Assembly: GCF_000519325.1 (NCBI RefSeq)
Contig: NZ_KI912613.1
Location: 585,836 to 649,835, forward strand
Length of the DNA stretch: 64,000 bases
Reading direction: 5' to 3'
Source of the DNA: Patulibacter minatonensis DSM 18081
GTDB taxonomy: Bacteria; Actinomycetota; Thermoleophilia; Solirubrobacterales; Solirubrobacteraceae
A model generated the notes under the pieces. That model did not search any database. It was not told the origin of the DNA and worked only from the letters and a program-made list of their open reading frames with translations. Made by a program: the position numbers and the translations under genes. Below, piece by piece: positions 1 to 64,000 of this stretch (its first letter is position 1; each line of letters opens with the position of its first letter).

Positions 1-1
1 C

Positions 2-385
2 TCGAGCGCCGCGAGGCGTGCCGCGGACCGCCGGGCAGCGGTGGCGCGGCGACGCGCCACCGCCCGGCGCGCCGCGGCGCGGAGCCGGGCGAGGGCCGCG
101 AAGCGCCGTGCTTCGTCCCGCCGGAACGCCGCCCGGCGGACACCGGCGCGGGGCGGCGGGCGTCGAGGATCGGCCGCGGAGGGGCGTCCGGTCCGGCGCC
201 CGCGACCCGCTCCCGCCGCCCCGGCACCGACCCGTCCGGCGCCGGCGCCCGCCCGGCCGGCACCGGCACCCGCAAGACCGACTCCCGCGCCCGCTCGCCC
301 GGCGCCGGCACCCGCCCGACCGGCACCGGCGCGGGGCGGCTCGTCGGGATCCGACGGGAGCGCGGCGGCGGAGTTCCTGCCGTAG
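2..385 (+). CDS. C-terminal tail of a basic Ala/Pro/Arg-rich protein (partial)
   Basis: The frame is open to the window edge, so the true start lies upstream; the first internal ATG is at 41. The visible part is an Ala/Arg-rich stretch, then a Pro-Ala-Pro-Ala-Arg type repeat (about residues 70-110 of the visible part) and a short Ser/Gly/Asp end at a TAG stop. Such low-complexity basic tails occur on actinobacterial nucleic-acid-binding or histone-like proteins and on some membrane proteins; I see no folded domain and assign no function. In very G+C-rich DNA a long open frame can arise by chance. The hairpin just downstream and the convergent gene behind it support a gene ending here. Confidence 0.4.
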   Translation, partial: SSAARRAADRRAAVARRRATARRAAARSRARAAKRRASSRRNAARRTPARGGGRRGSAAEGRPVRRPRPAPAAPAPTRPAPAPARPAPAPARPTPAPARPAPAPARPAPARGGSSGSDGSAAAEFLP

Positions 386-433
386 GCGGGCGTCCCCTGC
401 AGCGCCGGGCGTCGCCCCCCAGCGCGGCCGACG

Positions 434-448
434 GACCCGACGCGGGTC
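434..448. terminator. Hairpin between convergent genes
   Basis: GACCCG-ACG-CGGGTC is a perfect 6-bp stem with a 3-nt loop in the gap between the convergent gene ends at 385 and 507. A second copy of the arm follows (GTCGGGT at about 451-457), allowing a longer alternative stem. There is no T-tract, as is usual in high-G+C genomes, so terminator function is inferred from position and symmetry. Confidence 0.4.
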
Positions 449-506
449 GTGTCGGGTTCGGTACCTCAGCGGTCCACGATCCGACACACCGGGCCCGCCC
501 GTGCCG

Positions 507-1985
507 TCAGACCTCGTCGTGCGCCGGGGCGCCGGCCGCCTTGCCGCGGATGTCGGCCAGCTGGTCGTCGATCCAGTCGCCCGGGCTGCGGCGGAGGACG
601 ATCTCGCGCAGGCCGTCGGCGCGGCGCTTGCGCTCGGCGCCGCTCATGGTGAGGGCCCGGTGGATCATGTTCGCCAGGTCCTGCACGTCGAACGGATTGA
701 CGGTGAGGGCGAACTCGCCGAGCTCCTCGTGGGCGCCGGTGTTCTCGGAGAGGATGGAGACGCCGTCGCGCTCGTTGACGATCGGCCCCTCCTTCGCCAC
801 GAGGTTCATGCCGTCGAACATCGCGTTGACGATGTGGACGTCGTAGTGGCGGTAGGAGGCCATGGCCTCCTCGAGGTCGTCGCGGAGCTTCAACTGGATC
901 GGCATCCAGTCCGGGGTGCCGTGGCGGTGGTTGACGACCGCGACCAGGGCCTCGATGCGCTCGAGGTACTCCTGGTACTCGGGCACGTCGGTCCGGGACG
1001 GCATCAGCTGCGCGACGAACGTGACGCGCTCGCGGAACTCGGGGTGCTGGTCGAGGAAGAGGTCGAACGCCGAGAAGCCGCGCAGGACGTTCTTCGACAG
1101 GTCCGCGCGGTCGACGCGCAGGATCATGTGGTCGCGGCGGCGGCGGAGGAGCTCGTCCTCGAACTGCCGGACGCGGACGCGGCGGGAGACCGTGCGGGTG
1201 GCCGCGGCGTCGATCGGCAGCGGGTAGGCGCGGACCCAGACCTCGCGGCCGTCGATGTGGACCACGCCCTGCTTGTGGTCGACCTCGAGGTCGAGGAGGT
1301 CCTCGCAGCACTGCAGGAAGTTCCGGCGGTAGTTCCGCGTGTGGAAGCCGATGATGTCGTTGGCGAGGATGCCGCGGTAGATCTCGTCGCGCATCTTCGG
1401 CGGCAGCACCCGCCAGGAGTCCGACTGCGACCACGGGATGTGCACGAAGTGGTGGAGGAAGACGTCCGGGCGGCGCTTCCGGATCATGCCCGGGAGCAGG
1501 TAGAGGTGGTAGTCGTGGACCATCACGACGGGGTCCTCGACGCCGTCGATCTCCTCGACCACGGCGTCGGCCATGTCCTCGTTGACGAGCTTGTAGCCGT
1601 ACTCGTACGCCTCGACCTCGTGGGTGCGGATGTCCGGCGCGTTGGACTGGTCCCACAGGTAGTGCTGGATGAACCACAGCATCGGGTTGCTGATGATCGA
1701 GTAGAAGCCCTCGTAGGCCTCCTCGTCGGACACCACGAGCCGCACGTCGTAGTCGCCGCCCACGGGCGACTGCACGGTGAACGCCTTGCCGCCCGCCTGC
1801 CGCGCCCGGTCGGCGTCGCCGCGCCCCATCGCGCTGGCGATCCAGGTGACCGGCCGGTGCGACGCCAGACCCGTCAGCGCCGTCACCAGGCCGCCGGTGC
1901 CCCGGCTGATCGTCCCGTCGGTGTCGAAGGTGACCGGCCCCCGGTTGGAGACCAGGACGAGCGGCTTCTGGGGGCGATCCGGCAT
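507..1985 (-). CDS. otsA: GT20-family trehalose-6-phosphate synthase-like glycosyltransferase
   Basis: A 492-residue protein matching the length of OtsA, which in the cytosol joins UDP- or GDP-glucose to glucose-6-phosphate to give trehalose-6-phosphate. Family marks in order: N-terminal SNRGPV, the glycine-rich RGTGGL loop, VHDYHLYLLP, HIPW, and DGMNLVAKE before SENTGAHEELG. The donor-site segment reads VDRADLSKN instead of the usual VDRLDYxKG; the Arg and Lys are kept. The loop after HIPW is also unlike the classical FPSxExFRxLP. A related acceptor, as in glucosylglycerol-phosphate synthases, therefore remains possible. No otsB phosphatase is adjacent. ATG 1985 is chosen because a -10 box (TACCCT, complement of 1994-1999) sits 8 nt upstream, suggesting a leaderless mRNA. 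Confidence 0.82.
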   Translation of the reverse strand: MPDRPQKPLVLVSNRGPVTFDTDGTISRGTGGLVTALTGLASHRPVTWIASAMGRGDADRARQAGGKAFTVQSPVGGDYDVRLVVSDEEAYEGFYSIISNPMLWFIQHYLWDQSNAPDIRTHEVEAYEYGYKLVNEDMADAVVEEIDGVEDPVVMVHDYHLYLLPGMIRKRRPDVFLHHFVHIPWSQSDSWRVLPPKMRDEIYRGILANDIIGFHTRNYRRNFLQCCEDLLDLEVDHKQGVVHIDGREVWVRAYPLPIDAAATRTVSRRVRVRQFEDELLRRRRDHMILRVDRADLSKNVLRGFSAFDLFLDQHPEFRERVTFVAQLMPSRTDVPEYQEYLERIEALVAVVNHRHGTPDWMPIQLKLRDDLEEAMASYRHYDVHIVNAMFDGMNLVAKEGPIVNERDGVSILSENTGAHEELGEFALTVNPFDVQDLANMIHRALTMSGAERKRRADGLREIVLRRSPGDWIDDQLADIRGKAAGAPAHDEV

Positions 1986-2200
1986 CGGACTCCAGGGTAT
2001 CGGGGCGCCTCTGCGACCCCGTGGACGGAACGTGACCGTGCATGGATGCCCCGCCGGGGTCGCCGGCATGCGTCGCGACCGTCCGACGCGACGCGGGCGG
2101 GTTCGCGTCGCGCCCGAAGAGGCCTGCGGGTGCCCGATGCCGCGCCGCAGCCCGGCGTGGCCCTACCCGCGACGCAGCGGGCGGGGCCCGCACCCCATCC

Positions 2201-3388
2201 TCAGCCCTTCGGGGCGACCGCCGGCCGCGTGCCGAGCTTGACCTTCACGTCCCGCTCCTTGCCGCCGCGGAAGATCTTCATCGTCACGGTCTGCCCGGGC
2301 TTGAAGCCCTGGACGACCTCGGCGACGTCGGTGGAGGTCTTCACCGGCTGGTCGTCGATGCCGACGATCACGTCGCCGCCGGGGGCGAACGACGAGACCT
2401 GGAAGGCACGGGCCGGGCCGGACGGGCCGCGCAGGCCCGCGTCGTCACCGGGGCCGCCCTTCGGGATGTCCTGGATCCAGGCGCCGCTGTCGGTGCCGAG
2501 GTCGAACTCCTTCGCCAGCTGCGGGTACACGCCGACGGTGGAGACGCCGAGGTACGGGTACTTCGCCTTGCCGGTGCCGCGGATCTGCTCGATCGCCCGC
2601 TCGACGGTCTTGGCGGAGATCGCGAAGCCGACGCCGGAGCCGTCGCCGCTGGAGGTCTCGATCTGCGAGTTGATGCCGATCACGCGGCCGCGGGCGTCGA
2701 GCAGCGGGCCGCCGGAGTTGCCGCGGTTGATCGCGGCGTCGGTCTGGATCGCGTCGACGGTGTCGAAGCCCGACGTCGACCGGATCGAGCGGTCGAGCGC
2801 CGAGATGACGCCCTCGGAGACCGACTGCTCCTCGCCGAACGGGGAGCCGATCGCCACGACCGGGTCGCCGACGTGGGCATCCTCGGGGCCGGCGAAGCGG
2901 AGCTTCACGAGATCCAGGTCCTTCGGATCGATCTTCAGCACCGCGACGTCGTTGAAGCGGTCGGTGCCGACGACCTTCGCCGCCACCTGGTTGCGGTCCG
3001 CGAAGCGCACGAACACGCGCTTGGCGACCGGCGACGTGGCCTTCTCGCCGAGGGAGACGACGTGGGCGTTCGTGACGATCTCGCCCTTGTCGGAGATGAC
3101 GAAGCCGGAGCCGAGACCGCCGGCGTCGGTGTTCGTGGCGCCGGCGGCGATGATCGTCACGACACCGCCGCCGAGGCGGGTGTAGATCGTCCGCGGGTCG
3201 ATCGCGAGGCCCTTCTGGCTGCCGGAGTCGGACTGGATGTCCGGGATCGCGGTGACCGATCCGGACCCGGAGGACTGCGTGGAGACCGACGCCTTCGGGG
3301 AGTCGTCGTCGCCGCCGCACGCCGCGAGGGCGAGTGGCGAGGCCGCGAGCAGGGCGATCGCGGCGAGGCGTGCGGGTACGGCGTTCAT
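2201..3388 (-). CDS. HtrA/DegP-like serine protease lipoprotein with PDZ domain
   Basis: A 395-residue extracytoplasmic protease. The N-terminus is a lipoprotein signal peptide with lipobox LAAC (Cys24). A trypsin-like fold follows, with His109 in TNAHVV, Asp147 in NDVAVLKID and Ser225 in GNSGGPL, and a C-terminal PDZ domain (about residues 290-385) for peptide recognition. Its ATG overlaps the TGA of the sensor kinase (ATGA), so translation is coupled. The order response regulator, kinase, HtrA matches mycobacterial mprA-mprB-pepD, where the protease handles misfolded envelope proteins and feeds back on the kinase. That role here is inferred from synteny and domains. Confidence 0.88.
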   Translation of the reverse strand: MNAVPARLAAIALLAASPLALAACGGDDDSPKASVSTQSSGSGSVTAIPDIQSDSGSQKGLAIDPRTIYTRLGGGVVTIIAAGATNTDAGGLGSGFVISDKGEIVTNAHVVSLGEKATSPVAKRVFVRFADRNQVAAKVVGTDRFNDVAVLKIDPKDLDLVKLRFAGPEDAHVGDPVVAIGSPFGEEQSVSEGVISALDRSIRSTSGFDTVDAIQTDAAINRGNSGGPLLDARGRVIGINSQIETSSGDGSGVGFAISAKTVERAIEQIRGTGKAKYPYLGVSTVGVYPQLAKEFDLGTDSGAWIQDIPKGGPGDDAGLRGPSGPARAFQVSSFAPGGDVIVGIDDQPVKTSTDVAEVVQGFKPGQTVTMKIFRGGKERDVKVKLGTRPAVAPKG

Positions 3389-4845
3389 GCAGGGAGCTCC
3401 AGGGTGAAGGTCGTCGTAGTGATACCCGATCCGCCCGCCTCGACGCCGAGGGTCCCCCGCATGCGGTGCGCGAGCTCGCGCGCGATCGCGAGGCCCAGAC
3501 CGGCCCCCGAGCCGTCGCCGGTGCCGTGGAACGGCTCGAACACGCGGGGCAGGTCCTCGGCGGAGATCCCCGTGCCGTGGTCGGTGACCTGGATCCGCGC
3601 GGCACCGCCGCCGCGCGACACGCGGACGATCACCTCGTCCGTGGTCCCCGAGTGCTTGAACGCGTTGTCGACGAGGATCCGGACGATCTGCGCGACCCGC
3701 TCGGGGTCGCACCAGTGCTCCACCGGGTCGCCGGCGAGCCGGACGGTCAGCCGGCGGCCCTCGCGCTCCGCCCGCGGGACGAACTCCTGGGCGACCTGGC
3801 GGGCGAGGTCGTGGAGGTCCGTCATCTCGGGACGCAGGTCGAGGCCGCCGCTCTCGAGCTTCGAGAGGTCCAGCAGGTCGTAGGAGAGGCGCGTGAGCCG
3901 CCGGACCTGCGTGGCGAGCTGCTCGAGGAACGCGCGCCGCTCCTCCTCGTCGAGCTCCTCGTCCTGCAGCAGCTCGACGAACCCGGAGAGCGACTGCAGC
4001 GGCGTGCGCAGCTCGTGCGAGGCGGTCGCGATGAACCGCTTGCGGCTGGAGTCGAGCTCCTTCAGCTGGTGCTGCATCGTGTCCAGCGACCGGGCCAGCG
4101 CGCCGAGCTCGTCGGGGGCGTCGACGTCGAACCGGGTGGCGAAGCGCCCGGCCGCGACCTCGCGCGACCCGTCCTGGAGCCGCCGCAGGCGGGTGGAGAC
4201 GCCGACGGCGAACGCCGTGCCCGTCAGGACCGCCACCACGAGCCCGAGGATGCCGCCGAGCACGACGCGGCGCCGGACGAACGACACCGTCGCGCGGACG
4301 TCGGCGAGGTCCTCGGTGGCCACGACCGCCCGCCGCTCGCCGGTCGACGTCCGGCCGGGCGACGCGATCGCCACCCGCGCGCGCAGCCGGTCGCCGTCGT
4401 CGACCGCGCGGGCGTCGTCGCGGTCCTCCAGGGACCGGCGGGCGAGTCGCAGCGCGGCGGGGTCCGACGACCCCGTCCCGGCAGAATCCCGGACGACGCG
4501 CACCGCGCCGGCGCCGTCCTCGGCGACCAGGAGGACGTCGGCGCCCGTGCGGGCGGCCACCGCGGCGACCACCGCGCGGTCGGACCGGGGACGACCGCCC
4601 GCCGGCGCGACGTCGGCCACCGCGGAGGAGGTGTCGCGGTCGAGCGACTGCAGGCGCTGCTGGGCGAGCGACGACTCGAGGCTCGGGAGCACCTGCAGCG
4701 CGATCGCAGCGACCGCGACGACCGTCACCGCCACGAACGCGAGCGTCAGGCGCAGCCGCAGCGAGCGTCGCAGCCGCGCGGTCGGCAGCAGCGCTCGGAT
4801 CCCCGACGCGGACCCGTCGGGCCCACGGCTCGCCGGGTCCGCCAT
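3385..4845 (-). CDS. Membrane sensor histidine kinase (MprB-like)
   Basis: 486 residues. A first membrane helix (about 31-52), an extracytoplasmic region of about 140 residues, a second helix (about 193-215) and a HAMP linker precede the HisKA box (SHELRTPL, phospho-acceptor His at about 275) and a HATPase domain (N-box VDNAFKHSG, G1 DHGTGIS, F-box, G2 GAGLGLAI). It should autophosphorylate in response to envelope signals and pass phosphate to the regulator encoded 4 bp upstream. The ATG at 4845 is the only sensible start. The stop overlaps the htrA start, placing all three genes in one operon. Confidence 0.9.
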   Translation of the reverse strand: MADPASRGPDGSASGIRALLPTARLRRSLRLRLTLAFVAVTVVAVAAIALQVLPSLESSLAQQRLQSLDRDTSSAVADVAPAGGRPRSDRAVVAAVAARTGADVLLVAEDGAGAVRVVRDSAGTGSSDPAALRLARRSLEDRDDARAVDDGDRLRARVAIASPGRTSTGERRAVVATEDLADVRATVSFVRRRVVLGGILGLVVAVLTGTAFAVGVSTRLRRLQDGSREVAAGRFATRFDVDAPDELGALARSLDTMQHQLKELDSSRKRFIATASHELRTPLQSLSGFVELLQDEELDEEERRAFLEQLATQVRRLTRLSYDLLDLSKLESGGLDLRPEMTDLHDLARQVAQEFVPRAEREGRRLTVRLAGDPVEHWCDPERVAQIVRILVDNAFKHSGTTDEVIVRVSRGGGAARIQVTDHGTGISAEDLPRVFEPFHGTGDGSGAGLGLAIARELAHRMRGTLGVEAGGSGITTTTFTLELPA

Positions 4846-4849
4846 GCGA

Positions 4850-5554
4850 TCAGCCGTCGACGTCGCGGAAGCGGTACCCGAGCCCGCGCACGGTGATGAC
4901 GTACTCGGGGGCCTTGGGGTTCTTCTCGATCTTCTCGCGCAGGTGCAGCACGTGGACGTCGACGGTCCGCCGCTCGCGATACGCGGCCCCGCCCCACGCG
5001 CGCTCGAGGAGCATGTCGCGGGTGAACACCCGACCCGGCGCGTAGGCCATCGTCGTCAGGAGCTCGAACTCGAGGTGGGTGAGCTCGACCTCCTCCCCGC
5101 GCACGAGGACGCGGCGCCGGTCGGGGTCGACGACGAGGTCGCCGATCTCGATCGGCGGGGCCTCGCCTGCCGTGGCGGCCGGCATCGCGGCCCGGCGCAG
5201 CGCGGCGCGCACGCGGCTGCGCAGCTCGCGGACGGAGAACGGCTTGGTGACGTAGTCGTCCGCGCCGCTCTCGAGGCCCGTGACGCGATCGCCCTCCTCG
5301 CCGCGCGCCGAGAGCATGATGATCGGGACGGATGATCGCTGGCGCAGCTGCCGGCAGACCTCGAAGCCGTCGACGCCGGGGAGCATCACGTCCAGGAGCA
5401 CGAGGTCGGGCCGGCTGCGGTCGAAGATCTCGAGCGCCGCGCGACCGTCGGCGGCGGTCAGGACCTCGTGCCCGTCGCGGCGCAGCGGGAAGGCCAGGAG
5501 GGTCCGGATCGATTCCTCGTCGTCGACGACCAGGATGCGGGCGGTGGAGGTCAC
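4850..5554 (-). CDS. OmpR/PhoB-family response regulator (MprA-like)
   Basis: 234 residues from a GTG start. The receiver domain has the acidic pair DDE at 11-13, phospho-acceptor Asp55 in LLDVMLPG, and the conserved Lys in YVTKPF near residue 104. A winged-helix DNA-binding domain follows (about 135-232), including VDVHVLHLREKIEKNPKAP and the terminal GLGYRF. It is first in the operon with the kinase (4-bp gap) and HtrA protease, so it probably controls its own operon and envelope-stress genes. The 120-bp gap to the divergent gene at 5675 holds both promoters. Confidence 0.9.
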   Translation of the reverse strand: MTSTARILVVDDEESIRTLLAFPLRRDGHEVLTAADGRAALEIFDRSRPDLVLLDVMLPGVDGFEVCRQLRQRSSVPIIMLSARGEEGDRVTGLESGADDYVTKPFSVRELRSRVRAALRRAAMPAATAGEAPPIEIGDLVVDPDRRRVLVRGEEVELTHLEFELLTTMAYAPGRVFTRDMLLERAWGGAAYRERRTVDVHVLHLREKIEKNPKAPEYVITVRGLGYRFRDVDG

Positions 5555-5674
5555 GGTCGTTCGATGATGGTGGAATCGCGCGGCCCGCCGCAGCGGTCGT
5601 GAGGGTCTGCCCCGAAGGCGCGCCCGGACGGACCGGCGCAGCCACAGCGTAGTGCGCCGGTACGCTGGCGGTCC

Positions 5675-7792
5675 TTGGCGATTCGGATCGGCATCGGTGC
5701 GCTGCTCCTCGCGGCGCTGGTCGCGGTGTTCTCCCTGCGTGCGCTGCCTGGTCCCCTGACGGCCGACCTCCCCGCCGAGGCGTACGACGGCCCGGCCGCG
5801 AAGCGGATGAACGACCGCCTGAGCGAGATGTTCCCCGACCGTCGCGCCGGATCGCCGGGGGACGCCGCGCTCGGGCGGTTCGTCGCGACCGAGCTGCGCC
5901 GGGTGCTGCCGACGGCGAGCATCCGGGAGGACGAGTTCGAGGCCGACACGCCCGACGGCCGCCGGTCGCTGCGGAACGTCTCCGCCACGCTCCCGGGCCT
6001 GCCGGGCAAGGAGATCCTCGTCGTCGCGCACCGCGACGCGCTGCGCCGCGGTGCCGCGGCGGAGCTGACGGGCACGACCGCGCTCCTCCAGCTGGCCGCG
6101 ATCGTCGGGCAGAACCGCTTCCGGCACACCGTGCAGTTCGTGTCGACCAGCGGCGGGTCGGGCGGCGGCCTGACCGGCGCGACGCGCCTGGCCCGTCAGG
6201 TCAAGGGCCGCGTCTCGACCGCGATCGTGCTCGGGGACCTGTCGGGCGACCGGGCCCGCGGACCGCGGGTCGTGACGTGGGCCAACGGCACCGCCGCGGG
6301 GTCCCTGCGGCTGCAGCGCACGCTGGAGACCGCGCTCCGGGCCGAGAACCTGCGCCCCTCGGACTCCGAGGCGATCTGGCGGCAGATCGTGCGCCGGGGG
6401 CTGCCGGCCACCGTCGGGGAGCAGGGCGAGCTGAACCAGGCCGGCGTGCCCTCCGCGCTCCTGACGTCGGAGGGCGCGTTGCCGGGCGCCGCCGACGCCC
6501 CGGTCGTCGGCGAGCGCTTCGCGGCGTTCGGCCGCGCAGCGCTGCGCGGGCTCCTGGCGGTCGACGAGCCGTCCGCGAGCGTCGGCCCGCCCCAGACGGG
6601 CGTGGTGATCGCCGGGCGCGAGCTGTCGGGCTGGGCGCTGCGGGTCCTGCTCCTGTGCGTCCTGCTGCCGCTGACCGGCGGTGTGCTCGTGCTGTCGATC
6701 GCGCTGGCCCGCGACGGCGTCAACCTGCTCGCCGGTCTGGCGTGGACCGCGGGCTGCGGCGTCGGCCCGGTGATCGCGGGCCTGGTGGCGATCGGCTCGG
6801 GCCGCAGCGGCCTGGTCGAACCGGCGGTCCCGGCACCGTTCGCGGGGCCGGCCCTGTCGACGAACGTGGGCTCCTGGGTGCTCGTCGTCGTCCTCCTGCT
6901 GGTCCTGGCGGGCACGACCGCTGCCGCGCGACCGTTCCTGACGCGCGAGGTCGCCGGGCTCCACCGGCCGACGCGGCCGGGGGTCGCGTTCGGGGTCTTC
7001 ACGGTGCTGTGGGCGACGACGCTGGCCCTGTTCGTCCTCGATCCGCTCGCCGCGTTCCTCCTGCTCCCCGCGCTCGTGGCGTGGCCGGCGGCGGTCTCCC
7101 CCGTGCCGGTCGTCGCGCCCCTGCACCGGCTCGGGCTCTTCCTGGTCGGCGCGGTGCTGCCGGTCGCGGCGGCGACGACCGTCGTCGCCGACCTCGACGT
7201 CGGGATCCTCCAGGTCCCGTGGTGGCTCGTCCTGCTCGTGGCCGGCGGGCACGTGACCCCGGTGGCGATGCTGTTCATCAGCCTCGTCGTCGGGGCGGCG
7301 ATCGCGACGGCGCTCTCGCTGGTGCCGCCGGTCCGCAACCCCTTCACGGGCCGGCGGGCGGCGCCGGCCGCGGCCGGGCGGGGACCGCGGCGCGGCGGGC
7401 GGCGTGCCCCCGCGGTGCCGGAGGACGCGGGTCCGAGCGCGGGCCGTGACGCCGGGCCGGGGCGCCCCCGCGGGCGATCAGGACGCGCGGGCCGCGGCGC
7501 GGGGCCGGGGCGCACCCGCCGGCGATCAGGACGCGCGGGCCGCGGCGCGGGGCCGGGGCGCACCCGCCGGCGCGCCGCCGGGGGGTCGGAGAGCGATGGT
7601 CGGAGCCCGGGCGACGGGGGTCGACTCGAGGACGACGCCTCCGACGGCCCGTTCGGCGTCGGCGAGCCGTTCGAACCCGTCCTGCCCGACGACGTCGTCC
7701 CGGCGGAGGATCCGGACCCGTTCGACGACCTGCCGTTCGGCCCCGACGACCCGCAGCTGCCCCGCCGCAGGAGGCGCCGCGCCGGGTCGTGA
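5675..7792 (+). CDS. Membrane protein with M28-like pseudo-peptidase domain
   Basis: 705 residues from a TTG start that lies 8 nt after a -10 box (TACGCT, 5661-5666), so probably leaderless. A signal-anchor helix leads into an M28 aminopeptidase-like domain (about 40-310). The first metal ligand region VVAHRD is present. The usual GAxDNxxG aspartate is replaced by ELTGTTA, and the catalytic Glu-Glu of the FxxxxxEExGLxGS motif by STSGGSGGGLTGA, so hydrolysis looks lost. Seven or so membrane helices follow (about 315-570), then a basic disordered tail with a 16-residue repeat and an acidic Asp/Pro-rich end. The fold may bind peptides or serve as a scaffold; the function is unknown. Confidence 0.72.
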   Translation: MAIRIGIGALLLAALVAVFSLRALPGPLTADLPAEAYDGPAAKRMNDRLSEMFPDRRAGSPGDAALGRFVATELRRVLPTASIREDEFEADTPDGRRSLRNVSATLPGLPGKEILVVAHRDALRRGAAAELTGTTALLQLAAIVGQNRFRHTVQFVSTSGGSGGGLTGATRLARQVKGRVSTAIVLGDLSGDRARGPRVVTWANGTAAGSLRLQRTLETALRAENLRPSDSEAIWRQIVRRGLPATVGEQGELNQAGVPSALLTSEGALPGAADAPVVGERFAAFGRAALRGLLAVDEPSASVGPPQTGVVIAGRELSGWALRVLLLCVLLPLTGGVLVLSIALARDGVNLLAGLAWTAGCGVGPVIAGLVAIGSGRSGLVEPAVPAPFAGPALSTNVGSWVLVVVLLLVLAGTTAAARPFLTREVAGLHRPTRPGVAFGVFTVLWATTLALFVLDPLAAFLLLPALVAWPAAVSPVPVVAPLHRLGLFLVGAVLPVAAATTVVADLDVGILQVPWWLVLLVAGGHVTPVAMLFISLVVGAAIATALSLVPPVRNPFTGRRAAPAAAGRGPRRGGRRAPAVPEDAGPSAGRDAGPGRPRGRSGRAGRGAGPGRTRRRSGRAGRGAGPGRTRRRAAGGSESDGRSPGDGGRLEDDASDGPFGVGEPFEPVLPDDVVPAEDPDPFDDLPFGPDDPQLPRRRRRRAGS
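7454..7572 (+). repeat. 48-bp in-gene tandem repeat, about 2.5 copies
   Basis: The segment beginning GGGCCGGGGCGC recurs at 7454, 7502 and 7550, an exact 48-bp period, so each copy adds 16 residues (Gly/Arg/Ser-rich) to the tail of the membrane protein. The reading frame is kept, so copy number can vary without breaking the gene. Confidence 0.8.
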
Positions 7793-7853
7793 GCCCGCGC
7801 GCCTCTCGTGACGGCGAGCCGGATCGCGTCCGCGGCCCGAAGCGGCCCCGCTT

Positions 7854-8180
7854 GGTCGGTGACCGACCACGGGTGACCCCCGCGATCCAGGTCCCACGTT
7901 CTCCGCGCTTCCGAGGTCACCGATGGTCCACCGTCGACCGCCGAAGCCCCGACCAGGCCCACCACACGATCCCCGAGGTCACCGATGGTCGGATACCGAC
8001 CACCATCGACCGCCGAAGCCCCGACCACGCCCACCACACGACCCCCGGGGTCACCGATGGTCGGATACCGACCACCATCGACCGCCGAAGCCCCGACCAC
8101 GCCCACCACACGACCCCCGAGGTCACCGATGGTCGGATACCGACCACCATCGACCGCCGAAGCCCCGACCACGCCGCCGA
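7854..8180. repeat. 72-bp-period palindrome array (locus 1)
   Basis: This fills most of the 446-bp gap between the convergent ends of the membrane protein (7792) and thiL (8239). The palindrome GGTCGG-ATA-CCGACC occurs at 7987-8001, 8059-8073 and 8131-8145, exactly 72 bp apart, and a variant with loop TGA lies at 7854-7868. A shorter unit starts near 7917. The flanking unit sequence (CGACCGCCGAAGCCCCGACC and so on) is nearly identical between copies. Open frames across it exist only because the period is a multiple of three. The same palindrome and period recur at 60801-61030. Bidirectional termination or a REP-like mobile repeat are the likeliest roles. Confidence 0.85.
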
Positions 8181-8238
8181 CACCTCCGCCGACGACCCCG
8201 CGGCCCCAGCCCCCGACCGCCTCGCCGGAGGCCGTACC

Positions 8239-9216
8239 CTACGCCCGGTGCTCGTGGCCGCGCACGGCGACCGGCGCGCCGTCCCGGAGCATCCGGACGC
8301 CCGGGGACTCGCCGGCCCCCGGCTCGCGGACGACGCCGACCCAGGTGATCCCGGACAGGCGGTCCGCGAGGGTCGGCGGTGCGGTGACCAGCAGCTCGAA
8401 GTCCTCGCCCGCCGACGCAGCGTGCACCATGGGGTCGCGCCCGAGCGCGCGGGCGACGTCCGCCACGCCGGCCTGGAGCGGCAGCAGATCGAGGTCGACG
8501 TCGAGGACGACGCCCGAGGCGCGTCCGACGTGCGCGGCGTCGGTCGCCGCCCCGTCGGAGAGGTCGATGCCACAGCGGACCCCGGCCTCGTTCAGCGCGA
8601 GCCCGGCCTCCAGCCGCGGACGGGGGCGCAGGTAGCGCTCCAGCAGCCGTCCGTGGACGGCGTCGTCGAGCGCGCCGCGGTCGGCGTCCCCCAGGACGAG
8701 CGCGAGGCCGGCCCCGCTGCCGCCGAGGGCCCCGGTGACGCCGACGCGGTCGCCGGGCCACGCGCGGTCGCGTCGCAGCAGGGCGTCGCTGCCCGACGCC
8801 CAGCCGACGACGGTGACGGTCATCACGAGCGCCGGCCCGGAGGTGACGTCGCCGCCGGCGACGGTGGTGCCGGTGCGGGCCGCGAGGGCCTCGAGACTGC
8901 GGACGGCGCGCAGCACGTGGTCGTCGTCCCAGTCGGCGGGGACCGTCAGCGCGACGTAGGCCTCGCCCGCGGCCACGCCCATGGCGGCGAGGTCCGAGAG
9001 GGCGGTCGCCAGGGCGCGGTGGCCGACGACCTCGGGCGTGCTCAGCGGGTGCCGGTCGGGCAGGTGGACACCGAGCACCGTGGTGTCGGTGCTCGTGACC
9101 GCGACCGCTCCCGCGGGGCGGACGACCGCGGCGTCGTCGCCGGGGCCGATCAGGAGGCGTCCGTCGCGGGCCTTCAGCCCGGCGGTGAACGCCTGGATCA
9201 GTGCGCGTTCGCCCAC
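8239..9216 (-). CDS. thiL: Thiamine-monophosphate kinase
   Basis: 325 residues, normal for ThiL, which phosphorylates thiamine monophosphate with ATP to make thiamine pyrophosphate. Visible family marks are IGPGDDAAV near the N-terminus, TSTDTTVLGVHL, SDLAAMG (ATP/Mg site), GGDVTSGP, GIDLSDGA and SAGEDFELL near the C-terminus. The start is GTG at 9216, where the N-terminus aligns with the family. It lies 93 bp downstream of infA on the same strand. No other thiamine gene is in view. Confidence 0.9.
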   Translation of the reverse strand: MGERALIQAFTAGLKARDGRLLIGPGDDAAVVRPAGAVAVTSTDTTVLGVHLPDRHPLSTPEVVGHRALATALSDLAAMGVAAGEAYVALTVPADWDDDHVLRAVRSLEALAARTGTTVAGGDVTSGPALVMTVTVVGWASGSDALLRRDRAWPGDRVGVTGALGGSGAGLALVLGDADRGALDDAVHGRLLERYLRPRPRLEAGLALNEAGVRCGIDLSDGAATDAAHVGRASGVVLDVDLDLLPLQAGVADVARALGRDPMVHAASAGEDFELLVTAPPTLADRLSGITWVGVVREPGAGESPGVRMLRDGAPVAVRGHEHRA

Positions 9217-9309
9217 GGTCGGAGAGCTCGGTGGGGACCCGGAGCGGGTCGGAGGGAGCGCGCGGGACCGGTTCGACGCACGGTCGTGCGCCGCGTCCCG
9301 ACCGGCGTC

Positions 9310-9528
9310 CTACCGGTGGCGGTAGACGATGCGCGCGCGGCTGAGGTCGTACGGCGAGACCTCGACGCGGACCCGGTCGCCCGGGAGGATGCGGATGCGG
9401 AAGCGTCGCATCTTGCCGGCGACGTGTCCGAGGACCTCGTGGCCGTTGTCGAGCTGCACCTTGAACATCGCGTTCGGCAGGGCCTCGACGACCTCGCCCT
9501 CGAACTCGACTTTGTCTTCTTTGGCCAT
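9310..9528 (-). CDS. infA: Translation initiation factor IF-1
   Basis: 72 residues forming one S1-like OB fold; it begins [19 protein letters not shown] and ends RARIVYRHR, typical of IF-1, which binds the 30S A site during initiation. It lies apart from any ribosomal-protein cluster, between thiL and the penicillin-binding protein, whereas in most bacteria infA is in or near the spc/alpha region. A second copy elsewhere cannot be excluded. A -10 box (TACCGT, complement of 9536-9541) is 7 nt upstream of ATG, so the transcript is probably leaderless. Confidence 0.95.
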
Positions 9529-9577
9529 CCGACCTACGGTACCAAGGCCCGGAGGCCCGACGCGGAGCGCCTACCAC

Positions 9578-9607
9578 GCGCATCGCCTGCCATGGCGGGG
9601 GATGCGC
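9578..9607 (-). terminator. Hairpin after the penicillin-binding-protein gene
   Basis: GCGCATC at 9578-9584 pairs with GATGCGC at 9601-9607; the inner bases CCTGCC and GGCGGG can extend the stem. It sits 21 bp past the stop of the gene ending at 9628 and upstream of the infA -10 box, so it would insulate infA from read-through. Confidence 0.5.
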
Positions 9608-9627
9608 CGGCCGGACCGGCGCCCCGC

Positions 9628-11709
9628 CTACGGCGTCGGCGAGGTGTCGTAGGTCTGACCGGTCCCGGTGCCACCGGCGTCGCCGGTGCCGTCGACCGTG
9701 TTGCCGTACTGGTCGACGGTGTTCCCGTACTGATCGGTCGTCGTGGTGCCGGCGGAGCCCGACTTGCCACCGGGGCGGCCCTTCGTGCCCTTGAACGGCA
9801 CGAGCCCCTGGAACTGGCCGCAGAAGTCGCCGTGCGCTCCGGCCATGTACTCCTTCCAGATCGGCGCCGAGACGCTGGCGCCCTGGATGTTGCCGCCGGC
9901 CTGGGTGGTCGAGACGATCGTCTTGCGGGACGTCGGGTACCCGACCCAGACCGCGGTGGCCAGCCGCGGGGTGAAGCCCGCGAGCCACACGTCGCTCGGG
10001 CCGTCGGTCGTGCCGGTCTTTCCGCCCGCGGGGCAGCCGAAGTCGGCCGAGGCCGCCGTGCCGCCCTTGATGTCGGCCTGGAGGATGCGGTTGACCTCGG
10101 ACGCGACGTCCTGCGGGATCGCGCGGGTCCGGCGGACCGGCTGCGGGCGCTTGACGTCGCCGTTCTCGAACTCGACCTTCGTGATCGCGCGCGGCGTGAC
10201 GCGCATGCCGCCGTTGGCGATCGTCGCGTAGACGCGGGCGATCTCCATCGGGCTGACGCTCGCCGAGCCGAGCGACTCGGACGGCAGCGACTGGAGCTTC
10301 GACGTGATGCCCATCGCCCGGGCGGTCTTCGTGACGTTCTTCATGCCGACGTCGAGACCGAGCTGGAAGAAGACCGTGTTGACCGACTTCAGGGTCGCGG
10401 TCTTCAGGTCCATCGACCCGCCCTTGCTGCTCTCGCCCGCGAAGTTCTTGACGACGCCGGTGCCGTACTGCGGCGGGATCGGGATCGATCCCGGCGCCGG
10501 GTAGCTCGTGCTCGGGCTGATGCCCTGCTCGAGCGCGGTCGTCAGCACGATCGTCTTGTAGGTCGAGCCCGGCTGACGGCGACCCTGCGTGGCCAGGTCG
10601 TACTGGTTGCTGCCGAACTGCGTGGACCCGGTCGAGGCCTCGATGTCGCCCGTGGCGGGGTCGAGCGTGACGATCGCGGCCGACGGGTCGCCGGCCTTCG
10701 GGTTCAGCTTGTCGGACATCGCCTTGCGCGCGAGGTCCTGCTTCTTCAGGTCGAGCGTCGTGTAGACCTTCAGCCCGCCCTGGGCGACCCGCTTCTTGCC
10801 GTACTTCTGGACGAGGATGTTGCGGACGTAGTTCAGGAAGAAGCGCTCGCGCTTGTTCGTGTAGTAGCTGCCGCCCTTCTTGACGCCGAGCGGCTTCTCC
10901 TGCGCCTCGAGCGCCTCGGACGTCGAGATGTACCCCTGCGCCGCCATGCGGCCGATGACGTCGTTGCGGCGGCGCAGCGCGCCCTCCGGGTTGACGTACG
11001 GGTTGTAGTCCGTCGGCGCCTGCGGCAGGCCGGCGATCATCGCGGCCTGCGGGAGCGTCAGCTTCTTCGCCGTCGTCTTGAAGTACACGCGGGCGGCGGC
11101 CTCGACGCCCTTGATGGCCTGGCCGCCGTAGGTGCCGTACGGCGCGGTGTTCAGGTAGGTCGTCAGGACCCACGTCTTGCCCTCGCGCCCGGGGTGGCGG
11201 TCCTCGAGCTGCTGGGCGAGCTTCGCCTCGCGGATCTTGCGCTTCAGGCTCGAGGTGGTGTCCTTCGTCCACAGGTTGCGGATCAGCTGCATCTCCAGCG
11301 TGGACGCGCCCTCCGCGTTGCCGCCCTCGGAGATGTTGCGGGTCGCCGCGCGGAAGATGCCCTCGACGTCGACGCCGGAGTGCTCGTAGAAGCGGCGGTC
11401 CTCGACCGCGACCGTCGCGTTGCGGACGAGGTCGGTCATCTCGCTCGTGCGGACCTTCTCGCGCAGCACCGGGCCCGGCAGGTAGCCGAGCTTCGTGCCG
11501 TCCTTGGCGTAGACGACCGACGGCGCGCCGGGGTCGACCTGATCCATCTCGTTCAGGTCGACGGAGTCGGCGACGCTGACGACGTAGCCGACACCGCCGA
11601 TCGCGCTGACGCCGAGACCGACGAAGACGACGGCGAACAGCACGAGGAGCACCCGTGCCGCACCGCCCTTGGAGCGTCGCTGGCGACGCTTGCGGGCTGC
11701 GTGGGACAT
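9628..11709 (-). CDS. Class A penicillin-binding protein (transglycosylase/transpeptidase)
   Basis: 693 residues. After a basic cytoplasmic start and one membrane helix (about 19-42) comes a GT51 glycan polymerase (catalytic Glu in EDRRFYEHSG, residues 103-112) and a penicillin-binding transpeptidase with all three motifs: STYK (Ser382, Lys385), SVN (442-444) and KTGT (564-567). It polymerises and cross-links peptidoglycan outside the membrane. The C-terminus is a disordered Gly/Thr tail with the short repeat DQYGNTV twice in tandem. ATG 11709 is chosen because it gives the expected short basic leader before the helix; upstream sequence is not protein-like. It is divergent from the gene at 11952. 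Confidence 0.93.
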   Translation of the reverse strand: MSHAARKRRQRRSKGGAARVLLVLFAVVFVGLGVSAIGGVGYVVSVADSVDLNEMDQVDPGAPSVVYAKDGTKLGYLPGPVLREKVRTSEMTDLVRNATVAVEDRRFYEHSGVDVEGIFRAATRNISEGGNAEGASTLEMQLIRNLWTKDTTSSLKRKIREAKLAQQLEDRHPGREGKTWVLTTYLNTAPYGTYGGQAIKGVEAAARVYFKTTAKKLTLPQAAMIAGLPQAPTDYNPYVNPEGALRRRNDVIGRMAAQGYISTSEALEAQEKPLGVKKGGSYYTNKRERFFLNYVRNILVQKYGKKRVAQGGLKVYTTLDLKKQDLARKAMSDKLNPKAGDPSAAIVTLDPATGDIEASTGSTQFGSNQYDLATQGRRQPGSTYKTIVLTTALEQGISPSTSYPAPGSIPIPPQYGTGVVKNFAGESSKGGSMDLKTATLKSVNTVFFQLGLDVGMKNVTKTARAMGITSKLQSLPSESLGSASVSPMEIARVYATIANGGMRVTPRAITKVEFENGDVKRPQPVRRTRAIPQDVASEVNRILQADIKGGTAASADFGCPAGGKTGTTDGPSDVWLAGFTPRLATAVWVGYPTSRKTIVSTTQAGGNIQGASVSAPIWKEYMAGAHGDFCGQFQGLVPFKGTKGRPGGKSGSAGTTTTDQYGNTVDQYGNTVDGTGDAGGTGTGQTYDTSPTP

Positions 11710-11951
11710 ACCTGTCGGCCACGATACCCGCCCGAGGGCCGTTCTCCTGCCGGTTGCATCGACGGATGCGCGGTCGAGCGGCGACGGCACCCGCCCGCAC
11801 CCGCCGCCGGGGCGGGTCACGATCAGGCCGGTCGCGGGAGCGGACCGCGATCCGCGATCCGGCCACCCGAGGTGGGGGCGGGCCGCCACCGGGCCGTTCC
11901 GAAGGATCGACGAAGCACGCGCGGCCCCGCGATCCGCAACCATGGGGGCGG

Positions 11952-13430
11952 ATGGGGCGACACACAGAGCTCGAGCGCCCCGCCGTGCTCGAGCCCCTGC
12001 CCGCCCCGCCCGGGTCGCCGGCGCCCGCCCCCGCGACGGTGGTGCCCGCCGCCCCCGCCGCGCCGCTGAGCTGGCGCGACACCGCGCGGGTCGTGTGGCC
12101 GCCGTTCGTGATCACGCGGATCGTCGCGCTGATCGCCGGGCTGCTCGGCACCGCGCTGTGGCCGACCCACGAGGCGTCGGACACGAACGACCCGCTCGGC
12201 CTGACCCGCGGCTTCGGCGAGCTCGGCGACCGCCTGCTGGCGCCGTTCGCGCACTGGGACGCCGTCTGGTTCCTCGACATCGCCAACAACGGCTATCCGA
12301 CGGACTACGCCCCGAGGACCGCGTTCTTCCCGCTCTACCCGGCGATCCTGCGCGTCGGCGACGCGCTGTTCCAGTCGCCGCTGCTCTTCGGGCTCCTCGT
12401 CTCCACCGTCTGCGCGTTCGTCGGCACGATGATCGTCCATCGCCTGGCCGAGCTCGAGCTCGGCCGGCCCGCGGCCCGGATGACCGTCTGGGTGCTGCTC
12501 GTCTTCCCGGGCTCCCTGTGGCTGACGGCCGTCTACTCGGAGGGCCTGTTCCTGCTGCTCTCGGCCGCCTGCCTGTACTTCGCCCGCGAGGGCCGCTGGG
12601 GCCTCGTCGCCGTCGTGGGGGTCCTGGCCGCGACCACCCGCAGCGCCGGCATCGTCCTCGTGGTCCCCGTGCTCGTGTTCGCGTGGCAGCAGCGGCACGC
12701 GCTGCTGGCCCGGGCGGGCGCCGCCAGGGGCCTCGTGCCGGCCACGGCCGGAGGCACGGTGGGCGTCGGCGGATCGGCGTCCCCCACCGGGCCGTCCCGG
12801 CCGACCCCCACCCCGACCGGTCGGCCCGTCCGGCTGATCGACCGGCTGCCGATCCCGGCCCGGGCGGCGCTCGGGCCGCTCCTGGCCGCGGCCGCGGTCG
12901 TCGGCGGCCTCGTGCTCTTCGTGGTCGCCCTGCGGCTCAACGGGTTCGGGTGGCGCGCGACGTTCGACCAGCAGGAGGAGTGGGGCCGGCGCAGCGTCGG
13001 GCCGCTCGACGGGATCGTCCGGGCCGTCGACCACGGCGTCGACGGCGCCCGGCAGGTCGTCGACGCGGCCGGGATCTCGCTCGCCCGCGCCATGCAGGCC
13101 GACTGGATGGACCCGCTGCTGCTCGTGTTCCTCGTCGTCGGGCTCGTGGCGCTCGTCGGCGCCGCCCGACGGCTCCCGCCCGCCTACGCGGCGTACGCGG
13201 GCTGCGCGCTCCTGATGCCGCTCAGCGCCCCCGGGGTCGTCGACGGCACGGCGCCCCTGATGTCGCTCCCGCGGTTCCTCGGGGTCCTCTTCCCGCTGGC
13301 GATGTGGGCCGGCTGGTGGCTCTCCCGCGGCCCGCGACGGCGCACGCGGCAGCTGGCGCTCGGCGCCACGGGCCTGCTGCTCCTGATGCTCGTCTCCGAG
13401 CTGACGGCCCGCTGGATCTTCTTCGCGTAG
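11952..13430 (+). CDS. PIG-V-like membrane mannosyltransferase
   Basis: 492 residues with about nine to ten membrane helices. The first lumenal loop carries FAHWDAVWFLDIANNGYP, followed by TAFFPLYP. The HWD-type acidic motif and the FFPLYP segment are typical of PIG-V/GT-C glycosyltransferases, which use polyprenyl-phosphate sugars to glycosylate lipids or proteins on the outer face. A disordered Pro/Thr-rich loop (about 255-290) interrupts the helices. The ATG at 11952 precedes a Pro/Ala-rich tail and the first helix; frames further upstream look random. The donor and target are not determinable. Confidence 0.75.
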   Translation: MGRHTELERPAVLEPLPAPPGSPAPAPATVVPAAPAAPLSWRDTARVVWPPFVITRIVALIAGLLGTALWPTHEASDTNDPLGLTRGFGELGDRLLAPFAHWDAVWFLDIANNGYPTDYAPRTAFFPLYPAILRVGDALFQSPLLFGLLVSTVCAFVGTMIVHRLAELELGRPAARMTVWVLLVFPGSLWLTAVYSEGLFLLLSAACLYFAREGRWGLVAVVGVLAATTRSAGIVLVVPVLVFAWQQRHALLARAGAARGLVPATAGGTVGVGGSASPTGPSRPTPTPTGRPVRLIDRLPIPARAALGPLLAAAAVVGGLVLFVVALRLNGFGWRATFDQQEEWGRRSVGPLDGIVRAVDHGVDGARQVVDAAGISLARAMQADWMDPLLLVFLVVGLVALVGAARRLPPAYAAYAGCALLMPLSAPGVVDGTAPLMSLPRFLGVLFPLAMWAGWWLSRGPRRRTRQLALGATGLLLLMLVSELTARWIFFA

Positions 13431-13500
13431 CGCCGTCCGGTCGTCGCGCGGCGCCCGGCGGTGGGCCGTCCGGGAGGTCGCTCCGGATACCCTGGGCCCG

Positions 13501-14427
13501 GTGAAGCCGCCCGAGTCGACGACCCCGTCGTCCCCGTCGTCCGCGGAGCAGGGCGCACCGGCCGCGACCGACGGCGCCGCCGTCCCGCCGAAGTACTGGG
13601 GCTGGCAGGGTGCGGCGCTGGCGTTCGTCGCGGCGTTCGGCGCGCTGATCTTCGTGTCGATCCCCGCGGTGGCGATCGGCGACGACACGCCCGGGGCGAC
13701 GGCCGCCGGGTCGGTCGTGAGCTCGATCCTGACGTGCGTCGTCTTCGTCGGGATGCCCGTCCTGATCCTCTCGATGCTCGTGGGTGGCCTGCGCCGGCGC
13801 GACGTCGGCCTCGTGCTCCCGTCGCGGAAGCTGTGGAAGATCCCGCTCTACGCGGCGATCGCCTTCGTCGTCTACCTGCTGCTGTCGAACGGCCTGCGGG
13901 AGCTCCTGGACGCCGGGGACCAGGAGGACGACCTGCCGAAGAAGCTCGGCGCGGAGGGCTCCGCCGCCGCCGGCATCGTCATCGGCATCGCGGTGACCGT
14001 CTTCGCGCCGATCGGCGAGGAGTTCCTGCTCCGCGGCATCGTCTATCCGGGGCTGCGGGACTCGCTGTCGGGCGTGACGTCCAAGTGGACGGCGATCGGG
14101 ATCGCCGCCGTGCTCGACGGGATCCTGTTCGGCGCGCTCCACATCGGCGGCTCGAAGCTGGTCTTCGTCCCGATCCTCGCGGTCTTCGGGATGGCGCTCT
14201 GCCTGCTCTACCAGGCGACCGGCTCGCTCTACGCGAACATCCTCGTCCACGCCACGAACAACACGTTCGCGATCGGGATCGCCCTGGACTGGTCGTTCCT
14301 CGGCGGCCTCGCGCTCTGGGCCTTCGCGGTCACCTGCATCACCCTGATCGCCCTCGCGGCGCGGGCCCTCGAGCTCCGCCTGCCGCCTCCCCGGCCTCGA
14401 CCGGGCGCGGTCGCAGCCCACCGCTGA
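13501..14427 (+). CDS. CPBP-family intramembrane metalloprotease
   Basis: 308 residues with about eight membrane helices. The Abi/CPBP motifs are present: EEFLLRG (paired Glu and Arg), a His in GALHIGGS, and HATNNTF in the last motif, together forming the metal site of this family (Rce1/CAAX protease-like). In bacteria such proteins serve in bacteriocin self-immunity or regulated proteolysis; the substrate here is unknown. GTG 13501 lies 7 nt after a -10 box (TACCCT, 13488-13493), a clear leaderless arrangement that fixes the start. Confidence 0.88.
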   Translation: MKPPESTTPSSPSSAEQGAPAATDGAAVPPKYWGWQGAALAFVAAFGALIFVSIPAVAIGDDTPGATAAGSVVSSILTCVVFVGMPVLILSMLVGGLRRRDVGLVLPSRKLWKIPLYAAIAFVVYLLLSNGLRELLDAGDQEDDLPKKLGAEGSAAAGIVIGIAVTVFAPIGEEFLLRGIVYPGLRDSLSGVTSKWTAIGIAAVLDGILFGALHIGGSKLVFVPILAVFGMALCLLYQATGSLYANILVHATNNTFAIGIALDWSFLGGLALWAFAVTCITLIALAARALELRLPPPRPRPGAVAAHR

Positions 14428-14577
14428 CGGGTCCACGGCCGGCGCGCGGCCGCATCACGGCCCCGACGCCCGGCCGGGACGACGCGACATCCGCCCGACG
14501 ACGCGGCCGCACGCGGACGAGGGAGTTCCCGTATGAGGATCGCGGTACGACCATCCGGACCGGGGTACCATGATGCG

Positions 14578-15585
14578 ATGAAGCCGCGTCGTGTCCCTGG
14601 TCGCAGAGCAGCCCTCGTGACGGCCCTCCCGGCCGCCGCACTGCTGGTCCCGACCGCCGCCCACGCCCAGTCACCCACGACCCCGGCACCGACCACCCCC
14701 GCGCCCGCGCCGGTCCAGACGAAGCTGACGCTCGTCACCGAGAAGGCCCGCACCGGCGAGGTCCTGAAGGGCACGAAGTGGCGGGCCCTCGCGGTCACCG
14801 ACCAGTTCGTCGCCGGGACGAAGGTGCGCGTGTCCTACACCGCGGGCAAGCGCCGCGTCTCCAAGCTGATCACCCTGAAGCAGCAGAAGGACGGCGAGAA
14901 GGGCTACGTCCGCATGGCGCTGCCCAGCAAGGTCGCCAAGAGCTCGCGCGTGGTCGTCCGGGCGTCGATCCCGAACAACATGCCGATCGTCGCGGTCATC
15001 GCGAAGACCCGCGTCGTCCGGCAGGCCACCCCGAACGTCAGCCCGGGAGAGCGCGGCCTCGCCGTCCGCATGCTGCAGGACATGCTGGCGAAGAAGGCCT
15101 ACGTGATCGGCAAGAAGGGCGTGTACGACGCCCGGACCCAGCGCGCCGTGCTCGCGTTCCGCAAGGTCCTGCGGATGGACGCCACGACCCAGGCCAACTC
15201 GGCGGTCTTCCGTCGCCTCGTCGCCGGCAAGGGCACCTTCCACCTGAAGTTCCCGAAGCACGGCCGTCACGTCGAGGGCGACATCGAGCGCCGCGTGCTG
15301 GTCCTCGCCGACAAGGGCAAGGCCATCCGGATCTACCACACGTCGCCGGGCAAGCCGTCGACCCCGACGATCCGCGGCAGCTTCCGCGTGTACATGAAGG
15401 ACCCGGGCACGAACGCCAAGGGCATGTACAAGAGCTCGTACTTCATCCGCGGCTACGCGGTGCACGGCTACCCGTCGGTCCCGGCCGGCTACAGCGCCAG
15501 CCACGGCTGCTTCCGCGTCCCGATGTCCGACGCGGTGAACATCTACAACTTCATGACGCCCGGGATGCCGGTCGACACGTACTAG
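14578..15585 (+). CDS. L,D-transpeptidase with peptidoglycan-binding domain
   Basis: 335 residues. An N-terminal signal peptide (ending about THA-AHAQ, residues 26-32) and a Thr/Pro linker lead to a beta-rich region, a PG_binding_1 helical repeat (about residues 160-215) and a YkuD catalytic domain (about 225-335) with the SHGCFRV active-site motif near the end; Cys is the nucleophile. It makes 3-3 cross-links or attaches proteins to peptidoglycan. The ATG at 14578 follows a -10 box (TACCAT, 14566-14571) by 6 nt, so it is preferred over the upstream in-frame ATG at 14533, which would spoil the signal peptide. Confidence 0.9.
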   Translation: MKPRRVPGRRAALVTALPAAALLVPTAAHAQSPTTPAPTTPAPAPVQTKLTLVTEKARTGEVLKGTKWRALAVTDQFVAGTKVRVSYTAGKRRVSKLITLKQQKDGEKGYVRMALPSKVAKSSRVVVRASIPNNMPIVAVIAKTRVVRQATPNVSPGERGLAVRMLQDMLAKKAYVIGKKGVYDARTQRAVLAFRKVLRMDATTQANSAVFRRLVAGKGTFHLKFPKHGRHVEGDIERRVLVLADKGKAIRIYHTSPGKPSTPTIRGSFRVYMKDPGTNAKGMYKSSYFIRGYAVHGYPSVPAGYSASHGCFRVPMSDAVNIYNFMTPGMPVDTY

Positions 15586-15659
15586 CAAGCGGGCGGGGCC
15601 GGGCGACCGGCCCGGCTGCAGCGGCCCACGCGGGGCGCGCCGCGCGCCGCGCAGCACCC

Positions 15660-15683
15660 ACCGCCGGCCCGAGGGCCGGCGGT
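15660..15683. terminator. Strong bidirectional hairpin
   Basis: ACCGCCGGCCC (15660-15670) and GGGCCGGCGGT (15673-15683) form a perfect 11-bp inverted repeat around a 2-nt centre, followed by CGTCGTT. It lies between the convergent gene ends at 15585 and 15748 and can serve both. Confidence 0.75.
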
Positions 15684-15747
15684 CGTCGTTCCGGGGGCGT
15701 CCGCCCGGGCCGCCCGCGCCAGCCGATCGGCCGGCGCCCCGTCCGGC

Positions 15748-17328
15748 CTACTTCTTCCTGAAGCCGACCGTCGCCGCCTTCCCGGGCGCGGTCGTCGCCG
15801 TGACGCTCAGCTTGTAGCTGCCCTTGCCGAGCCGGCCGAGCGCGATCGTGCCCTTCCCCTTCCGCACGGTCTTGACGAGCGTCTTCACCGTCCTCGAGCC
15901 GCGCTTGACGACGATCCGGACCTGCCCGGCGGCGCTCGCGGTGTAGCTCAGGGTCGTGCCCTTGACCTTCAGGCCGGTGAGCTTGGGCGAGGCGGCCGCG
16001 ACGGTCGTCGTCTTCCCGGGGACGGTGACCGTCGGGCCGGGGACCGGGACGAGCGTCGGCGCAGCAGGCGCCAGCGTGGTGAGCGCGATGTCGGGGCCGT
16101 TCGTCGTGCCGCCGCTCGTGGTGACGACGAACCGGTAGTGGCTGTTGGCGCCCGCCGCGAGGCCCTCGAGCGCCGCGGCGACCTCGGTCTGACCGCGACC
16201 GGCGGCGAGGCTCCTCGGCGTCGTCGCGCTGCCGTACGCGTCGGTCGGGCCGTACTCGACCTTCCACGTGCCGGCGAGGCCCTTCGTGTCGGCGATGCCG
16301 GCGACCGTCGCACCGTTCGTCGTGATGTTCGACGGGGCGCCCGTGATCGCGACCGGGGCCGGACGGAACTCGTCGGCGCCCGCGTCCGGCGCGTCGCCGA
16401 GCGTGCGCGGGTCGCCGTCGACGTCGAGACCGCTCGACCCCGGCGCCGCGCCGGCGGCGTCGATCGTCGGGGAGCCCGCCGCCTGGTGGACGTCGCCGGA
16501 CGCGGCGCCCACGAACAGCGGGGTCGCCGTCGAGTTGCCGCCGCCGTTGACGACGGTCGGGGCTCCCGTCGTCGAGAACGAGGCGAGACGCGCGAACGAC
16601 GATGCGACGTTCAGGGTCGCGGAGTCGGTCGCCTTGACGACGCTCGCGTCGTTCGTCGGCCCGCGCAGGATCGAGCCGGTGACGGTGGCCTGGGCGGAGC
16701 GCCCTGCGACGCTCTCCACGCGGATGCCCGCACCGGTCGCGCCGTTGGCGACCGCGGTCACGTGGTCGAGCTGGGCGCTGACCGACCCGAACGCCGCCGG
16801 ACCGCTGACCTGGACGCCGAAGCCCGATTCGGCGACGAACGAGGAGTCGCGGATCGTGACGAGGTCGCCGTCCATCACACGCGCACCGGAGGCGTTCCCG
16901 ACGGCCCGCGACGAGACGCGCTCGACGACGCTGCCGGCGAACGCGGTCAGCGGCGTCCCGCCGGCGGTGCTGGTCCCGACGAGGTCGACGTCGGAGATCC
17001 GGCCGTAGCTGCCGACCCGCATGCCGAAGACATCACCGAACGTGATCGTCGGCCGGGGCTGTCCCGCCTGCCCGTGGACGTACGACCCGCTCGGCGACGT
17101 CACCTGGGTGGGCTGGGTGTACGAGCCCGGCGTGAGCACGATCTCGTCGCCCACGGCGGCGCCGGTCAGGGCGGCACCGAGCGTGCAGGGCGTCCCGACG
17201 GGGCAGGCCCCGGACGACGCACCGGTGGGCGCGGCGTACCGGACGGCCGCGCCGGCGGTCGCAGCGGTCGCGGGCAGGGCGGCGCCTGCGACGAGCGCGA
17301 CGACGAGGATGCGGGGTGAGCGGGCCAT
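15748..17328 (-). CDS. Secreted right-handed beta-helix protein
   Basis: 526 residues. A signal peptide (about 1-28, ending TAGAA) is followed by a pectate-lyase-like repetitive region (about 30-300; CTLGAAL, VTIRDSSF, LDHVTAVANG and other helix-turn segments), a DADGDPR/GADEF motif often closing such helices, a fibronectin-like region (about 310-420) with the segment VEYGPTDAYG, and a C-terminal beta-rich stretch ending in a basic Lys-rich tail. This combination is common in large secreted proteins of soil actinobacteria. Polysaccharide binding is possible, but no catalytic residues can be assigned. ATG 17328 gives a clean signal peptide. Confidence 0.72.
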   Translation of the reverse strand: MARSPRILVVALVAGAALPATAATAGAAVRYAAPTGASSGACPVGTPCTLGAALTGAAVGDEIVLTPGSYTQPTQVTSPSGSYVHGQAGQPRPTITFGDVFGMRVGSYGRISDVDLVGTSTAGGTPLTAFAGSVVERVSSRAVGNASGARVMDGDLVTIRDSSFVAESGFGVQVSGPAAFGSVSAQLDHVTAVANGATGAGIRVESVAGRSAQATVTGSILRGPTNDASVVKATDSATLNVASSFARLASFSTTGAPTVVNGGGNSTATPLFVGAASGDVHQAAGSPTIDAAGAAPGSSGLDVDGDPRTLGDAPDAGADEFRPAPVAITGAPSNITTNGATVAGIADTKGLAGTWKVEYGPTDAYGSATTPRSLAAGRGQTEVAAALEGLAAGANSHYRFVVTTSGGTTNGPDIALTTLAPAAPTLVPVPGPTVTVPGKTTTVAAASPKLTGLKVKGTTLSYTASAAGQVRIVVKRGSRTVKTLVKTVRKGKGTIALGRLGKGSYKLSVTATTAPGKAATVGFRKK

Positions 17329-17524
17329 GGGGGTCCTTCCTGGCGGTGGTCGCTGCAACCTAGGTGGCGCCACCGGCCCCGAGGTCCCGGATCGGTCCCG
17401 TCCGGACCGACGTCGGACCCCGCGGCCGGCCAGGGGATCGACCGCTGCCCCGGCGGGCGCCGACCGTCGTGGCGGACGGTCGCGGCCCCGCGCTCCGCCG
17501 CCTCCTCGTAGCATCAGCCCCCTG

Positions 17525-18085
17525 ATGCCTGAGCCCGGGAACGCCAAGGACCGCCTGGTCGCCGAGCTGCGCCGGCACGCGCTGGTGATCGGGGAGGTGA
17601 CGCTGACGTCCGGGAAGACCGCGTCGTACTACGTCGACGCGAAGCGCGCCATCCTCCGGCCCGCGGGGTTCAAGGCCCTCGGCGAGCTCCTCGCCGTCGA
17701 GGTCGAGCGCCTCGGTGCCACGGCCGTCGGCGGCCTGACGATGGGGGCCGACCCGGTCGCCTGCGCCGCACTCGCCGGCGGCGCCGACGCCAACGCGTTC
17801 TTCATCCGCAAGGAGGCCAAGGCCCACGGGCTGCAGCGCCGCGTCGAGGGCCCGTTCCTCGGCGACGCCGACCGCTGCCTCGTGGTCGAGGACGTCGTCA
17901 CCACCGGCGGCTCGACGGTCCAGGCCATCGAGGCCCTGCAGGCCGAGGGGCGCACCATCGTCGGCGTCGTCTCCGTCCTCGATCGCCTCGCCGGCGGCGG
18001 CGAGCGCATCGAGGCCGCCGGCGGCGCCCCCTACGTCGCACTCACCACGATCGACGACGTCCACCCGGACCGTCCGGAGGCCTGA
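17525..18085 (+). CDS. pyrE: Orotate phosphoribosyltransferase
   Basis: 186 residues, type I PRTase fold. It converts orotate and PRPP to OMP in pyrimidine synthesis. Visible marks are the N-terminal hood, TLTSGKTASYYVDAK, the GADPVACAA segment, FIRKEAKAHG in the flexible catalytic loop, and the PRPP motif VVEDVVTTGGST. The ATG at 17525 lies 10 nt past a -10-like box (TAGCAT, 17509-17514). A small membrane protein gene follows after 3 bp, probably co-transcribed. Confidence 0.93.
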   Translation: MPEPGNAKDRLVAELRRHALVIGEVTLTSGKTASYYVDAKRAILRPAGFKALGELLAVEVERLGATAVGGLTMGADPVACAALAGGADANAFFIRKEAKAHGLQRRVEGPFLGDADRCLVVEDVVTTGGSTVQAIEALQAEGRTIVGVVSVLDRLAGGGERIEAAGGAPYVALTTIDDVHPDRPEA

Positions 18086-18088
18086 GCC

Positions 18089-18361
18089 ATGACCTTCCTC
18101 GGCGTCCTCGTCCTCTTCCTCGGCATGATCGTCGCCGGAGCCGGCGCGGGCCTCGCCCTCTTCGAGCGCGTCGCACCCCGCGGCACGCTCCGCCTCATGG
18201 GCATCGGCTCGGTCGTCGGCATCGTCGGCCTGGCGATCACCCTGTTCAGCGCCGACGAGAACGAGAAGCTCTCCGCGGGCACCTTCATCCCCCTCGCCCT
18301 CGTCGTCGCGATCGTCCTCTACGCCGCCTGGTTCGCGAGCCGCTCCGACCGCACCACCTGA
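18089..18361 (+). CDS. Small membrane protein, three predicted helices
   Basis: 90 residues with hydrophobic segments at about 3-23, 33-53 and 65-83. Only 3 bp separate it from pyrE, so the two are probably one transcript. No catalytic or binding motif is visible and I do not recognise the family. Confidence 0.7.
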   Translation: MTFLGVLVLFLGMIVAGAGAGLALFERVAPRGTLRLMGIGSVVGIVGLAITLFSADENEKLSAGTFIPLALVVAIVLYAAWFASRSDRTT

Positions 18362-18414
18362 CCCCCCGGCGGGCCCGCGCCCGCCCGAGGGGACGCACTA
18401 GGATTCCCCCTCCC

Positions 18415-18486
18415 GCCCCCGTAGCTCAGTGGATAGAGCAGTGGTTTCCTAAACCATGTGCGCAAGTTCGATTCTTGCCGGGGGCA
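18415..18486 (+). tRNA. tRNA-Arg(CCU)
   Basis: A complete cloverleaf: acceptor arms GCCCCCG (18415-18421) and CGGGGGC (18479-18485) with discriminator A; D arm GCTC...GAGC; anticodon stem GTGGT/ACCAT around loop TTCCTAA, giving anticodon CCU; T arm GCAAG-TTCGATT-CTTGC. CCA is not encoded. It decodes AGG, a rare codon here. tRNA-Arg genes are frequent integration sites, but I found no direct repeat of its 3' end in this window. Confidence 0.96.
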
Positions 18487-18598
18487 TGCTGGACGTCCGA
18501 GGATCGGCCTCCCGTGCGAGCGCGACCCCGCCGCGGGACCGCCCGCACGAAACCGGCGTTCTCCGGGGCACCCCGGCGGGGCGTGCGTTCGTCGGGGC

Positions 18599-18829
18599 AT
18601 GGTCACGCTCGACGACGGCGGGGCGTACGTGCACCTGATGCCGGGTGAGGCGTCGATCGTGCGCGAGTCGATCCCGCTCGACGAGCTCGACGCGGCGGAC
18701 CGGGTGCCGACGCTGGACGCGCTCACGCTCGACCTCGACCACTACGGGCGGCTGATCGGCATCCGGGTCGCCGGCGCGCCCGACTCGGTGCTGCTGCCGG
18801 CGCTGCTCGACGCGGCACGAGCCGGCTGA
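18599..18829 (+). CDS. Small DUF2283-like protein
   Basis: 76 residues. The pattern VTLDDGGAYVHL near the start and LTLDLDHYGRLIGIRVAG near the end resembles the short two-motif beta fold of DUF2283 proteins (D-x-D-x-x-G-R-L-x-G-I-E type). The molecular role of that family is unknown. ATG 18599 follows the tRNA by 112 bp and is the natural start. A large hairpin follows the stop. Confidence 0.55.
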   Translation: MVTLDDGGAYVHLMPGEASIVRESIPLDELDAADRVPTLDALTLDLDHYGRLIGIRVAGAPDSVLLPALLDAARAG

Positions 18830-18862
18830 GGGTCGGGAGCCGGACCGGAACGCACGACGGCC

Positions 18863-18915
18863 GGCCCGCCCCCGGGGACCGCCGGCACACTGGCGGGTCC
18901 GGGGGCGAGCGGGCC
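18863..18915. terminator. Large imperfect hairpin
   Basis: The left arm (18863-18885, GGCCCGCCCCCGGGGACCGC and on) pairs with the right arm (18891-18915, TGGCGGGTCCGGGGGCGAGC and on) around CACAC, with a small bulge. It lies after the gene ending at 18829 and within or at the end of the leftward reading frame described next. Confidence 0.65.
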
Positions 18916-19139
18916 GTGCCCGATCGGGTGGCGGTGCCCGCCACGTCGAGCCGCTCCTCGATCCCCCCGAGCGTCGTCGCGTACGCCTCGGTCATGTCGA
19001 CGTCGAGACGATCGGCGAGGACGAGGACCCACCGGAGGAACCCGGCGAGCTTGCCCTCGAGCTGCTCCGCCACGCCCCCCTCGGGCGCCCAGCGCCCCTC
19101 GAGGACCCGCTCGCCGGCGCTCCCGGCCTGCGCGAACCG
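18916..19139 (-). pseudogene. MazG-like fragment, possibly a decayed gene
   Basis: The leftward frame reads GERVLEGRWAPEGGVAEQLE, then LRWVLVLADRLDVDMTEAY, resembling the helical core of MazG-type nucleoside triphosphate pyrophosphohydrolases (E-x2-D/K-x-x-x-L-R-W-V-x2-L-A-D-x-L). An in-frame stop lies at 19140-19142 and the only early start is GTG 19073, inside the conserved part. The 3' half beyond the hairpin no longer looks like protein. This suggests a truncated or frameshifted gene; a short intact helical protein is the alternative. Confidence 0.35.
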
Positions 19140-19222
19140 TCACGGACGTGGCGCGCTGCCGCTACCGTGAGCGGTGCTCCGGCCATGTCGGGCCCGGAGG
19201 CTCCCCCGTCCCCGAGGTCCCC

Positions 19223-20215
19223 GTGCGCGCTTCACGCCCCGCCCTGCTCCACGTCCTGCCGCTGGCCGGCGCCGTCGTCGCCCTGGCGACCGTCGGCGTG
19301 CAGGCCGCGTCCGCCGCGTTCCTCGGCGAGGCGGAGGACCCGGCCGGGGATGCGACGGTGCCCGAGGCCGAGCGGGACATCACCGCCGCCGGGTTCGGGT
19401 ACGACCCGGCGACCGGGCGGATGGGTGCGGCGGTGCGCCTCCGGGGCCCGTCGGCCGGGGCGCCGGCGACGCTGATCGCCTACGCGGGCAGGCGCACCGC
19501 GACGGGCTGCGACCGCGGACCGACGATCGGGTTCGCGTCGGACACCGACCGGGACGACGCGTCGTGGCTGCGGACCGCCGCGGACGCGAGCATCGTCTCC
19601 CGGGGCCGGATCGACAAGGCCGGCGGGCGGTCGGCGCTGCAGCGCTTCGACGTCTCGAGCTCGGCGTTGCGGGACCTGAAGGCCGACTGCGCGCTGATCT
19701 CGACGACCGCGCTCGGCGACGGGACCACGATCTACGACCGGCTCTCGTTCGACCTGAAGGGCCAGCCGGAGCTCAGCCTCAGCACCGCCGGCCTGCCCAG
19801 CCGACTCACCGCGTCGTCCAAGCGGCACGCATTGCGGGTCGTGGTGCGGAACCCCGGGCACGGCCCCACGGGGAAGGTCCGGGTGCGCCTCGGGACGGTG
19901 CGCGGCATGCTCGCCACCCGGTCGACGGTGACGTTGCCCTCGATCGCGTCCGGGAAGTCGCGGACGGCGGCCTTCCGGGTCCGCTTCAGCAAGCGCGCCC
20001 GCCTGCGCACGGAGATCCCGGCGACCGCGAAGGCCGGGCGCCTGACCGTCGAGACGGTTCGCGACGTCCGCGTCCAGCAGCCGCAGGCACGGAAGCCGCG
20101 GCGCTCCGGTGGTGGCGGCGGGACGGGCGGGACGCCCTCGAGCTGCGTCCGGTACTTCCCCGACTTCTCCGGGGAGTCCGGCGGGTCGCTCGGCCTCGTG
20201 CCCTGCCTGCGGTAG
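19223..20215 (+). CDS. Secreted beta-rich protein of unknown function
   Basis: 330 residues from GTG 19223, which gives a basic start and a clear signal peptide (about 1-32, cleavage near QAASA). The mature part has DPAGDATVPEAERDITAAGF, a calcium-like acidic opening seen in secreted actinobacterial proteins, a beta-sandwich-like region, and a CARDB-like second region (about 205-295; LRVVVRNPGHGPTGKVRV). It ends with a Gly-rich linker and a Cys-containing tail. Two more Cys pairs may form disulphides. The track frame could start at GTG 19148, but that would bury the signal peptide. No function is assigned. Confidence 0.65.
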   Translation: MRASRPALLHVLPLAGAVVALATVGVQAASAAFLGEAEDPAGDATVPEAERDITAAGFGYDPATGRMGAAVRLRGPSAGAPATLIAYAGRRTATGCDRGPTIGFASDTDRDDASWLRTAADASIVSRGRIDKAGGRSALQRFDVSSSALRDLKADCALISTTALGDGTTIYDRLSFDLKGQPELSLSTAGLPSRLTASSKRHALRVVVRNPGHGPTGKVRVRLGTVRGMLATRSTVTLPSIASGKSRTAAFRVRFSKRARLRTEIPATAKAGRLTVETVRDVRVQQPQARKPRRSGGGGGTGGTPSSCVRYFPDFSGESGGSLGLVPCLR

Positions 20216-20237
20216 CGCGGGGCGCCTGCGCGTCGGG

Positions 20238-20255
20238 CGGCACGGCGCCGTGCCG
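20238..20255. terminator. Perfect 18-bp palindrome between convergent genes
   Basis: CGGCACGGCGCCGTGCCG reads the same on both strands and can fold into a 7-bp stem with a GCGC loop. It sits 22 bp after the secreted-protein stop and 56 bp before the tetR stop, so a shared terminator is the simplest role. Confidence 0.55.
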
Positions 20256-20310
20256 TCCGTCGTGCGCACGGCACCGATCCCGCGGCCGCGCGATCGACCA
20301 CCGGTCGGCC

Positions 20311-20955
20311 TCAGCCGTCGTCGGGTGCCGTCGCGATCGCGACCGTCGTCCCGACGATCGCGGCCACCAGCGCCGCGTCGTCGATCGCCAGCGTGCCCTC
20401 GATGCGCCCGGTGATGAGCGCGATCGTCGCGCCGCCGATCGCGGTCGCCCGGCGCCGGCGCTCGTCGGCGCTGATGGGGCTGTCGGGGAAGAACAGCGTC
20501 CAGCGCTCGGCGAGGAGGCCGAACAGCCCCGCGACGGTGCGGCGCCGCTGCTCCTCGAGCTCGCGCACGCCGATGCCCTCGACGAGCGCGGCCCGGCCCC
20601 GCCGGGGATCGCCGACGTAGAGGCCGACGATCGCGCGGGTCGCGACCTCGACGCGGGCGACGGGCTCCAGCGCGCCCGCCGCGATCGCGTCGAACGCGGC
20701 CGCCCGCAGCTCGCGGTCCAGGTCGTCGAGCAGCGCGCCGTAGAGCGCCTCGCGGGTGCGGAAGCTCTCGTAGAAGTACCGCTCGGTCAGCCCGGCGACC
20801 CGGCAGATCTCGGTCATCGTCGCCTCGGCCCAGCCGCGGGTGCCGACGACGTCGAGCGCGGCGTCGAGCAGCCGCGCGCGGCGCTCGGCACGGCGCTCCT
20901 CCGTCGACCGGCCGCCGTAGCGCCGCCCGCCGCCCGTGTCGTCCGCGCCGGCCAT
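20311..20955 (-). CDS. TetR-family repressor
   Basis: 214 residues. The N-terminal helix-turn-helix is typical of TetR (LLDAALDVVGTRGWAEATMT, then AGLTERYFYESFRTREAL). The C-terminal helical ligand-binding region is family-variable. ATG 20955 is chosen; the upstream extension would run through the operators. Two near-identical palindromes fill the 83-bp gap to the divergent P450 gene, so it very probably represses itself and the P450, released by an unknown, possibly hydrophobic, ligand. Confidence 0.9.
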   Translation of the reverse strand: MAGADDTGGGRRYGGRSTEERRAERRARLLDAALDVVGTRGWAEATMTEICRVAGLTERYFYESFRTREALYGALLDDLDRELRAAAFDAIAAGALEPVARVEVATRAIVGLYVGDPRRGRAALVEGIGVRELEEQRRRTVAGLFGLLAERWTLFFPDSPISADERRRRATAIGGATIALITGRIEGTLAIDDAALVAAIVGTTVAIATAPDDG

Positions 20956-20966
20956 CCCGCCGATCT

Positions 20967-20984
20967 TGACAGACCGCCCTGTCA
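20967..20984. promoter_or_regulatory. TetR operator 1 overlapping a -35 element
   Basis: TGACAGACCGCCCTGTCA is a perfect 6-bp inverted repeat (TGACAG...CTGTCA) with a 6-bp centre. Together with the preceding T it contains TTGACA, a perfect -35 hexamer, so a bound repressor would block polymerase. Confidence 0.8.
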
Positions 20985-21000
20985 GATGCCACGATCGCTT

Positions 21001-21020
21001 GTGACAGGACCCCCTGTCAC
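21001..21020. promoter_or_regulatory. TetR operator 2
   Basis: GTGACAGGACCCCCTGTCAC repeats the TGACAG-N6-CTGTCA palindrome of operator 1, 35 bp away centre to centre, and ends only 18 bp before the proposed P450 start. Confidence 0.8.
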
Positions 21021-21038
21021 TTCGAGGAGGACCGAGCC

Positions 21039-22496
21039 CTGAGCACCACCGCCCCCAGGCCGACACCCCGCGACGCCCCGAGCGCCGCCCCGCCCCCGTC
21101 GCGCGACCGCCGGATCACCCGCGAGGTCGTCCGCGACCTCCGCGACGAGCGGGCCGCCCGTCGCCGGCTCCCGCTGCCCGCCGGCGAGCTCCGCCCGAGC
21201 CTGCGCAACACGCTCGGCGTGACGACGGCCCCGCTCGAGATGCTCCTGCGCCACCAGCGGCGGTACGGCTCCGTCTTCACGCTCCGGCACGCCCACCAGA
21301 GCGTCGTGTGGGGCATCGGCGCCGAGGCCAACCACGACATCACCGTCAAGAACGCCGACGCGTTCTCGTGGCGCGAGAGCCGGTTCGGCGACCTGTGGCC
21401 GCTGCTCGGCGACAGCTTCTTCGCGATCGACGGGGCCTACCACCACGAGACCCGGCGAATGCTGCTGCCGGCGTTCCACGCGCGCTCGGTCGCCGACATC
21501 GCCCAGGGCGTCGTGGACGAGGCCGTCGCCGGTGCGGCCGAACTGACGCCCGGCACGCAGGTCGACGTGAACCACTGGGTCCGCGCCCTGGCGATGCGGA
21601 TCGCCCTGCGCGTCCTGGCCGGGATCCGCACCGACGCGGCCACCGAGCGCGAGATGACGGACCTCTTCGAGCGGGCGCTCGCCTTCCACGGCCTGCCGCT
21701 GCCCCTGCAGATGCTGCGCGGACCCCGGACCCCGTACGCCGCGATGCGCCGGTCCCGCGCAGCCCTCGACCGGCTGCTGATCGCGGAGATCGACCGACGC
21801 CGCGCGGCGGAGGATCCGGGCCCGGGCGTCCTCGGCATGCTCGTGGCCGCCACGGACGAGCAGGGCCGCCCGCTCCCCACCGGCGCCGTCCGCGACCACC
21901 TCGTGTCGCTGCTGTTCGCCGGCCACGACACCACGACGGCGACGTTCTCGTTCCTCGCGCACGAGCTCGGCCGCACGCCGGGCGCCCGTGAGGAGCTGAC
22001 CGCCGAGCTCGACGAGCGGCTCGACGACGGGCTGCCGACCGCGTCGACGATCGACGGGAAGGCGCTGCCCGTCCTCGAGCGCGTCCTCTCGGAGACGCTG
22101 CGACGCTACCCGTCGGCGTGGGTCGGACCCCGGCGGACCGTCGCCGACACCGAGGTCGCAGGCGTCCCCGTCCCCGCGGGCGTCGCCGTCCACTACTCCA
22201 GCTGGGTCACCCACCACCTGGAGGAGCTCTACCCCGATCCGCTGGCCTTCCGCCCGGACCGCTTCCTCCCCGGCGGCGAGGTCGACGCGCTGCCGAAGGG
22301 CGCCTACGTCCCGTTCGGTGGCGGGTCGCGGATGTGCCTCGGCAAGCGCTTCGCCGAGTACGAGCTCCGCGCGATCGTCGCGGCCGTGTACGGCCGGGTG
22401 CGGCTGGCCCCCGACCCCGCGCACCCACTGCGTCTGAGCTTCACCCCGACGCTCGGGCCGAAGGACGGGCTCGTGATGGCGGTCCGAGAGCGCTGA
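21039..22496 (+). CDS. Cytochrome P450 monooxygenase
   Basis: 485 residues if translation starts at CTG 21039. That codon follows a strong ribosome binding site (GAGGAGG, 21024-21030) by 8 nt, and its frame gives a normal P450 N-terminus (LPLPAGELRPSLRNTLG, EMLLRHQRRYGSVFTL); the next GTG, 21219, would cut into it. The I-helix has AGHDTTT, the K-helix ETLRRYP, and the haem loop FGGGSRMCLGKRF places the thiolate at Cys433. It uses O2 and electrons from separate redox partners, none of which is adjacent. The sequence style resembles the broad CYP110-like lipid/terpene oxidising group, but the substrate cannot be assigned. Confidence 0.92.
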   Translation: MSTTAPRPTPRDAPSAAPPPSRDRRITREVVRDLRDERAARRRLPLPAGELRPSLRNTLGVTTAPLEMLLRHQRRYGSVFTLRHAHQSVVWGIGAEANHDITVKNADAFSWRESRFGDLWPLLGDSFFAIDGAYHHETRRMLLPAFHARSVADIAQGVVDEAVAGAAELTPGTQVDVNHWVRALAMRIALRVLAGIRTDAATEREMTDLFERALAFHGLPLPLQMLRGPRTPYAAMRRSRAALDRLLIAEIDRRRAAEDPGPGVLGMLVAATDEQGRPLPTGAVRDHLVSLLFAGHDTTTATFSFLAHELGRTPGAREELTAELDERLDDGLPTASTIDGKALPVLERVLSETLRRYPSAWVGPRRTVADTEVAGVPVPAGVAVHYSSWVTHHLEELYPDPLAFRPDRFLPGGEVDALPKGAYVPFGGGSRMCLGKRFAEYELRAIVAAVYGRVRLAPDPAHPLRLSFTPTLGPKDGLVMAVRER

Positions 22497-22613
22497 GCGT
22501 CGTCTCCCGGCGCCTCCGACCGGCCGGACGACGCCGCGCCCTGCCGGTCGGACGTCGACACCGCACGCACCCCGACGGTGGACGGTCGCCGGATCGAGGG
22601 ACGGAGCGCGAGG

Positions 22614-22629
22614 TCGGCCGTCTGGCGGA
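22614..22629. promoter_or_regulatory. Degenerate copy of the island palindrome
   Basis: TCGGCCGTCTGGCGGA matches TCCGCC-N4-GGCGGA at 11 of the 12 fixed positions and lies 25 bp upstream of GTG 22655. It is the weakest and leftmost member of the set and has no clear -10 box at the 23-bp distance seen in others. Confidence 0.4.
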
Positions 22630-22654
22630 TGCCCGCGCTGGTACACCTCTCCGG

Positions 22655-23248
22655 GTGGACGACCGACACCAGCACGCCGTCCTCCGGCCGGACGTCGCCG
22701 TCGCCGAGCTGCGCGAGACGATCGACCGGACGTGCGCGACGGCAGCGTTCCAGGGAACGACGCCGAAGTGGTCGCTCCCGCCGGTCCGACGCCGGTGGCT
22801 CCGCACCAGCCGCGAGGGACCCGACGAGCTGCGACGCCGCCGGGCCGTTGCGTTGCTGCTGCTCGGGCTGCCGGGGTCCGCGTCGTACGACAGCGAGGCC
22901 GAGCACGCCCTGCACCTGGGGTCGGAGGATCCCGACGGGGCGGCGTGGAGCACGAGGGTGTCCGAGGCGTTCGACGAGATCCGCCGCCGCGGAGACGGAC
23001 GCCGGGGATCCGCCGAGCCGGCATGGGAGCGTCCGCGGCGGGGGGAGTCCGGGGTCCTCCGCCACTGGACCGACCCGGCGACCACCGGCGGCATGCACCT
23101 CGTCATCGCCAACCTCGGGGACGTCCCCGCTGCCGTGCCGGACGGATCGATCGCCTTCGCCTCCGCCGACCCGCTCGGCCCGCTGCGGTCGACCAGCGAC
23201 AACCACGACCTCCCACCTATGACGACCATCTGGCTCGCGCCGAAATAG
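22655..23248 (+). CDS. GH13 alpha-glucosidase C-terminal-like protein (truncated)
   Basis: 197 residues from GTG 22655. The middle part reads RRRAVALLLLGLPGSASYDS, very like the region after the catalytic SNHD motif in GH13 enzymes (R-A-A-A-L-L-L-L-A-L-P-G-S-x-Y-x-Y-x-G-E-E). Here the SNHD position is occupied by SLPPV and the YQGEE sites are changed. The end (GGMHLVIANLGDVPAAVPDG, then PPMTTIWLAP) resembles the C-terminal beta domain of these enzymes. It is too short for a barrel and lacks catalytic residues, so it is a decayed fragment or a repurposed regulator or binding protein. There is no GH13 partner in the window. Confidence 0.5.
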   Translation: MDDRHQHAVLRPDVAVAELRETIDRTCATAAFQGTTPKWSLPPVRRRWLRTSREGPDELRRRRAVALLLLGLPGSASYDSEAEHALHLGSEDPDGAAWSTRVSEAFDEIRRRGDGRRGSAEPAWERPRRGESGVLRHWTDPATTGGMHLVIANLGDVPAAVPDGSIAFASADPLGPLRSTSDNHDLPPMTTIWLAPK

Positions 23249-23303
23249 CGGGCCATCGCCTCCCGACGAACGACCTCCGGCCCGAGCCGCGACGACCACC
23301 AGA

Positions 23304-23319
23304 TCCGCCATTCGGCGGA
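23304..23319. promoter_or_regulatory. Island palindrome upstream of the TIR operon
   Basis: TCCGCC-ATTC-GGCGGA, perfect. Exactly 23 nt separate its end from a -10 box (TACCCT, 23343-23348), which itself is 9 nt before the ATG. Counting from the -10, the palindrome centre would be near -43, the usual place for a class II or LuxR-type activator. Confidence 0.7.
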
Positions 23320-23357
23320 TGGAGCGCCCCACGCCCCCGGGATACCCTCGGGCGCTC

Positions 23358-24974
23358 ATGGAGTGCACCGCCGCGATACCGGAGAAGGAGCGGCAGCCGA
23401 AGGCGCCGTCGCTCGTCAAGCCGCAGTTCCAACCACACGAGGGACCCGAGCCCTACTGCTTCGTGAGCTACTCGCACGCGAACTCGGACCACGTCTACTC
23501 GATCCTGAACGACCTCGCCGAGCACAACTTCCGGATGTGGTTCGACGACACGATGGAGATCGGCGACGACTTCCGGAAGGAGCTCCACGACCGGATCGCC
23601 GCGTGCGACGCGTTCCTGCTCTTCGTCTCGAAGGAGTCGATGAACTCGAAGTACTGCGGCATGGAGATCATCACCGCGCACGCCCTCGGCAAGCGCATCT
23701 ATCCCGTGCAGCTCGACGCCTCGGCGGAGATTCCCGCGGCACTCAAGCTCGTCCTCGAGAACCTGCAGCACGTCAAGGCGCACACCGGCGAGGACAAGTA
23801 CGTCCAGCGCCTGATCAAGAGCCTCCCGCCCGACACGATGCGGCGCCTGATCATCGAGGACGGGATCGTCACGAGCTGCGCCGACAACGGCACCGACGTC
23901 CTCGTCCCGGAGGGGATCACCGGGATCGGCGAGGCAGCGTTCAAGGAGTGCGTCAAGCTGCAGCGCGTGACGCTTCCGGAGTCCCTGCGCCGCATCGAGG
24001 ACCAGGCGTTCCGCGGCTGCTCGCAGCTCCGGGAGATCACCCTCGGCGAGCACGTGGAGTACGTCGGGCACAGCGCGTTCCGCGACTGCATCGGCCTCGA
24101 GCGCGCCACGCTGGCGAACCCCGAGACCACGCTCGCCGGGAGGACGTTCGAGAACTGCGCGAAGCTCGTGGAGGTCGACCTGCCCGACGCCACCGAGGAG
24201 ATCTTCGAGGCGGCCTTCAACTCCTGCGGTGCGCTCCGGCACTTCCGGTTCCCGTCGCACCTGAAGATCATCGGCGACTCCGCGTTCTCCGACTGCATCA
24301 CCCTCGACAACGTGGAGCTGCCCGACGGCGTGGTGAAGATCGACGCGCGCGCCTTCGCCGACTGCGTGAGCCTGAGCTCGTTGCAGCTGCCGCCCCGCCT
24401 GTCGAAGATCGGGCGGTACGGGTTCAAGGGCTGCACCTCGCTGCGCGAGATCGAGATCCCCGTCGGGGTGGACTCCCTCAACGGCGACGCGTTCCGGGAG
24501 TGCGTGGAGCTCGAAGCCATCCGGGTCGCGCCGGCCAACCGCTTCTTCAAGGCCGTCGACGGGGTCCTCTTCAACAAGAACCGCTCGGTGCTCGTGGCCT
24601 ACCCCTCGATGCGCGAGGCCAGCGAGTACGAGGTGCCCGACAGCGTCACCGTCATCAACCACTGGGCGTTCTGCCAGGCCGACCTCCTGCATTCGGTGGC
24701 CATCCCCGACAGCGTCGAGGTCGTCGGCGAAGGGGCGTTCTTCTCGGCCGAGAAGCTGGAGAGCGTCGTCCTGCCACCCTCCCTGGAGCGGATCGACGAC
24801 ATCGCGTTCCGCGACTGCGCGAGCCTCCGCCGTGTCGAGATCCCCTCGCACGTCTGGCACATCGGATGGGGTGCCTTCCTGAACTGCCCCGAGGTGGAGA
24901 TCGTGTGCGAGCCCGGCTCGTACGCCTCGCGGTACTGCGCCGAGCACGACGTTCCGCACCGGAGCCCTGAGTGA
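23358..24974 (+). CDS. TIR domain protein with BspA-type leucine-rich repeats
   Basis: 538 residues. The TIR domain (about 32-150) has FVSYSH, WFDDTMEIGDDF, CDAFLLFVSKESMNSKYC and GMEIITAHALGKRIYPVQLD; Glu103 sits where NADase TIRs carry their catalytic Glu, so NAD cleavage is plausible. Residues about 175-525 hold some twelve BspA/LRR_5 repeats of 22-24 residues (IGEAAFKECVKLQRVTLPES type), a likely ligand- or partner-binding surface. No signal peptide is present, so it acts in the cytosol. ATG 23358 is preferred over 23319, which lies within the palindrome. Its stop overlaps the permease start (GTGA). Confidence 0.88.
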   Translation: MECTAAIPEKERQPKAPSLVKPQFQPHEGPEPYCFVSYSHANSDHVYSILNDLAEHNFRMWFDDTMEIGDDFRKELHDRIAACDAFLLFVSKESMNSKYCGMEIITAHALGKRIYPVQLDASAEIPAALKLVLENLQHVKAHTGEDKYVQRLIKSLPPDTMRRLIIEDGIVTSCADNGTDVLVPEGITGIGEAAFKECVKLQRVTLPESLRRIEDQAFRGCSQLREITLGEHVEYVGHSAFRDCIGLERATLANPETTLAGRTFENCAKLVEVDLPDATEEIFEAAFNSCGALRHFRFPSHLKIIGDSAFSDCITLDNVELPDGVVKIDARAFADCVSLSSLQLPPRLSKIGRYGFKGCTSLREIEIPVGVDSLNGDAFRECVELEAIRVAPANRFFKAVDGVLFNKNRSVLVAYPSMREASEYEVPDSVTVINHWAFCQADLLHSVAIPDSVEVVGEGAFFSAEKLESVVLPPSLERIDDIAFRDCASLRRVEIPSHVWHIGWGAFLNCPEVEIVCEPGSYASRYCAEHDVPHRSPE

Positions 24975-26095
24975 CCCTCGGTCGCGGGGCGCTCGGGCGC
25001 CTCGCGAAGCAGCACTTCGTCGTCCTCATCGCGTTCGTGGCCGCCGCCGCGTCATGCGTGGCCGTGCCCCCGGACGGCGAGTACGGGGACTACTTCGAGA
25101 CCCGGACGCTGATGTGCCTGTTCTGCACGATGGCGGTCATCGCAGCGCTCGACAACGTCCACTTCATCTCCGCACTCGCGGGGCGACTGGTGCGTGGACT
25201 CGGGACGCGGCGCCGGCTGATCCTCGGCCTCGTCTACGCGACGGCGCTCTGGGCGATGCTGATCTCGAACGACATGGCGCTGCTCACGTTCCTCCCGCTG
25301 ACCTACGTGGCGTTCGATGCCACCGGGAACCAGCGCTACCTCGCCTTCACGTTCATCATGGAGACCGCCGCCGCGAACCTCGGCGGGATGCTGACGCCCT
25401 TCGGGAGTCCGCAGAACCTCTTCCTGTACTCGTTCTACGAGATCCCGGCGGGCGAGTTCTTCGGGGTCATGGCGATCCCGTTCGCGGTCTCCATGCTGCT
25501 CATCACCGTGATCTGCCTTCGGGTCCAGGACGACGAGATCCGGGCCGTCGACCTCGACCAGGCGTTCAGGACCCGGCCGACGGTCGCGTACCTCGGCCTC
25601 TTCCTCCTGGCCATCCTCATCGTCTTCCGGGTGCTCCCGGTGTGGACGGGCTTCGTCGTCCCCGCGGCGCTCCTCGTGCTCGACCGCTCGGCCCTGGTGA
25701 AGCTCGACTACGGCCTGATGCTGACGTTCGTCCTGTTCTTCGTCTTCAGCGGGAACCTCGCCCGCATCGACTCGGTGAGCTCGGCCCTGGGCGAGCTCAT
25801 GGACTCCCACGTGCTGCTCTGGAGCACGCTCGGGAGCCAGGTCATCTCGAACGTGCCGTCGGCGATCCTCTTCGCCCAGTTCACCGACGACTACCGCGAG
25901 CTCCTGGTCGGAGTGAACATCGGGGGCGTCGGCACGGTCGTGGGATCGCTGGCGAGCCTCATCGCCCTCGCGAAGTACCGGGAGTACCAGCCCGGGAGGA
26001 CCGGCAGCTTCCTCGTCCTCTTCTCCCTCGTGAACTTCGGGCTGCTCGTCGTCCTCTTCGCCGTGATGAGCCTGGCGTTCGCCGTCGTGCTCTGA
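24971..26095 (+). CDS. Ion-transporter-superfamily (ArsB/citrate-type) permease
   Basis: 374 residues with about ten membrane helices. Two helical-hairpin signatures of this superfamily are visible: SNDMALLTFLPL followed by GGMLTPFGSPQNLFLYSFY in the first half, and SQVISNVPSAILFAQF in the second. Family members move citrate, other organic anions, arsenite or Na+/H+; this one is shorter than classical ArsB (about 430) and the substrate is unknown. GTG 24971 shares GTGA with the TIR gene stop, so the two products are made together. It ends 20 bp from the convergent TrkA/RyR gene. Confidence 0.82.
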   Translation: MTLGRGALGRLAKQHFVVLIAFVAAAASCVAVPPDGEYGDYFETRTLMCLFCTMAVIAALDNVHFISALAGRLVRGLGTRRRLILGLVYATALWAMLISNDMALLTFLPLTYVAFDATGNQRYLAFTFIMETAAANLGGMLTPFGSPQNLFLYSFYEIPAGEFFGVMAIPFAVSMLLITVICLRVQDDEIRAVDLDQAFRTRPTVAYLGLFLLAILIVFRVLPVWTGFVVPAALLVLDRSALVKLDYGLMLTFVLFFVFSGNLARIDSVSSALGELMDSHVLLWSTLGSQVISNVPSAILFAQFTDDYRELLVGVNIGGVGTVVGSLASLIALAKYREYQPGRTGSFLVLFSLVNFGLLVVLFAVMSLAFAVVL

Positions 26096-26114
26096 GCTCC
26101 GCGGCGGGGCGGGC

Positions 26115-28585
26115 TCAGCTCGCGGACGCGTCGTCGTCGAGGGCGTAGGACGCCGCGAAGCGCGCCGCGGGGACGATCCACTGCTTCCCCGCGTCGTCCT
26201 CGACGACCCAGTCGCCTGCCCGCGCGGTCTCGATGCCCTCCGTGGACACGACCTGCTCGCCGGCACGCGTGGCGCGCGCCGAGACGACCCCGGTGCGTCG
26301 ATACGTCTCGCCCTGCACGTGCTCGTACGTCCGACGGAAGTCGGTGTCGGTGACGGACCACGCGTTGCCGTCGGCGTCGGACACCCGCCAGTCCCCCGGC
26401 TGCGCCGACATCTCGGCCCCGCTCTCGGTGCCCCACGCCCACGAGGCGTCGAGCCTGCGGGCGGCGACCGAGCCGCTGCGGCGGTAGCGCCTGCCGGAGT
26501 CCCTGCTGTGGGATTCGAAGGGGATGTAGCCCATGGCTTCGAGGTGCTTCAAGCAGTGCTCCAGACTCGCCACCGTGTAGGCGCGGTCCCGGTCCGGGAG
26601 GTCCTCCCACGGCACCAGGCCCGGGTGCCGCAACGTGCGGTTCGGCACCTCCCGGCGCGGTCCCGGTCGGAATCCACCGGCGAGATAGTACCGCCACCAC
26701 GACTCGTGCTCGAGGTGCGCAAGGTCTCGTACCTCGTCGCTCCCGAGGCGCGCCGGGACGCGGCTGCCCCGTGACGGCGGGAGCCACGTGCGACCCGCAC
26801 GCATCACGATCTGCAGGGCCACCGCCACCCGACGGCGGTTGCTCTCCCGATAGAACCGGGACAGGTCGTCCCACGGGAGCTGCCCGGGGCCCGGAGGGCC
26901 GTCGCCCGGCGACCGGGTGGCGACGTACTGCTCGTGGAGCCGGCGGGCGATCCGCTCCCACCCGTCCTCCGGCAGGACCTCGACGGTTCGCTCGCCCGTC
27001 CGGTGCGTGGCCACCAACGTGAGTCCGAAGGTCGTCACGTTCTCCAGCACGTTGCCCGCGGCGATCCCCTGGACACCGTCGTGCCACGCCAGGAACGGCA
27101 CGTTCGGGTACCGCAGCGCCAACCTGCTCGTCAGCTGCCCCTGGTCCTCCGACGGCTCCGTCGCCACGACCACCAGCGCCGGGAGCTCGGTGTCGAGCGC
27201 TGCAGCGACGGACGCGACCGCCGGGACCGCGGCGACCGGCGTCGGCCGTTCGCCCCCGTCGATCCGGTCGCCGTACCACTCCTGCCCGCGCACGTGATCG
27301 ATGAGCAGCTCCTCCGCGTCGGGCGCGATGACCACGACCTCGAGGTCGGGCGGGGTCCCGTCCACCGCCTGCTCGCGACGGTGCTGGACCAACTCCTCGA
27401 GAACCGCGACCGCCATGGGCGTCGAGCCGAGCACCACGAGTCGCCGCGGGTCGTGCCCCAGGGCCTCGTCGACGACCTCCTGGGCCGTCACGCGGAAGAG
27501 CCCGACCGTGTCCGTCAGCAGCTCGTGGTCGTCGGCGATCTGCCTGCGCCGCCACGCCTCCGCGTGCCGCGGATCGTCGAACCGCGCGACGAGGCGTGGC
27601 GAGGCGGCGTCGGTCGCCAGGTCGCCGACGACCGAACGGACGTGGCCGGCGATCGTGAGGGTCTCGCTGGCCTCCGGAGTGAGGATGTACGCGGCGCACA
27701 ACCGATGCCGGTGCCCGAGGGGCCCGCGACCCACGAGCAGCCGCCGGATCTGCTCCGGGTCCGTCGGGTCGCCGTAGACGGCGCGGACGCCCCGCCTCCG
27801 GAGCTCGCCGACGAAGGGGTTGCCGCGGGTGGGCTCGAGCAGCACGACCGTGCTGCCGTCGAGGTCGTGGTGCGTGAGGATCTCGATGAACCGCCGCGTC
27901 AGGTCGTCGAGCCCGACGACCAGGACGACGGACCGCGCGAACCGCGCCCGCAGGCCGTCGCGCTGGGAGACCAGGGCCGTGAGGCCGACCGCTCCCAGGG
28001 AGAGGAACGTCGTCAGGATCGCGGTCAGTCGGGCGACCTGGAGGGCGAGCGGCTTCGTCGGGCCGCACACGTCCTCGGCGCTCCCGAGGAAGAGCGACAG
28101 CGTCCAGGTGACCGGGGCCCAGAACTGCGTCTGCCCACCGGTGCAGCTGACGTACGCCGGGACCGCGAGCACCACCGTCGTGACGACGAGGCTCGCCGCG
28201 ACGAGGACCCCGAAGCCCGTCTCGGTCAGGCGACGCCACCTCCAGTAGAGCGCCGCCGCGACGATCGCCGCAGCGGCCATCACGAGCACCGTCTCCCACG
28301 AGGCGGGCTCCGCCGCCCGGGACAGCCACCGGGGGAGGTCGTCGACGACGCCGGGGCACGGACCTCGAACACCAGCAGGACCAGCGCCAGCACCATCACG
28401 GCGGAGGACACGACGATCCCCACGACCAGCGCGACGACCAACCACCGCGGGTCGTGCGCCTCCCGCACCAGCGGGCGCGCGAGCCTGCGGGCCCGGACCA
28501 GCCGCCACCACGGTGCACGGAGCACCCGCGGCGGCGTCGGGGTCCCGGCGGGAGGACGGTGCGCGCGGTCGGTCTGGCGGTGCAC
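26115..28585 (-). CDS. Membrane TrkA/RyR-domain protein with an apparent frameshift
   Basis: About 820 residues if a frameshift is repaired. From GTG 28585 a basic N-terminus and a first membrane helix (WLVVALVVGIVVSSAVMVLA) run to FEVRAP; the frame then goes wrong, while the frame one base off continues PGVVDDLPRWLSRA with three more helices. One extra C in the CCCC run (complement of 28353-28356) would join them. Two Rossmann modules follow (VVLVVGLDDLTRRF; LVVLGSTPMAVAVLEEL), as in potassium-channel regulators, then a RyR domain (about 26520-26730; HESWWRYYL, HPGLVPWEDLP) and two copies of a GDWxVxDxxGxxW module. RyR domains in bacteria are proposed to sense nucleotides. It could be an ion-flux effector gated by such a ligand. 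Confidence 0.7.
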
Positions 28586-28597
28586 GGAGGGCCGGCG

Positions 28598-28732
28598 TCA
28601 GCGGGCGTGGAAGCCGACGAGCCGCCGCGCGTCCACGTCGTCGGCCGGTGGCCGCCGGGGAACGCCCGGCCGGGAGTCCGCTCGGCCCGGTGGTGCGCCG
28701 AAGGAGACGGACGGAAGCGTCGAGGAGTGCAT
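28598..28732 (-). CDS. Possible 44-residue leader peptide
   Basis: An ATG at 28732 opens a frame (MHSSTLPSVSFGAPPG start) that stops 12 bp before the GTG of the TrkA/RyR gene and is in the same frame as it. It lies just downstream of the predicted -10 at 28768-28773. The sequence is Pro/Arg-rich and not recognisably conserved, so it may be chance or an upstream ORF affecting translation. Confidence 0.2.
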   Translation of the reverse strand: MHSSTLPSVSFGAPPGRADSRPGVPRRPPADDVDARRLVGFHAR

Positions 28733-28767
28733 CAAGAGGGTCGGTCGCGGTCGCCGAGGAGCGAGTG

Positions 28768-28812
28768 AGCGTAGTCGGAGGCACGCGGCGGGTCCATCCG
28801 CCAGATGGCTGA
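28768..28812 (-). promoter_or_regulatory. Island palindrome and -10 box for the TrkA/RyR gene
   Basis: 28797-28812 on the plus strand is TCCGCC-AGAT-GGCTGA (one mismatch). Reading leftward, 23 nt later comes TACGCT (complement of 28768-28773), the same spacing as in front of the TIR operon. The promoter would leave a leader of about 180 nt before GTG 28585. The remainder of the 431-bp gap to 29017 holds no convincing gene. Confidence 0.55.
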
Positions 28813-28930
28813 GATGGCCCGCACGGCGCGGTCAGGACCGACGAGGCGGGACTCCTGCGCGACAGGCCCCGGAGACGACGCACGGACGGGTCGGGCACGA
28901 CGGGGGAGATCCCCCACGGACCGCCCCCGA

Positions 28931-28946
28931 TCCGCCGTGCGGCGGA
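28931..28946. promoter_or_regulatory. Island palindrome between TrkA/RyR and LuxR genes
   Basis: TCCGCC-GTGC-GGCGGA, perfect, 70 bp upstream of the luxR-like start and 345 bp upstream of the divergent TrkA/RyR start. No obvious TANNNT lies 23 nt away in either direction. If the LuxR protein binds it, this would be an autoregulatory site. Confidence 0.6.
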
Positions 28947-29016
28947 GGCGCAGGATCCGGTTCGGCCGATGGGTCCGGGAGCCCGGACCGAGGCCACGAC
29001 CAGGAGCCATGACCGC

Positions 29017-29376
29017 ATGACCGCCCCCACCCCCGACCCCGACCACCGCGACGGCGCCCGGGCGCTGACTGCCCGTGAGCGCGAGATCCTGCTCCACGTC
29101 GTCGCGGGCAAGTCCAACCGCGAGATCGCCGGCGAGCTGTGGCTCTCGGCCCGGACCGTGCAGACGCACCTCAAGAACGCCTCCCGGAAGCTCGGCGTCC
29201 CGAACCGGACGTGCCTCGCCGTCGCGGCGCTCAGGCACGGCATCGTCCCGCTGCACCCGTCCGGGCCCGACGGGACCGACGACCGGCGGGACGACGGCCC
29301 CGGACCCCGCCGCCGCGCGACGCGACCGTTCCCCCGCCGTGATGCCCGGCACCATCGCGTGGTGACGCTCCGGTGA
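29017..29376 (+). CDS. Small LuxR-type DNA-binding regulator
   Basis: 119 residues. The only recognisable domain is a LuxR/NarL helix-turn-helix (about residues 14-75; LTAREREILLHVVAGKSNRE, SARTVQTHLKNASRKLGVPN). There is no receiver or ligand domain, and the C-terminal 40 residues are Arg/Asp/Pro-rich and disordered. ATG 29017 has AGGAG 10 nt upstream (29002-29006). It heads a rightward unit with the kinase-like and receiver proteins and is the best candidate for binding the TCCGCC-N4-GGCGGA palindromes; the activity of such a stand-alone HTH could be set by dimerisation with the receiver protein. Confidence 0.8.
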   Translation: MTAPTPDPDHRDGARALTAREREILLHVVAGKSNREIAGELWLSARTVQTHLKNASRKLGVPNRTCLAVAALRHGIVPLHPSGPDGTDDRRDDGPGPRRRATRPFPRRDARHHRVVTLR

Positions 29377-29457
29377 CGGACCCCACCCGGCCACGGGACC
29401 GCGGTTCGCGAAGCGTCGCGATCGCCGGTCGGGCGCCGGAACGTAGTCTTGCGGCAC

Positions 29458-31815
29458 GTGGACCACACCCCGATCACCCTGGCACCCGCCCGCTGGGTCG
29501 CCGGCACGCACCCGGACGCCCTCGGCGTGTACGCCGGGGCGGGACGCGCGGTCGCGGTCGCGGGAGCGCAAGGCCTCTGGATGGCGGTGGCCGAGACCAC
29601 CCTGGGCCCACGGGACCGCATCGTCGGTGTTCTCGGGTCGGCGGCCACGATCGCCGTCGGCGCCGCGGGGACCCGGCGCCCGGACGTCCTCGCCGACGCC
29701 GTGCGCGGCCCGCTCCCGGCGCCGGTGCTCCCCGGCCTCGCGATCGCGGCGGTGGCGGCCAGTCGACCCGAACGCAGCCCGCTCCTGATCCCCTCGATCG
29801 TGCTGACCGCGCTGGGGACCGGCAACACGGGCGAGCGGGGTGGGCTCGTGGTCGGGGCGGGTACCGCCGTGGCCTACCTCGGGGCGGTCGGCGTCGGCGC
29901 GCGCGCGTGGCGCCACCCCGACCGGCACCTCTGGTGGAACGCCGGGACCGCCTCCGCGTTCGTGGTCGCGGGGCTCGTGGGTTCGACCGTGGGCGACATC
30001 GCCCTCGGGGCCCGTGCGCTCGAGCGCCTGCACGGCCGACGTGCGTCCGCGGGGATCGCCGCCCCGCTCGCCGACCTCGTGACCCGGGCCGCGGCGATCG
30101 CGTCGGAGGTCGACGACCTGCTCGCCGCGATGGACCGCCCCCGGGATGTCGAGGAGGTGGGCGACGACGACACGCTGCGGCAGGCCGTCCGCGAGAGCCG
30201 GCGCCTCGCGATCCACCATCGCCTCAGCCCGCTCCTGGTCGCCGCCGCGCACGACCGTCCGCTCGCCCTCTCGGAGACCGTCGGCACGATGGTCGCCGCG
30301 TACCGGGCGGCCTGGGCGGAGAAGGACGTCCGGGTGACCGTCAGGGATCGCTCCGGCGACGGGGCGGCGGTCTCGGCTGCCGCGACGGCCGCCCTCATCC
30401 ATGTCCTGAAGGTCGCCCTCGACAACTGCGCGGCGCACGAGGTGTCGCCGCTCGCCGACGTGCGCGTGCGGATCGACGGGACCGCCGAAGCGCTGGTGGT
30501 GACGGTCGAGGACGACGCCGGCGGTGCCGTCCCGGCCAGGGCGACGTGGGGCACGGGGCTGACCGAGTCCGCAGCGCTGCTCGACGCGGTGGGCGGGGGG
30601 CTCGAGCTGGAACGCGGCCGCGCAGGCGTCCGCGTCGTCGCCACGGTCCCGCGACGCGACGGGACTCCGGCGGGCCGCCCGCTGCCGCGGGGCGTCGTCG
30701 ACCGGATGGACACCGACCTCGCGATGATCGCCCGACAGCTGCGTCGCGCGAACGTCCTCATGGGCGCGACGGGTCTCCTGACGGGACGGGACCGGCAGGA
30801 GCGTCGGGCGTGCCTCGTGCTGTTCCTCGCCGGGGCGGCGTTCGACGGCGTCCGCGGCCCGGCCCCGGGACGCTCGCGCGACGCGCCCGCGCTGCACGGG
30901 ACGCTCGTGGCGCTCGCCGGCCTCTGGCCCGCGGACGGTCGTCCGCCGTCGGGGACGATGGGCGCGGCACTGTTCCTCGACGGGTTCCTCAACGGCTCAC
31001 GCGTCCTCGGCCCGACGGGTGCGGCGGCCGGCGCCCTCGTCGCGTCCGCCCGTCGGGTCCGCGGATCCGTCGACCGCGGCAGGAGGGCGGAGAACGTCGT
31101 GTTCCCGCCGCTCTGCGCGGCGATCGGCCTGGCGGCCGGCCGCGGCCGGCGGGCGTTGCAGGTCGCCGAGGCCCGCGTCCAGTCCGGCCGGGCACGGTCG
31201 CGCCTGGTGGAGCAGATCGCCTACACGGCCCGCCTGCACCACAACATCATCAAGCCGCTCCTCGCCGCCCCCGCCTGGTGGGACGTCGTCGACGGCGACG
31301 CCGAGCAGCGACTCGTGCGGCTCTCCGCCGACCTGAGCTCCGTGCTGCGCGAGCTCCGTGCCCGCGTGGTCGCTGCGGATCCCTTGGCCGAGTTGCGCGA
31401 CCATCTCGCGGCCGTCCTCGCGCCGGCCGAGATCATCGTCGAGGGCGACCGTCCCGATCGTGCCGGTCCCGGCCCGCGCAGGAGCGACGACGTGGTGCTC
31501 GAACGGGCACGGCAGAGCCTGGCGCTCACGACCGCGGCGGAGGAGATCGCGGACGAGATCCTGGCGATCCACGCTCCCGGGCCGCTCGGCATCTGGCGTC
31601 TGACCCGCGTTCGGTTGCTCCTGCGCCGTGACGCTGCGGATCCGGGCCGCACGACGATCGAGGTGCGGACCGAGCCGCGACGCCCGGGGGCGCGGCGATG
31701 GGAGAATCGGACCCGGCTCGCGGCGGCGCTCGACCGGGTCGGCGGTCGCGCCGGCCCGACCGTGTGCGACGGCGGCTTCACCCTGTCCGTCCCCTCCGAC
31801 GTCCTGACCCCGTGA
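29458..31815 (+). CDS. Membrane protein with tandem histidine-kinase-like halves
   Basis: 785 residues from GTG 29458, placed 8 nt after a -10 box (TAGTCT, 29444-29449); TTG 29449 is an alternative. The first half has several hydrophobic segments (about 30-200), a possible DHp helix with RRLAIHHRLSPLLVAAA, and a HATPase domain (N-box KVALDNCAAHE, G1 VEDDAGG, G2 GTGL). The second half repeats the plan: hydrophobic segments, a helix with LVEQIAYTARLHHNIIKPLL, and a C-terminal region where the ATP-binding boxes are barely visible. It looks like a duplicated kinase whose second ATPase has decayed. Its stop overlaps the next start (GTGA), so it probably signals to that receiver protein. Confidence 0.65.
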   Translation: MDHTPITLAPARWVAGTHPDALGVYAGAGRAVAVAGAQGLWMAVAETTLGPRDRIVGVLGSAATIAVGAAGTRRPDVLADAVRGPLPAPVLPGLAIAAVAASRPERSPLLIPSIVLTALGTGNTGERGGLVVGAGTAVAYLGAVGVGARAWRHPDRHLWWNAGTASAFVVAGLVGSTVGDIALGARALERLHGRRASAGIAAPLADLVTRAAAIASEVDDLLAAMDRPRDVEEVGDDDTLRQAVRESRRLAIHHRLSPLLVAAAHDRPLALSETVGTMVAAYRAAWAEKDVRVTVRDRSGDGAAVSAAATAALIHVLKVALDNCAAHEVSPLADVRVRIDGTAEALVVTVEDDAGGAVPARATWGTGLTESAALLDAVGGGLELERGRAGVRVVATVPRRDGTPAGRPLPRGVVDRMDTDLAMIARQLRRANVLMGATGLLTGRDRQERRACLVLFLAGAAFDGVRGPAPGRSRDAPALHGTLVALAGLWPADGRPPSGTMGAALFLDGFLNGSRVLGPTGAAAGALVASARRVRGSVDRGRRAENVVFPPLCAAIGLAAGRGRRALQVAEARVQSGRARSRLVEQIAYTARLHHNIIKPLLAAPAWWDVVDGDAEQRLVRLSADLSSVLRELRARVVAADPLAELRDHLAAVLAPAEIIVEGDRPDRAGPGPRRSDDVVLERARQSLALTTAAEEIADEILAIHAPGPLGIWRLTRVRLLLRRDAADPGRTTIEVRTEPRRPGARRWENRTRLAAALDRVGGRAGPTVCDGGFTLSVPSDVLTP

Positions 31816-32909
31816 CGATCCCGCACCCGCCGATCACGTTGTTCTCCTTCGACGAGGACCGTGGCGACCACGCCGGGGCACGAGCCCTGCTCGAGCGCCG
31901 TCTCGGATGCACCCCGGACCACGGGTTCGCGGTCCTGTCGCACTCCAACCGCATCCGGTTGTTCGACGCGATCGCCGCGCAGGCGACGCCCGCGGTCGCG
32001 CTCGTCGACCTGCAGGCGGAGGACCGCCTCGACAACGAGTACTCGGGGCATCGCGTCATCGAGATCGTGCGGCGCCATCCCGAGCTGCACGCGTCGTGTC
32101 GGCCCGTCGCGTTCACCGCGTTCGCCTATCCGGGGGTCGTCGAACTGACCCGGCGCCACGGCGCCTACGGGGTGATCAGCAAGCAGTGGGCGCAGACCCG
32201 GGACGTCGACCCCGGTGCCGTCCGGGAGTGGCTGCGTGCGATCGCCGGCGCGCCGCCCGTCCCGATCGAGGAGACCGACGGGTTCCGGACGCTCGGACCC
32301 CGGCTCGAGGCCGGCACGGAGGGCGAGGACGAGGTCGTCGCCTGGTTCTTCCGGGACCGGCCGTCGATCGTGGAGCAGCCGTTCTTCTGGGACGTCGTCC
32401 GGTACCTCGCAGACGACCTCGACCGCCGGTCGATCGCCCGGTGGGTGCACGCCGACCACCCTGGCGTCAGCGAGCAGGCCGTGGAGCGGCACCTCGAGCG
32501 GATGGGCGACGCCGTGGATCCCCGGTACCGGACCCAGGGACTCCGCCTGGAGGAGTTGGCGCGAGACCTGATCGCCGAGCTCCCCCACCGCCGCGCGGCG
32601 CCGACCAACGAGGTCCTCCTCCGCACCCTGCACCGGCTGCAGGAGCTGGGGACGATGACGACCGACTACCGCGTGGTCGCCGCGGGCCGGATCGACGAGG
32701 AGGCCCTGTCGGTCACCCGGCGCGTCCAGCGCGCCCTCGAGCAGGTCCGCATCCAGGGCGGTCAGCACGCCCACCACGCCGCGCTGCTCGACGTGCTCCG
32801 CCGGCTGGAGCCGGACAGCGGCGGCCGGGTCCTCCACGCGCCGCTGATCCGCGGGGTCCACGGCGTGGTGGACACCTGGAACGCGTTCCAACCGGGCGAG
32901 CTGGACTGA
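31812..32909 (+). CDS. Receiver-domain protein with unusual C-terminal output
   Basis: 365 residues. The receiver (1-130) keeps every key residue: acidic DED at 14-16, phospho-acceptor Asp66 in VALVDLQAED, Thr102 and Lys124. The rest is not a standard output domain: RSIARWVHADHPGVSEQAVE (about 215-235) looks like a helix-turn-helix, followed by helical segments. It may be a transcription factor or a protein-binding switch. It is coupled by GTGA to the kinase-like gene. It ends convergently, 46 bp from the STAND gene stop. Confidence 0.7.
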   Translation: MTIPHPPITLFSFDEDRGDHAGARALLERRLGCTPDHGFAVLSHSNRIRLFDAIAAQATPAVALVDLQAEDRLDNEYSGHRVIEIVRRHPELHASCRPVAFTAFAYPGVVELTRRHGAYGVISKQWAQTRDVDPGAVREWLRAIAGAPPVPIEETDGFRTLGPRLEAGTEGEDEVVAWFFRDRPSIVEQPFFWDVVRYLADDLDRRSIARWVHADHPGVSEQAVERHLERMGDAVDPRYRTQGLRLEELARDLIAELPHRRAAPTNEVLLRTLHRLQELGTMTTDYRVVAAGRIDEEALSVTRRVQRALEQVRIQGGQHAHHAALLDVLRRLEPDSGGRVLHAPLIRGVHGVVDTWNAFQPGELD

Positions 32910-32955
32910 GGCGGACGAGCGCGGCCCGTCGCCGTCACCGCCACGGCTCCGTGTC

Positions 32956-35900
32956 TCAGCCACCACCCATCGCGGTGCGCGCAGCGCGCACCCACGCGCG
33001 CCTGCGCGTCGCCGCCGTGTCCTCTCGGCCGGGCGCCTCCGCTCCGTCGCAGGCCTGCAGCTCCTCCAGGAGGGACAGCGCACGAGGACGATCCTCCGTC
33101 GTCACGGCGTGCACCGCCGCCTCGCTCAGACCCCGGGCCAGGTACGCCGACCGTGCATGGCCGTCGGGCAGCAGGTCGTCGGCGGCGACCCGCGCCGCGC
33201 GCAGCATGTGCTCGTAGGCGGTCGCCGCCGCCGAGCCCTGACCGACGCGACCCAGGGCCCGTGCGTGCAAGGAGTGCGCCCGCGCCGCCCGGTGCGCCGA
33301 CGATCCCGAGGGCACGTCCTCCGCGGCCACGGCGTCCGCCAGCTGCGCCGACTCGGCGAGGTCGGGGATGGCCTCGTCGTCCCGTCCCGCGACGAGGAGC
33401 TGTCGGCCGGACCACTCGACCGCGTCCTGCAGCGCCGCGAGAGCCTCGGACGACCCCGGGGCCCGCGCGACCCCGCCGCGGCGGATCGCGACGATCGCGG
33501 ACCCCGCGGCGCGCCAGCGTCCGGGGACGTCGATCGAGCGCTCGAGGTGCTCGACCACGCGGTCGACCGCCCCGGGTCCGTGACCGGCGAGTGCGTCCAC
33601 CAGGGCTTCGAGGCAGCGCCGTGACGCCTCGGCCTGGTCGGGGTCAGCCTCCCGGAGCACCTCGGTGCCCTGCGCGGCCGCCGCCAGCCAGCTCGAGACC
33701 TCGTCGACCGGGCCGGCACCGAGCGCCAAGGGCTCGATCGTCGCCATCGCCTCGGCGTGCAGATCCGATCGCCCCCCGCCGTCCGCGATCAGCGCCGTCT
33801 CGGCCAGCGCCCACATGATCGTCGTGCGGTGGATCGCGGGGTCGTCGTCCGCACGCAGCTCGTCCACGACGAGCCCCAGCACCTCGACGGCGAGCTCGGG
33901 GTGTCCGTCGCGGGCCGCTTCCACCGCCAGCGATCGCAACGTCTCGACCCGCGCCGCGATGCTCTCGGCGAACGGCGTGCCCGCGTGGCGGCAGAGACGG
34001 ACGAGGGAGACGAGCTCGGGGTGCAGCTCCCGGATCGTCCGCGCGTCCCGCTCCCCGATCGCGATCCGCAGTCGGCGCACCGCGGCCCGCACGAACGCGC
34101 CTCGGACCTCCCGGAGCGTGTCGGCCTCGGTGAACGCGAGGTTCTCGATGTCGAGCCGGGTGCGGCTCCGGCGGCGGAACGCGAGTCCCTGGCGGTGCCG
34201 GCGTCCCTCCGGCCAGACGGCGAACACCTCGCGGGCGGTGGTGAGGGATCGCTCCAGCAGGGGGATCGACGTCCGATGCCGCCACCCGTCGAGCGCGCAC
34301 CCGACGAGGACGTCGAGTGCGCGGAGCTGCAGCACCTGTCGCCGGTGATCGGGTTCGTCCGGCAGCTGGTCCGCGGCCCGGAGCGCTTCGGAGGCGGCGA
34401 CGAGCGCCTCCGCGTCGCCGCCGAGCGCGTGGAGGGCCTCCGCGATCAGCACGAGTCCGTCCGCGAGGTCTTGGACGGGCGCCGGGTACCTCGTGCCCTC
34501 AGCGACGCTCCACAGCCGCTTGCCGATCTCCTCGATCTCCTGACGGGCGCGGGCACGAGCGTCCGGACCGTCCGCCTCGCGGAGGACGAAGATGCGGCTG
34601 CGCGGGTCGTCCAGGGTCGACGCGAGAGCCGTCCGCTCGCCCTGGTCGAGCCCCGGCGCGGAGAGTGCGAGGTCGGCGACGAACTCGCGGACGGGGGTGT
34701 GCGTCATCCCGGGTGACATGACGTGCGGGTTCATCGACCCGCCGGACCGCGGAGGCTCGTCGGTGACGGCCGCGGACAGCACGTCGATCGCGGTCCGGTC
34801 CGGGCGCTGTGCGGCGATCGCCTCGGCGGCCACGCGGAGGGCCCCGTCACGGGCGCGCGCCCCGCGGTGCAGGCGCTCACAGCACGCCGCCACGGCGTCG
34901 ACCGTCGGCCGGGTCGCGTGGAGCAGGTGCGTGAGCAGCTCCAGGTCGTCGATCGGGTCCTCGGTCTGCGCACGGTTGAGGTGGGAGACGATCGCCACCC
35001 GGGCTTCGGGGATCACGTCCCGGACCGAGCGCTCCGCCGCCAGACGGCCTGCCTCGTTCCGGAAGGTGAGCCGGGTTCCCCCGACACCCGTCGTCAGAAG
35101 TCCGTCCAGCGAGCGGACGACACCGGCGACGACCAGGTCCGAGCTCTCGCAGATGGTCACGAGGTCGGCGCGGCGAAGTCCGAAGGGCGACGCGACGAGG
35201 AGGCCGAGGACCTTCCGCACCGCGGTGGTTCCGTAGCGGACACCCGTGCGCTCGACGACGCGCGAAACGAGCGACCCGAGATCGTGGGGGAACGATGCGG
35301 CGGTCCGTCGGAGCAGGAGCTCGGGTCCGTCGTCGCCATCGGTCTCGGACTGCCGGAACTCGTCCTCACCGAACGCCCGGAGATCGTCGACGGCGACGCG
35401 CAGCCAGAGCGGCCACCGCGGGTGCGCACCCAACGCGCCGGCGACGGCCGGGGAGATCGCCCGGTGCTGCGCCGCGGCGATCCCCCGTGCCGCATCGGCG
35501 GCCTGCTCCTCCCCCAGCGGATCGAGATGGATCCGTGCGAGGCCGCGCGCCGCCAGGAGCCGGCCATCGGCGCTCTCGGTCGTCGTCACGATCGCCGGGA
35601 CCCCCAGGTCGCGCAGGAGGTCGAGTCGCGCACGGGCCCCGCTCGGGTCCATCCGGTCGAGTCCGTCGATCGCGACGACGAGCCCGGGGTGCCGGGCGGC
35701 TTCGGCGTACCACGCCTCCACCAGCTCCTCGCCCCCGATGGCGGACGGCCGCTGGATGGCGCCCGACGACTCCAGCAGCGACAGCATCCCGCGTTCCCTC
35801 CGCGTGAGCTCGGGGAACACCGGAGGCTCCCCGCCACATCGTCGGATCAGCCGGCGCACGATGCCGTCGTGATCACGGACCTGCGGCAGCGCGCCCACGG

Positions 35901-36771
35901 TGTGGGTCACGACGGTGCGCCCCGACTCGCGGAGGCGGGCGATCGAGGCCGCCCACACGGCGGACTTGCCCGAACCCGAGGGGCCCTCGATGCAGGCACC
36001 GGCGCCCGCATCCACGGCGGCGAGCACGCCCTCCACCGCCTCATCGTTCCCCGCCACGCCCCGGGCGACCTCGGCGATGAACAGCCGCTCGGCCGCGTCG
36101 TACGGGTCGGTGCCGGCGGCGCCGCGGCGACGGGCGATCGCCTCGACCCGCGGTGCCAGTGCCGACACCACGCGATCCTCGAACCCGGAGAGGTCGACGA
36201 CCCGTTCGCCGTCGCACCGGGCGACGTACCGCTCGATCGCGCTGTCCGGCACCTGCGCCCGCAGCAGCCGGACCGCCGCCTGGTCCTCGTCCCTCCATCC
36301 GGGCGGCGTCGGGCCCTCGATGTCGCGGACGAGGAAAACGGGATCCGCGTCGGGGTCGAGCAGGGCTCCGTAGTGCACCTCGAGCGCGGTGACGGATCGG
36401 ACGTCGGCGTCCGGACCGAGCCCGGCCTCGATCGCGACCTGCCGGAACCGCCGGGCGGGCGGCTCCCAGCCCGCCCGATCGCCGAGCAGCCCGAGGAAGA
36501 CCGGCCGGCATCGATCGATCTCGGCCAGGCAGACGTCGAGCACCCGGTCGTGACGCTCGTCGTCCGACAGGGTCGAGGTGTCGACGCCCCACCGCAGGTC
36601 CACGAAATCGATCCGGGCCCCCAGGGGCTCGAGCAGCTCGTCGAGCCGGTGCCGGACGGCGCCGTTGAGCACGTCACGCTCCGCGTGGAAGTCGCGGAAC
36701 GTCGACGAGACGAACACGGGAACGAGCGTGACGTCGTCGACGCCCTCGGCATCCGGACCCCGGCGACTCAT
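32956..36771 (-). CDS. DUF4062-STAND NTPase with helical-repeat C-terminus
   Basis: 1271 residues. The N-terminal DUF4062 domain (about 14-210; PVFVSSTFRDFHAERD, RPVFLGLLGDRAGW) is a TIR/SLOG-like alpha-beta module. A STAND-type P-loop NTPase follows: Walker A GPSGSGKSA (263-271, Lys269), Walker B LVVAIDGLDRM (364-374), sensor AIVTTTES near 390, and a winged-helix-like region. Residues about 650-1260 are alpha-helical TPR-like repeats, the usual ligand- or partner-sensing arm. Such proteins oligomerise on sensing a trigger and activate the N-terminal effector, as in animal and bacterial NLR-like immunity. ATG 36771 overlaps the upstream stop (ATGA). Confidence 0.85.
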   Translation of the reverse strand: MSRRGPDAEGVDDVTLVPVFVSSTFRDFHAERDVLNGAVRHRLDELLEPLGARIDFVDLRWGVDTSTLSDDERHDRVLDVCLAEIDRCRPVFLGLLGDRAGWEPPARRFRQVAIEAGLGPDADVRSVTALEVHYGALLDPDADPVFLVRDIEGPTPPGWRDEDQAAVRLLRAQVPDSAIERYVARCDGERVVDLSGFEDRVVSALAPRVEAIARRRGAAGTDPYDAAERLFIAEVARGVAGNDEAVEGVLAAVDAGAGACIEGPSGSGKSAVWAASIARLRESGRTVVTHTVGALPQVRDHDGIVRRLIRRCGGEPPVFPELTRRERGMLSLLESSGAIQRPSAIGGEELVEAWYAEAARHPGLVVAIDGLDRMDPSGARARLDLLRDLGVPAIVTTTESADGRLLAARGLARIHLDPLGEEQAADAARGIAAAQHRAISPAVAGALGAHPRWPLWLRVAVDDLRAFGEDEFRQSETDGDDGPELLLRRTAASFPHDLGSLVSRVVERTGVRYGTTAVRKVLGLLVASPFGLRRADLVTICESSDLVVAGVVRSLDGLLTTGVGGTRLTFRNEAGRLAAERSVRDVIPEARVAIVSHLNRAQTEDPIDDLELLTHLLHATRPTVDAVAACCERLHRGARARDGALRVAAEAIAAQRPDRTAIDVLSAAVTDEPPRSGGSMNPHVMSPGMTHTPVREFVADLALSAPGLDQGERTALASTLDDPRSRIFVLREADGPDARARARQEIEEIGKRLWSVAEGTRYPAPVQDLADGLVLIAEALHALGGDAEALVAASEALRAADQLPDEPDHRRQVLQLRALDVLVGCALDGWRHRTSIPLLERSLTTAREVFAVWPEGRRHRQGLAFRRRSRTRLDIENLAFTEADTLREVRGAFVRAAVRRLRIAIGERDARTIRELHPELVSLVRLCRHAGTPFAESIAARVETLRSLAVEAARDGHPELAVEVLGLVVDELRADDDPAIHRTTIMWALAETALIADGGGRSDLHAEAMATIEPLALGAGPVDEVSSWLAAAAQGTEVLREADPDQAEASRRCLEALVDALAGHGPGAVDRVVEHLERSIDVPGRWRAAGSAIVAIRRGGVARAPGSSEALAALQDAVEWSGRQLLVAGRDDEAIPDLAESAQLADAVAAEDVPSGSSAHRAARAHSLHARALGRVGQGSAAATAYEHMLRAARVAADDLLPDGHARSAYLARGLSEAAVHAVTTEDRPRALSLLEELQACDGAEAPGREDTAATRRRAWVRAARTAMGGG

Positions 36772-37769
36772 GCGCCCACCCAGGGTCCGTCGTACGCGCC
36801 GAGTCCCACGAGCTCCGGCGGTGCCGGGGGCGTGTCCGGGTCGACCGCCCGTGCGGCGATCGGGATCTCGCTCCTGCACCCGATGCAGCGGATCCGGTCG
36901 TCGCGATTGCCGTCCCGTCCGCACCGGGGACAACGCCAGGGGCCTCCGGTCCGCCCCGCTGCGGCCTCGTGGTCGGCCCGGCTCGCGCTCGGCACCGACG
37001 GCACGTCGCCCGTGCCGGGCCCGGAGACGTCCGGGAACTGCCGGCGCCCCTCAGGGGTCAGGGCCCACGTCGCAGCCCCGAGGGGACGGACGACGAGACT
37101 CTCGAACGACCGCGACCCGCCGCCGTCGCGGACCGCCTCGCCCTCGACCACCGGACGCAGGGTGGTCGCGAGCCCGTCCCAACGTCGCCTGCGGGCCGCT
37201 ACGACGGCGTCCATGGCGACCGCCGCGTCCGCTCCTGAGAGGCGCAGGTCGAGACGCAGCTCGCGCCGCGCGCGTCGGGTCTCCAGCACCGTCGTGCACG
37301 AGAGCTCGTCGCCCGATCCCTGGAGCTCGGCGACCGCCTCCAGGAGGACGTGCGCCGCGTAGACGGAGTGCGTCAGGCGGAAGAGCATCGCGCTCGCCAG
37401 GTGCTCATCGATCCGGAACCGGTCACGTCCGACCAGCTTGAGCTTGGGGAGCGTCGCCACCAGGCGTCGGTCGGTCAGCACCAGCCGGCCCTTCGAGCGG
37501 TTCGAGACGCGCGGGAGCCCCGGAGTCGACGCCACCCAGTCCCGGACGCCCTCGGGGCCGTCGAGCCGGCGGACGAAGGTCGAGCACCCCGCGAGCCGCC
37601 AGGACCCGACCACCGTCTCCCCGTCGGCGAGCACGGGCTCCTTGGCGGCGTCGTGCGGCGGATAGGCGGCCGTGTCCGGCCCGTCGTCCGCCTCGTCCGG
37701 ATCCCGGACGTCTCCGAGGAGGAAGTCATCGGCCTCCACCCCGCGAAGGCCCCACCCACCGGTGCTCAT
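36768..37769 (-). CDS. PH/GRAM-like protein with C-terminal zinc ribbon
   Basis: 333 residues. The central part has the bacterial PH/GRAM signature RLVLTDRRLVATLPKL, suggesting a lipid- or protein-binding beta-barrel, followed by a long helical segment. Near the C-terminus CPRCGRDGNRDDRIRCIGC forms a four-cysteine zinc ribbon, and the protein ends with a short Pro-rich tail. No transmembrane helix is evident. Its stop overlaps the STAND start and its start lies 14 bp after the phospholipase stop, so the three are one unit. A membrane-recruiting adaptor for the STAND protein is a reasonable guess, not shown. Confidence 0.6.
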   Translation of the reverse strand: MSTGGWGLRGVEADDFLLGDVRDPDEADDGPDTAAYPPHDAAKEPVLADGETVVGSWRLAGCSTFVRRLDGPEGVRDWVASTPGLPRVSNRSKGRLVLTDRRLVATLPKLKLVGRDRFRIDEHLASAMLFRLTHSVYAAHVLLEAVAELQGSGDELSCTTVLETRRARRELRLDLRLSGADAAVAMDAVVAARRRRWDGLATTLRPVVEGEAVRDGGGSRSFESLVVRPLGAATWALTPEGRRQFPDVSGPGTGDVPSVPSASRADHEAAAGRTGGPWRCPRCGRDGNRDDRIRCIGCRSEIPIAARAVDPDTPPAPPELVGLGAYDGPWVGA

Positions 37770-37783
37770 CCGCCCGTGGCCCG

Positions 37784-38317
37784 CTACTGCTGCTGCCAGT
37801 TGTTGAACCTGCGGACGGCCTTGTACATGACCGTCGCCTCGGCCTTGCAGACCCGCTTCGCGTTGCCCGAGAACATCCGCCCGCAGATCCGGTTCATCTC
37901 GTTCCGGAACTTGACGTCGATCCTGTACCTGCGGTTCTCCGTGCGCTCCAGCATCAGCCCGTTGCCGAAGTTGCGGTAGCCGAAGTCGTGCTGGAGGCAC
38001 GCGTTGCGGAAGCGCTCGCGCAGGTGGTCGGGCGTGGGCGGGCTGCAGCCGTCGTCCGACCAGTCGAACTCGTTGTACGGGGAGGGCTTGTTGCACCCGG
38101 CGGGACCGGTCCAGCAGCCATGGGCGACGAAGTCCGCCTTCCGGGCGGCGAACTGGTCCGCGGTGTAGCCGATGGACTCCTTGCCATAGCGCAGCTGCTC
38201 CTTCGTGAAGGCGTGCGCCGGCGTCGCCGCCGACAGCGTGGCGGCCAGGGCGACCAGCGCCACGACGAGCGCGACGAGGGCTGAACGGTTGCGGAGTCGT
38301 GCGGAGAGCGCGGTCAT
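37784..38317 (-). CDS. Secreted prokaryotic phospholipase A2-like protein
   Basis: 177 residues. A signal peptide (1-36, cleavage at AHA-F) precedes a small domain with FDWSDDGCS and ACLQHDFGYRNFG. The HD pair (His110-Asp111) with paired cysteines (68, 75, 91, 107) matches prokaryotic PLA2 enzymes, which hydrolyse the sn-2 ester of phospholipids using calcium. ATG 38317 gives the clean signal peptide. A perfect island palindrome lies 111 bp upstream. A secreted lipase in front of an intracellular PH/STAND pair is an unusual combination. Confidence 0.85.
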   Translation of the reverse strand: MTALSARLRNRSALVALVVALVALAATLSAATPAHAFTKEQLRYGKESIGYTADQFAARKADFVAHGCWTGPAGCNKPSPYNEFDWSDDGCSPPTPDHLRERFRNACLQHDFGYRNFGNGLMLERTENRRYRIDVKFRNEMNRICGRMFSGNAKRVCKAEATVMYKAVRRFNNWQQQ

Positions 38318-38427
38318 GGTCGGTCCTCGGGAGGGTCGGTGGACGTCGGGCGAGCCGGGCTTCGGAGCACCGTCTCGGTCGATCGCTCCGCCAGCGTCGC
38401 ACCCGCCCGACCGATCCTCCAGCAAGA

Positions 38428-38443
38428 TCCGCCGTCTGGCGGA
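38428..38443. promoter_or_regulatory. Island palindrome upstream of the phospholipase unit
   Basis: TCCGCC-GTCT-GGCGGA, perfect, preceded by GA like three other copies. It lies in the 171-bp gap between the GNAT stop (38489) and the phospholipase start (38317). Reading leftward, a weak -10 (GACGCT) begins 29 nt after it. Confidence 0.65.
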
Positions 38444-38488
38444 GAGCTCTCCGAGGCGCCGGGCACGAGCTCGAAAGACCCGAGGAGG

Positions 38489-39544
38489 TCATCCGCCGGA
38501 CGTCGTCCCCGGCTCCAGTCTCCGGGCGAAGATCCACGCAGAGCAGCGGCAGGGGTGTCCGCAGGCCGGGCAGTCGTACTCGTGCTGTTCGCTGTCCGCA
38601 GTCCAGAAGTCCGGGATCCGGCGGATCTCCGCGAATCCGGTCGCCGACATGGCCCCCGCGATGTGGCACCCACCTTCGGCGGAGTGCCAGCCGAAGGCGA
38701 CGGCGGCGCGGGCGCCCTTCGTGGTCGCCCACTCCATGGCGTGCTCGATGAGGCTCGAGGCCGTCCCGCGTCCGCGGGCCTTCGGGATCACCGCGACGTT
38801 CTTCACCAGCACGGTGTTGCGGACATGCCGCACGCCGGGCAGCCCGTTCACCGCCCGTTCCTGCCCGGCGGGGGCGTGCGTCGAGAGTTCAGAACCCGGG
38901 ATGAGCGCGGCGGTGAGGGCGCCGATGAGCCGGCCGCGCGCGTCGCGCGCGACCAGGCAGATGGTGTCCGGATCGTGCGCCAGGGCGATCACGTCGTCGA
39001 GCGTCACGTAGGCGTCGCCGAGTGCGCTCCCGAGGAGCGCGCACACCGCGTCGGCGTCGTCGCTCGTGGCCCGACGGATGGACTCCGCCATCACGCGGCG
39101 GAACACGTAGCGCCCCTGATCGAGGCCGTTGTCGTGCGAGTCGAACCCGGCCCACATGCCGATGAGATCGCCGGCCGTACCTTTGACGTCGAGGAAGAAG
39201 GTCCCCTGGCCGCGATCGTGTGGATCGGCAGCACCATAGATGCCGTGGATGAAACCGCCGGGCTCCAGCGTGCCGACGAGGCTCCACGACCGCTCTCCGT
39301 CCTCGAGCGTGCTCCCCGTGATCCGCGTCCCGCGCTGTCGCAGCTCGGAGATGCCGTAGTGGCCGCTCACCACCCCGGCCTCGGTGTCGTCGTACAACGT
39401 CCAGTACCGCCCGGTGAGTCGATACCGCTTGTTGAGCCGATGCGCCTGCAACGCCTTGCGCGCACGCGCGGCGCCGCCGCCGATGACCGCGGCGATCCCG
39501 GCGACGCCGAGCGACGTCGCGAGATCCATGTAGGGATCCGCCAC
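38489..39544 (-). CDS. Membrane-anchored beta-barrel/GNAT fusion with C-terminal zinc-binding motif
   Basis: 351 residues. A short N-terminal helix (about 9-25) is followed by a beta-rich module (about 40-150; LTGRYWTLYDD, GHYGISELRQRGTRITG, GTFFLDV) whose G-x-W/Y-x-x-Y and I-x-G spacing recalls small calycin-like barrels, including the Cap15-type receptor of CBASS, though that link is only suggestive. A GNAT acetyltransferase follows (about 153-310) with the acetyl-CoA loop KARGRGTA (255-262). Cys325, 328, 332 and 334 could bind zinc near the end. It begins 51 bp after the upstream operon gene. Possibly a ligand-controlled acetyltransferase at the membrane. Confidence 0.65.
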   Translation of the reverse strand: MADPYMDLATSLGVAGIAAVIGGGAARARKALQAHRLNKRYRLTGRYWTLYDDTEAGVVSGHYGISELRQRGTRITGSTLEDGERSWSLVGTLEPGGFIHGIYGAADPHDRGQGTFFLDVKGTAGDLIGMWAGFDSHDNGLDQGRYVFRRVMAESIRRATSDDADAVCALLGSALGDAYVTLDDVIALAHDPDTICLVARDARGRLIGALTAALIPGSELSTHAPAGQERAVNGLPGVRHVRNTVLVKNVAVIPKARGRGTASSLIEHAMEWATTKGARAAVAFGWHSAEGGCHIAGAMSATGFAEIRRIPDFWTADSEQHEYDCPACGHPCRCSAWIFARRLEPGTTSGG

Positions 39545-39594
39545 GTCGGCTCACCCCCTCCGGACGCCGTCGGAGGACGACGATCCCCATGCCG

Positions 39595-42360
39595 TCATAC
39601 CTCCCACACCGTGCCGCTCGACGCATCGTCGGTCCCGTCGCCATCGGTGGGCGCGCCATGACCCGGCGTCTCCGCAGGGCGATCCACGTCGGCCTCCGGC
39701 CGTGCCACCGCGGCCACCGACGCCAGGGACGCTGCGCCGACGGGGTCCGTGAGCTCGATCCGCTGGACCAGCACGCGGACGGGGTGACGGAACCGCGTGG
39801 TGCCCGCGAGCGCGACCACCGTGCCCCCCGGGGGCGTGACGTCGGGCGGCGGGGGGACGACCTCCCGGACGTCGTTCTCGGAGCCGCGCTGGTCCGCCCA
39901 GTGCCGCGGGAGCATCGAGATGCCGTCGTGGTCGACGAGGATCCGTCCGAGGAACCGGCTGGGGAGCTCCTGGCCGTCGTCGACGAGTCGATCGACGGGG
40001 GTGCGGTCGAGGACGCGGAGCAGCGCGGCCCCGAGACCGCTGTGCTCGACGTCCTGGTCCTTGCCCTCCCGGACCGCCGCCAGCAGGGCCCGGCGCGGCG
40101 AGCTCGGGTCCTCCGAGGTGTCCGCCGCGGGGTCCGGCCGGACGCCGGCGTCGGCTCGCCCCTGCACCTCGACGAGGGCGTCCATCGCGTCGGCCTCGAG
40201 CGCCCCGTAGAGGTCGGAGATCCAGCGGGTGTGGAAGACCTGCTGGCGCGTCTGCTGGGCGAGCTCGCCGATGCGGGCACCGGTCTTCGGGCGGTCCACG
40301 ACCAAGGCCTCGGGGACGGTCTCCAGCCTGATCGCCGCGTCGACCAGCCGGTCCTCCGCGCGGACCTCCGTCCAGGGCCGGTGCACGAGCCAGCCCACGA
40401 TCTCCGCCCAGTCCAGGAACTCCGTGTACCGACGCTCCAGTCGGACCGCGTCCCCCGTCCGCTGAGCGCGCAGGACCGCGGTGTTGATCCCGTCGAGCTC
40501 CCGCTGCAGCTCCTCGGTCGCGTCGCGACGCTCGCGGGCGAAGCGGGACCGGACCAGCAGCAGCACGGACACGACCCAGGCCGCGAGGACCGCGAGGGTG
40601 CCGACCGCGGCGAGGATCGCGCCGGCGACGACCCAGAGCACGACCACGACGACGAGGGCGAGCGCCGACCGCAGGAGGACGCCCTTCAGCAGCGACGGGC
40701 GCTTCGGCCGCGCCGGCGCCGACGCCGCCGGGGCGGCCTTCGGGACGTCGCCCGCGGCCGTCTCGGCCGGGTCCTCCGCGCCGTCGTCGATATCGCCCTC
40801 GGCGCGTGCCCGCGTGAGCTGCTCGGCGATGTGCGCCCCGACGATCCACGTCGGCGTGCGGAGGTAGGGCGTCACCCAGACGTCCGGGTCCACGGTCGGC
40901 GTGTCCTTCGCCCCGGTGCCGGCGGCGTCGTCCGTCGGCGTGGCGTCCGCTCCGCCATCCGCCCCCGCGGGAGCGTCGGCGTCCTCGCCCGTCGCCCCGG
41001 AGACGCCGGCGCCGGTGGTCCCGGTGTCTGCGGGGTCGGCCGCCGGCGCGAAACGCGGGTCCAGTGCCAGGGGGTCGCAGGCGCGGACCTCCCGGTCGCC
41101 GGACCCCGCGGGCGGCAGGGCGCCCGGATGCGGTGCGATCGCGAGCGGGTCCGTGATCACCGCGCGGAGCGCTCCGTGCTGGAGGCGATCCGTGTCGACC
41201 CCCTCGGGCAGATCGGAGCCGTCGACCAGCCCGACGCTGAGCGTCCGCAGATCGCTCCACGCGGCGGCGACCGGACCGTCGGGGACGACGATCGGCCGGC
41301 CGAGCTGGTCGGCCAGGTCGGCGAAGCCCTGCTCGCGGCGCCACGGCCGGATCACGATGTCGGTGTCCGGACCGGCGAGGCGCATGATGCGCTTCGACGC
41401 GGCCTCGTACGCCTTCCGGGCGACGGCCTCCGCCATGTCGACCGGCTTGCGGCGGATCCGCGCCGCGAGCTCCCGTCCGAGCTCCCGGACGGCCTCGCAC
41501 AGGGAGAGCTCCTGCGGCGCGGGCAGGGTCAGGGGCTCGAAGCGGCTGAGCCCCAGGACCTCCGCGTGCTTCTCCAGGTAGCTCCCGACGACGTCGGGCA
41601 CGACCCTGGTGGCGCCGGTCGAGCGATCGAAGCGCGCAGGATCGGGGTTCGGGTAGGGCTCGTCGGTCCGGAACGTCGCCTCGGCGAGGTGCCCCGCCAG
41701 ATCACCCAGGTCGACGATGCGCGTGAACGTCCGCGCCAGCCGGACCGGAGCCGTCATGGCGCCCGACGGTCCGGGGTCGACCGCGTCGAGCGGCGAGACC
41801 GCCCCGGCCGACGCCGAGATCCAGAGGCCCGCGAGCGAGGCGAGCGCGTGCGCCGCGTGCCGGTGGTGCGCGGTGACGTCCTCGGCGAGGTGGTTGACCG
41901 CCAGCGGGTCGGTCCGGTCCTCCGGCGCCACGTAGACGTTCGCGGCGTGCCGCGAACGGAACAGCGATGCGGGCACCGCCGCCGCCACGGCCGGCGGGGC
42001 GACCACCATCGTGCACGCCAGCGGGCGCCTGGCGTCGAACACCAACACGTCCGCGGCCGCTGAGCGGAAGTCCTCCACGAGCTCGGCGAACGCGGCGTCG
42101 AGCGCGGCGTCGGTCGCCGGCGTGAACGCGACGAGCGCCACGTCGGCGGGTGCCACGCCGTCGAGGGCCTCGGCCAGCGTGTCGGTGTTCACCGCACCGT
42201 GCAGGACCGTCGTGACGCCCACGGGCGCCGGATCGTCGCCGGTCGGCCGCTCGAGCGCCGCCCACGCGAAGGGCCGGACCAGACCGGAGTCCGACCACGA
42301 CACGAGGTGCTCGAGGACGGCGTCCCCGTCCGGTGTCCGCGGTGCGAGCAGGATGCGCAT
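39595..42360 (-). CDS. Large membrane protein of the tubulin-like operon
   Basis: 921 residues, not recognised. The N-terminal 500 residues are cytosolic in style (starts MRILLAPRTPDGD; alpha-beta, then helical). A disordered Asp/Ala/Gly/Thr-rich linker (about 440-500) precedes two membrane helices (about 560-605; LLRSALALVVVVVLWVVAG, AVLAAWVVSVLLLV), then a helical and a beta region with VLVQRIEL, and an acidic end. Its ATG directly abuts the TGA of the tubulin-like gene (TGAATG), so the two are co-translated. The likely role is a membrane partner of that GTPase. Confidence 0.7.
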   Translation of the reverse strand: MRILLAPRTPDGDAVLEHLVSWSDSGLVRPFAWAALERPTGDDPAPVGVTTVLHGAVNTDTLAEALDGVAPADVALVAFTPATDAALDAAFAELVEDFRSAAADVLVFDARRPLACTMVVAPPAVAAAVPASLFRSRHAANVYVAPEDRTDPLAVNHLAEDVTAHHRHAAHALASLAGLWISASAGAVSPLDAVDPGPSGAMTAPVRLARTFTRIVDLGDLAGHLAEATFRTDEPYPNPDPARFDRSTGATRVVPDVVGSYLEKHAEVLGLSRFEPLTLPAPQELSLCEAVRELGRELAARIRRKPVDMAEAVARKAYEAASKRIMRLAGPDTDIVIRPWRREQGFADLADQLGRPIVVPDGPVAAAWSDLRTLSVGLVDGSDLPEGVDTDRLQHGALRAVITDPLAIAPHPGALPPAGSGDREVRACDPLALDPRFAPAADPADTGTTGAGVSGATGEDADAPAGADGGADATPTDDAAGTGAKDTPTVDPDVWVTPYLRTPTWIVGAHIAEQLTRARAEGDIDDGAEDPAETAAGDVPKAAPAASAPARPKRPSLLKGVLLRSALALVVVVVLWVVAGAILAAVGTLAVLAAWVVSVLLLVRSRFARERRDATEELQRELDGINTAVLRAQRTGDAVRLERRYTEFLDWAEIVGWLVHRPWTEVRAEDRLVDAAIRLETVPEALVVDRPKTGARIGELAQQTRQQVFHTRWISDLYGALEADAMDALVEVQGRADAGVRPDPAADTSEDPSSPRRALLAAVREGKDQDVEHSGLGAALLRVLDRTPVDRLVDDGQELPSRFLGRILVDHDGISMLPRHWADQRGSENDVREVVPPPPDVTPPGGTVVALAGTTRFRHPVRVLVQRIELTDPVGAASLASVAAVARPEADVDRPAETPGHGAPTDGDGTDDASSGTVWEV

Positions 42361-45300
42361 TCAGACTTCCTCGACGGGCCCCGTCTGCGCGAGCACGTCG
42401 GCATCGTCCGCCCGCCTCAGCGGCTCGCGGACGTCGGTCAGGACCTGGCTCAGGGAGACCTCCAGGAGGTCGCGGATCTCCCACGAGCGGGGGATCGTGA
42501 GCGTCGTGGGGATCGTGACCCGCATCGCGGAGTACTTCGCGTGAGTCGCGGCCCGGATGCGCTCGATCTCCGTCGTCACGGCCGCCAGCCGGGCCTCCGA
42601 GGAGTCGTCGGCCGTGCCGGCCGCCGCGACGGGCGGCACGGGCGGCGCGGGCGCCCCCGGATCGGCGATCTCGAGCGTCCCGTGCTCGATCCAGCGGCGC
42701 AGCGCTCCGTGCGGCACGCCGAGGTCCTGGTCCACCGACCCGAGCTCGATCAGGCGCATGTAGGCCCGCAGCTGCTCGCTCTCGCCGTTCCCGAAGACCA
42801 CCATCGCGAGGGGCAGCGTCTCCAGCAGCGCCGGCAGGACCTGGCCGTGCGCGTTGACCTCCATCGTGCCGCCGAGGGAGTCGTGCTCGACGCCCAGGAG
42901 GTACCGCGGGAACCGCAGCGAGCCGGTCGGCGACCAGACGGCGAGCGGCGACTCGCTCCAGCGGCCGCGGAGGGTCCCGACCTGGCCGAGGACGCGCGCG
43001 ATGAACCAGCCCTTCACCAGCGCCTGCTGCCGGGCGGGCGACAGCGGCACGAACGACGGCAGCGGCCGGGCACGACGGAACGACCAGAACTGCTCGCGCA
43101 TGCCCTTGTCGGTCTGGGCGTTCCAGGCGGCCTGGATCGGCTTCGTCACCGAGTCGATCACGATCGGGTGCACCGCCTGCCCGAGGAACGACATGAGCTC
43201 GACCGAGGACACCGCGGCGTTCGGGTCGAACGCCCGTCGGGCGTCGTCCGCGGTCGCCCCGCCCTGGACCAGCGCGTCGTGCACCGGATCGTGGGCCCGG
43301 TGGCCGTCGGCAACCGGGATCGGGCTGATCAGCAGACTGGCCCCCGGGACCGGGCGTCCGTGCACGGCGTGGAACGCCTCGGCGTTCAGGCTCGCGAGCG
43401 GGGCGCAGGCCTTCGTCGCCTGGCCCATGAGGTCCACGAAGCGCTGGGCCCGGGCCGCCGCGTCGGGATCGTTCGCGTCCAGCCACGCGGGCAGCGTCTG
43501 CCGGACGCGGTCGGACAACGCTCCGCGGCGCTCGGCGACCCAGGACGTCGCGACCCGCAGCACGGCCCGCGGCTCGACCTCGACGCGGAAGAGCGCCGGC
43601 GCCGGCGCGAGTCCCGGCTGCCGGGCCTCGGAGAGCGTCGGGATCCACGGCTGCAGCGTCGAGATGAGGCGCTGGGCGTCGCTCGGGCGGTCGTCGACGC
43701 GGATCGAGTCCCACCCGTTGGTGATGACCTCCTCGAGCGCGGCGGCCTGCGCCGCCTGCGGAGCCGCGCCGTCGAAGATGCCCTGGAGCAGGGCGTCGAG
43801 CTCGCCCGGGAACTCGGCGGCGGGGTAGAGGAGCAGCGTGTTCGGGGCCGGGAGGAGGTGCCGCGCGACGTCGTGGCCCGACCAGGACGCCACGAGCGCG
43901 CTGTCGGCCCGCGCGAGCGTCTGCTCGAGGGCACCCCGCGCGCTCACGAGCGCCTGTCGGAGGCCGGGGAGCACCTCTGCGACGAACCGGCGGATCAGAT
44001 CGGCGGTGCGGTCCTCGTACCGGCCCTCGGCGCGGCGCTGCAACGTCTTGCGGCGGAGCTTCACGTTGTCGGCGACCGCCTGGTGTCCGGCGCCGACGAC
44101 CCGTGCCCGGACGGTGCGCAGGAGCTGGAGGGCGCGCTTCGTCTGGCCGGCCTCGTCGCCCCGCCGGAGCTCGGCGTCGTGCGCGAGCTCGTCCGCCGCC
44201 GCGAGCAGCTGCTCGGAGAGCTCGTCGACCAGCCCGATGGCGGTGGGCAGGCCGTAGAGCCCGACGTACCTCGCGGTCGCCTCCGCCAGTCGCGGCTGGA
44301 TGTCGGTGGCCCACCGCAGGGCGTTCTGCTCGAAGTGGGCGTCGGCGCTCGCGAAGAACGTCGCACCGAACGAGCTGAACGCCACGGTCAGCCGCTCGTT
44401 CCACTCCGCGGGCTTCGCCTCGAGGCGCCCGAGGTCGTCCCGGACCTTCGTGACGACCTCGTCGAGCTCCTTCCCGAGGGTCGGCCCGTGACGCAACGCG
44501 TCGATGATCTGGTTGTCGTCCTTGCCCAGCTCGGCCAGTCCGGCCGCCTCGAAGTAGCTGTCCTTGACCGCCTCGATCCGCTCGGCCAGGAGCGCATCGT
44601 CGCTGCGCCGCTCACGTTGCTCCCGCGAGACGCCCTCCAGGTGGCCCGCGGTCAGGCGGTCGAGGGCCTGCTTCGCCAGGCGCTCGGACGCGTACTGGGC
44701 GAACAGGTCGTTGCCGAGCGACACCGAGGCGAAGCCGATCGAGGACGCGGGGCGCGACGACGCCGCCGGCTCGGCGAGCAGGAAGCTCTCCGCGGTCGTC
44801 GTCCCGCTCTTGTTCGCCTGGAGGTACTTGTCGAACGCCTCCTGCACCGGCCCGACGGTCAGGAGCGCCGCCAGCGCCTGCCCGATCGACCGGTAGACGT
44901 CCCGGGAGTCCGTGAACGTCACGTTCTCGCTCTTCGCGCCGATGAAGAAGTTCGTCACCGCGACCCGCCGGCCCGCGAGCTGACCGACGCCTCCCGCCGC
45001 GCGGTGGGGGGCGGACTCGGTCTGGGAGACCTCGCCCTCGTGGTCGTAGGCGCTCAGCAGCTCCGAGAGTGCCGCGAGACTGTTGGGCTCGGTGCCGACC
45101 TTCATCCCCGCGGGCAGGTGTTCGAAGAGCTCGGCCGTGTAGAGGACCGTGACGAGCTCCTCACGCAGCTGCGTCGCGACGCTCATCCGCTGGATGTGCT
45201 CGAGGACGTCGAGGAACGCGCCCGACCCCGACCCGCCGGCCAGCGACGAGATCACGATGATCTTCGGCTTCGAGACCTGCGTCGCCGACGGCTCCGACCC

Positions 45301-45777
45301 GCCGAGGTGGCTGTTCAGCGACGCGAGCTGCTCGACCGCACCCGGTGCCGTGAGGACGGCGACCTCGCGGGCGATCGCCGCGCCGATCTGCGCGAGCTCG
45401 GTGAGCACGGTGACGCGACCCACGGCGCGCCGCTGCCCGGCGCCGCGGTGCGGGGCCGGGTGGTCGCCGTTCGGGTCCGGCCGCCAGCCGACCATCGCCG
45501 GGAGGTGCTCCTCCGCGCTGAGCAGCCGGCGGTCGTAGTCCCGGTAGTCCAGCTTCGTGTCGCCGAGGCCGAGGTAGTCGATGTCGGCATCGGCGGGCAC
45601 GTCGGCCTCGATGACGTCCGTGGCGTTCGGCAGGTCGACGTGCAGGAAGCGCCACGCCTCGGGCATCCCGTCGTCCCAGCCCGCGGCCTTCAGGCGGCGG
45701 TCGAGCTCGCGCCAGGTGTACCGGAGCGTCTTGCCCCCGGAGCCACCGATGCCGATGAGGATGAACTTGTCCAGCAT
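42361..45777 (-). CDS. Tubulin/FtsZ-like GTPase, large
   Basis: 1138 residues. The N-terminus (MLDKFILIGIGGSGGKTLRY) is a nucleotide-binding loop, and residues 174-191 contain ISSLAGGSGSGAFLDV, the tubulin signature (GGGTGSG type), here AGGSGSG at 180-186. Thus residues 1 to about 400 form a tubulin_2-type GTPase. The rest (about 400-1130) is mostly helical with no recognised domain, much longer than FtsZ. FtsZ-like proteins polymerise with GTP; whether this one does is unknown. It is followed at once by the 921-residue membrane protein and preceded (24-bp gap) by the von Willebrand A protein. Confidence 0.85.
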   Translation of the reverse strand: MLDKFILIGIGGSGGKTLRYTWRELDRRLKAAGWDDGMPEAWRFLHVDLPNATDVIEADVPADADIDYLGLGDTKLDYRDYDRRLLSAEEHLPAMVGWRPDPNGDHPAPHRGAGQRRAVGRVTVLTELAQIGAAIAREVAVLTAPGAVEQLASLNSHLGGSEPSATQVSKPKIIVISSLAGGSGSGAFLDVLEHIQRMSVATQLREELVTVLYTAELFEHLPAGMKVGTEPNSLAALSELLSAYDHEGEVSQTESAPHRAAGGVGQLAGRRVAVTNFFIGAKSENVTFTDSRDVYRSIGQALAALLTVGPVQEAFDKYLQANKSGTTTAESFLLAEPAASSRPASSIGFASVSLGNDLFAQYASERLAKQALDRLTAGHLEGVSREQRERRSDDALLAERIEAVKDSYFEAAGLAELGKDDNQIIDALRHGPTLGKELDEVVTKVRDDLGRLEAKPAEWNERLTVAFSSFGATFFASADAHFEQNALRWATDIQPRLAEATARYVGLYGLPTAIGLVDELSEQLLAAADELAHDAELRRGDEAGQTKRALQLLRTVRARVVGAGHQAVADNVKLRRKTLQRRAEGRYEDRTADLIRRFVAEVLPGLRQALVSARGALEQTLARADSALVASWSGHDVARHLLPAPNTLLLYPAAEFPGELDALLQGIFDGAAPQAAQAAALEEVITNGWDSIRVDDRPSDAQRLISTLQPWIPTLSEARQPGLAPAPALFRVEVEPRAVLRVATSWVAERRGALSDRVRQTLPAWLDANDPDAAARAQRFVDLMGQATKACAPLASLNAEAFHAVHGRPVPGASLLISPIPVADGHRAHDPVHDALVQGGATADDARRAFDPNAAVSSVELMSFLGQAVHPIVIDSVTKPIQAAWNAQTDKGMREQFWSFRRARPLPSFVPLSPARQQALVKGWFIARVLGQVGTLRGRWSESPLAVWSPTGSLRFPRYLLGVEHDSLGGTMEVNAHGQVLPALLETLPLAMVVFGNGESEQLRAYMRLIELGSVDQDLGVPHGALRRWIEHGTLEIADPGAPAPPVPPVAAAGTADDSSEARLAAVTTEIERIRAATHAKYSAMRVTIPTTLTIPRSWEIRDLLEVSLSQVLTDVREPLRRADDADVLAQTGPVEEV

Positions 45778-45801
45778 GTCTCGTCCTTCGTCCTTCGTCG
45801 A

Positions 45802-48800
45802 CTACCAGTTCGAGGAGCTGCCGCCAGGTCCCGACGGCTCCTCGTCGTCGCGGCCCGCGAGGTCGTCGTCCGACCCGGTGTCCACCGATCCGGAGGTCCC
45901 GGACCAGTCGTCGTCGGACCCGGAGCCCGACGATGCGGAGCCCCCCGACGACCCGCCCCACTCGTCGTCGGGTCCGTCGTCCGCGAAGCCGTCCCCGCTC
46001 CCGCCGGCGGCGGACTCGTCGTCCGTCCACGGGACGTCCTGCGGTCCGCCGTCGTCCGACCGCCGGAACCGGGCCTTCAGCCGTGCGAGCGGCGACGGTC
46101 GGTCCGCCTCCGCGCGCTGCGCGTCCAGGACCCCGGAGACCGCGGTCCACGTGTGGGTCCCGAGCGCGCCCTCGGCCGCCGTGACGACGTCCGCGGCCGC
46201 GGTGAGCCCGCCGCCGTCGGCGACGAACAGGACGAGCGTGCCCCGGACCTCGTCCGGTTGCGCGGGACCGTCGCCGTCGTCGCCGTAGGCGGCGGCTGCC
46301 TCCTCGGGCCACCGGATGTCCTCGGGCACGAAGAGCCACGACCCGGCGAGCCCGAGCGGGACCTCGTGCGCGACGCCCCCGCGCAACGGGACGACCTCGC
46401 CGGCTCCGGCGAGTCCGCCGACGATCGGCCGACCGTCGCTCGTCGCGACGCCGTACGGCCCGCTGAAGAGCGTCAGGCGCCGGTCCTCCCGCGAGCCGCT
46501 CGCGACGGCGTGCAGCGCGACGGGACCGACCGACAGCTCGCGCACCGCACGGCTCTGACCGGTGTCGGAGAGCAACCCGAAGGCCTCCCAGTCGCGGCGC
46601 AACGGCCCGCGGTCCGTCGACACGTCGGCCGGCCGGACCACCACGTCGTCGACCACCTGCGCCCGCACCCGCTGGGGCGGCGCGAACCGTGCCGAGAGGA
46701 CGTTCAGGACGTGGAGCAGCAGCAGCGGGATCGCGATCCCGAGGAGGGTGAGCACCGACACGATCGCCCACCGCAGCGCGACCTTGGGCTTCGAGTAGAC
46801 CTCGCCGTCGAGTCGCAGCAGGACGCTGCGCGTCTCCCCGCGCTTGAGGTCGCTCTGCAGCGTGATCGGGAGCGTCGCGTCGACCGAGCCGGTGGCGTCG
46901 TCGTCCTTCGTCGTGATGGTCACCCGGACCGTCCGGCGCTGCCCGCGGCCGACCCGTACGCACCCGGTCCCGGCGTCGGTCGCGACGGTCGGGCGGCCGG
47001 GCCCGGACACGCGGGCGGTCCCGAAGGTCACGCACCCGCCGCCCGACGACGAGCCGGTGATCGTGACCATCGCGCCCGCCGTGTCGGCACCCGCGATCGA
47101 CGGCAGGTGCAGCTCGTCCGGCGTCACCACCGGGAAGCCCTGACCCGGGGGGTCGCGTACCGCGAGCTGGAACGAGCCGGTCTGCTGGGCGACCTGCAGG
47201 TCGCGTCCCGAGAACTCGATCGTCGCCTTGAGGAACAGGCGCGCGGCGGCCGAGCTGCCGGGCAGCGACGTCCGCGCGACGAAGAGGCCGCCGGGCTCGG
47301 GCGTCACGGAGACCGGGGACGTCTCGGAGGACTCCGGGTCGGTCACCTCGGCCGTCATCGTCCCCCCGGTGATGAGGGGACCGCCGGTGACCCGGGTGCC
47401 GTCGCGACGCTGGAGCGCGAGCCGCAGCGTCGTCGGCGCGCCACGGACGATCTCCTTCCGTCCGAGGAGGACCGGCGAGACGTCGGCGAACAGCTGGAGC
47501 GTGGACCGCGGCCGGGTGTCGCCGGCGCCGACCGGGGTGAAGCCGTAGGTCCAGCCCCCGATCCAGTCCTCGGACCTCCGGTCGAAGCGTCCTTCGATCT
47601 CCACCGCGCGGCGGCTCACCCAGCGCTGGGTGATCGTCGCACCGTCGAGGCGCTGGGTCGTCGGCCCGCCGAGGCGCAGGTCGAGGCGGTGGCCCCGCGG
47701 CCCGGTGAGCCGGACCGCGACCCCGTCGGCGCCCGTGACGGCGCGCAGGATGAACCGGTCCATCCCCTGAGCGGCGCGGAACTCGCCGTCGCCCTCGGTC
47801 GGGGCGGTGTCCGCGCCCGCGAGGAGATCGCCGAACTTGAAGAAGAGGTCCTGGCTGCCGTCCGCGCCGAGGTACTGCCCGACCTTCGGGGACCTCCGGT
47901 CGCCGCAGGGCGTGCCCGTGCCGTCGGTCATGCCCTCGAGGAACGAGCGGTCGGCCTGGGACAGCCGGCTGGACAGCGCGACCGTGAAGAGCAGCGTCCC
48001 GAAGGTGCCGTCCGTCGCGTACGCGTCCATGAGGCCCCCGGTGCGTCCGCCGGTGCGGCAGAGGTAGTCCTTGCCCGCGCGGACGGCGGCCTCCACCGTG
48101 ACGTCCCGTCCGTCGCCGGTGACGTCGACGCCGGGCGCGTACGAGAGCTGCGTCGGGAGGCCCTGTGCCCTGGCCTTCCGGCCGTTGCGGTCCCGGATGT
48201 CGAACTCGCCGTCCGTGAAGAAGATGACGGCCTGGCACGGGCGCGCCGCGGTCTCCGCCGCCCCGTCGGCACGAGCGAGGTCGGCCGCGCGGCCCTGGAG
48301 GAACCTGCGGGCGCCGGTGAGCGCCAGTGCGTAGTCGGTGTCCTGTCCGGTGTCGGCGTCGGTGTAGAGCCGGCCCGCGGTCTGCAGGACGCCGTCGAGC
48401 GTGCTCGGGTTCAGGGACCGCCACTGGGCGCCGGCCGCCGACGGGTCCGGAACGACCTTGCCGGAGAACCCCGCGAGCAGCACGTCGACCCTCGGCCGGC
48501 GCCGGTCGCTGCCCGACGGGGTGTCCGCGAGCCGCGAGAGCCCCGCCAGCGTCGCCCGCAGGCCCTCGACGCGCTGGGCGTCCGGGTCGGTCGCGGCGAG
48601 GCTCCCCGACTCGTCCATGAGGACGACGACCGACAGCCGACCGCGGGTCTGCACGCACGTCGCGAGCCGGGACGCCGCCGTGTCGCCCGCGGCAGGCGAC
48701 GCCGGACGTCCGCCGCCCTGGGACGCGGTGCGCGCCGGGACGACGGACGGCATCGCCAGCGCGGCGAGCAGGAAGACGATCGTCGCGGCGACCGCGCGCA

Positions 48801-48810
48801 GCGCCCTCAT
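45802..48810 (-). CDS. Secreted/membrane von Willebrand A domain protein
   Basis: 1002 residues. A signal peptide (1-28) leads to an extracytoplasmic vWA domain with the metal site DESGS (Asp66, Ser68, Ser70) and later FFTDGEFD, so it probably binds a protein ligand through Mg2+. Beta-sandwich domains follow (about 330-740). One membrane helix (about 755-785; LRWAIVSVLTLLGIAIPLLL) puts the last 215 residues in the cytosol, ending in an acidic Ser/Gly/Asp tail. It could relay an outside interaction to the tubulin-like GTPase encoded next. Its ATG overlaps the stop of the upstream small protein (ATGA). Confidence 0.85.
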   Translation of the reverse strand: MRALRAVAATIVFLLAALAMPSVVPARTASQGGGRPASPAAGDTAASRLATCVQTRGRLSVVVLMDESGSLAATDPDAQRVEGLRATLAGLSRLADTPSGSDRRRPRVDVLLAGFSGKVVPDPSAAGAQWRSLNPSTLDGVLQTAGRLYTDADTGQDTDYALALTGARRFLQGRAADLARADGAAETAARPCQAVIFFTDGEFDIRDRNGRKARAQGLPTQLSYAPGVDVTGDGRDVTVEAAVRAGKDYLCRTGGRTGGLMDAYATDGTFGTLLFTVALSSRLSQADRSFLEGMTDGTGTPCGDRRSPKVGQYLGADGSQDLFFKFGDLLAGADTAPTEGDGEFRAAQGMDRFILRAVTGADGVAVRLTGPRGHRLDLRLGGPTTQRLDGATITQRWVSRRAVEIEGRFDRRSEDWIGGWTYGFTPVGAGDTRPRSTLQLFADVSPVLLGRKEIVRGAPTTLRLALQRRDGTRVTGGPLITGGTMTAEVTDPESSETSPVSVTPEPGGLFVARTSLPGSSAAARLFLKATIEFSGRDLQVAQQTGSFQLAVRDPPGQGFPVVTPDELHLPSIAGADTAGAMVTITGSSSGGGCVTFGTARVSGPGRPTVATDAGTGCVRVGRGQRRTVRVTITTKDDDATGSVDATLPITLQSDLKRGETRSVLLRLDGEVYSKPKVALRWAIVSVLTLLGIAIPLLLLHVLNVLSARFAPPQRVRAQVVDDVVVRPADVSTDRGPLRRDWEAFGLLSDTGQSRAVRELSVGPVALHAVASGSREDRRLTLFSGPYGVATSDGRPIVGGLAGAGEVVPLRGGVAHEVPLGLAGSWLFVPEDIRWPEEAAAAYGDDGDGPAQPDEVRGTLVLFVADGGGLTAAADVVTAAEGALGTHTWTAVSGVLDAQRAEADRPSPLARLKARFRRSDDGGPQDVPWTDDESAAGGSGDGFADDGPDDEWGGSSGGSASSGSGSDDDWSGTSGSVDTGSDDDLAGRDDEEPSGPGGSSSNW

Positions 48811-49142
48811 CCGTACACCCGTCCGATCAGGTACGCGTGTCCGCCGGCCTGCAGGACCCCGACGACGATGGCGGCCGTCATCGCCCACCGCACGACGGCG
48901 GGCGTCGCCACGCCCGTGGCGGCGACCCGCCGGACGAGCCAGCGGCGGTACAGGGCGACGAGGACGAGCGCCGCGACGCACCCGATGGCGTACCCGGCGA
49001 GGTTGACGCCGAGTCCGCGGCCGCCCGCGAAGGTCGCCAGTCCGACGAGCAGGCTCAGGACGATCGCGACGGGGAACGCGACGGCGGCGGCGCGCGCGCC
49101 GTCACCGGACGTCGTCGTGATGGGGGCGTCGTCGTCGGTCAT
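48807..49142 (-). CDS. Small membrane protein, three predicted helices
   Basis: 111 residues with hydrophobic segments at about 20-40, 45-65 and 80-105 after an acidic N-terminus (MTDDDAPITTTSGDG). No family recognised. ATG 49142 lies 4 bp after the preceding gene and its stop overlaps the vWA start (ATGA), so it belongs to the operon. It is likely a small membrane subunit. Confidence 0.75.
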   Translation of the reverse strand: MTDDDAPITTTSGDGARAAAVAFPVAIVLSLLVGLATFAGGRGLGVNLAGYAIGCVAALVLVALYRRWLVRRVAATGVATPAVVRWAMTAAIVVGVLQAGGHAYLIGRVYG

Positions 49143-49146
49143 CGGG

Positions 49147-49440
49147 TCACCAGTCGGATCCGGAGGAAGGGCGGTCGCCGAGCGGCTCGGGCTCCGCGCG
49201 GTACCGGTCGGACTCGTCGCCGAAGACCGCGGCGGCATCGATCACGCGGCCGCCCCGGGTGGTGACGGCGACGATGGCCCACCCGAACGGTCCGAGGAAC
49301 GCCCCCCACGCCAGGCCGGTCGCCCACGAGCCGCCACGCGACCGCGCCAGGAGCGCGCCGATCCCGCCGAACACGAGGATCCACACGAGGACGAAGAGCA
49401 GCAGGACCTCGGCGAGGACCCCGAAGACCCCCGCGGTCAC
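49147..49440 (-). CDS. Small membrane protein, two predicted helices
   Basis: 97 residues from GTG 49440, which shares GTGA with the upstream stop. Hydrophobic segments at about 5-28 (FGVLAEVLLLFVLVWILVFG) and 38-58 are joined by a short basic loop; the C-terminus is acidic and polar. This resembles short PLDc_N/phospholipase-N-type membrane anchors, but no motif decides. It belongs to the same operon. Confidence 0.7.
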   Translation of the reverse strand: MTAGVFGVLAEVLLLFVLVWILVFGGIGALLARSRGGSWATGLAWGAFLGPFGWAIVAVTTRGGRVIDAAAVFGDESDRYRAEPEPLGDRPSSGSDW

Positions 49441-50471
49441 CACGACGGCTCCCGTCCCGGGGTGCGCGCCCAGATCACGAGCCCGGCGCCGGCTGCGGCC
49501 AGGAGTCCGGCGGCGAACGTCGCGCCGACCGCAGGGCCGATGTCGAACCCCGCCTCGATGCGGTCGAGGGGCACCGACCCGAAGCTCGAGACGTGCAGGT
49601 CCTTCACGCCGACGCGGCCGACCGACGAGGCGGCGACGATGACGATCGCGGACGCGAGCGACAGGAGCCAGCCGGCTCCCGCCGCGAGCAACGGTCCGGT
49701 CGTCCCTCGGTGGACGAGCGTGAGCACCAGACCACCGACGAGCATCCAGACGGCGAAGAGCGTCGTCGGCCCCAGCCACGGGAGCGCCCAGCCGTCCAGG
49801 CTCCCGTCGCTGCCGACGACGGTCGTCCGCAACCAGGGCTCGTAGCGCAGCACGCTGACCGCGACGCAGGAGACGGTGAGGGCGGCGAGACCCACCGTGA
49901 GGGGCCAGTCGATGCGGCGCCACGCGGGTCCGGCGACGTCTGCCGCTCTCGCGGACCCGTGCCAGGTCGCCGAGAGGGTCTCGAGGATGCGGTCCCAGAG
50001 CCGCCGGCTCCCCACGGCGACCGCGAGCGTCGACGCCCCGAACGCGAGCCAGAGGCCGGCGCCGCCGGTCACGTCGACCGAGCTCCTGCGGATCGTGTCG
50101 GGGAGCAGGCCGTTCGGGATCAGCGCGGCGACGCTCTCCACCAGGAGCAGCGCCAAGCCGCACGCGACCGCCACCAGCCCACCGACGAGGAGCACCACGG
50201 GCGGCTGGCCCGGTCCCCGCCCGTCCCGCTGCGCGACCGCGCCCGCGGCGACGATCACCGCGAGGACGATCACGAACACGGACCACCCGGCGCTGGAACT
50301 CAGCGTGAGGGACCACGAGCGGTCCAGCGCCTTGGCCTGGACCCAGGGAAGGAAGGGACTCGACGCGAGCGCGAGCACCGCGACGCCGAGGACGCACAGG
50401 CGGGCGACCTGTCCACTGCGAGTTGCTGGTCGTTCGGCGGAGAAGTCCGTGACTGAAGGGCTTCCCCACAT
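49437..50471 (-). CDS. Polytopic membrane protein, first gene of the tubulin-like operon
   Basis: 344 residues with about eight membrane helices and short loops; an extracytoplasmic loop contains WALPWLGPTTLF. I do not recognise the family. ATG 50471 follows a -10 box (TAAGCT, complement of 50482-50487) by 10 nt. The upstream palindrome at 50517-50532 makes this the likely first gene of a leftward operon of at least six, possibly seven genes to 38489. Confidence 0.75.
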   Translation of the reverse strand: MWGSPSVTDFSAERPATRSGQVARLCVLGVAVLALASSPFLPWVQAKALDRSWSLTLSSSAGWSVFVIVLAVIVAAGAVAQRDGRGPGQPPVVLLVGGLVAVACGLALLLVESVAALIPNGLLPDTIRRSSVDVTGGAGLWLAFGASTLAVAVGSRRLWDRILETLSATWHGSARAADVAGPAWRRIDWPLTVGLAALTVSCVAVSVLRYEPWLRTTVVGSDGSLDGWALPWLGPTTLFAVWMLVGGLVLTLVHRGTTGPLLAAGAGWLLSLASAIVIVAASSVGRVGVKDLHVSSFGSVPLDRIEAGFDIGPAVGATFAAGLLAAAGAGLVIWARTPGREPSW

Positions 50472-50516
50472 GCGCCGGGCCAGCTTACGGCGCAGGATCG
50501 CGCCCGTCGAGAGAGA

Positions 50517-50532
50517 TCCGCCATCTGGCGGA
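50517..50532. promoter_or_regulatory. Island palindrome at the head of the tubulin-like operon
   Basis: TCCGCC-ATCT-GGCGGA, perfect, again preceded by GA. Leftward, TAAGCT (complement of 50482-50487) begins 29 nt after it and is 10 nt before the ATG. It is the rightmost copy found; nothing similar was noticed from 50.6 to 64 kb. Confidence 0.68.
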
Positions 50533-50642
50533 GGGGCCTTGCCGCCAAGGTCGTTCCGAGACGGATCCGGTCGCCTCGGATCGTCGTGGGCGCAGCCCAG
50601 GACGTGCCCCGGCGCCGAGGCCGACATCCGCCGCCGGAGCCG

Positions 50643-51836
50643 TCACCGCACCCCGCGCCGCACCGCCGTCGGCCTCGCGACCCCCAGCCGCTCGGCCAAC
50701 TCCCACGCCGCGGCCCGGCCCGCGCGGTTGGCGCCGACGGTCGACTGCGAGGGCCCATAGCCGATCAGGTGGACCCGCGGCTCGTCCGCGACCCGGGTGC
50801 CGCGCAGCTCGATGCCGCCCCGGTCGTTGCGCAGGTGGAGCGGGTCGAGGTGGGCGATGTGGGGCTTGAAGCCCGTGGCCCAGAGGAGCACGTCGACCGG
50901 GGTGTGCGAGCCGTCGGGCTCGCGGACGCCGTCCGGCTCGACGGCGACGAACATGGGACGTCGGTGCAGGACGCCGCGCTCGCGGGCGGCCCGCACGTAG
51001 GGCGTCTCGATCAGGCCGGTGTAGGAGACGACGCTGCCGGTCGGGTTGCCGGCCTCGACGTCCGCCGTCACCCGCTCGATGACCATCCGGCCCTCGACCT
51101 CGGCCCGGAACTCGCCGTCGAGGAAGACCGGCTCCCGCCGCGTGTACCAGAGCACCGTGGACTTCCGGGAGAGCTCCTCGAGCAGCTGGAGCGCCGAGAT
51201 GCCGCCGCCGACGATCGCCACCCGCTGCCCGGCGAACGCGTCGGCGCGCACGTAGTCGCGGGTGTGCAGCTGCCGCCCGCGGAAGGTCCGCTGTCCGGGG
51301 TAGGCGGGCAGGACCGGGGTGTTCCAGGTGCCGGTGGCGTTGATGATCGCCCGGGTCCGCAGGCGCCCGTCGGCGGTCGCGACGAGGAGGTCGCCGTCGG
51401 GGTCCTCGTCGGCGCGGGTGACCTCCGTGACCGTCACGGGGCGGCGGATCGGCAGGTCCTCCGCGCGCTCGAACGCGGCGAAGTACTCCGGCACGGCGAC
51501 CCTGCTGGGAGCGTCCGGGTCGATCGGCGGCTTCGGGAACCGCGGCAGGTCGAAGATGCCGTTGACGGTGCGCATCGTCAGCGACGCCCACCGGTGCCGC
51601 CACGCGCCGCCCGGAGCGTCCTCGGCGTCCAGGACGACGAAGGTCGGGGCCGCCGTGGTGGATTCCGCGGCCGCTGCACCCGGTGCCGCGGCCATCGACG
51701 ACCCGGCGTCGGAGGCCGCGACGTCCGCGAACCCCCGGCGACGCAGGTGGTACGCCGCGGACAGGCCGGCCTGCCCCCCGCCGATGACGACGACGGTCGC
51801 GTGTCCGTCGCCCGGGTTCCCCGTCGCGCCGCTCAT
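50643..51836 (-). CDS. FAD/NADPH-binding flavin monooxygenase
   Basis: 397 residues. A FAD Rossmann motif VVIGGGQAGLSAAYHLRRRG begins near residue 16, and a second nucleotide motif VAIVGGGISALQLL lies near residue 195; ATGTWNTP and LLWATGF are typical of YhhA/CzcO-like flavin monooxygenases acting on small amines, sulphides or metals. A 25-residue Ala/Ser/Thr-rich insert interrupts the first beta-alpha-beta unit (about 42-66), which is unusual. ATG 51836. The substrate is unknown. It ends near the island edge and is divergent from the glutathione-transferase gene. Confidence 0.82.
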   Translation of the reverse strand: MSGATGNPGDGHATVVVIGGGQAGLSAAYHLRRRGFADVAASDAGSSMAAAPGAAAAESTTAAPTFVVLDAEDAPGGAWRHRWASLTMRTVNGIFDLPRFPKPPIDPDAPSRVAVPEYFAAFERAEDLPIRRPVTVTEVTRADEDPDGDLLVATADGRLRTRAIINATGTWNTPVLPAYPGQRTFRGRQLHTRDYVRADAFAGQRVAIVGGGISALQLLEELSRKSTVLWYTRREPVFLDGEFRAEVEGRMVIERVTADVEAGNPTGSVVSYTGLIETPYVRAARERGVLHRRPMFVAVEPDGVREPDGSHTPVDVLLWATGFKPHIAHLDPLHLRNDRGGIELRGTRVADEPRVHLIGYGPSQSTVGANRAGRAAAWELAERLGVARPTAVRRGVR

Positions 51837-51933
51837 GCACCGAGTGTCGCGCGTCGCGGCCGGGACCCCGTCACGGGGCGGGGATCCGGCGACCGCAGGG
51901 ACCCCGACGACGGCCTGTTCTAGGGTCGTGGGC

Positions 51934-52530
51934 GTGCGCCTCTACCACCTGCCCGGTTCCCGATCGACGCGCGCCCTCTGGACGCTCGAGGAGATCGGCG
52001 CGCCCTACGAGCTCGCGCTGCTGCCCGGCGACGAGCGTCGCGGCGAGGAGCACCTCCGACGGCACCCGCTGGGTCGGGTCCCGGTGCTCGAGCTCGACGA
52101 CGGCCGCCACGTCTTCGAGTCGGGCGCCATCTGCCTCCACCTCGCCGACCTGCACCCCGACGCCGGGCTGCTCGGTCCGGTCGGCTCGACCGAGCGGGCG
52201 CTGGTCTACCAATGGGCGTTCTTCGCGTTCTCCGAGCTCGAGGGCACCGTCTTCCCGTGGATGCGGGCCAAGCGGGCCGGCCAGGACCTCGACGCCCTGG
52301 CCGAGCGCTTCACGCCGGTCGCGGCCGCGCTCCGGGCGACGCTCTCCGAGGGCCCCTGGCTGCTCGGCGACCGCTTCACGGTGGCCGACGTGCTGTGCAG
52401 CGGCCCGCTCGGCGCCGCCTTCCGTCGCGGCCTGATCGACGAGGACGGCCCGCTGCGCGACTACCTCGACCGCGCGGCGGCCCGGCCGGCGAACGTCCGG
52501 GCGGAGGCCGTGCGGGTCCCGGGACCCTGA
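51934..52530 (+). CDS. Glutathione S-transferase-like protein
   Basis: 198 residues. The thioredoxin-like N-terminal half (VRLYHLPGSRSTRALWTLEE, LGRVPVLELDDG, FESGAICLHLAD) has the cis-Pro and glutathione-site Glu-Ser; the C-terminal half is helical with FTVADVL. Ser in GSRS takes the position of the catalytic Tyr/Ser. GTG 51934 lies 7 nt after a -10 box (TAGGGT, 51921-51926), a leaderless arrangement. Actinobacteria use mycothiol, so the thiol cofactor is uncertain. Confidence 0.85.
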   Translation: MRLYHLPGSRSTRALWTLEEIGAPYELALLPGDERRGEEHLRRHPLGRVPVLELDDGRHVFESGAICLHLADLHPDAGLLGPVGSTERALVYQWAFFAFSELEGTVFPWMRAKRAGQDLDALAERFTPVAAALRATLSEGPWLLGDRFTVADVLCSGPLGAAFRRGLIDEDGPLRDYLDRAAARPANVRAEAVRVPGP

Positions 52531-52601
52531 CGACGGCGCGCGTGCCCGGCGGCCGCGCGCCGGGGCCGGACGCACCGCGCGCCCCGGCTACCCTTCCGCG
52601 G

Positions 52602-52922
52602 ATGACGTCCTCCGAGGTCGGCCCCTGCGAGCTGGAGGTCGGCACCGAGGTCCTCCGCCTGCACTCCCGCGTGATCGACGCGTTCTCGTCGCGCTCGGAC
52701 TGGTCGATGCGGATCCACGTCGACCACGTCGTGTTCGCCGCCCGGGCACCCGACCGCAAGGGGCGCGTCCAGGTGCGCATGGGGCGGCTGGACGAGAAGG
52801 GCGAGATGCGCCTGGGCTCCGAGCGGCTGAAGCTCGACCTCGATCCGCAGGAGTGGGAGCGCTTCGAGGCCTTCGTCGCCGTGGTGAAGCGCGTGCAGGC
52901 GGCGGGACCCGAGCCCTGGTGA
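52602..52922 (+). CDS. Conserved-looking small protein
   Basis: 106 residues, no signal peptide or membrane helix. The pattern of short strands (CELEVGTEVLRLHSRVIDAF, SMRIHVDHVVFAARA, KGRVQVRMGRL) and a final helix looks like a small PH-like domain. ATG 52602 follows a -10 box (TACCCT, 52589-52594) by 7 nt. Function unknown. Confidence 0.7.
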   Translation: MTSSEVGPCELEVGTEVLRLHSRVIDAFSSRSDWSMRIHVDHVVFAARAPDRKGRVQVRMGRLDEKGEMRLGSERLKLDLDPQEWERFEAFVAVVKRVQAAGPEPW

Positions 52923-52930
52923 GGCGGACG

Positions 52931-52964
52931 CGGCGCGGCGGTGCCCCCGGGCACGCGCGCGCCG
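52931..52964. terminator. Hairpin between convergent genes
   Basis: GTGCCC-CC-GGGCAC (52941-52954) is a perfect inner stem, extended by partly complementary GC arms on both sides. It lies between gene ends at 52922 and 52979. Confidence 0.5.
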
Positions 52965-52978
52965 CGACCGGCCGCCGG

Positions 52979-54079
52979 TCAGTCGAAGACCACGACCGGC
53001 TTGATGACCTCGCCGTCGGCGGACGACTTGACCGCCTCGTTGATCTGCTCGAACGGGAACGTCTTGATCAGCTCGTCGAACGGGAACTTCCCGTCGAGGT
53101 ACATCTCGACCATCTCCGGGATGAACTGCTGCGGGTCGACGTCGCCCTCGATGACGCCCGAGAGCGTGCGGCCGAGCAGCAGGTGCCCCTGGTCGATCGA
53201 GATGTTGTTCTCGAGGCCCTGGAAGCCGACCGTCGCCGCGTGCCCCGGCGACTTCAGCACCTCGAGGGTGTTGCGGATGACGCCCTCGGTGCCGACCGTG
53301 TCGAACGAGTAGTCGAGCCCGGTGTCCGTGATCTGCTGGATGTCCCAGATCAGGTCCTTCGTCGCCGTCGGGTCGAAGACGTGCGTCGCGCCGTGCTCCT
53401 TGGCGAACTCGAGGCGCGCGGCGTTCGTGTCGATGCCGACGATCGGGTCGCAGCCCGCGGCCTTGGCCGCCATCAGCGCCGCGAGTCCGACGCCGCCGAG
53501 GCCGAAGATGGCGATGCCCTGCCCCGGCTTCGGGTTCAGGACCTTGAGGACCGTGCCCGCCCCGGTCTGGATGCCGCAGCCCAGCGGACCGAGCAGCTCG
53601 ATCGGTGCGTCCTCGCGGACCTTGACGGTGTTCGTCGCCTTCGCGATGGCCCGCGACGCCCAGGACGACTGCTGGAAGAAGTTGCCGTAGACCTCCTCGT
53701 CGCCCTTGCTGTACGTGGTGGTCCCGTCCAGCCGCGTGCCGAAGTAGTTCAGCGCGGCGAAGAGCTCGCAGTAGGCCGGCCGTCCTCCGGTGCAGACGTC
53801 GCACTCGCCGCAGTGGCCGAAGCTGAGGACGACGTGGTCGCCCGGGGCGACCGTCGTGACGTCGGAGCCGACGGCGGCGACGATGCCGGCCCCCTCGTGC
53901 CCGAGCACGGTGGGCAGCGGGAGCGGGACCGTGCCGTCGATGCCGGTCATGTCGGTGTGACAGATCCCGGCGCCCTTGATGTCGATGAGGACCTCGTCCT
54001 CCTGGAGCTCCGAGACCTCGATCTCCTCGATCACGAGCGGCTGATCGATCTCGCGTAGCACTGCAGCGGTGGCCTTCAC
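52979..54079 (-). CDS. Zinc-dependent alcohol dehydrogenase (aryl-alcohol type)
   Basis: 366 residues, MDR family. Visible features are the catalytic zinc site (GICHTDMTG and GHEGAG), the structural zinc cysteines CGECDVC and YC, the NAD-binding GLGGVGLAAL, and the C-terminal FPFDELI region. It oxidises primary or aromatic alcohols to aldehydes with NAD+. GTG 54079 has a GGAGGG site just upstream. It is divergent from the enoyl-CoA hydratase/LLM pair, so a common catabolic role is possible. Confidence 0.9.
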   Translation of the reverse strand: MKATAAVLREIDQPLVIEEIEVSELQEDEVLIDIKGAGICHTDMTGIDGTVPLPLPTVLGHEGAGIVAAVGSDVTTVAPGDHVVLSFGHCGECDVCTGGRPAYCELFAALNYFGTRLDGTTTYSKGDEEVYGNFFQQSSWASRAIAKATNTVKVREDAPIELLGPLGCGIQTGAGTVLKVLNPKPGQGIAIFGLGGVGLAALMAAKAAGCDPIVGIDTNAARLEFAKEHGATHVFDPTATKDLIWDIQQITDTGLDYSFDTVGTEGVIRNTLEVLKSPGHAATVGFQGLENNISIDQGHLLLGRTLSGVIEGDVDPQQFIPEMVEMYLDGKFPFDELIKTFPFEQINEAVKSSADGEVIKPVVVFD

Positions 54080-54311
54080 GGTCCCTCCGGACTCTCGGTG
54101 TTGCTGACGTTCCGACGCTACCCCGGGGCCGGGCCGCCCGCCTATGGTCCGATCGGGAGAGGTTCCTCGCCCGGGTGGCCGGCGTCGGACCGGCAGCGAC
54201 GCCCCGAACGCGCGAAAGCGGCGCGGAGGTGCTCGACGTCCGCCGTACGGGAGAGGGAGACACCGTCCGCGAGGGATGGCCGTCGCGCGCGCCCGCGGAG
54301 AGAATCGCCCG

Positions 54312-55124
54312 ATGACCACCACCACGCCGTCGGGGAGCACGGTCCTCCTGGACGTCTCCGCCGGGATCGCGACCATCACGCTGAACCGGCCGGAGACCGG
54401 CAACCTGTTCGACCACGCGATGACGGAGGCGTTCCGCGAGGCCGCCGCCACGGTCGCCGCCGACCCGGCCGTCCGGGTCGTCGTCCTGCGCGGGTCCGGG
54501 AAGGCGTTCTGCTCCGGTGGCGACGTCGAGTACTTCGGGGCGGCGGACGACCCGGCCGCCGCGCTCGACGGCATGGCGACGAACCTCCACGCCGGGCTCC
54601 TGCTGCTCACCGAGAGCGCCGCTCCCGTCGTGGCCGTCGTCCGCGGCGCGGCCTTCGGGGCCGGGCTCAGCCTCGCCGCCTTCGCCGACGTCGTGATCGC
54701 CGGGTCGTCCGCGAAGTTCCTCGGCGGGTACCCGGGCGTGGGCCTGACGCCCGACGGCGGCATGACCTGGAACCTGACCCGCAAGGTCGGCCTCACGCGG
54801 GCCACGTCCCTGCTGTTCGCCGGCGGGATGTGGCGGGCCGGTGACGCGCTGGCCGCCGGGCTCGTCTCGGAGGTCGTGGAGGACGACGAGCTCGAGGCCG
54901 CCGCGACGGCCCGGATCGAGGCCCTCGCCGCCGGGCCGACCGGGGCGTTCGCCGCGATCCGGCGCCTGCTCGACGAGGGGACCCGGCGGTCGTTCGCCGA
55001 CCACCTCGACGTCGAGAAGGCGCAGATCGTCGCGCAGGCCACGTCGCCCGAGGGCCGCGAGGGGATCGAGGCCTTCGCCGCCCGGCGGACGCCCCGGTAC
55101 GCCGAGATCGGGACCGCGTCGTGA
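54312..55124 (+). CDS. Enoyl-CoA hydratase/isomerase family protein
   Basis: 270 residues, crotonase fold. The oxyanion-hole segments GKAFCSGGDVEYF and GAAFGAGLSLA are present. A Gly-Pro-type loop GGYPGVGLTPDGG follows; Asp in TPDGG rather than the usual Glu pair suggests isomerase or other non-hydratase chemistry. GGAG (54297-54300) lies 11 nt before ATG 54312. Its stop overlaps the LLM gene start (GTGA). Confidence 0.87.
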   Translation: MTTTTPSGSTVLLDVSAGIATITLNRPETGNLFDHAMTEAFREAAATVAADPAVRVVVLRGSGKAFCSGGDVEYFGAADDPAAALDGMATNLHAGLLLLTESAAPVVAVVRGAAFGAGLSLAAFADVVIAGSSAKFLGGYPGVGLTPDGGMTWNLTRKVGLTRATSLLFAGGMWRAGDALAAGLVSEVVEDDELEAAATARIEALAAGPTGAFAAIRRLLDEGTRRSFADHLDVEKAQIVAQATSPEGREGIEAFAARRTPRYAEIGTAS

Positions 55125-56158
55125 GCGTCGCGCTCCCGAAGCTCGGGATCTCCCTCGCCTACTGGCCCTGGTTCACGTACGACGAGCAGGTCGAGCTGGC
55201 CGTGCTCGCCGACGACCTCGGCCTGGACTCCGTGTGGGCGAGCGAGGCGTGGGGGCAGGACACCGTCTCGATGCTCGGCGCGCTCACCGTCCTGACCGAG
55301 AACGTCCGGCTCGGCACCGCGATCATGCAGCTGCCGGCCCGGCCCGCGACGACCGCGGCGATGGCCATCGCGTCGCTCGACGTGATGTCCGGCGGCCGGC
55401 TGTGCGTCGGCATCGGGCCGAGCGGTCCGCAGGTCTCCGAGGGCTGGTACGGCGCGCCGTTCGGGAAGCCGCTGAAGCGGACCCGCGAGTACCTCGCCCT
55501 GATGCGGGACGTGATCGCCGGGGAGACGATCCCCGAGCAGGTCGACCCGGACGCGGAGGGCGTCACCGGGCTCGGCAAGGCGCTGCGCCTGCTGGTCCGT
55601 CCCGAGCGCCCGAAGGTCCCGTTCTACCTCGGGGCCACGGCGCCGAAGGCGATCGAGCAGTGCGCGAGGATCGGCGACGGCTGGATCGGGTTCCTCGTCG
55701 ATCCCGAGCACCCGGGGCCGCTCCTCGACCCGCTGCAGGCCGCGCTGCGCGAGGCGGGCCGCACGAACGACGACTTCGAGACCTGCTGCCTGATCCCGAC
55801 GTGCGTCGCCGACACCGTCGAGGAGGCCCGCGAGGCGGTGCGGCCGTGGGTCGCGTTCTACCTGGGGGCGATGGGCGCGAAGGGCAAGAACTTCTACGTC
55901 GAGCTGGCGGCGGCCTACGGGTACGGCGACGCCGCCACGGCGATCCAGGACCGCTACCTCGCCGGCGACCGGGCGGGTGCCGAGGCCGCGGTCCCCACCG
56001 ACCTCGTGGACGCCGTCACGGTCGCCGCGACCCCCGACACGCTGGCCGCCCGCCTCGCGCAGTTCACGGACGCCGGCGTCGACACGATGATCTGCATCCC
56101 CTGCGGCGACACCATCCGCACGGTGCACGAGCTCGGGGCGGTGCGGGACCGGGCGTAG
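55121..56158 (+). CDS. LLM-class flavin/F420-dependent oxidoreductase
   Basis: 345 residues, luciferase-like TIM barrel. Family marks include GLDSVWASEAW, LGTAIMQLPARPATTAAMA, SGGRLCVGIGPSG and GAPFGKPLKRTREYL. Many actinobacterial members use F420 instead of FMN; here the residues do not settle which. It is translationally coupled to the crotonase gene, so the two may act on the same acyl intermediate. Confidence 0.87.
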   Translation: MSVALPKLGISLAYWPWFTYDEQVELAVLADDLGLDSVWASEAWGQDTVSMLGALTVLTENVRLGTAIMQLPARPATTAAMAIASLDVMSGGRLCVGIGPSGPQVSEGWYGAPFGKPLKRTREYLALMRDVIAGETIPEQVDPDAEGVTGLGKALRLLVRPERPKVPFYLGATAPKAIEQCARIGDGWIGFLVDPEHPGPLLDPLQAALREAGRTNDDFETCCLIPTCVADTVEEAREAVRPWVAFYLGAMGAKGKNFYVELAAAYGYGDAATAIQDRYLAGDRAGAEAAVPTDLVDAVTVAATPDTLAARLAQFTDAGVDTMICIPCGDTIRTVHELGAVRDRA

Positions 56159-56160
56159 CC

Positions 56161-56202
56161 GGCGGGGCGCGGCCGGCGGCTGCGCGCCGGCCGCGGCCCG
56201 CC
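56161..56202. terminator. Very strong bidirectional hairpin
   Basis: An 18-nt left arm (56161-56178) pairs with 56185-56202 at 17 of 18 positions around a 6-nt loop GCTGCG. It fills the gap between the convergent stops at 56158 and 56203 completely. Confidence 0.8.
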
Positions 56203-57318
56203 CTACTTCACGATCCTGAAGCTCTGCCGCGACGCCGCGGAGGCGTTCTTCGACGGGTCGGTCGCCACCACGCCCAGGCGGTACCGGCCCTCCGCGAGGC
56301 GCCGTCCACCGATACGGGCCGGCAGCGGGACGCTGTTCCGGCCGGCCGCGCCCGCGACGACGAACGAGCCGACCTTCGTGAACCGGTCGCAGCGCTTCCG
56401 GCCGCGGTTCTTCGACGTCTGCCTGCTGCAGGTCTTCCCGACGCGCCGGCCGGTGCTCCTGCGCTCCACGGTCGCGACGACCTTCCCGGGCTCCGACAGG
56501 TCGAAGGAGAGCTCGATGCCCGACGTCGTCCTGGACGAGGGTCGCGAGAGCGACACGCGACGGACGCTCGGCGCGGTGACGTCGGGCGGGGTCGGGACGG
56601 TCGGAGTCGGGGTCGGCACGGTGGGGGTCGGATCCGGGACGGTCGGCGTGGGGTCCGGCGTCGGCGGCGGGCACGTCCCCGGGCCGACCACCGTCGGGCA
56701 GGCATCCTGCGTCTCGTCCCCGTACCCGTCCTTGTCGGCGTCCGGCTCCACGCGGACCGACAGCGGGAACGACCAGGCGCCCAGCGTGTTGAACGTGTAG
56801 GTCGTGCCCGGCTGGATGTCGGGCATCGTCGCGCGGTCGTCCCACAGCGAGTCGTCGACGCCACCCTGGGTCGAGGCCCAGCAGGGGGAGTTGACGTCCG
56901 TGTAGAAGCCGACGCGCTGGCCGGCGACGACCGGGATCCGCACGGGGTTCAGCGTGGCGGTGTTGGGGAGGAGCGTCACCGACTCGCTCTGGGCGTCGGT
57001 GCGGACGATCCGGTTCGTGGAGCTGGTGCCGACCTTCAGCTTGAAGACGGCGAACCCCGCGCTCCCCGTGCGGAACGTCCACGACGTGATCACGCCCGGA
57101 GAGGCGATGACGAACGGGTCGGCCGTGGTCTTCTGCGGGTAGTACGTGTGCGGGGCGTTGATGCAGTTCGACGTCGGGTTGAAGCTCAGGCCGACCGTCG
57201 TCGCCGCTGGGCCGCTCGCCGGCAGGGCCACCACCAGCATCGCCACGCCTGCTCCGGCCACCGCGCATCTGCTCTTCGTGCGCCAGAACCTACCCCCGGA
57301 CGGATACGGCGTCCACAC
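56203..57318 (-). CDS. Secreted beta-rich protein with Pro/Thr linker
   Basis: 371 residues from GTG 57318. The N-terminus is basic (RFWRTKSR) followed by a hydrophobic stretch (VAGAGVAMLVVALPAS), a usable signal peptide. The first mature domain (about 45-190) is a beta-sandwich with cysteine pairs and VRVEPDADKDGYGDETQDAC, an EF-hand-like thrombospondin-3-type calcium loop; then a Pro/Thr repeat (DPTPTVP, three times) and a C-terminal beta domain also seen with Ig-like secreted proteins. No enzyme motif is visible. The start is uncertain. Confidence 0.65.
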   Translation of the reverse strand: MWTPYPSGGRFWRTKSRCAVAGAGVAMLVVALPASGPAATTVGLSFNPTSNCINAPHTYYPQKTTADPFVIASPGVITSWTFRTGSAGFAVFKLKVGTSSTNRIVRTDAQSESVTLLPNTATLNPVRIPVVAGQRVGFYTDVNSPCWASTQGGVDDSLWDDRATMPDIQPGTTYTFNTLGAWSFPLSVRVEPDADKDGYGDETQDACPTVVGPGTCPPPTPDPTPTVPDPTPTVPTPTPTVPTPPDVTAPSVRRVSLSRPSSRTTSGIELSFDLSEPGKVVATVERRSTGRRVGKTCSRQTSKNRGRKRCDRFTKVGSFVVAGAAGRNSVPLPARIGGRRLAEGRYRLGVVATDPSKNASAASRQSFRIVK

Positions 57319-57443
57319 GATCGGTGCCGAGGACCTCCGGCACGGGCGGGTGAGAGACGTCCGGCCGCGACCGCCCGGCTCCGGGCGGCGTTCCGGCGCG
57401 CCACCCCCTGAGCGCCGCCACGGGCCCGTGCAAGCATGGCCCC

Positions 57444-60400
57444 GTGCACGTGGCCATCCTCGGAGCCCTCGAGGTCCGGCAGGGCGGGAGCCCGGTACCC
57501 CTCGCGGGCGGGCGCGTCCGCGCGCTGCTCGTGCGACTGGCGCTCGACGCGGGCCGCGACGTCGGCACCGCGACGCTGATCGACGCCATCTGGGAGGAGG
57601 CGCCACCGGCCGACGCGGCGCACGCGCTCCAGGCGCTGGTCTCCCGGCTGCGGCGTGCGCTGGGGTCGGGCGCGGTGGTCTCCGGCGTCGCGGGCTACCG
57701 GCTGACGGTCCCGCCCGAGCAGATGGACGCGCTCGCGTTCGAGGACGCCGCCCGGCGAGGCGCGACCGCGCTGCGGGCCGGCGACGCCGCGACGGCCGCG
57801 ACGCTCCTCCGCGACGCGCTCGCGACCTGGCGGGGCCCGGCGCTCGGCGAGCTCGCCGGCGACCGGCGGTTCGCCACGGAGGCGGCCGACCGGCTCGAGG
57901 GCCTGCGCCTGACCGCGACGGTCGACCGGCTCGAGGCCGACCTGGCGCTCGGGTCCGGCGCGGACCTCGTCGCTGAGCTCGACCGCCTGACGATCGCCCA
58001 CCCGCTCAACGAGCGGCTCGCCGCGCAGCGGATGCGCGCGCTGGCGGCGGCCGGCCGGTCGGCCGACGCGCTCGGCGCCTACGAGCAGGTCCGCCGGCGC
58101 CTCGACGACGAGCTCGGCGCGCTGCCCTCAGCCGACCTCCGGGCGGCGCACCTCGCCGTGATCGACGGGACGGCGACCGGTCCGACGGCGACCACGGGCC
58201 CTGCGAGCGCAGAGCCGGCCCGCCTCCCGACGCCTGCGCGCCCCGACGCCGCGACCGCCGACCCCGACGCCCACGCGCCCGTCCGCCGCACGAACCTCCG
58301 GCACACCCTGACGAGCTTCGTCGGCCGCGCCGACGAGGTCGAGCGGCTCGACGCGCTGCTGGCCGACCACCGCCTGCTCACCCTCGTCGGTCCGGGCGGG
58401 GCCGGCAAGACGCGCCTGGCCGGCGAGGTCGCCGGCCGGCAGCAGGACCGCGCCGCGGACGGGATCTGGATGGTCGAGCTCGCGACGATCACCGACCCGG
58501 CCGACGTCGGGGCGGGCGTCCTCGGGGCGCTCGGCCTGCGCGAGGCGAGCCTGCTCCGGCAGTCCGGGGCGGGCGGCGGGATCGTCGGCCCGGGGCCCGG
58601 TCGCCCGGGCGCCGGCCCTGCGACGACCGGCCCTGCCCCGCACGCCGACACCGACCCGGTGGCGCACCTGCTCGACGTCCTCGCCGAGCGCGAGACGGTG
58701 CTCGTCCTCGACAACTGCGAGCACCTCGTCGCCGCCGCCGCGGTGCTCGCCGACCAGCTGCTGGCGCACTGCCCGCGCCTGCGGATCATCGCCACGAGCC
58801 GCGAGCCGCTCGGCATCGCCGGGGAGCGCCTGGAGCAGGTCCCCCCGCTCGGACTCCCGCCCGTCGACGCCGACGCCGCGTCCGCGCTGCGGCACCCCGC
58901 GGTGCGCCTCTTCGCCGATCGCGCGGCCGACGCGTCGCCCGGGTTCGCGGTCGACGACGGGACCGTCGGCAGCGTCGTCGAGATCTGCCGGCGCCTCGAC
59001 GGCCTGCCGCTCGCGATCGAGCTGGCCGCCGCCCGGCTGCGCTCGCTCCCGGCCCCGCAGATCGCGGCGCGGCTGGACGACCGGTTCCGCCTGCTCACGG
59101 GCGGCAGCCGTGCGTCGCTGCCCCGCCAGCAGACCCTCCGCGCCGTCGTCGACTGGTCGTGGGACCTCCTGACCGACGACGAGCGCCTCGTCGCCCGGCG
59201 GATCGCCGTCTTCCCCGCGGGCGTCACGCCCGAGAGCGCTGCGGCGGTCTGTGCGGACGACGACCTCGACGGCGACGCGGTCCTCGACCTGCTCGCCGCG
59301 CTGGTGGACCGCTCGCTGCTGGTCCTCGTCGACCGGGGCGTGCCGCGCTACCGGATGCTCGAGACGATCCGCGAGTACGGCACCGGCCGGCTCGCCGCGC
59401 GGGACGAGCTCGCGGCGACCCGCACGGCCCACGCGGCGTTCTTCGCGGCGCTCGCGGACGAGGCCGACCCGCAGCTGCGCGGCCCGGAGCAGCTGCACTG
59501 GTTCCGCCGGCTGCAGGCCGAGCGCGACAACCTGCTGGCCGCCCTGCGCTGGCTGGCGGACGACGGCGACGCCCGCCGCGCCCTGCGGCTCGCTCTCGCG
59601 CTCGGCTGGTTCTGGGTGCTGTCCGGCAGCCCGAACGACGCCGCGGCGGCGATCCGACTGGCGCACGCGGTCCCGGGCGACGCCGACCCGCTGGACCGGC
59701 TGCTCGCCGAGAACCTGCTCCTGTTCGGGGACGACGCCCGGACCGCCGACGTCCGCGAGGACCTCGCGGGGCTCCTCCAGGAGCTCGACCACCTGGACCT
59801 GTCGCCGCGCCCGGTCGCGGTCGCCGGCGCACCGCTCCTGGCCTGGTTCTCGGCGGAGCCGGCGCGGGCGCGGGAGCTCTTCGACCGCGCGCTCCGGAGC
59901 GACGATGCGTGGGTCCGTGCGACCGTCCCGCTCGCGCTGGCGCAGTGGGCCGAGAACGAGGGCGACGTCGAGGGCATCCGCCGCCATCTCGACGAGGCGC
60001 TCGCCGCGTTCCGCACCCTCGGCGAGCGATGGGGCCTGACCGCGACGCTCAGCTCGATCGCCAGCCTGCGGATGCTCGAGGACGACCTCGACGGCGCCGG
60101 CGCCGCCCTCGAGGAGGCCCGCGTGCTCTTCCAGGAGCTCGGCGCCGACAGCGACAACGCGCGGCTCCTGCTCGACATCGCGGGCGTGCGCTGGCGCCAG
60201 GGCGACCTCGAGGGCGCCCGCGACTACGCCCGCCGCTCCCGGGACGCCACCGACGTCGGCGGCATCGAGTCGGCGTTCGCCGGGGCGTTCCTCGCGCGAC
60301 TGAGCAGCGTTCTCGGGGACGAGGCGGGGTCCCGCGAGCTGATCGCCGCGGCGCTCACGACGATCGAGCGCATCGCCCCCGGCCGGCCGGAGCGCGGGCA

Positions 60401-60782
60401 CATCCAGGCGGGGGTCCGGGCGTCCGCCGCGCTGCTCGCCGTCGAGGACGACGACCCGACCGTCGCACGGCAGCACCTGGAGGTCGCCTATCCCGCGGCG
60501 CTCGAGACCGAGGACCAGCCGATCGTCGCGCTCGTCGGCGTGGCGGTCGCGACCCTCGCGAGCAGCACCGGGGACGGGGCGGCGGCCGCCGAGATCCTCG
60601 GGGCCGCCGCCCGACTGCGCGGGGCCGAGGACCGGACCGAGCCCGCCATCGCGCGCCTCACCGCGCACCTCCGGGAGACGCTCGGGGACGAGGCGTACGC
60701 CGCCGCGTTCTCCGCCGGCCGCTGGCAGGACCGCGAGACGGCCATCCGGCGACTGGACCCGGCGACCGTCGGCGACGTCTGA
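57444..60782 (+). CDS. AfsR/SARP-like ATPase transcriptional regulator
   Basis: 1112 residues. An OmpR-type winged helix (about 1-90; GALEVRQGGSPVPLAGGRVR) and a bacterial transcriptional activation domain (about 95-240) are followed by an NB-ARC-like ATPase: Walker A VGPGGAGKTRLA near residue 314 and Walker B TVLVLDNCEHL near 418, then a winged helix and TPR-like repeats to the end. Such proteins control secondary metabolism or stress genes; a target is not visible in the window. GTG 57444 is the natural start. The 72-bp repeat array follows its stop. Confidence 0.88.
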   Translation: MHVAILGALEVRQGGSPVPLAGGRVRALLVRLALDAGRDVGTATLIDAIWEEAPPADAAHALQALVSRLRRALGSGAVVSGVAGYRLTVPPEQMDALAFEDAARRGATALRAGDAATAATLLRDALATWRGPALGELAGDRRFATEAADRLEGLRLTATVDRLEADLALGSGADLVAELDRLTIAHPLNERLAAQRMRALAAAGRSADALGAYEQVRRRLDDELGALPSADLRAAHLAVIDGTATGPTATTGPASAEPARLPTPARPDAATADPDAHAPVRRTNLRHTLTSFVGRADEVERLDALLADHRLLTLVGPGGAGKTRLAGEVAGRQQDRAADGIWMVELATITDPADVGAGVLGALGLREASLLRQSGAGGGIVGPGPGRPGAGPATTGPAPHADTDPVAHLLDVLAERETVLVLDNCEHLVAAAAVLADQLLAHCPRLRIIATSREPLGIAGERLEQVPPLGLPPVDADAASALRHPAVRLFADRAADASPGFAVDDGTVGSVVEICRRLDGLPLAIELAAARLRSLPAPQIAARLDDRFRLLTGGSRASLPRQQTLRAVVDWSWDLLTDDERLVARRIAVFPAGVTPESAAAVCADDDLDGDAVLDLLAALVDRSLLVLVDRGVPRYRMLETIREYGTGRLAARDELAATRTAHAAFFAALADEADPQLRGPEQLHWFRRLQAERDNLLAALRWLADDGDARRALRLALALGWFWVLSGSPNDAAAAIRLAHAVPGDADPLDRLLAENLLLFGDDARTADVREDLAGLLQELDHLDLSPRPVAVAGAPLLAWFSAEPARARELFDRALRSDDAWVRATVPLALAQWAENEGDVEGIRRHLDEALAAFRTLGERWGLTATLSSIASLRMLEDDLDGAGAALEEARVLFQELGADSDNARLLLDIAGVRWRQGDLEGARDYARRSRDATDVGGIESAFAGAFLARLSSVLGDEAGSRELIAAALTTIERIAPGRPERGHIQAGVRASAALLAVEDDDPTVARQHLEVAYPAALETEDQPIVALVGVAVATLASSTGDGAAAAEILGAAARLRGAEDRTEPAIARLTAHLRETLGDEAYAAAFSAGRWQDRETAIRRLDPATVGDV

Positions 60783-60800
60783 GGGCCGACGGGCGCCACT

Positions 60801-61030
60801 GGTCGGATACCGACCATCCGTGACCCCGGGACCACCGGGACGCACGCGTCGCGAGACCGGCGGTCGCCTCTGGTCGCGTACCGACCATCCGTGACCCCGG
60901 GAACACCTCGGACGGGCCGTCGCCATGCCCCGCGGTCACCCCCGGTCGGATACCGACCATCCGTGACCCCGGGACCACCTCGGACGGGCCGTCGCCACGC
61001 CCCGCGGTCACCCCCGGTCGGATACCGACC
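60801..61030. repeat. 72-bp-period palindrome array (locus 2)
   Basis: GGTCGG-ATA-CCGACC occurs at 60801-60815, 60944-60958 and 61016-61030, and a variant GGTCGCGTACCGACC at 60872-60886; the spacing is 71, 72 and 72 bp. Units two and three are nearly identical over their length, while the first has a diverged second half. The shared unit starts ATCCGTGACCCCGGGA and ends GGTCACCCCC. The array lies between the convergent gene ends at 60782 and 61070. The locus 1 array has the same palindrome, the same period and the related flank GGTCACCGAT. Confidence 0.85.
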
Positions 61031-61069
61031 GCCGGTGGCCCCGGGACCAACCCCGTCCCCCCCCCGCTC

Positions 61070-62617
61070 TCAGGCGTGGACCGCCGGCCGCGGCGCGACC
61101 AGGGGCTCCGCGGTGCCGTCTGCGGCGGGCGCCTCCTGGGAGGACCCCTCCTCCTGCGGGTGCTCCTCGACCGAGCGCGAGTCGGTGAGGGTCCAGGCGC
61201 CGTAGCCGGCGACCACGCCGACGACGATCGCGAGGATCCCGTAGGTCACGCGCTCGCCGTGGAAGAACGACTGCACGAGGTCGGGGCTCCAGGTCCCGGT
61301 GGGCAGCGCGGTGGTGACGAGGACGGCGATCAGGGTGCCGACGATCGCGGTGCCGACGCTCGTGCCGACCTCCTGCGCCGCGTCGTTCAGCGCGGTGCCC
61401 ATCGACGTGCGGTTGGCGGGCATCGCGTCGACGAGGGCGACGGCGCAGATGGTCATGATCGTCCGCAGGCCGACCGTCATCACGACCATCGAGATCGCGA
61501 TGGCGAGGTAGCCGTGGGAGACGCCCCACGACATGCCGCCGAGCGCGATCGCCAGCAGCGCGGCGCCGATCATGCAGGCGACGCGGTGGCCGAAGCGCTT
61601 CGCGAGGCCCTCGGACAGCGGGGCGGCGAGCAGCATCGTGACGATCAGCGGCAGGTTCGCGAGGCCGGCCTTCACCGGGCTCCAGCCGTAGGCGTACTGG
61701 AAGTGCAGGATCAGGCCGAACATCACGGCGGCCATGGCGATCGAGGTGCCGGCCTGCGCGATCGCGGCGCCCCGGACGGTGCCGTTCTTGAACAGGGCGA
61801 GGTCGAGCATCGGCGCGGGGGTGCGGCGCTCGTGCCGGACGAACAGGACGGCGGCCGCGAGCGCACCGGCGATCGCCGCGAGCGTGCCGACGCCGGCCCA
61901 GCCGTGCTCGACGCCGCTGGTCAGCGAGTAGCAGGCGAGGCCGATCGTCAGGACGCTCAGCACGGCACCGGGCAGGTCGAGCCGGTCGGTCGTCAGGTCG
62001 TCCGGGTGGTCGGCGGCGACGCCGAGCCGGATGCCGACGAACGCGATCATCGCGATCGGGGCGTTGACGACCAGCAGCCACTCCCAGCTGACGTGCGCCA
62101 GCGCCGTGCCGCCGAGCAGCGGGCCCAGGACGAAGCCGGACAGGCCGACGGTGATCATCACGGTCATGGCGCGCATCCGCAGTGCCTTGTCGTCGAAGAG
62201 GCGGAAGACGAGCGAGTTCGTGATCGGCGCCATCATCGCGGCGGCGATGCCGAGCCCGGCGCGCAGGGCGATCAGCTCGCCGGCGGAGTGGACGACGACG
62301 ACGAGGAGGCTCAGCGTGCCGAAGACGCCGAGCCCGATCTGCAGGACGCGCCGTCGTCCCCAGCGGTCGGCGGTCGATCCGGCGGTCAGCAGCAGGCCGC
62401 CGAAGGTCAGCGAGTACGCGCCGGTGACCCACTGGAGGTCGGTGGTGCCGCTGTGGAGGTCGCGGCCGATCGTCGGCAGCGCGATCGACAGCAGGGTGTT
62501 GTCGACCATCTCGACGAAGAACGCCAGGCAGAGGGCCGCGAGGGGGATCCACGCTGCACGCAGCGAGGTGTAGGTGCGCGGCGAGGCCGGGGCCGCCGCG
62601 AGAGATGTGGTGCTCAT
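61070..62617 (-). CDS. DHA2-family (EmrB/QacA) MFS multidrug exporter
   Basis: 515 residues with about 14 membrane helices. Motif A is recognisable as GSTADRWGRRRVLQIG after the second helix and motif C-like GFVLGPLLGG in helix five; VDNTLLSIALPTIGRDL near the start is typical of the family (D1 motif). These proteins expel drugs or lipids using the proton gradient. ATG 62617 is preferred over 62629. It runs leftward, 79 bp from the ArsR gene, with a charged C-terminal tail. Confidence 0.88.
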   Translation of the reverse strand: MSTTSLAAAPASPRTYTSLRAAWIPLAALCLAFFVEMVDNTLLSIALPTIGRDLHSGTTDLQWVTGAYSLTFGGLLLTAGSTADRWGRRRVLQIGLGVFGTLSLLVVVVHSAGELIALRAGLGIAAAMMAPITNSLVFRLFDDKALRMRAMTVMITVGLSGFVLGPLLGGTALAHVSWEWLLVVNAPIAMIAFVGIRLGVAADHPDDLTTDRLDLPGAVLSVLTIGLACYSLTSGVEHGWAGVGTLAAIAGALAAAVLFVRHERRTPAPMLDLALFKNGTVRGAAIAQAGTSIAMAAVMFGLILHFQYAYGWSPVKAGLANLPLIVTMLLAAPLSEGLAKRFGHRVACMIGAALLAIALGGMSWGVSHGYLAIAISMVVMTVGLRTIMTICAVALVDAMPANRTSMGTALNDAAQEVGTSVGTAIVGTLIAVLVTTALPTGTWSPDLVQSFFHGERVTYGILAIVVGVVAGYGAWTLTDSRSVEEHPQEEGSSQEAPAADGTAEPLVAPRPAVHA

Positions 62618-62696
62618 GCCGGGCAGCATGCGCGGCGGCGCTCACAGCGCCCGCACACGGCGCTCACACGGACGCACACGGCCCGCCGACGGGCGG

Positions 62697-63062
62697 TCAG
62701 TGCCCGGCGCGCGCGTGGTCGATGTGCTCGCGGGCGAGCCCCAGGAGCCCGCTGACGTGCTCGTCGTCAAGGCTGTAGAGCGCGCTGCGCCCGACCTTCC
62801 GCCGCTTGACGACGCGGCCCTGGCGCAGCAGGCGCAGCGCGTGGGAGCACGCGGTCTCCGACAGCCCGGCCGCGGTCGCGAGTCCGCCGACGTGCATCTC
62901 GCCGGCCTCGAGCAGCGCGAGGATCACCCGGACGCGACCCGGGTCGGCGAGGACGCGGAACGTCTCGGCGAGCTCCTCGGCCCCGCTCAGGTCGAGGGAC
63001 GAGGGTCCCGCCGCCCCGTCCTCCGACGCGCCGGATCCGACGCTGACCCCGGGGCCGCTCAC
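62697..63062 (-). CDS. ArsR/SmtB-family metal-sensing repressor
   Basis: 121 residues from GTG 63062, which lies 7 nt after a -10 box (TACGAT, complement of 63070-63075). The winged helix is typical (VLADPGRVRVILALLEAGEM, GLSETACSHALRLLRQGRVV), with a possible DNA-recognition Cys in ETACSHAL. The C-terminal LDDEHVSGLLGLAREHIDHA carries Asp/His residues at the alpha-5 metal site of CzrA-like zinc/cobalt sensors. Divergent from a cation exporter, it probably represses that exporter. Confidence 0.9.
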   Translation of the reverse strand: MSGPGVSVGSGASEDGAAGPSSLDLSGAEELAETFRVLADPGRVRVILALLEAGEMHVGGLATAAGLSETACSHALRLLRQGRVVKRRKVGRSALYSLDDEHVSGLLGLAREHIDHARAGH

Positions 63063-63256
63063 GAGGGCAATCGTACCCCGGCCGACGACCGACCCGGAGA
63101 CGGACGGGGCCACGGCGCCCGCGGTCGGACCCGTCCGGCTGGGACGACACGGCCCGCGGGCCGGGCGGCCTCGGTCGTCCGTCCGCTCCCGACGAGCGAC
63201 GTGATACCTTCACACTTGTTCAGATGTTCATGCTTCTAGGAGCAGGACTCAGTCTC

Positions 63257-64000
63257 ATGGCCCACGACCACTCCCACGGCATCGTCACCGCCGGCGCCCG
63301 CCACCGACGCGCGCTCACGGCCACGCTCGCGCTCACCGCCACGTACCTCGTGGTCGAGCTCGTCGTGGGGCTCTCGATCGGGTCGCTCGCGCTGATCTCG
63401 GACGCCGGCCACATGCTCACCGACACGCTCGGCCTGGCGCTCGCGCTGACGGCCATCGTGATGGCGCAGGGCGGGGCGGACGACCAGCGCACCTACGGCC
63501 GCTACCGGCTCGAGGCGCTCGCGTCGCTGGCCAACGCGGTGCTGCTGTTCGCGGTGGCCGTCTACGTCCTGATCGAGGCCGTCGGTCGCTTCAGCGATCC
63601 GGCCGACGTCCCCGGGCTCGGGCTGCTCGTCGTCGCGTCCGTCGGCCTCGTCGTGAACGTCGCCTCCTTCCTCCTTCTGCGCGCCGGGGCGAAGGAGAGC
63701 CTGAACGTGCGGGGCGCGTTCCTCGAGGTCTGGGCCGACATGATCGGCTCGCTCGGCGTGCTCGCCGCGGGCGTGGTGATGCTCGCGACCGACTGGCCGT
63801 ACGCGGACCCGATCGTCGGCGTCGCGATCGGCCTGTTCGTCCTGCCGCGCGCCTGGCGGCTCGGCGCCGACGCGGTCCACATCCTCATGGAGGGCGCGCC
63901 CCGGGACGTCGACGTCGCCGAGGTGCGGACGACGCTCGCGGCCGTGCCGGGGGTCGCGGGCGTCCACGACCTCCACGTCTGGACGCTGACGTCGGGCACC
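63257..64000 (+). CDS. Cation diffusion facilitator (partial, cut by the window end)
   Basis: 248 residues visible of about 300. An N-terminal His-rich start (MAHDHSHG) precedes six membrane helices with the metal-site HxxxD-type residues (SDAGHMLTD in helix two, EVWADMIGS in helix five). The C-terminal cytosolic domain (DVDVAEVRTTL, HDLHVWTL) has begun. The protein exports Zn2+, Co2+ or Cd2+ by antiport. ATG 63257 fits the family start; AGGAG lies at 63238-63242. Upstream, TTGTTCAGATGTTCAT (63218-63233) has half-sites (TGTTCA) that an ArsR protein could bind. Confidence 0.9.
   Translation, partial: MAHDHSHGIVTAGARHRRALTATLALTATYLVVELVVGLSIGSLALISDAGHMLTDTLGLALALTAIVMAQGGADDQRTYGRYRLEALASLANAVLLFAVAVYVLIEAVGRFSDPADVPGLGLLVVASVGLVVNVASFLLLRAGAKESLNVRGAFLEVWADMIGSLGVLAAGVVMLATDWPYADPIVGVAIGLFVLPRAWRLGADAVHILMEGAPRDVDVAEVRTTLAAVPGVAGVHDLHVWTLTSGT

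Follow-up and report, generated by a model that had tools for sequence, protein, structure and literature searches.

An FtsZl1/vWA operon without GAP1 and DO-GTPase genes on accessory DNA of Patulibacter minatonensis DSM 18081

We identified six consecutive genes in the genome of Patulibacter minatonensis DSM 18081 that constitute a member of the described FtsZl1/vWA family, and not a new kind of system. Based on a computational analysis of the gene set, its conservation, the topology of the vWA protein, the fold of the tubulin-like protein and the accessory distribution, our tentative interpretation (probability roughly 0.45) is that the operon is an actinobacterial FtsZl1/vWA module, carried on accessory DNA and lacking GAP1 and DO-GTPase, that couples a binding event outside the cell to a tubulin-fold GTPase. 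The new elements are the GAP1/DO-GTPase-free state with its matching clade, the inferred interruption of the tubulin fold, and an empty site in congeners.

Neighborhoods that pair a Tubulin_2 protein with a vWA protein, alongside membrane proteins specific to the lineage, were described in 2010 by Makarova and Koonin, whose tree included a separate actinobacterial clade (PMC2875224). Subsequently, Kaur et al. (2020) assigned actinobacterial tubulin and membrane vWA genes to the “tubulin theme” of GAP1-N2/DO-GTPase systems, and interpreted the GAP1/DO-GTPase systems as conflict systems (PMC7159879). We found no experimental study of any FtsZl1/vWA family member in the literature searched.

Organization and conservation of the operon

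The stretch of DNA analyzed here (the window) is 64,000 nucleotides long. Within it, six minus-strand reading frames, designated A to F, are nearly contiguous from position 50471 to position 39595. Gene A (49437..50471) encodes a protein of 344 amino acids with about eight predicted transmembrane (TM) segments, gene B (49147..49440) a 97-residue protein with a GTG start and one or two TM segments, and gene C (48807..49142) a 111-residue protein with three. Gene D (45802..48810) encodes a vWA protein of 1002 residues with a signal peptide and one TM helix in its C-terminal half, and gene E (42361..45777) a Tubulin_2 (FtsZl1) protein of 1138 residues. The product of gene F (39595..42360; 921 residues) has an alpha/beta N-terminal domain, two TM segments, and helical and C-terminal parts.

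A reading of the locus made from the sequence only had proposed a six-gene operon with touching or overlapping genes, and the junctions bear this out: a GTGA overlap between A and B, a 4-nt gap between B and C, an ATGA overlap between C and D, a 24-nt gap between D and E, and abutting TGA and ATG codons between E and F. Its count of four membrane proteins in addition to the vWA protein also holds, as Kyte–Doolittle analysis predicts hydrophobic segments in A (about eight), B (one or two), C (three) and F (two), making five of the six operon products membrane proteins. Promoter and terminator scans returned nothing, which is expected at the G+C content here and is uninformative. There was no Pfam, NCBIfam or PADLOC family match of weight for A, B, C or F, and their lack of a recognized fold or family counts against our interpretation.

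The operon shares with the FtsZl1/vWA operons described in 2010 (PMC2875224) an N-terminal Tubulin_2 GTPase domain and a coiled-coil/helical middle, an adjacent vWA gene with an intact MIDAS, several TM proteins, and an accessory spread. It differs in that no kinase, OmpA-like or P-loop GTPase gene is present among the six; such neighbors are frequent but not universal in these operons (PMC2875224).

A scan of 84,980 species genomes recovered 80 loci, and gene order was counted in those with enough flanking sequence. This survey of gene neighborhoods, suggested in the sequence-only reading, placed D directly upstream of E in 65 of 65 loci (median gap, 32 nt) and F directly downstream of E in 68 of 69 (median gap, 2 nt), the sole exception being a second, split tubulin-like gene in locus L073. 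A C homolog directly precedes D in 51 of 65 loci (median gap, 9 nt), and in several loci without a recognized C an unrecognized small TM gene occupies this place. Homologs of B were found only in loci L043 and L077, and a homolog of A only in L043 (genome G682), in the same place and order; L043 thus contains all six genes in identical order. The vWA-tubulin-F core (D-E-F) is invariant across loci, beyond what chance would produce.

The vWA protein and its topology

Gene D contains a predicted vWA domain at about residues 60–205 (48196..48633, minus strand; boundaries approximate), with MIDAS residues D66-S68-S70, T158 and D200. The match of D to Pfam VWA_2 is weak alone (0.017); a mycobacterial homolog scores 3.7e-4, and the profile of the D family reaches 1.9e-6 against vWA chains of solved structure, including the TRAP adhesin and the type IV pilus protein PilB. 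Across 37 D homologs, there is no variation at D66, S70, T158 or D200, and conservation of S68 is at least 90%.

The hydrophobic segments of D comprise the signal peptide and a single helix at residues 683–701 (46708..46764, minus strand; Kyte–Doolittle). In nearly all D homologs with a recognized TM helix, cysteines before the helix number 4–18, mostly 6 or 8, and those after it 0–2. Mostly even cysteine counts on one side and hardly any on the other fit an extracytoplasmic, disulfide-bearing ectodomain. Metal-site conservation and the cysteine-rich ectodomain therefore support placement of the vWA domain outside the membrane, and, together with the signal peptides, the topology with a single membrane crossing that the sequence-only reading had suggested.

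That reading also described the cytosolic part of D as an acidic tail. The last ~100 residues are indeed acidic, but the cytosolic region (residues 702–1002; 45805..46707, minus strand) comprises ~300 residues and is more than a tail. A role of the acidic tail as a conserved contact for the GTPase is not supported, as the tails of most homologs are not acidic.

In its vWA domain, MIDAS residues and predicted extracellular placement D resembles vWA adhesins and sensors such as TRAP and the PilB adhesin; it differs from them in that a TM helix couples it to a tubulin-type gene partner.

Subfamilies and accessory distribution

Mycobacterial, corynebacterial, nocardial and some other loci contain GAP1-N2/GAP1-M and DO-GTPase2 genes after F. 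Those with GAP1 mostly have the DO-GTPase as well, and they contain homologous C-D-E-F genes. We conclude that there are two subfamilies, one with GAP1 (mostly accompanied by DO-GTPase) downstream, and another, to which this locus belongs, without. In the tree of E proteins, a single branch sets those of the GAP1-bearing loci apart (37 rows, SH-aLRT 94). The E protein studied here falls outside this group, nearest that of L043; this was a quick tree with long branches, and the exact place of the locus is unsure. The grouping is not simply taxonomic, as within the Microbacteriaceae Pseudoclavibacter belongs to the GAP1 side and others do not.

The locus therefore shares with the tubulin theme of GAP1-N2/DO-GTPase systems (PMC7159879) a single actinobacterial tubulin with a helical region, a membrane vWA protein that includes a beta-rich domain, and homologous C, D, E and F, but differs in having no GAP1-N2 or DO-GTPase2. 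Neither GAP1-N2 nor DO-GTPase2 (PF19993) was found genome-wide (the genome is 95.5% complete), and the idea that they are encoded elsewhere in it was dropped. Searches for GAP1 in three near relatives, G682, G658 and G755, were likewise negative, and the positive control, the mycobacterium-like G772, gave a match.

Among the genomes sampled, Tubulin_2 is present in 2 of 201 from the order, 4 of 399 from the class and 17 of 396 from the phylum; it is absent from all six congeners checked. The only other match in the order (G154) is on a 3.6-kb contig of mycobacterium-like sequence and may be contamination. A 30.5-kb segment (22500..52965), within which the operon is located, is absent at the same site in two congeners: the sequences flanking it (positions 22,499 and 52,966) are contiguous in G033, with zero bases between them, and are separated by about 18 bases in G181. 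Insertion in this genome is the simpler reading, and loss of the segment in the congeners is a possible alternative. No attachment site, flanking repeats or tRNA were found at the segment ends. A DUF4062-AAA protein is encoded near the operon.

These observations bear on the possibility that the operon is a conflict system, for defense or self/non-self recognition, in which the tubulin-like protein acts as an effector and multimerizes once the system has sensed an invader or a foreign cell, comparable to the GAP1-N2 proposal of Kaur et al., and in which the GAP1/DO-GTPase switch was lost or never present. The presence of GAP1, and mostly of DO-GTPase, in the sister subfamily is consistent with this idea, as are the patchy distribution, the island location and the nearby DUF4062-AAA protein. 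Against it are the failure to find GAP1-N2 and DO-GTPase2 in the genome, the lack of any recognized toxin or nuclease domain in the six genes (Pfam, NCBIfam), and the PADLOC results, in which no model matches the six genes apart from one weak match for B. We therefore consider a conflict function rather doubtful. Assignment to a known defense system was rejected, there being no PADLOC match of weight.

The tubulin-like GTPase

Gene E encodes a Pfam Tubulin_2 protein (PF13809; E=5.1e-36; score 125.1 bits, cut-off 27). The GTPase domain (residues 6–372; 44662..45762, minus strand) contains the T1 motif GIGGSGG, the family motif as GAGQxRAVGR, and the T4 motif AGGSGSG. Among 70 E sequences, T1 glycines G9, G11, G12 and G14 and T4 glycines G181, G182 and G184 are invariant, as are D48, D190 and the family motif GAGQxRAxGR. 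A PAxNE-like motif near residues 643–647 is only a candidate for the catalytic T7 loop. Position 647 is Thr in the protein studied here and Glu in 63 of 70 homologs; with Thr in place of this near-invariant Glu, the activity of this E could differ.

Makarova and Koonin identified neither T6-H7 nor a C-terminal tubulin domain in FtsZl1, and left its ability to form filaments open (PMC2875224). An AlphaFold2 model of E, built on 70 homologs (mean pLDDT 86.7, pTM 0.83), suggests that the C-terminal half is present, matching CetZ, FtsZ and tubulin to residues 870–999. Foldseek searches of the PDB with the model returned CetZ2 as the best match (4.5e-5), followed by FtsZ, TubZ and tubulin. In VIA-align comparisons, the model aligned with CetZ2 at Z 23.9 (309 of 334 residues; model range 3–896), with FtsZ at Z 20.2 (274 of 306 residues; range 2–870), and with tubulins at Z about 20–22 (range to about 999). 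Identity to CetZ, FtsZ, TubZ and tubulin is 12–16%. The E profile gave no tubulin or FtsZ sequence match in the PDB, and the matches that it did give, to helical bundles, were rejected as due to chance. The large Tubulin_2 GTPase of the sequence-only reading is thus supported by family match, invariant glycines and predicted fold.

The GTPase domain at the N terminus extends to about residue 380 and the model contains long helices at 456–508, 510–554, 566–601 and 603–622, which places the C-terminal half of the aligned FtsZ/CetZ fold after these helices. We infer that E has a complete tubulin fold in which a helical insert, about 300 residues long, separates the two halves. As judged from the model and the aligned ranges, the insert would extend from about residue 385 to 690 (43708..44625, minus strand; long helices 456–622) and the C-terminal half from about 691 to 900 (43078..43707, minus strand). 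The predicted fold is like that of CetZ, FtsZ, TubZ and tubulin, but E differs from these in its length of 1138 residues and in the insert between the halves.

Makarova and Koonin proposed that FtsZl1/vWA operons encode a membrane-remodeling or vesicle machine, a proposal to which their reviewers preferred signaling or transport (PMC2875224). On this view, membrane bending would come from GTP-dependent filaments of E, and the vWA protein would anchor to the wall. The apparent completeness of the predicted tubulin fold and the five membrane proteins among six products favor such a machine, as does the published proposal. We nevertheless regard it as unlikely, given that no membrane-bending domain was recognized in the operon, that a basic, ancient housekeeping role in this lineage is hard to square with the accessory distribution, and that the 2010 reviewers took the other view.

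Alternatively, E may be a switch or scaffold that does not polymerize, its ~300-residue insert blocking longitudinal contacts, and the module may be a receptor-GTPase pair without filaments. The large insert in the fold speaks for this, as does Thr647. The nucleotide loops are invariant, however, and the established tubulin and FtsZ relatives polymerize, which makes a non-polymerizing E improbable.

The F protein contains a predicted TM hairpin (residues 568–607; 40540..40659, minus strand). Its model is of moderate quality (pLDDT 73, pTM 0.69) and shows an alpha/beta N-terminal domain in addition to the hairpin. Foldseek found nothing under E 0.1, and VIA gave Z of at most 7.4; Ras-like entries scored near 6 across residues 1–195. 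The idea that F is a degenerate second tubulin forming a heterodimer with E, as in the two-tubulin loci of firmicutes, is not supported, at profile probabilities of 0.1% for F against E and 1.0% for F against the third genes of other loci that are tubulin-like and bear TM segments, although a missing match is not an exclusion.

Proposed mechanism and significance

Under our interpretation of the operon as a GAP1-free FtsZl1/vWA module, the vWA ectodomain of D would bind a ligand or surface outside the membrane via its metal site. D, C and F, and in this genome also A and B, would form a membrane complex. The state of this complex might be transmitted, presumably from outside to inside, by way of D, with its TM helix and cytosolic part, to E, which may bind GTP in the cytosol and undergo GTP-driven assembly at the membrane, with its helical insert reaching the partners. 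The sequence-only reading had likewise proposed a transmembrane machine joining an outside binding event to a GTP-driven filament or switch. The vWA domain placed outside, the single TM helix and the tubulin-superfamily neighbor in a persistent gene set are in keeping with such a machine; the special role it gave to the acidic tail is not retained.

We also consider, as a long shot, a tubulin-class polymer under the control of a membrane receptor, in which a ligand bound by the extracytoplasmic vWA domain would set the assembly state of a split tubulin whose helical arm of ~300 residues reaches the membrane complex.

With regard to the question left by the 2010 analysis, about the C-terminal half and the potential to form filaments, the model indicates that the fold is present and that a helical arm interrupts it, and it identifies residues that can be mutated. 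Core-set homologs are found in Mycobacterium, Corynebacterium, Microbacterium and others, including some that are amenable to laboratory work, and the split between GAP1-bearing and GAP1-free loci provides a natural comparison for the role of the GAP1 switch. If a receptor-driven split tubulin does exist, it would be a tubulin-based transmembrane signaling machine in bacteria.

Genomic context of the operon

Site comparison with two congener genomes (G033 and G181) revealed that both are without a 30.5-kb segment spanning window positions 22500-52965, which carries the operon. The site is intergenic and flanked by the 3' ends of the genes at 21219-22496 and 52979-55042.

The operon shares this segment with a gene (32956-36771) for a 1271-aa protein combining DUF4062 with an AAA/STAND-like ATPase domain; the start of this gene overlaps the stop of the gene at 36768-37739. 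Divergent from the DUF4062 gene is a group at 29017-32909 encoding a LuxR-type regulator, a HATPase-like protein and then a 365-aa product. We also identified an unusual combination of TrkA_N and RyR domains in one membrane protein (26115-28280). On the operon's downstream side, a GNAT acetyltransferase gene (38489-39544) lies 50 nt 3' of F, the 921-aa membrane protein gene, on the same strand, and is possibly co-transcribed with it; a secreted prokaryotic phospholipase A2 is encoded at 37784-38317 (PF09056, E=8.8e-19).

Second tubulin-like genes in other loci

One Tubulin_2 locus, L073, contains a second tubulin-like gene split into two overlapping frames (L073:3217-6538), with an intact C-D-E-F set (small membrane protein, vWA protein, Tubulin_2 protein and F) a short way 3' of it. 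Paired, adjoining tubulin-like genes occur in other lineages of the actinobacterial phylum (L026, L032, L034, L039 and L040), in which the third gene after Tubulin_2 begins tubulin-like (GLGxFG) and its product contains TM segments; in L026 and L032, this gene gives weak Tubulin_2 matches.
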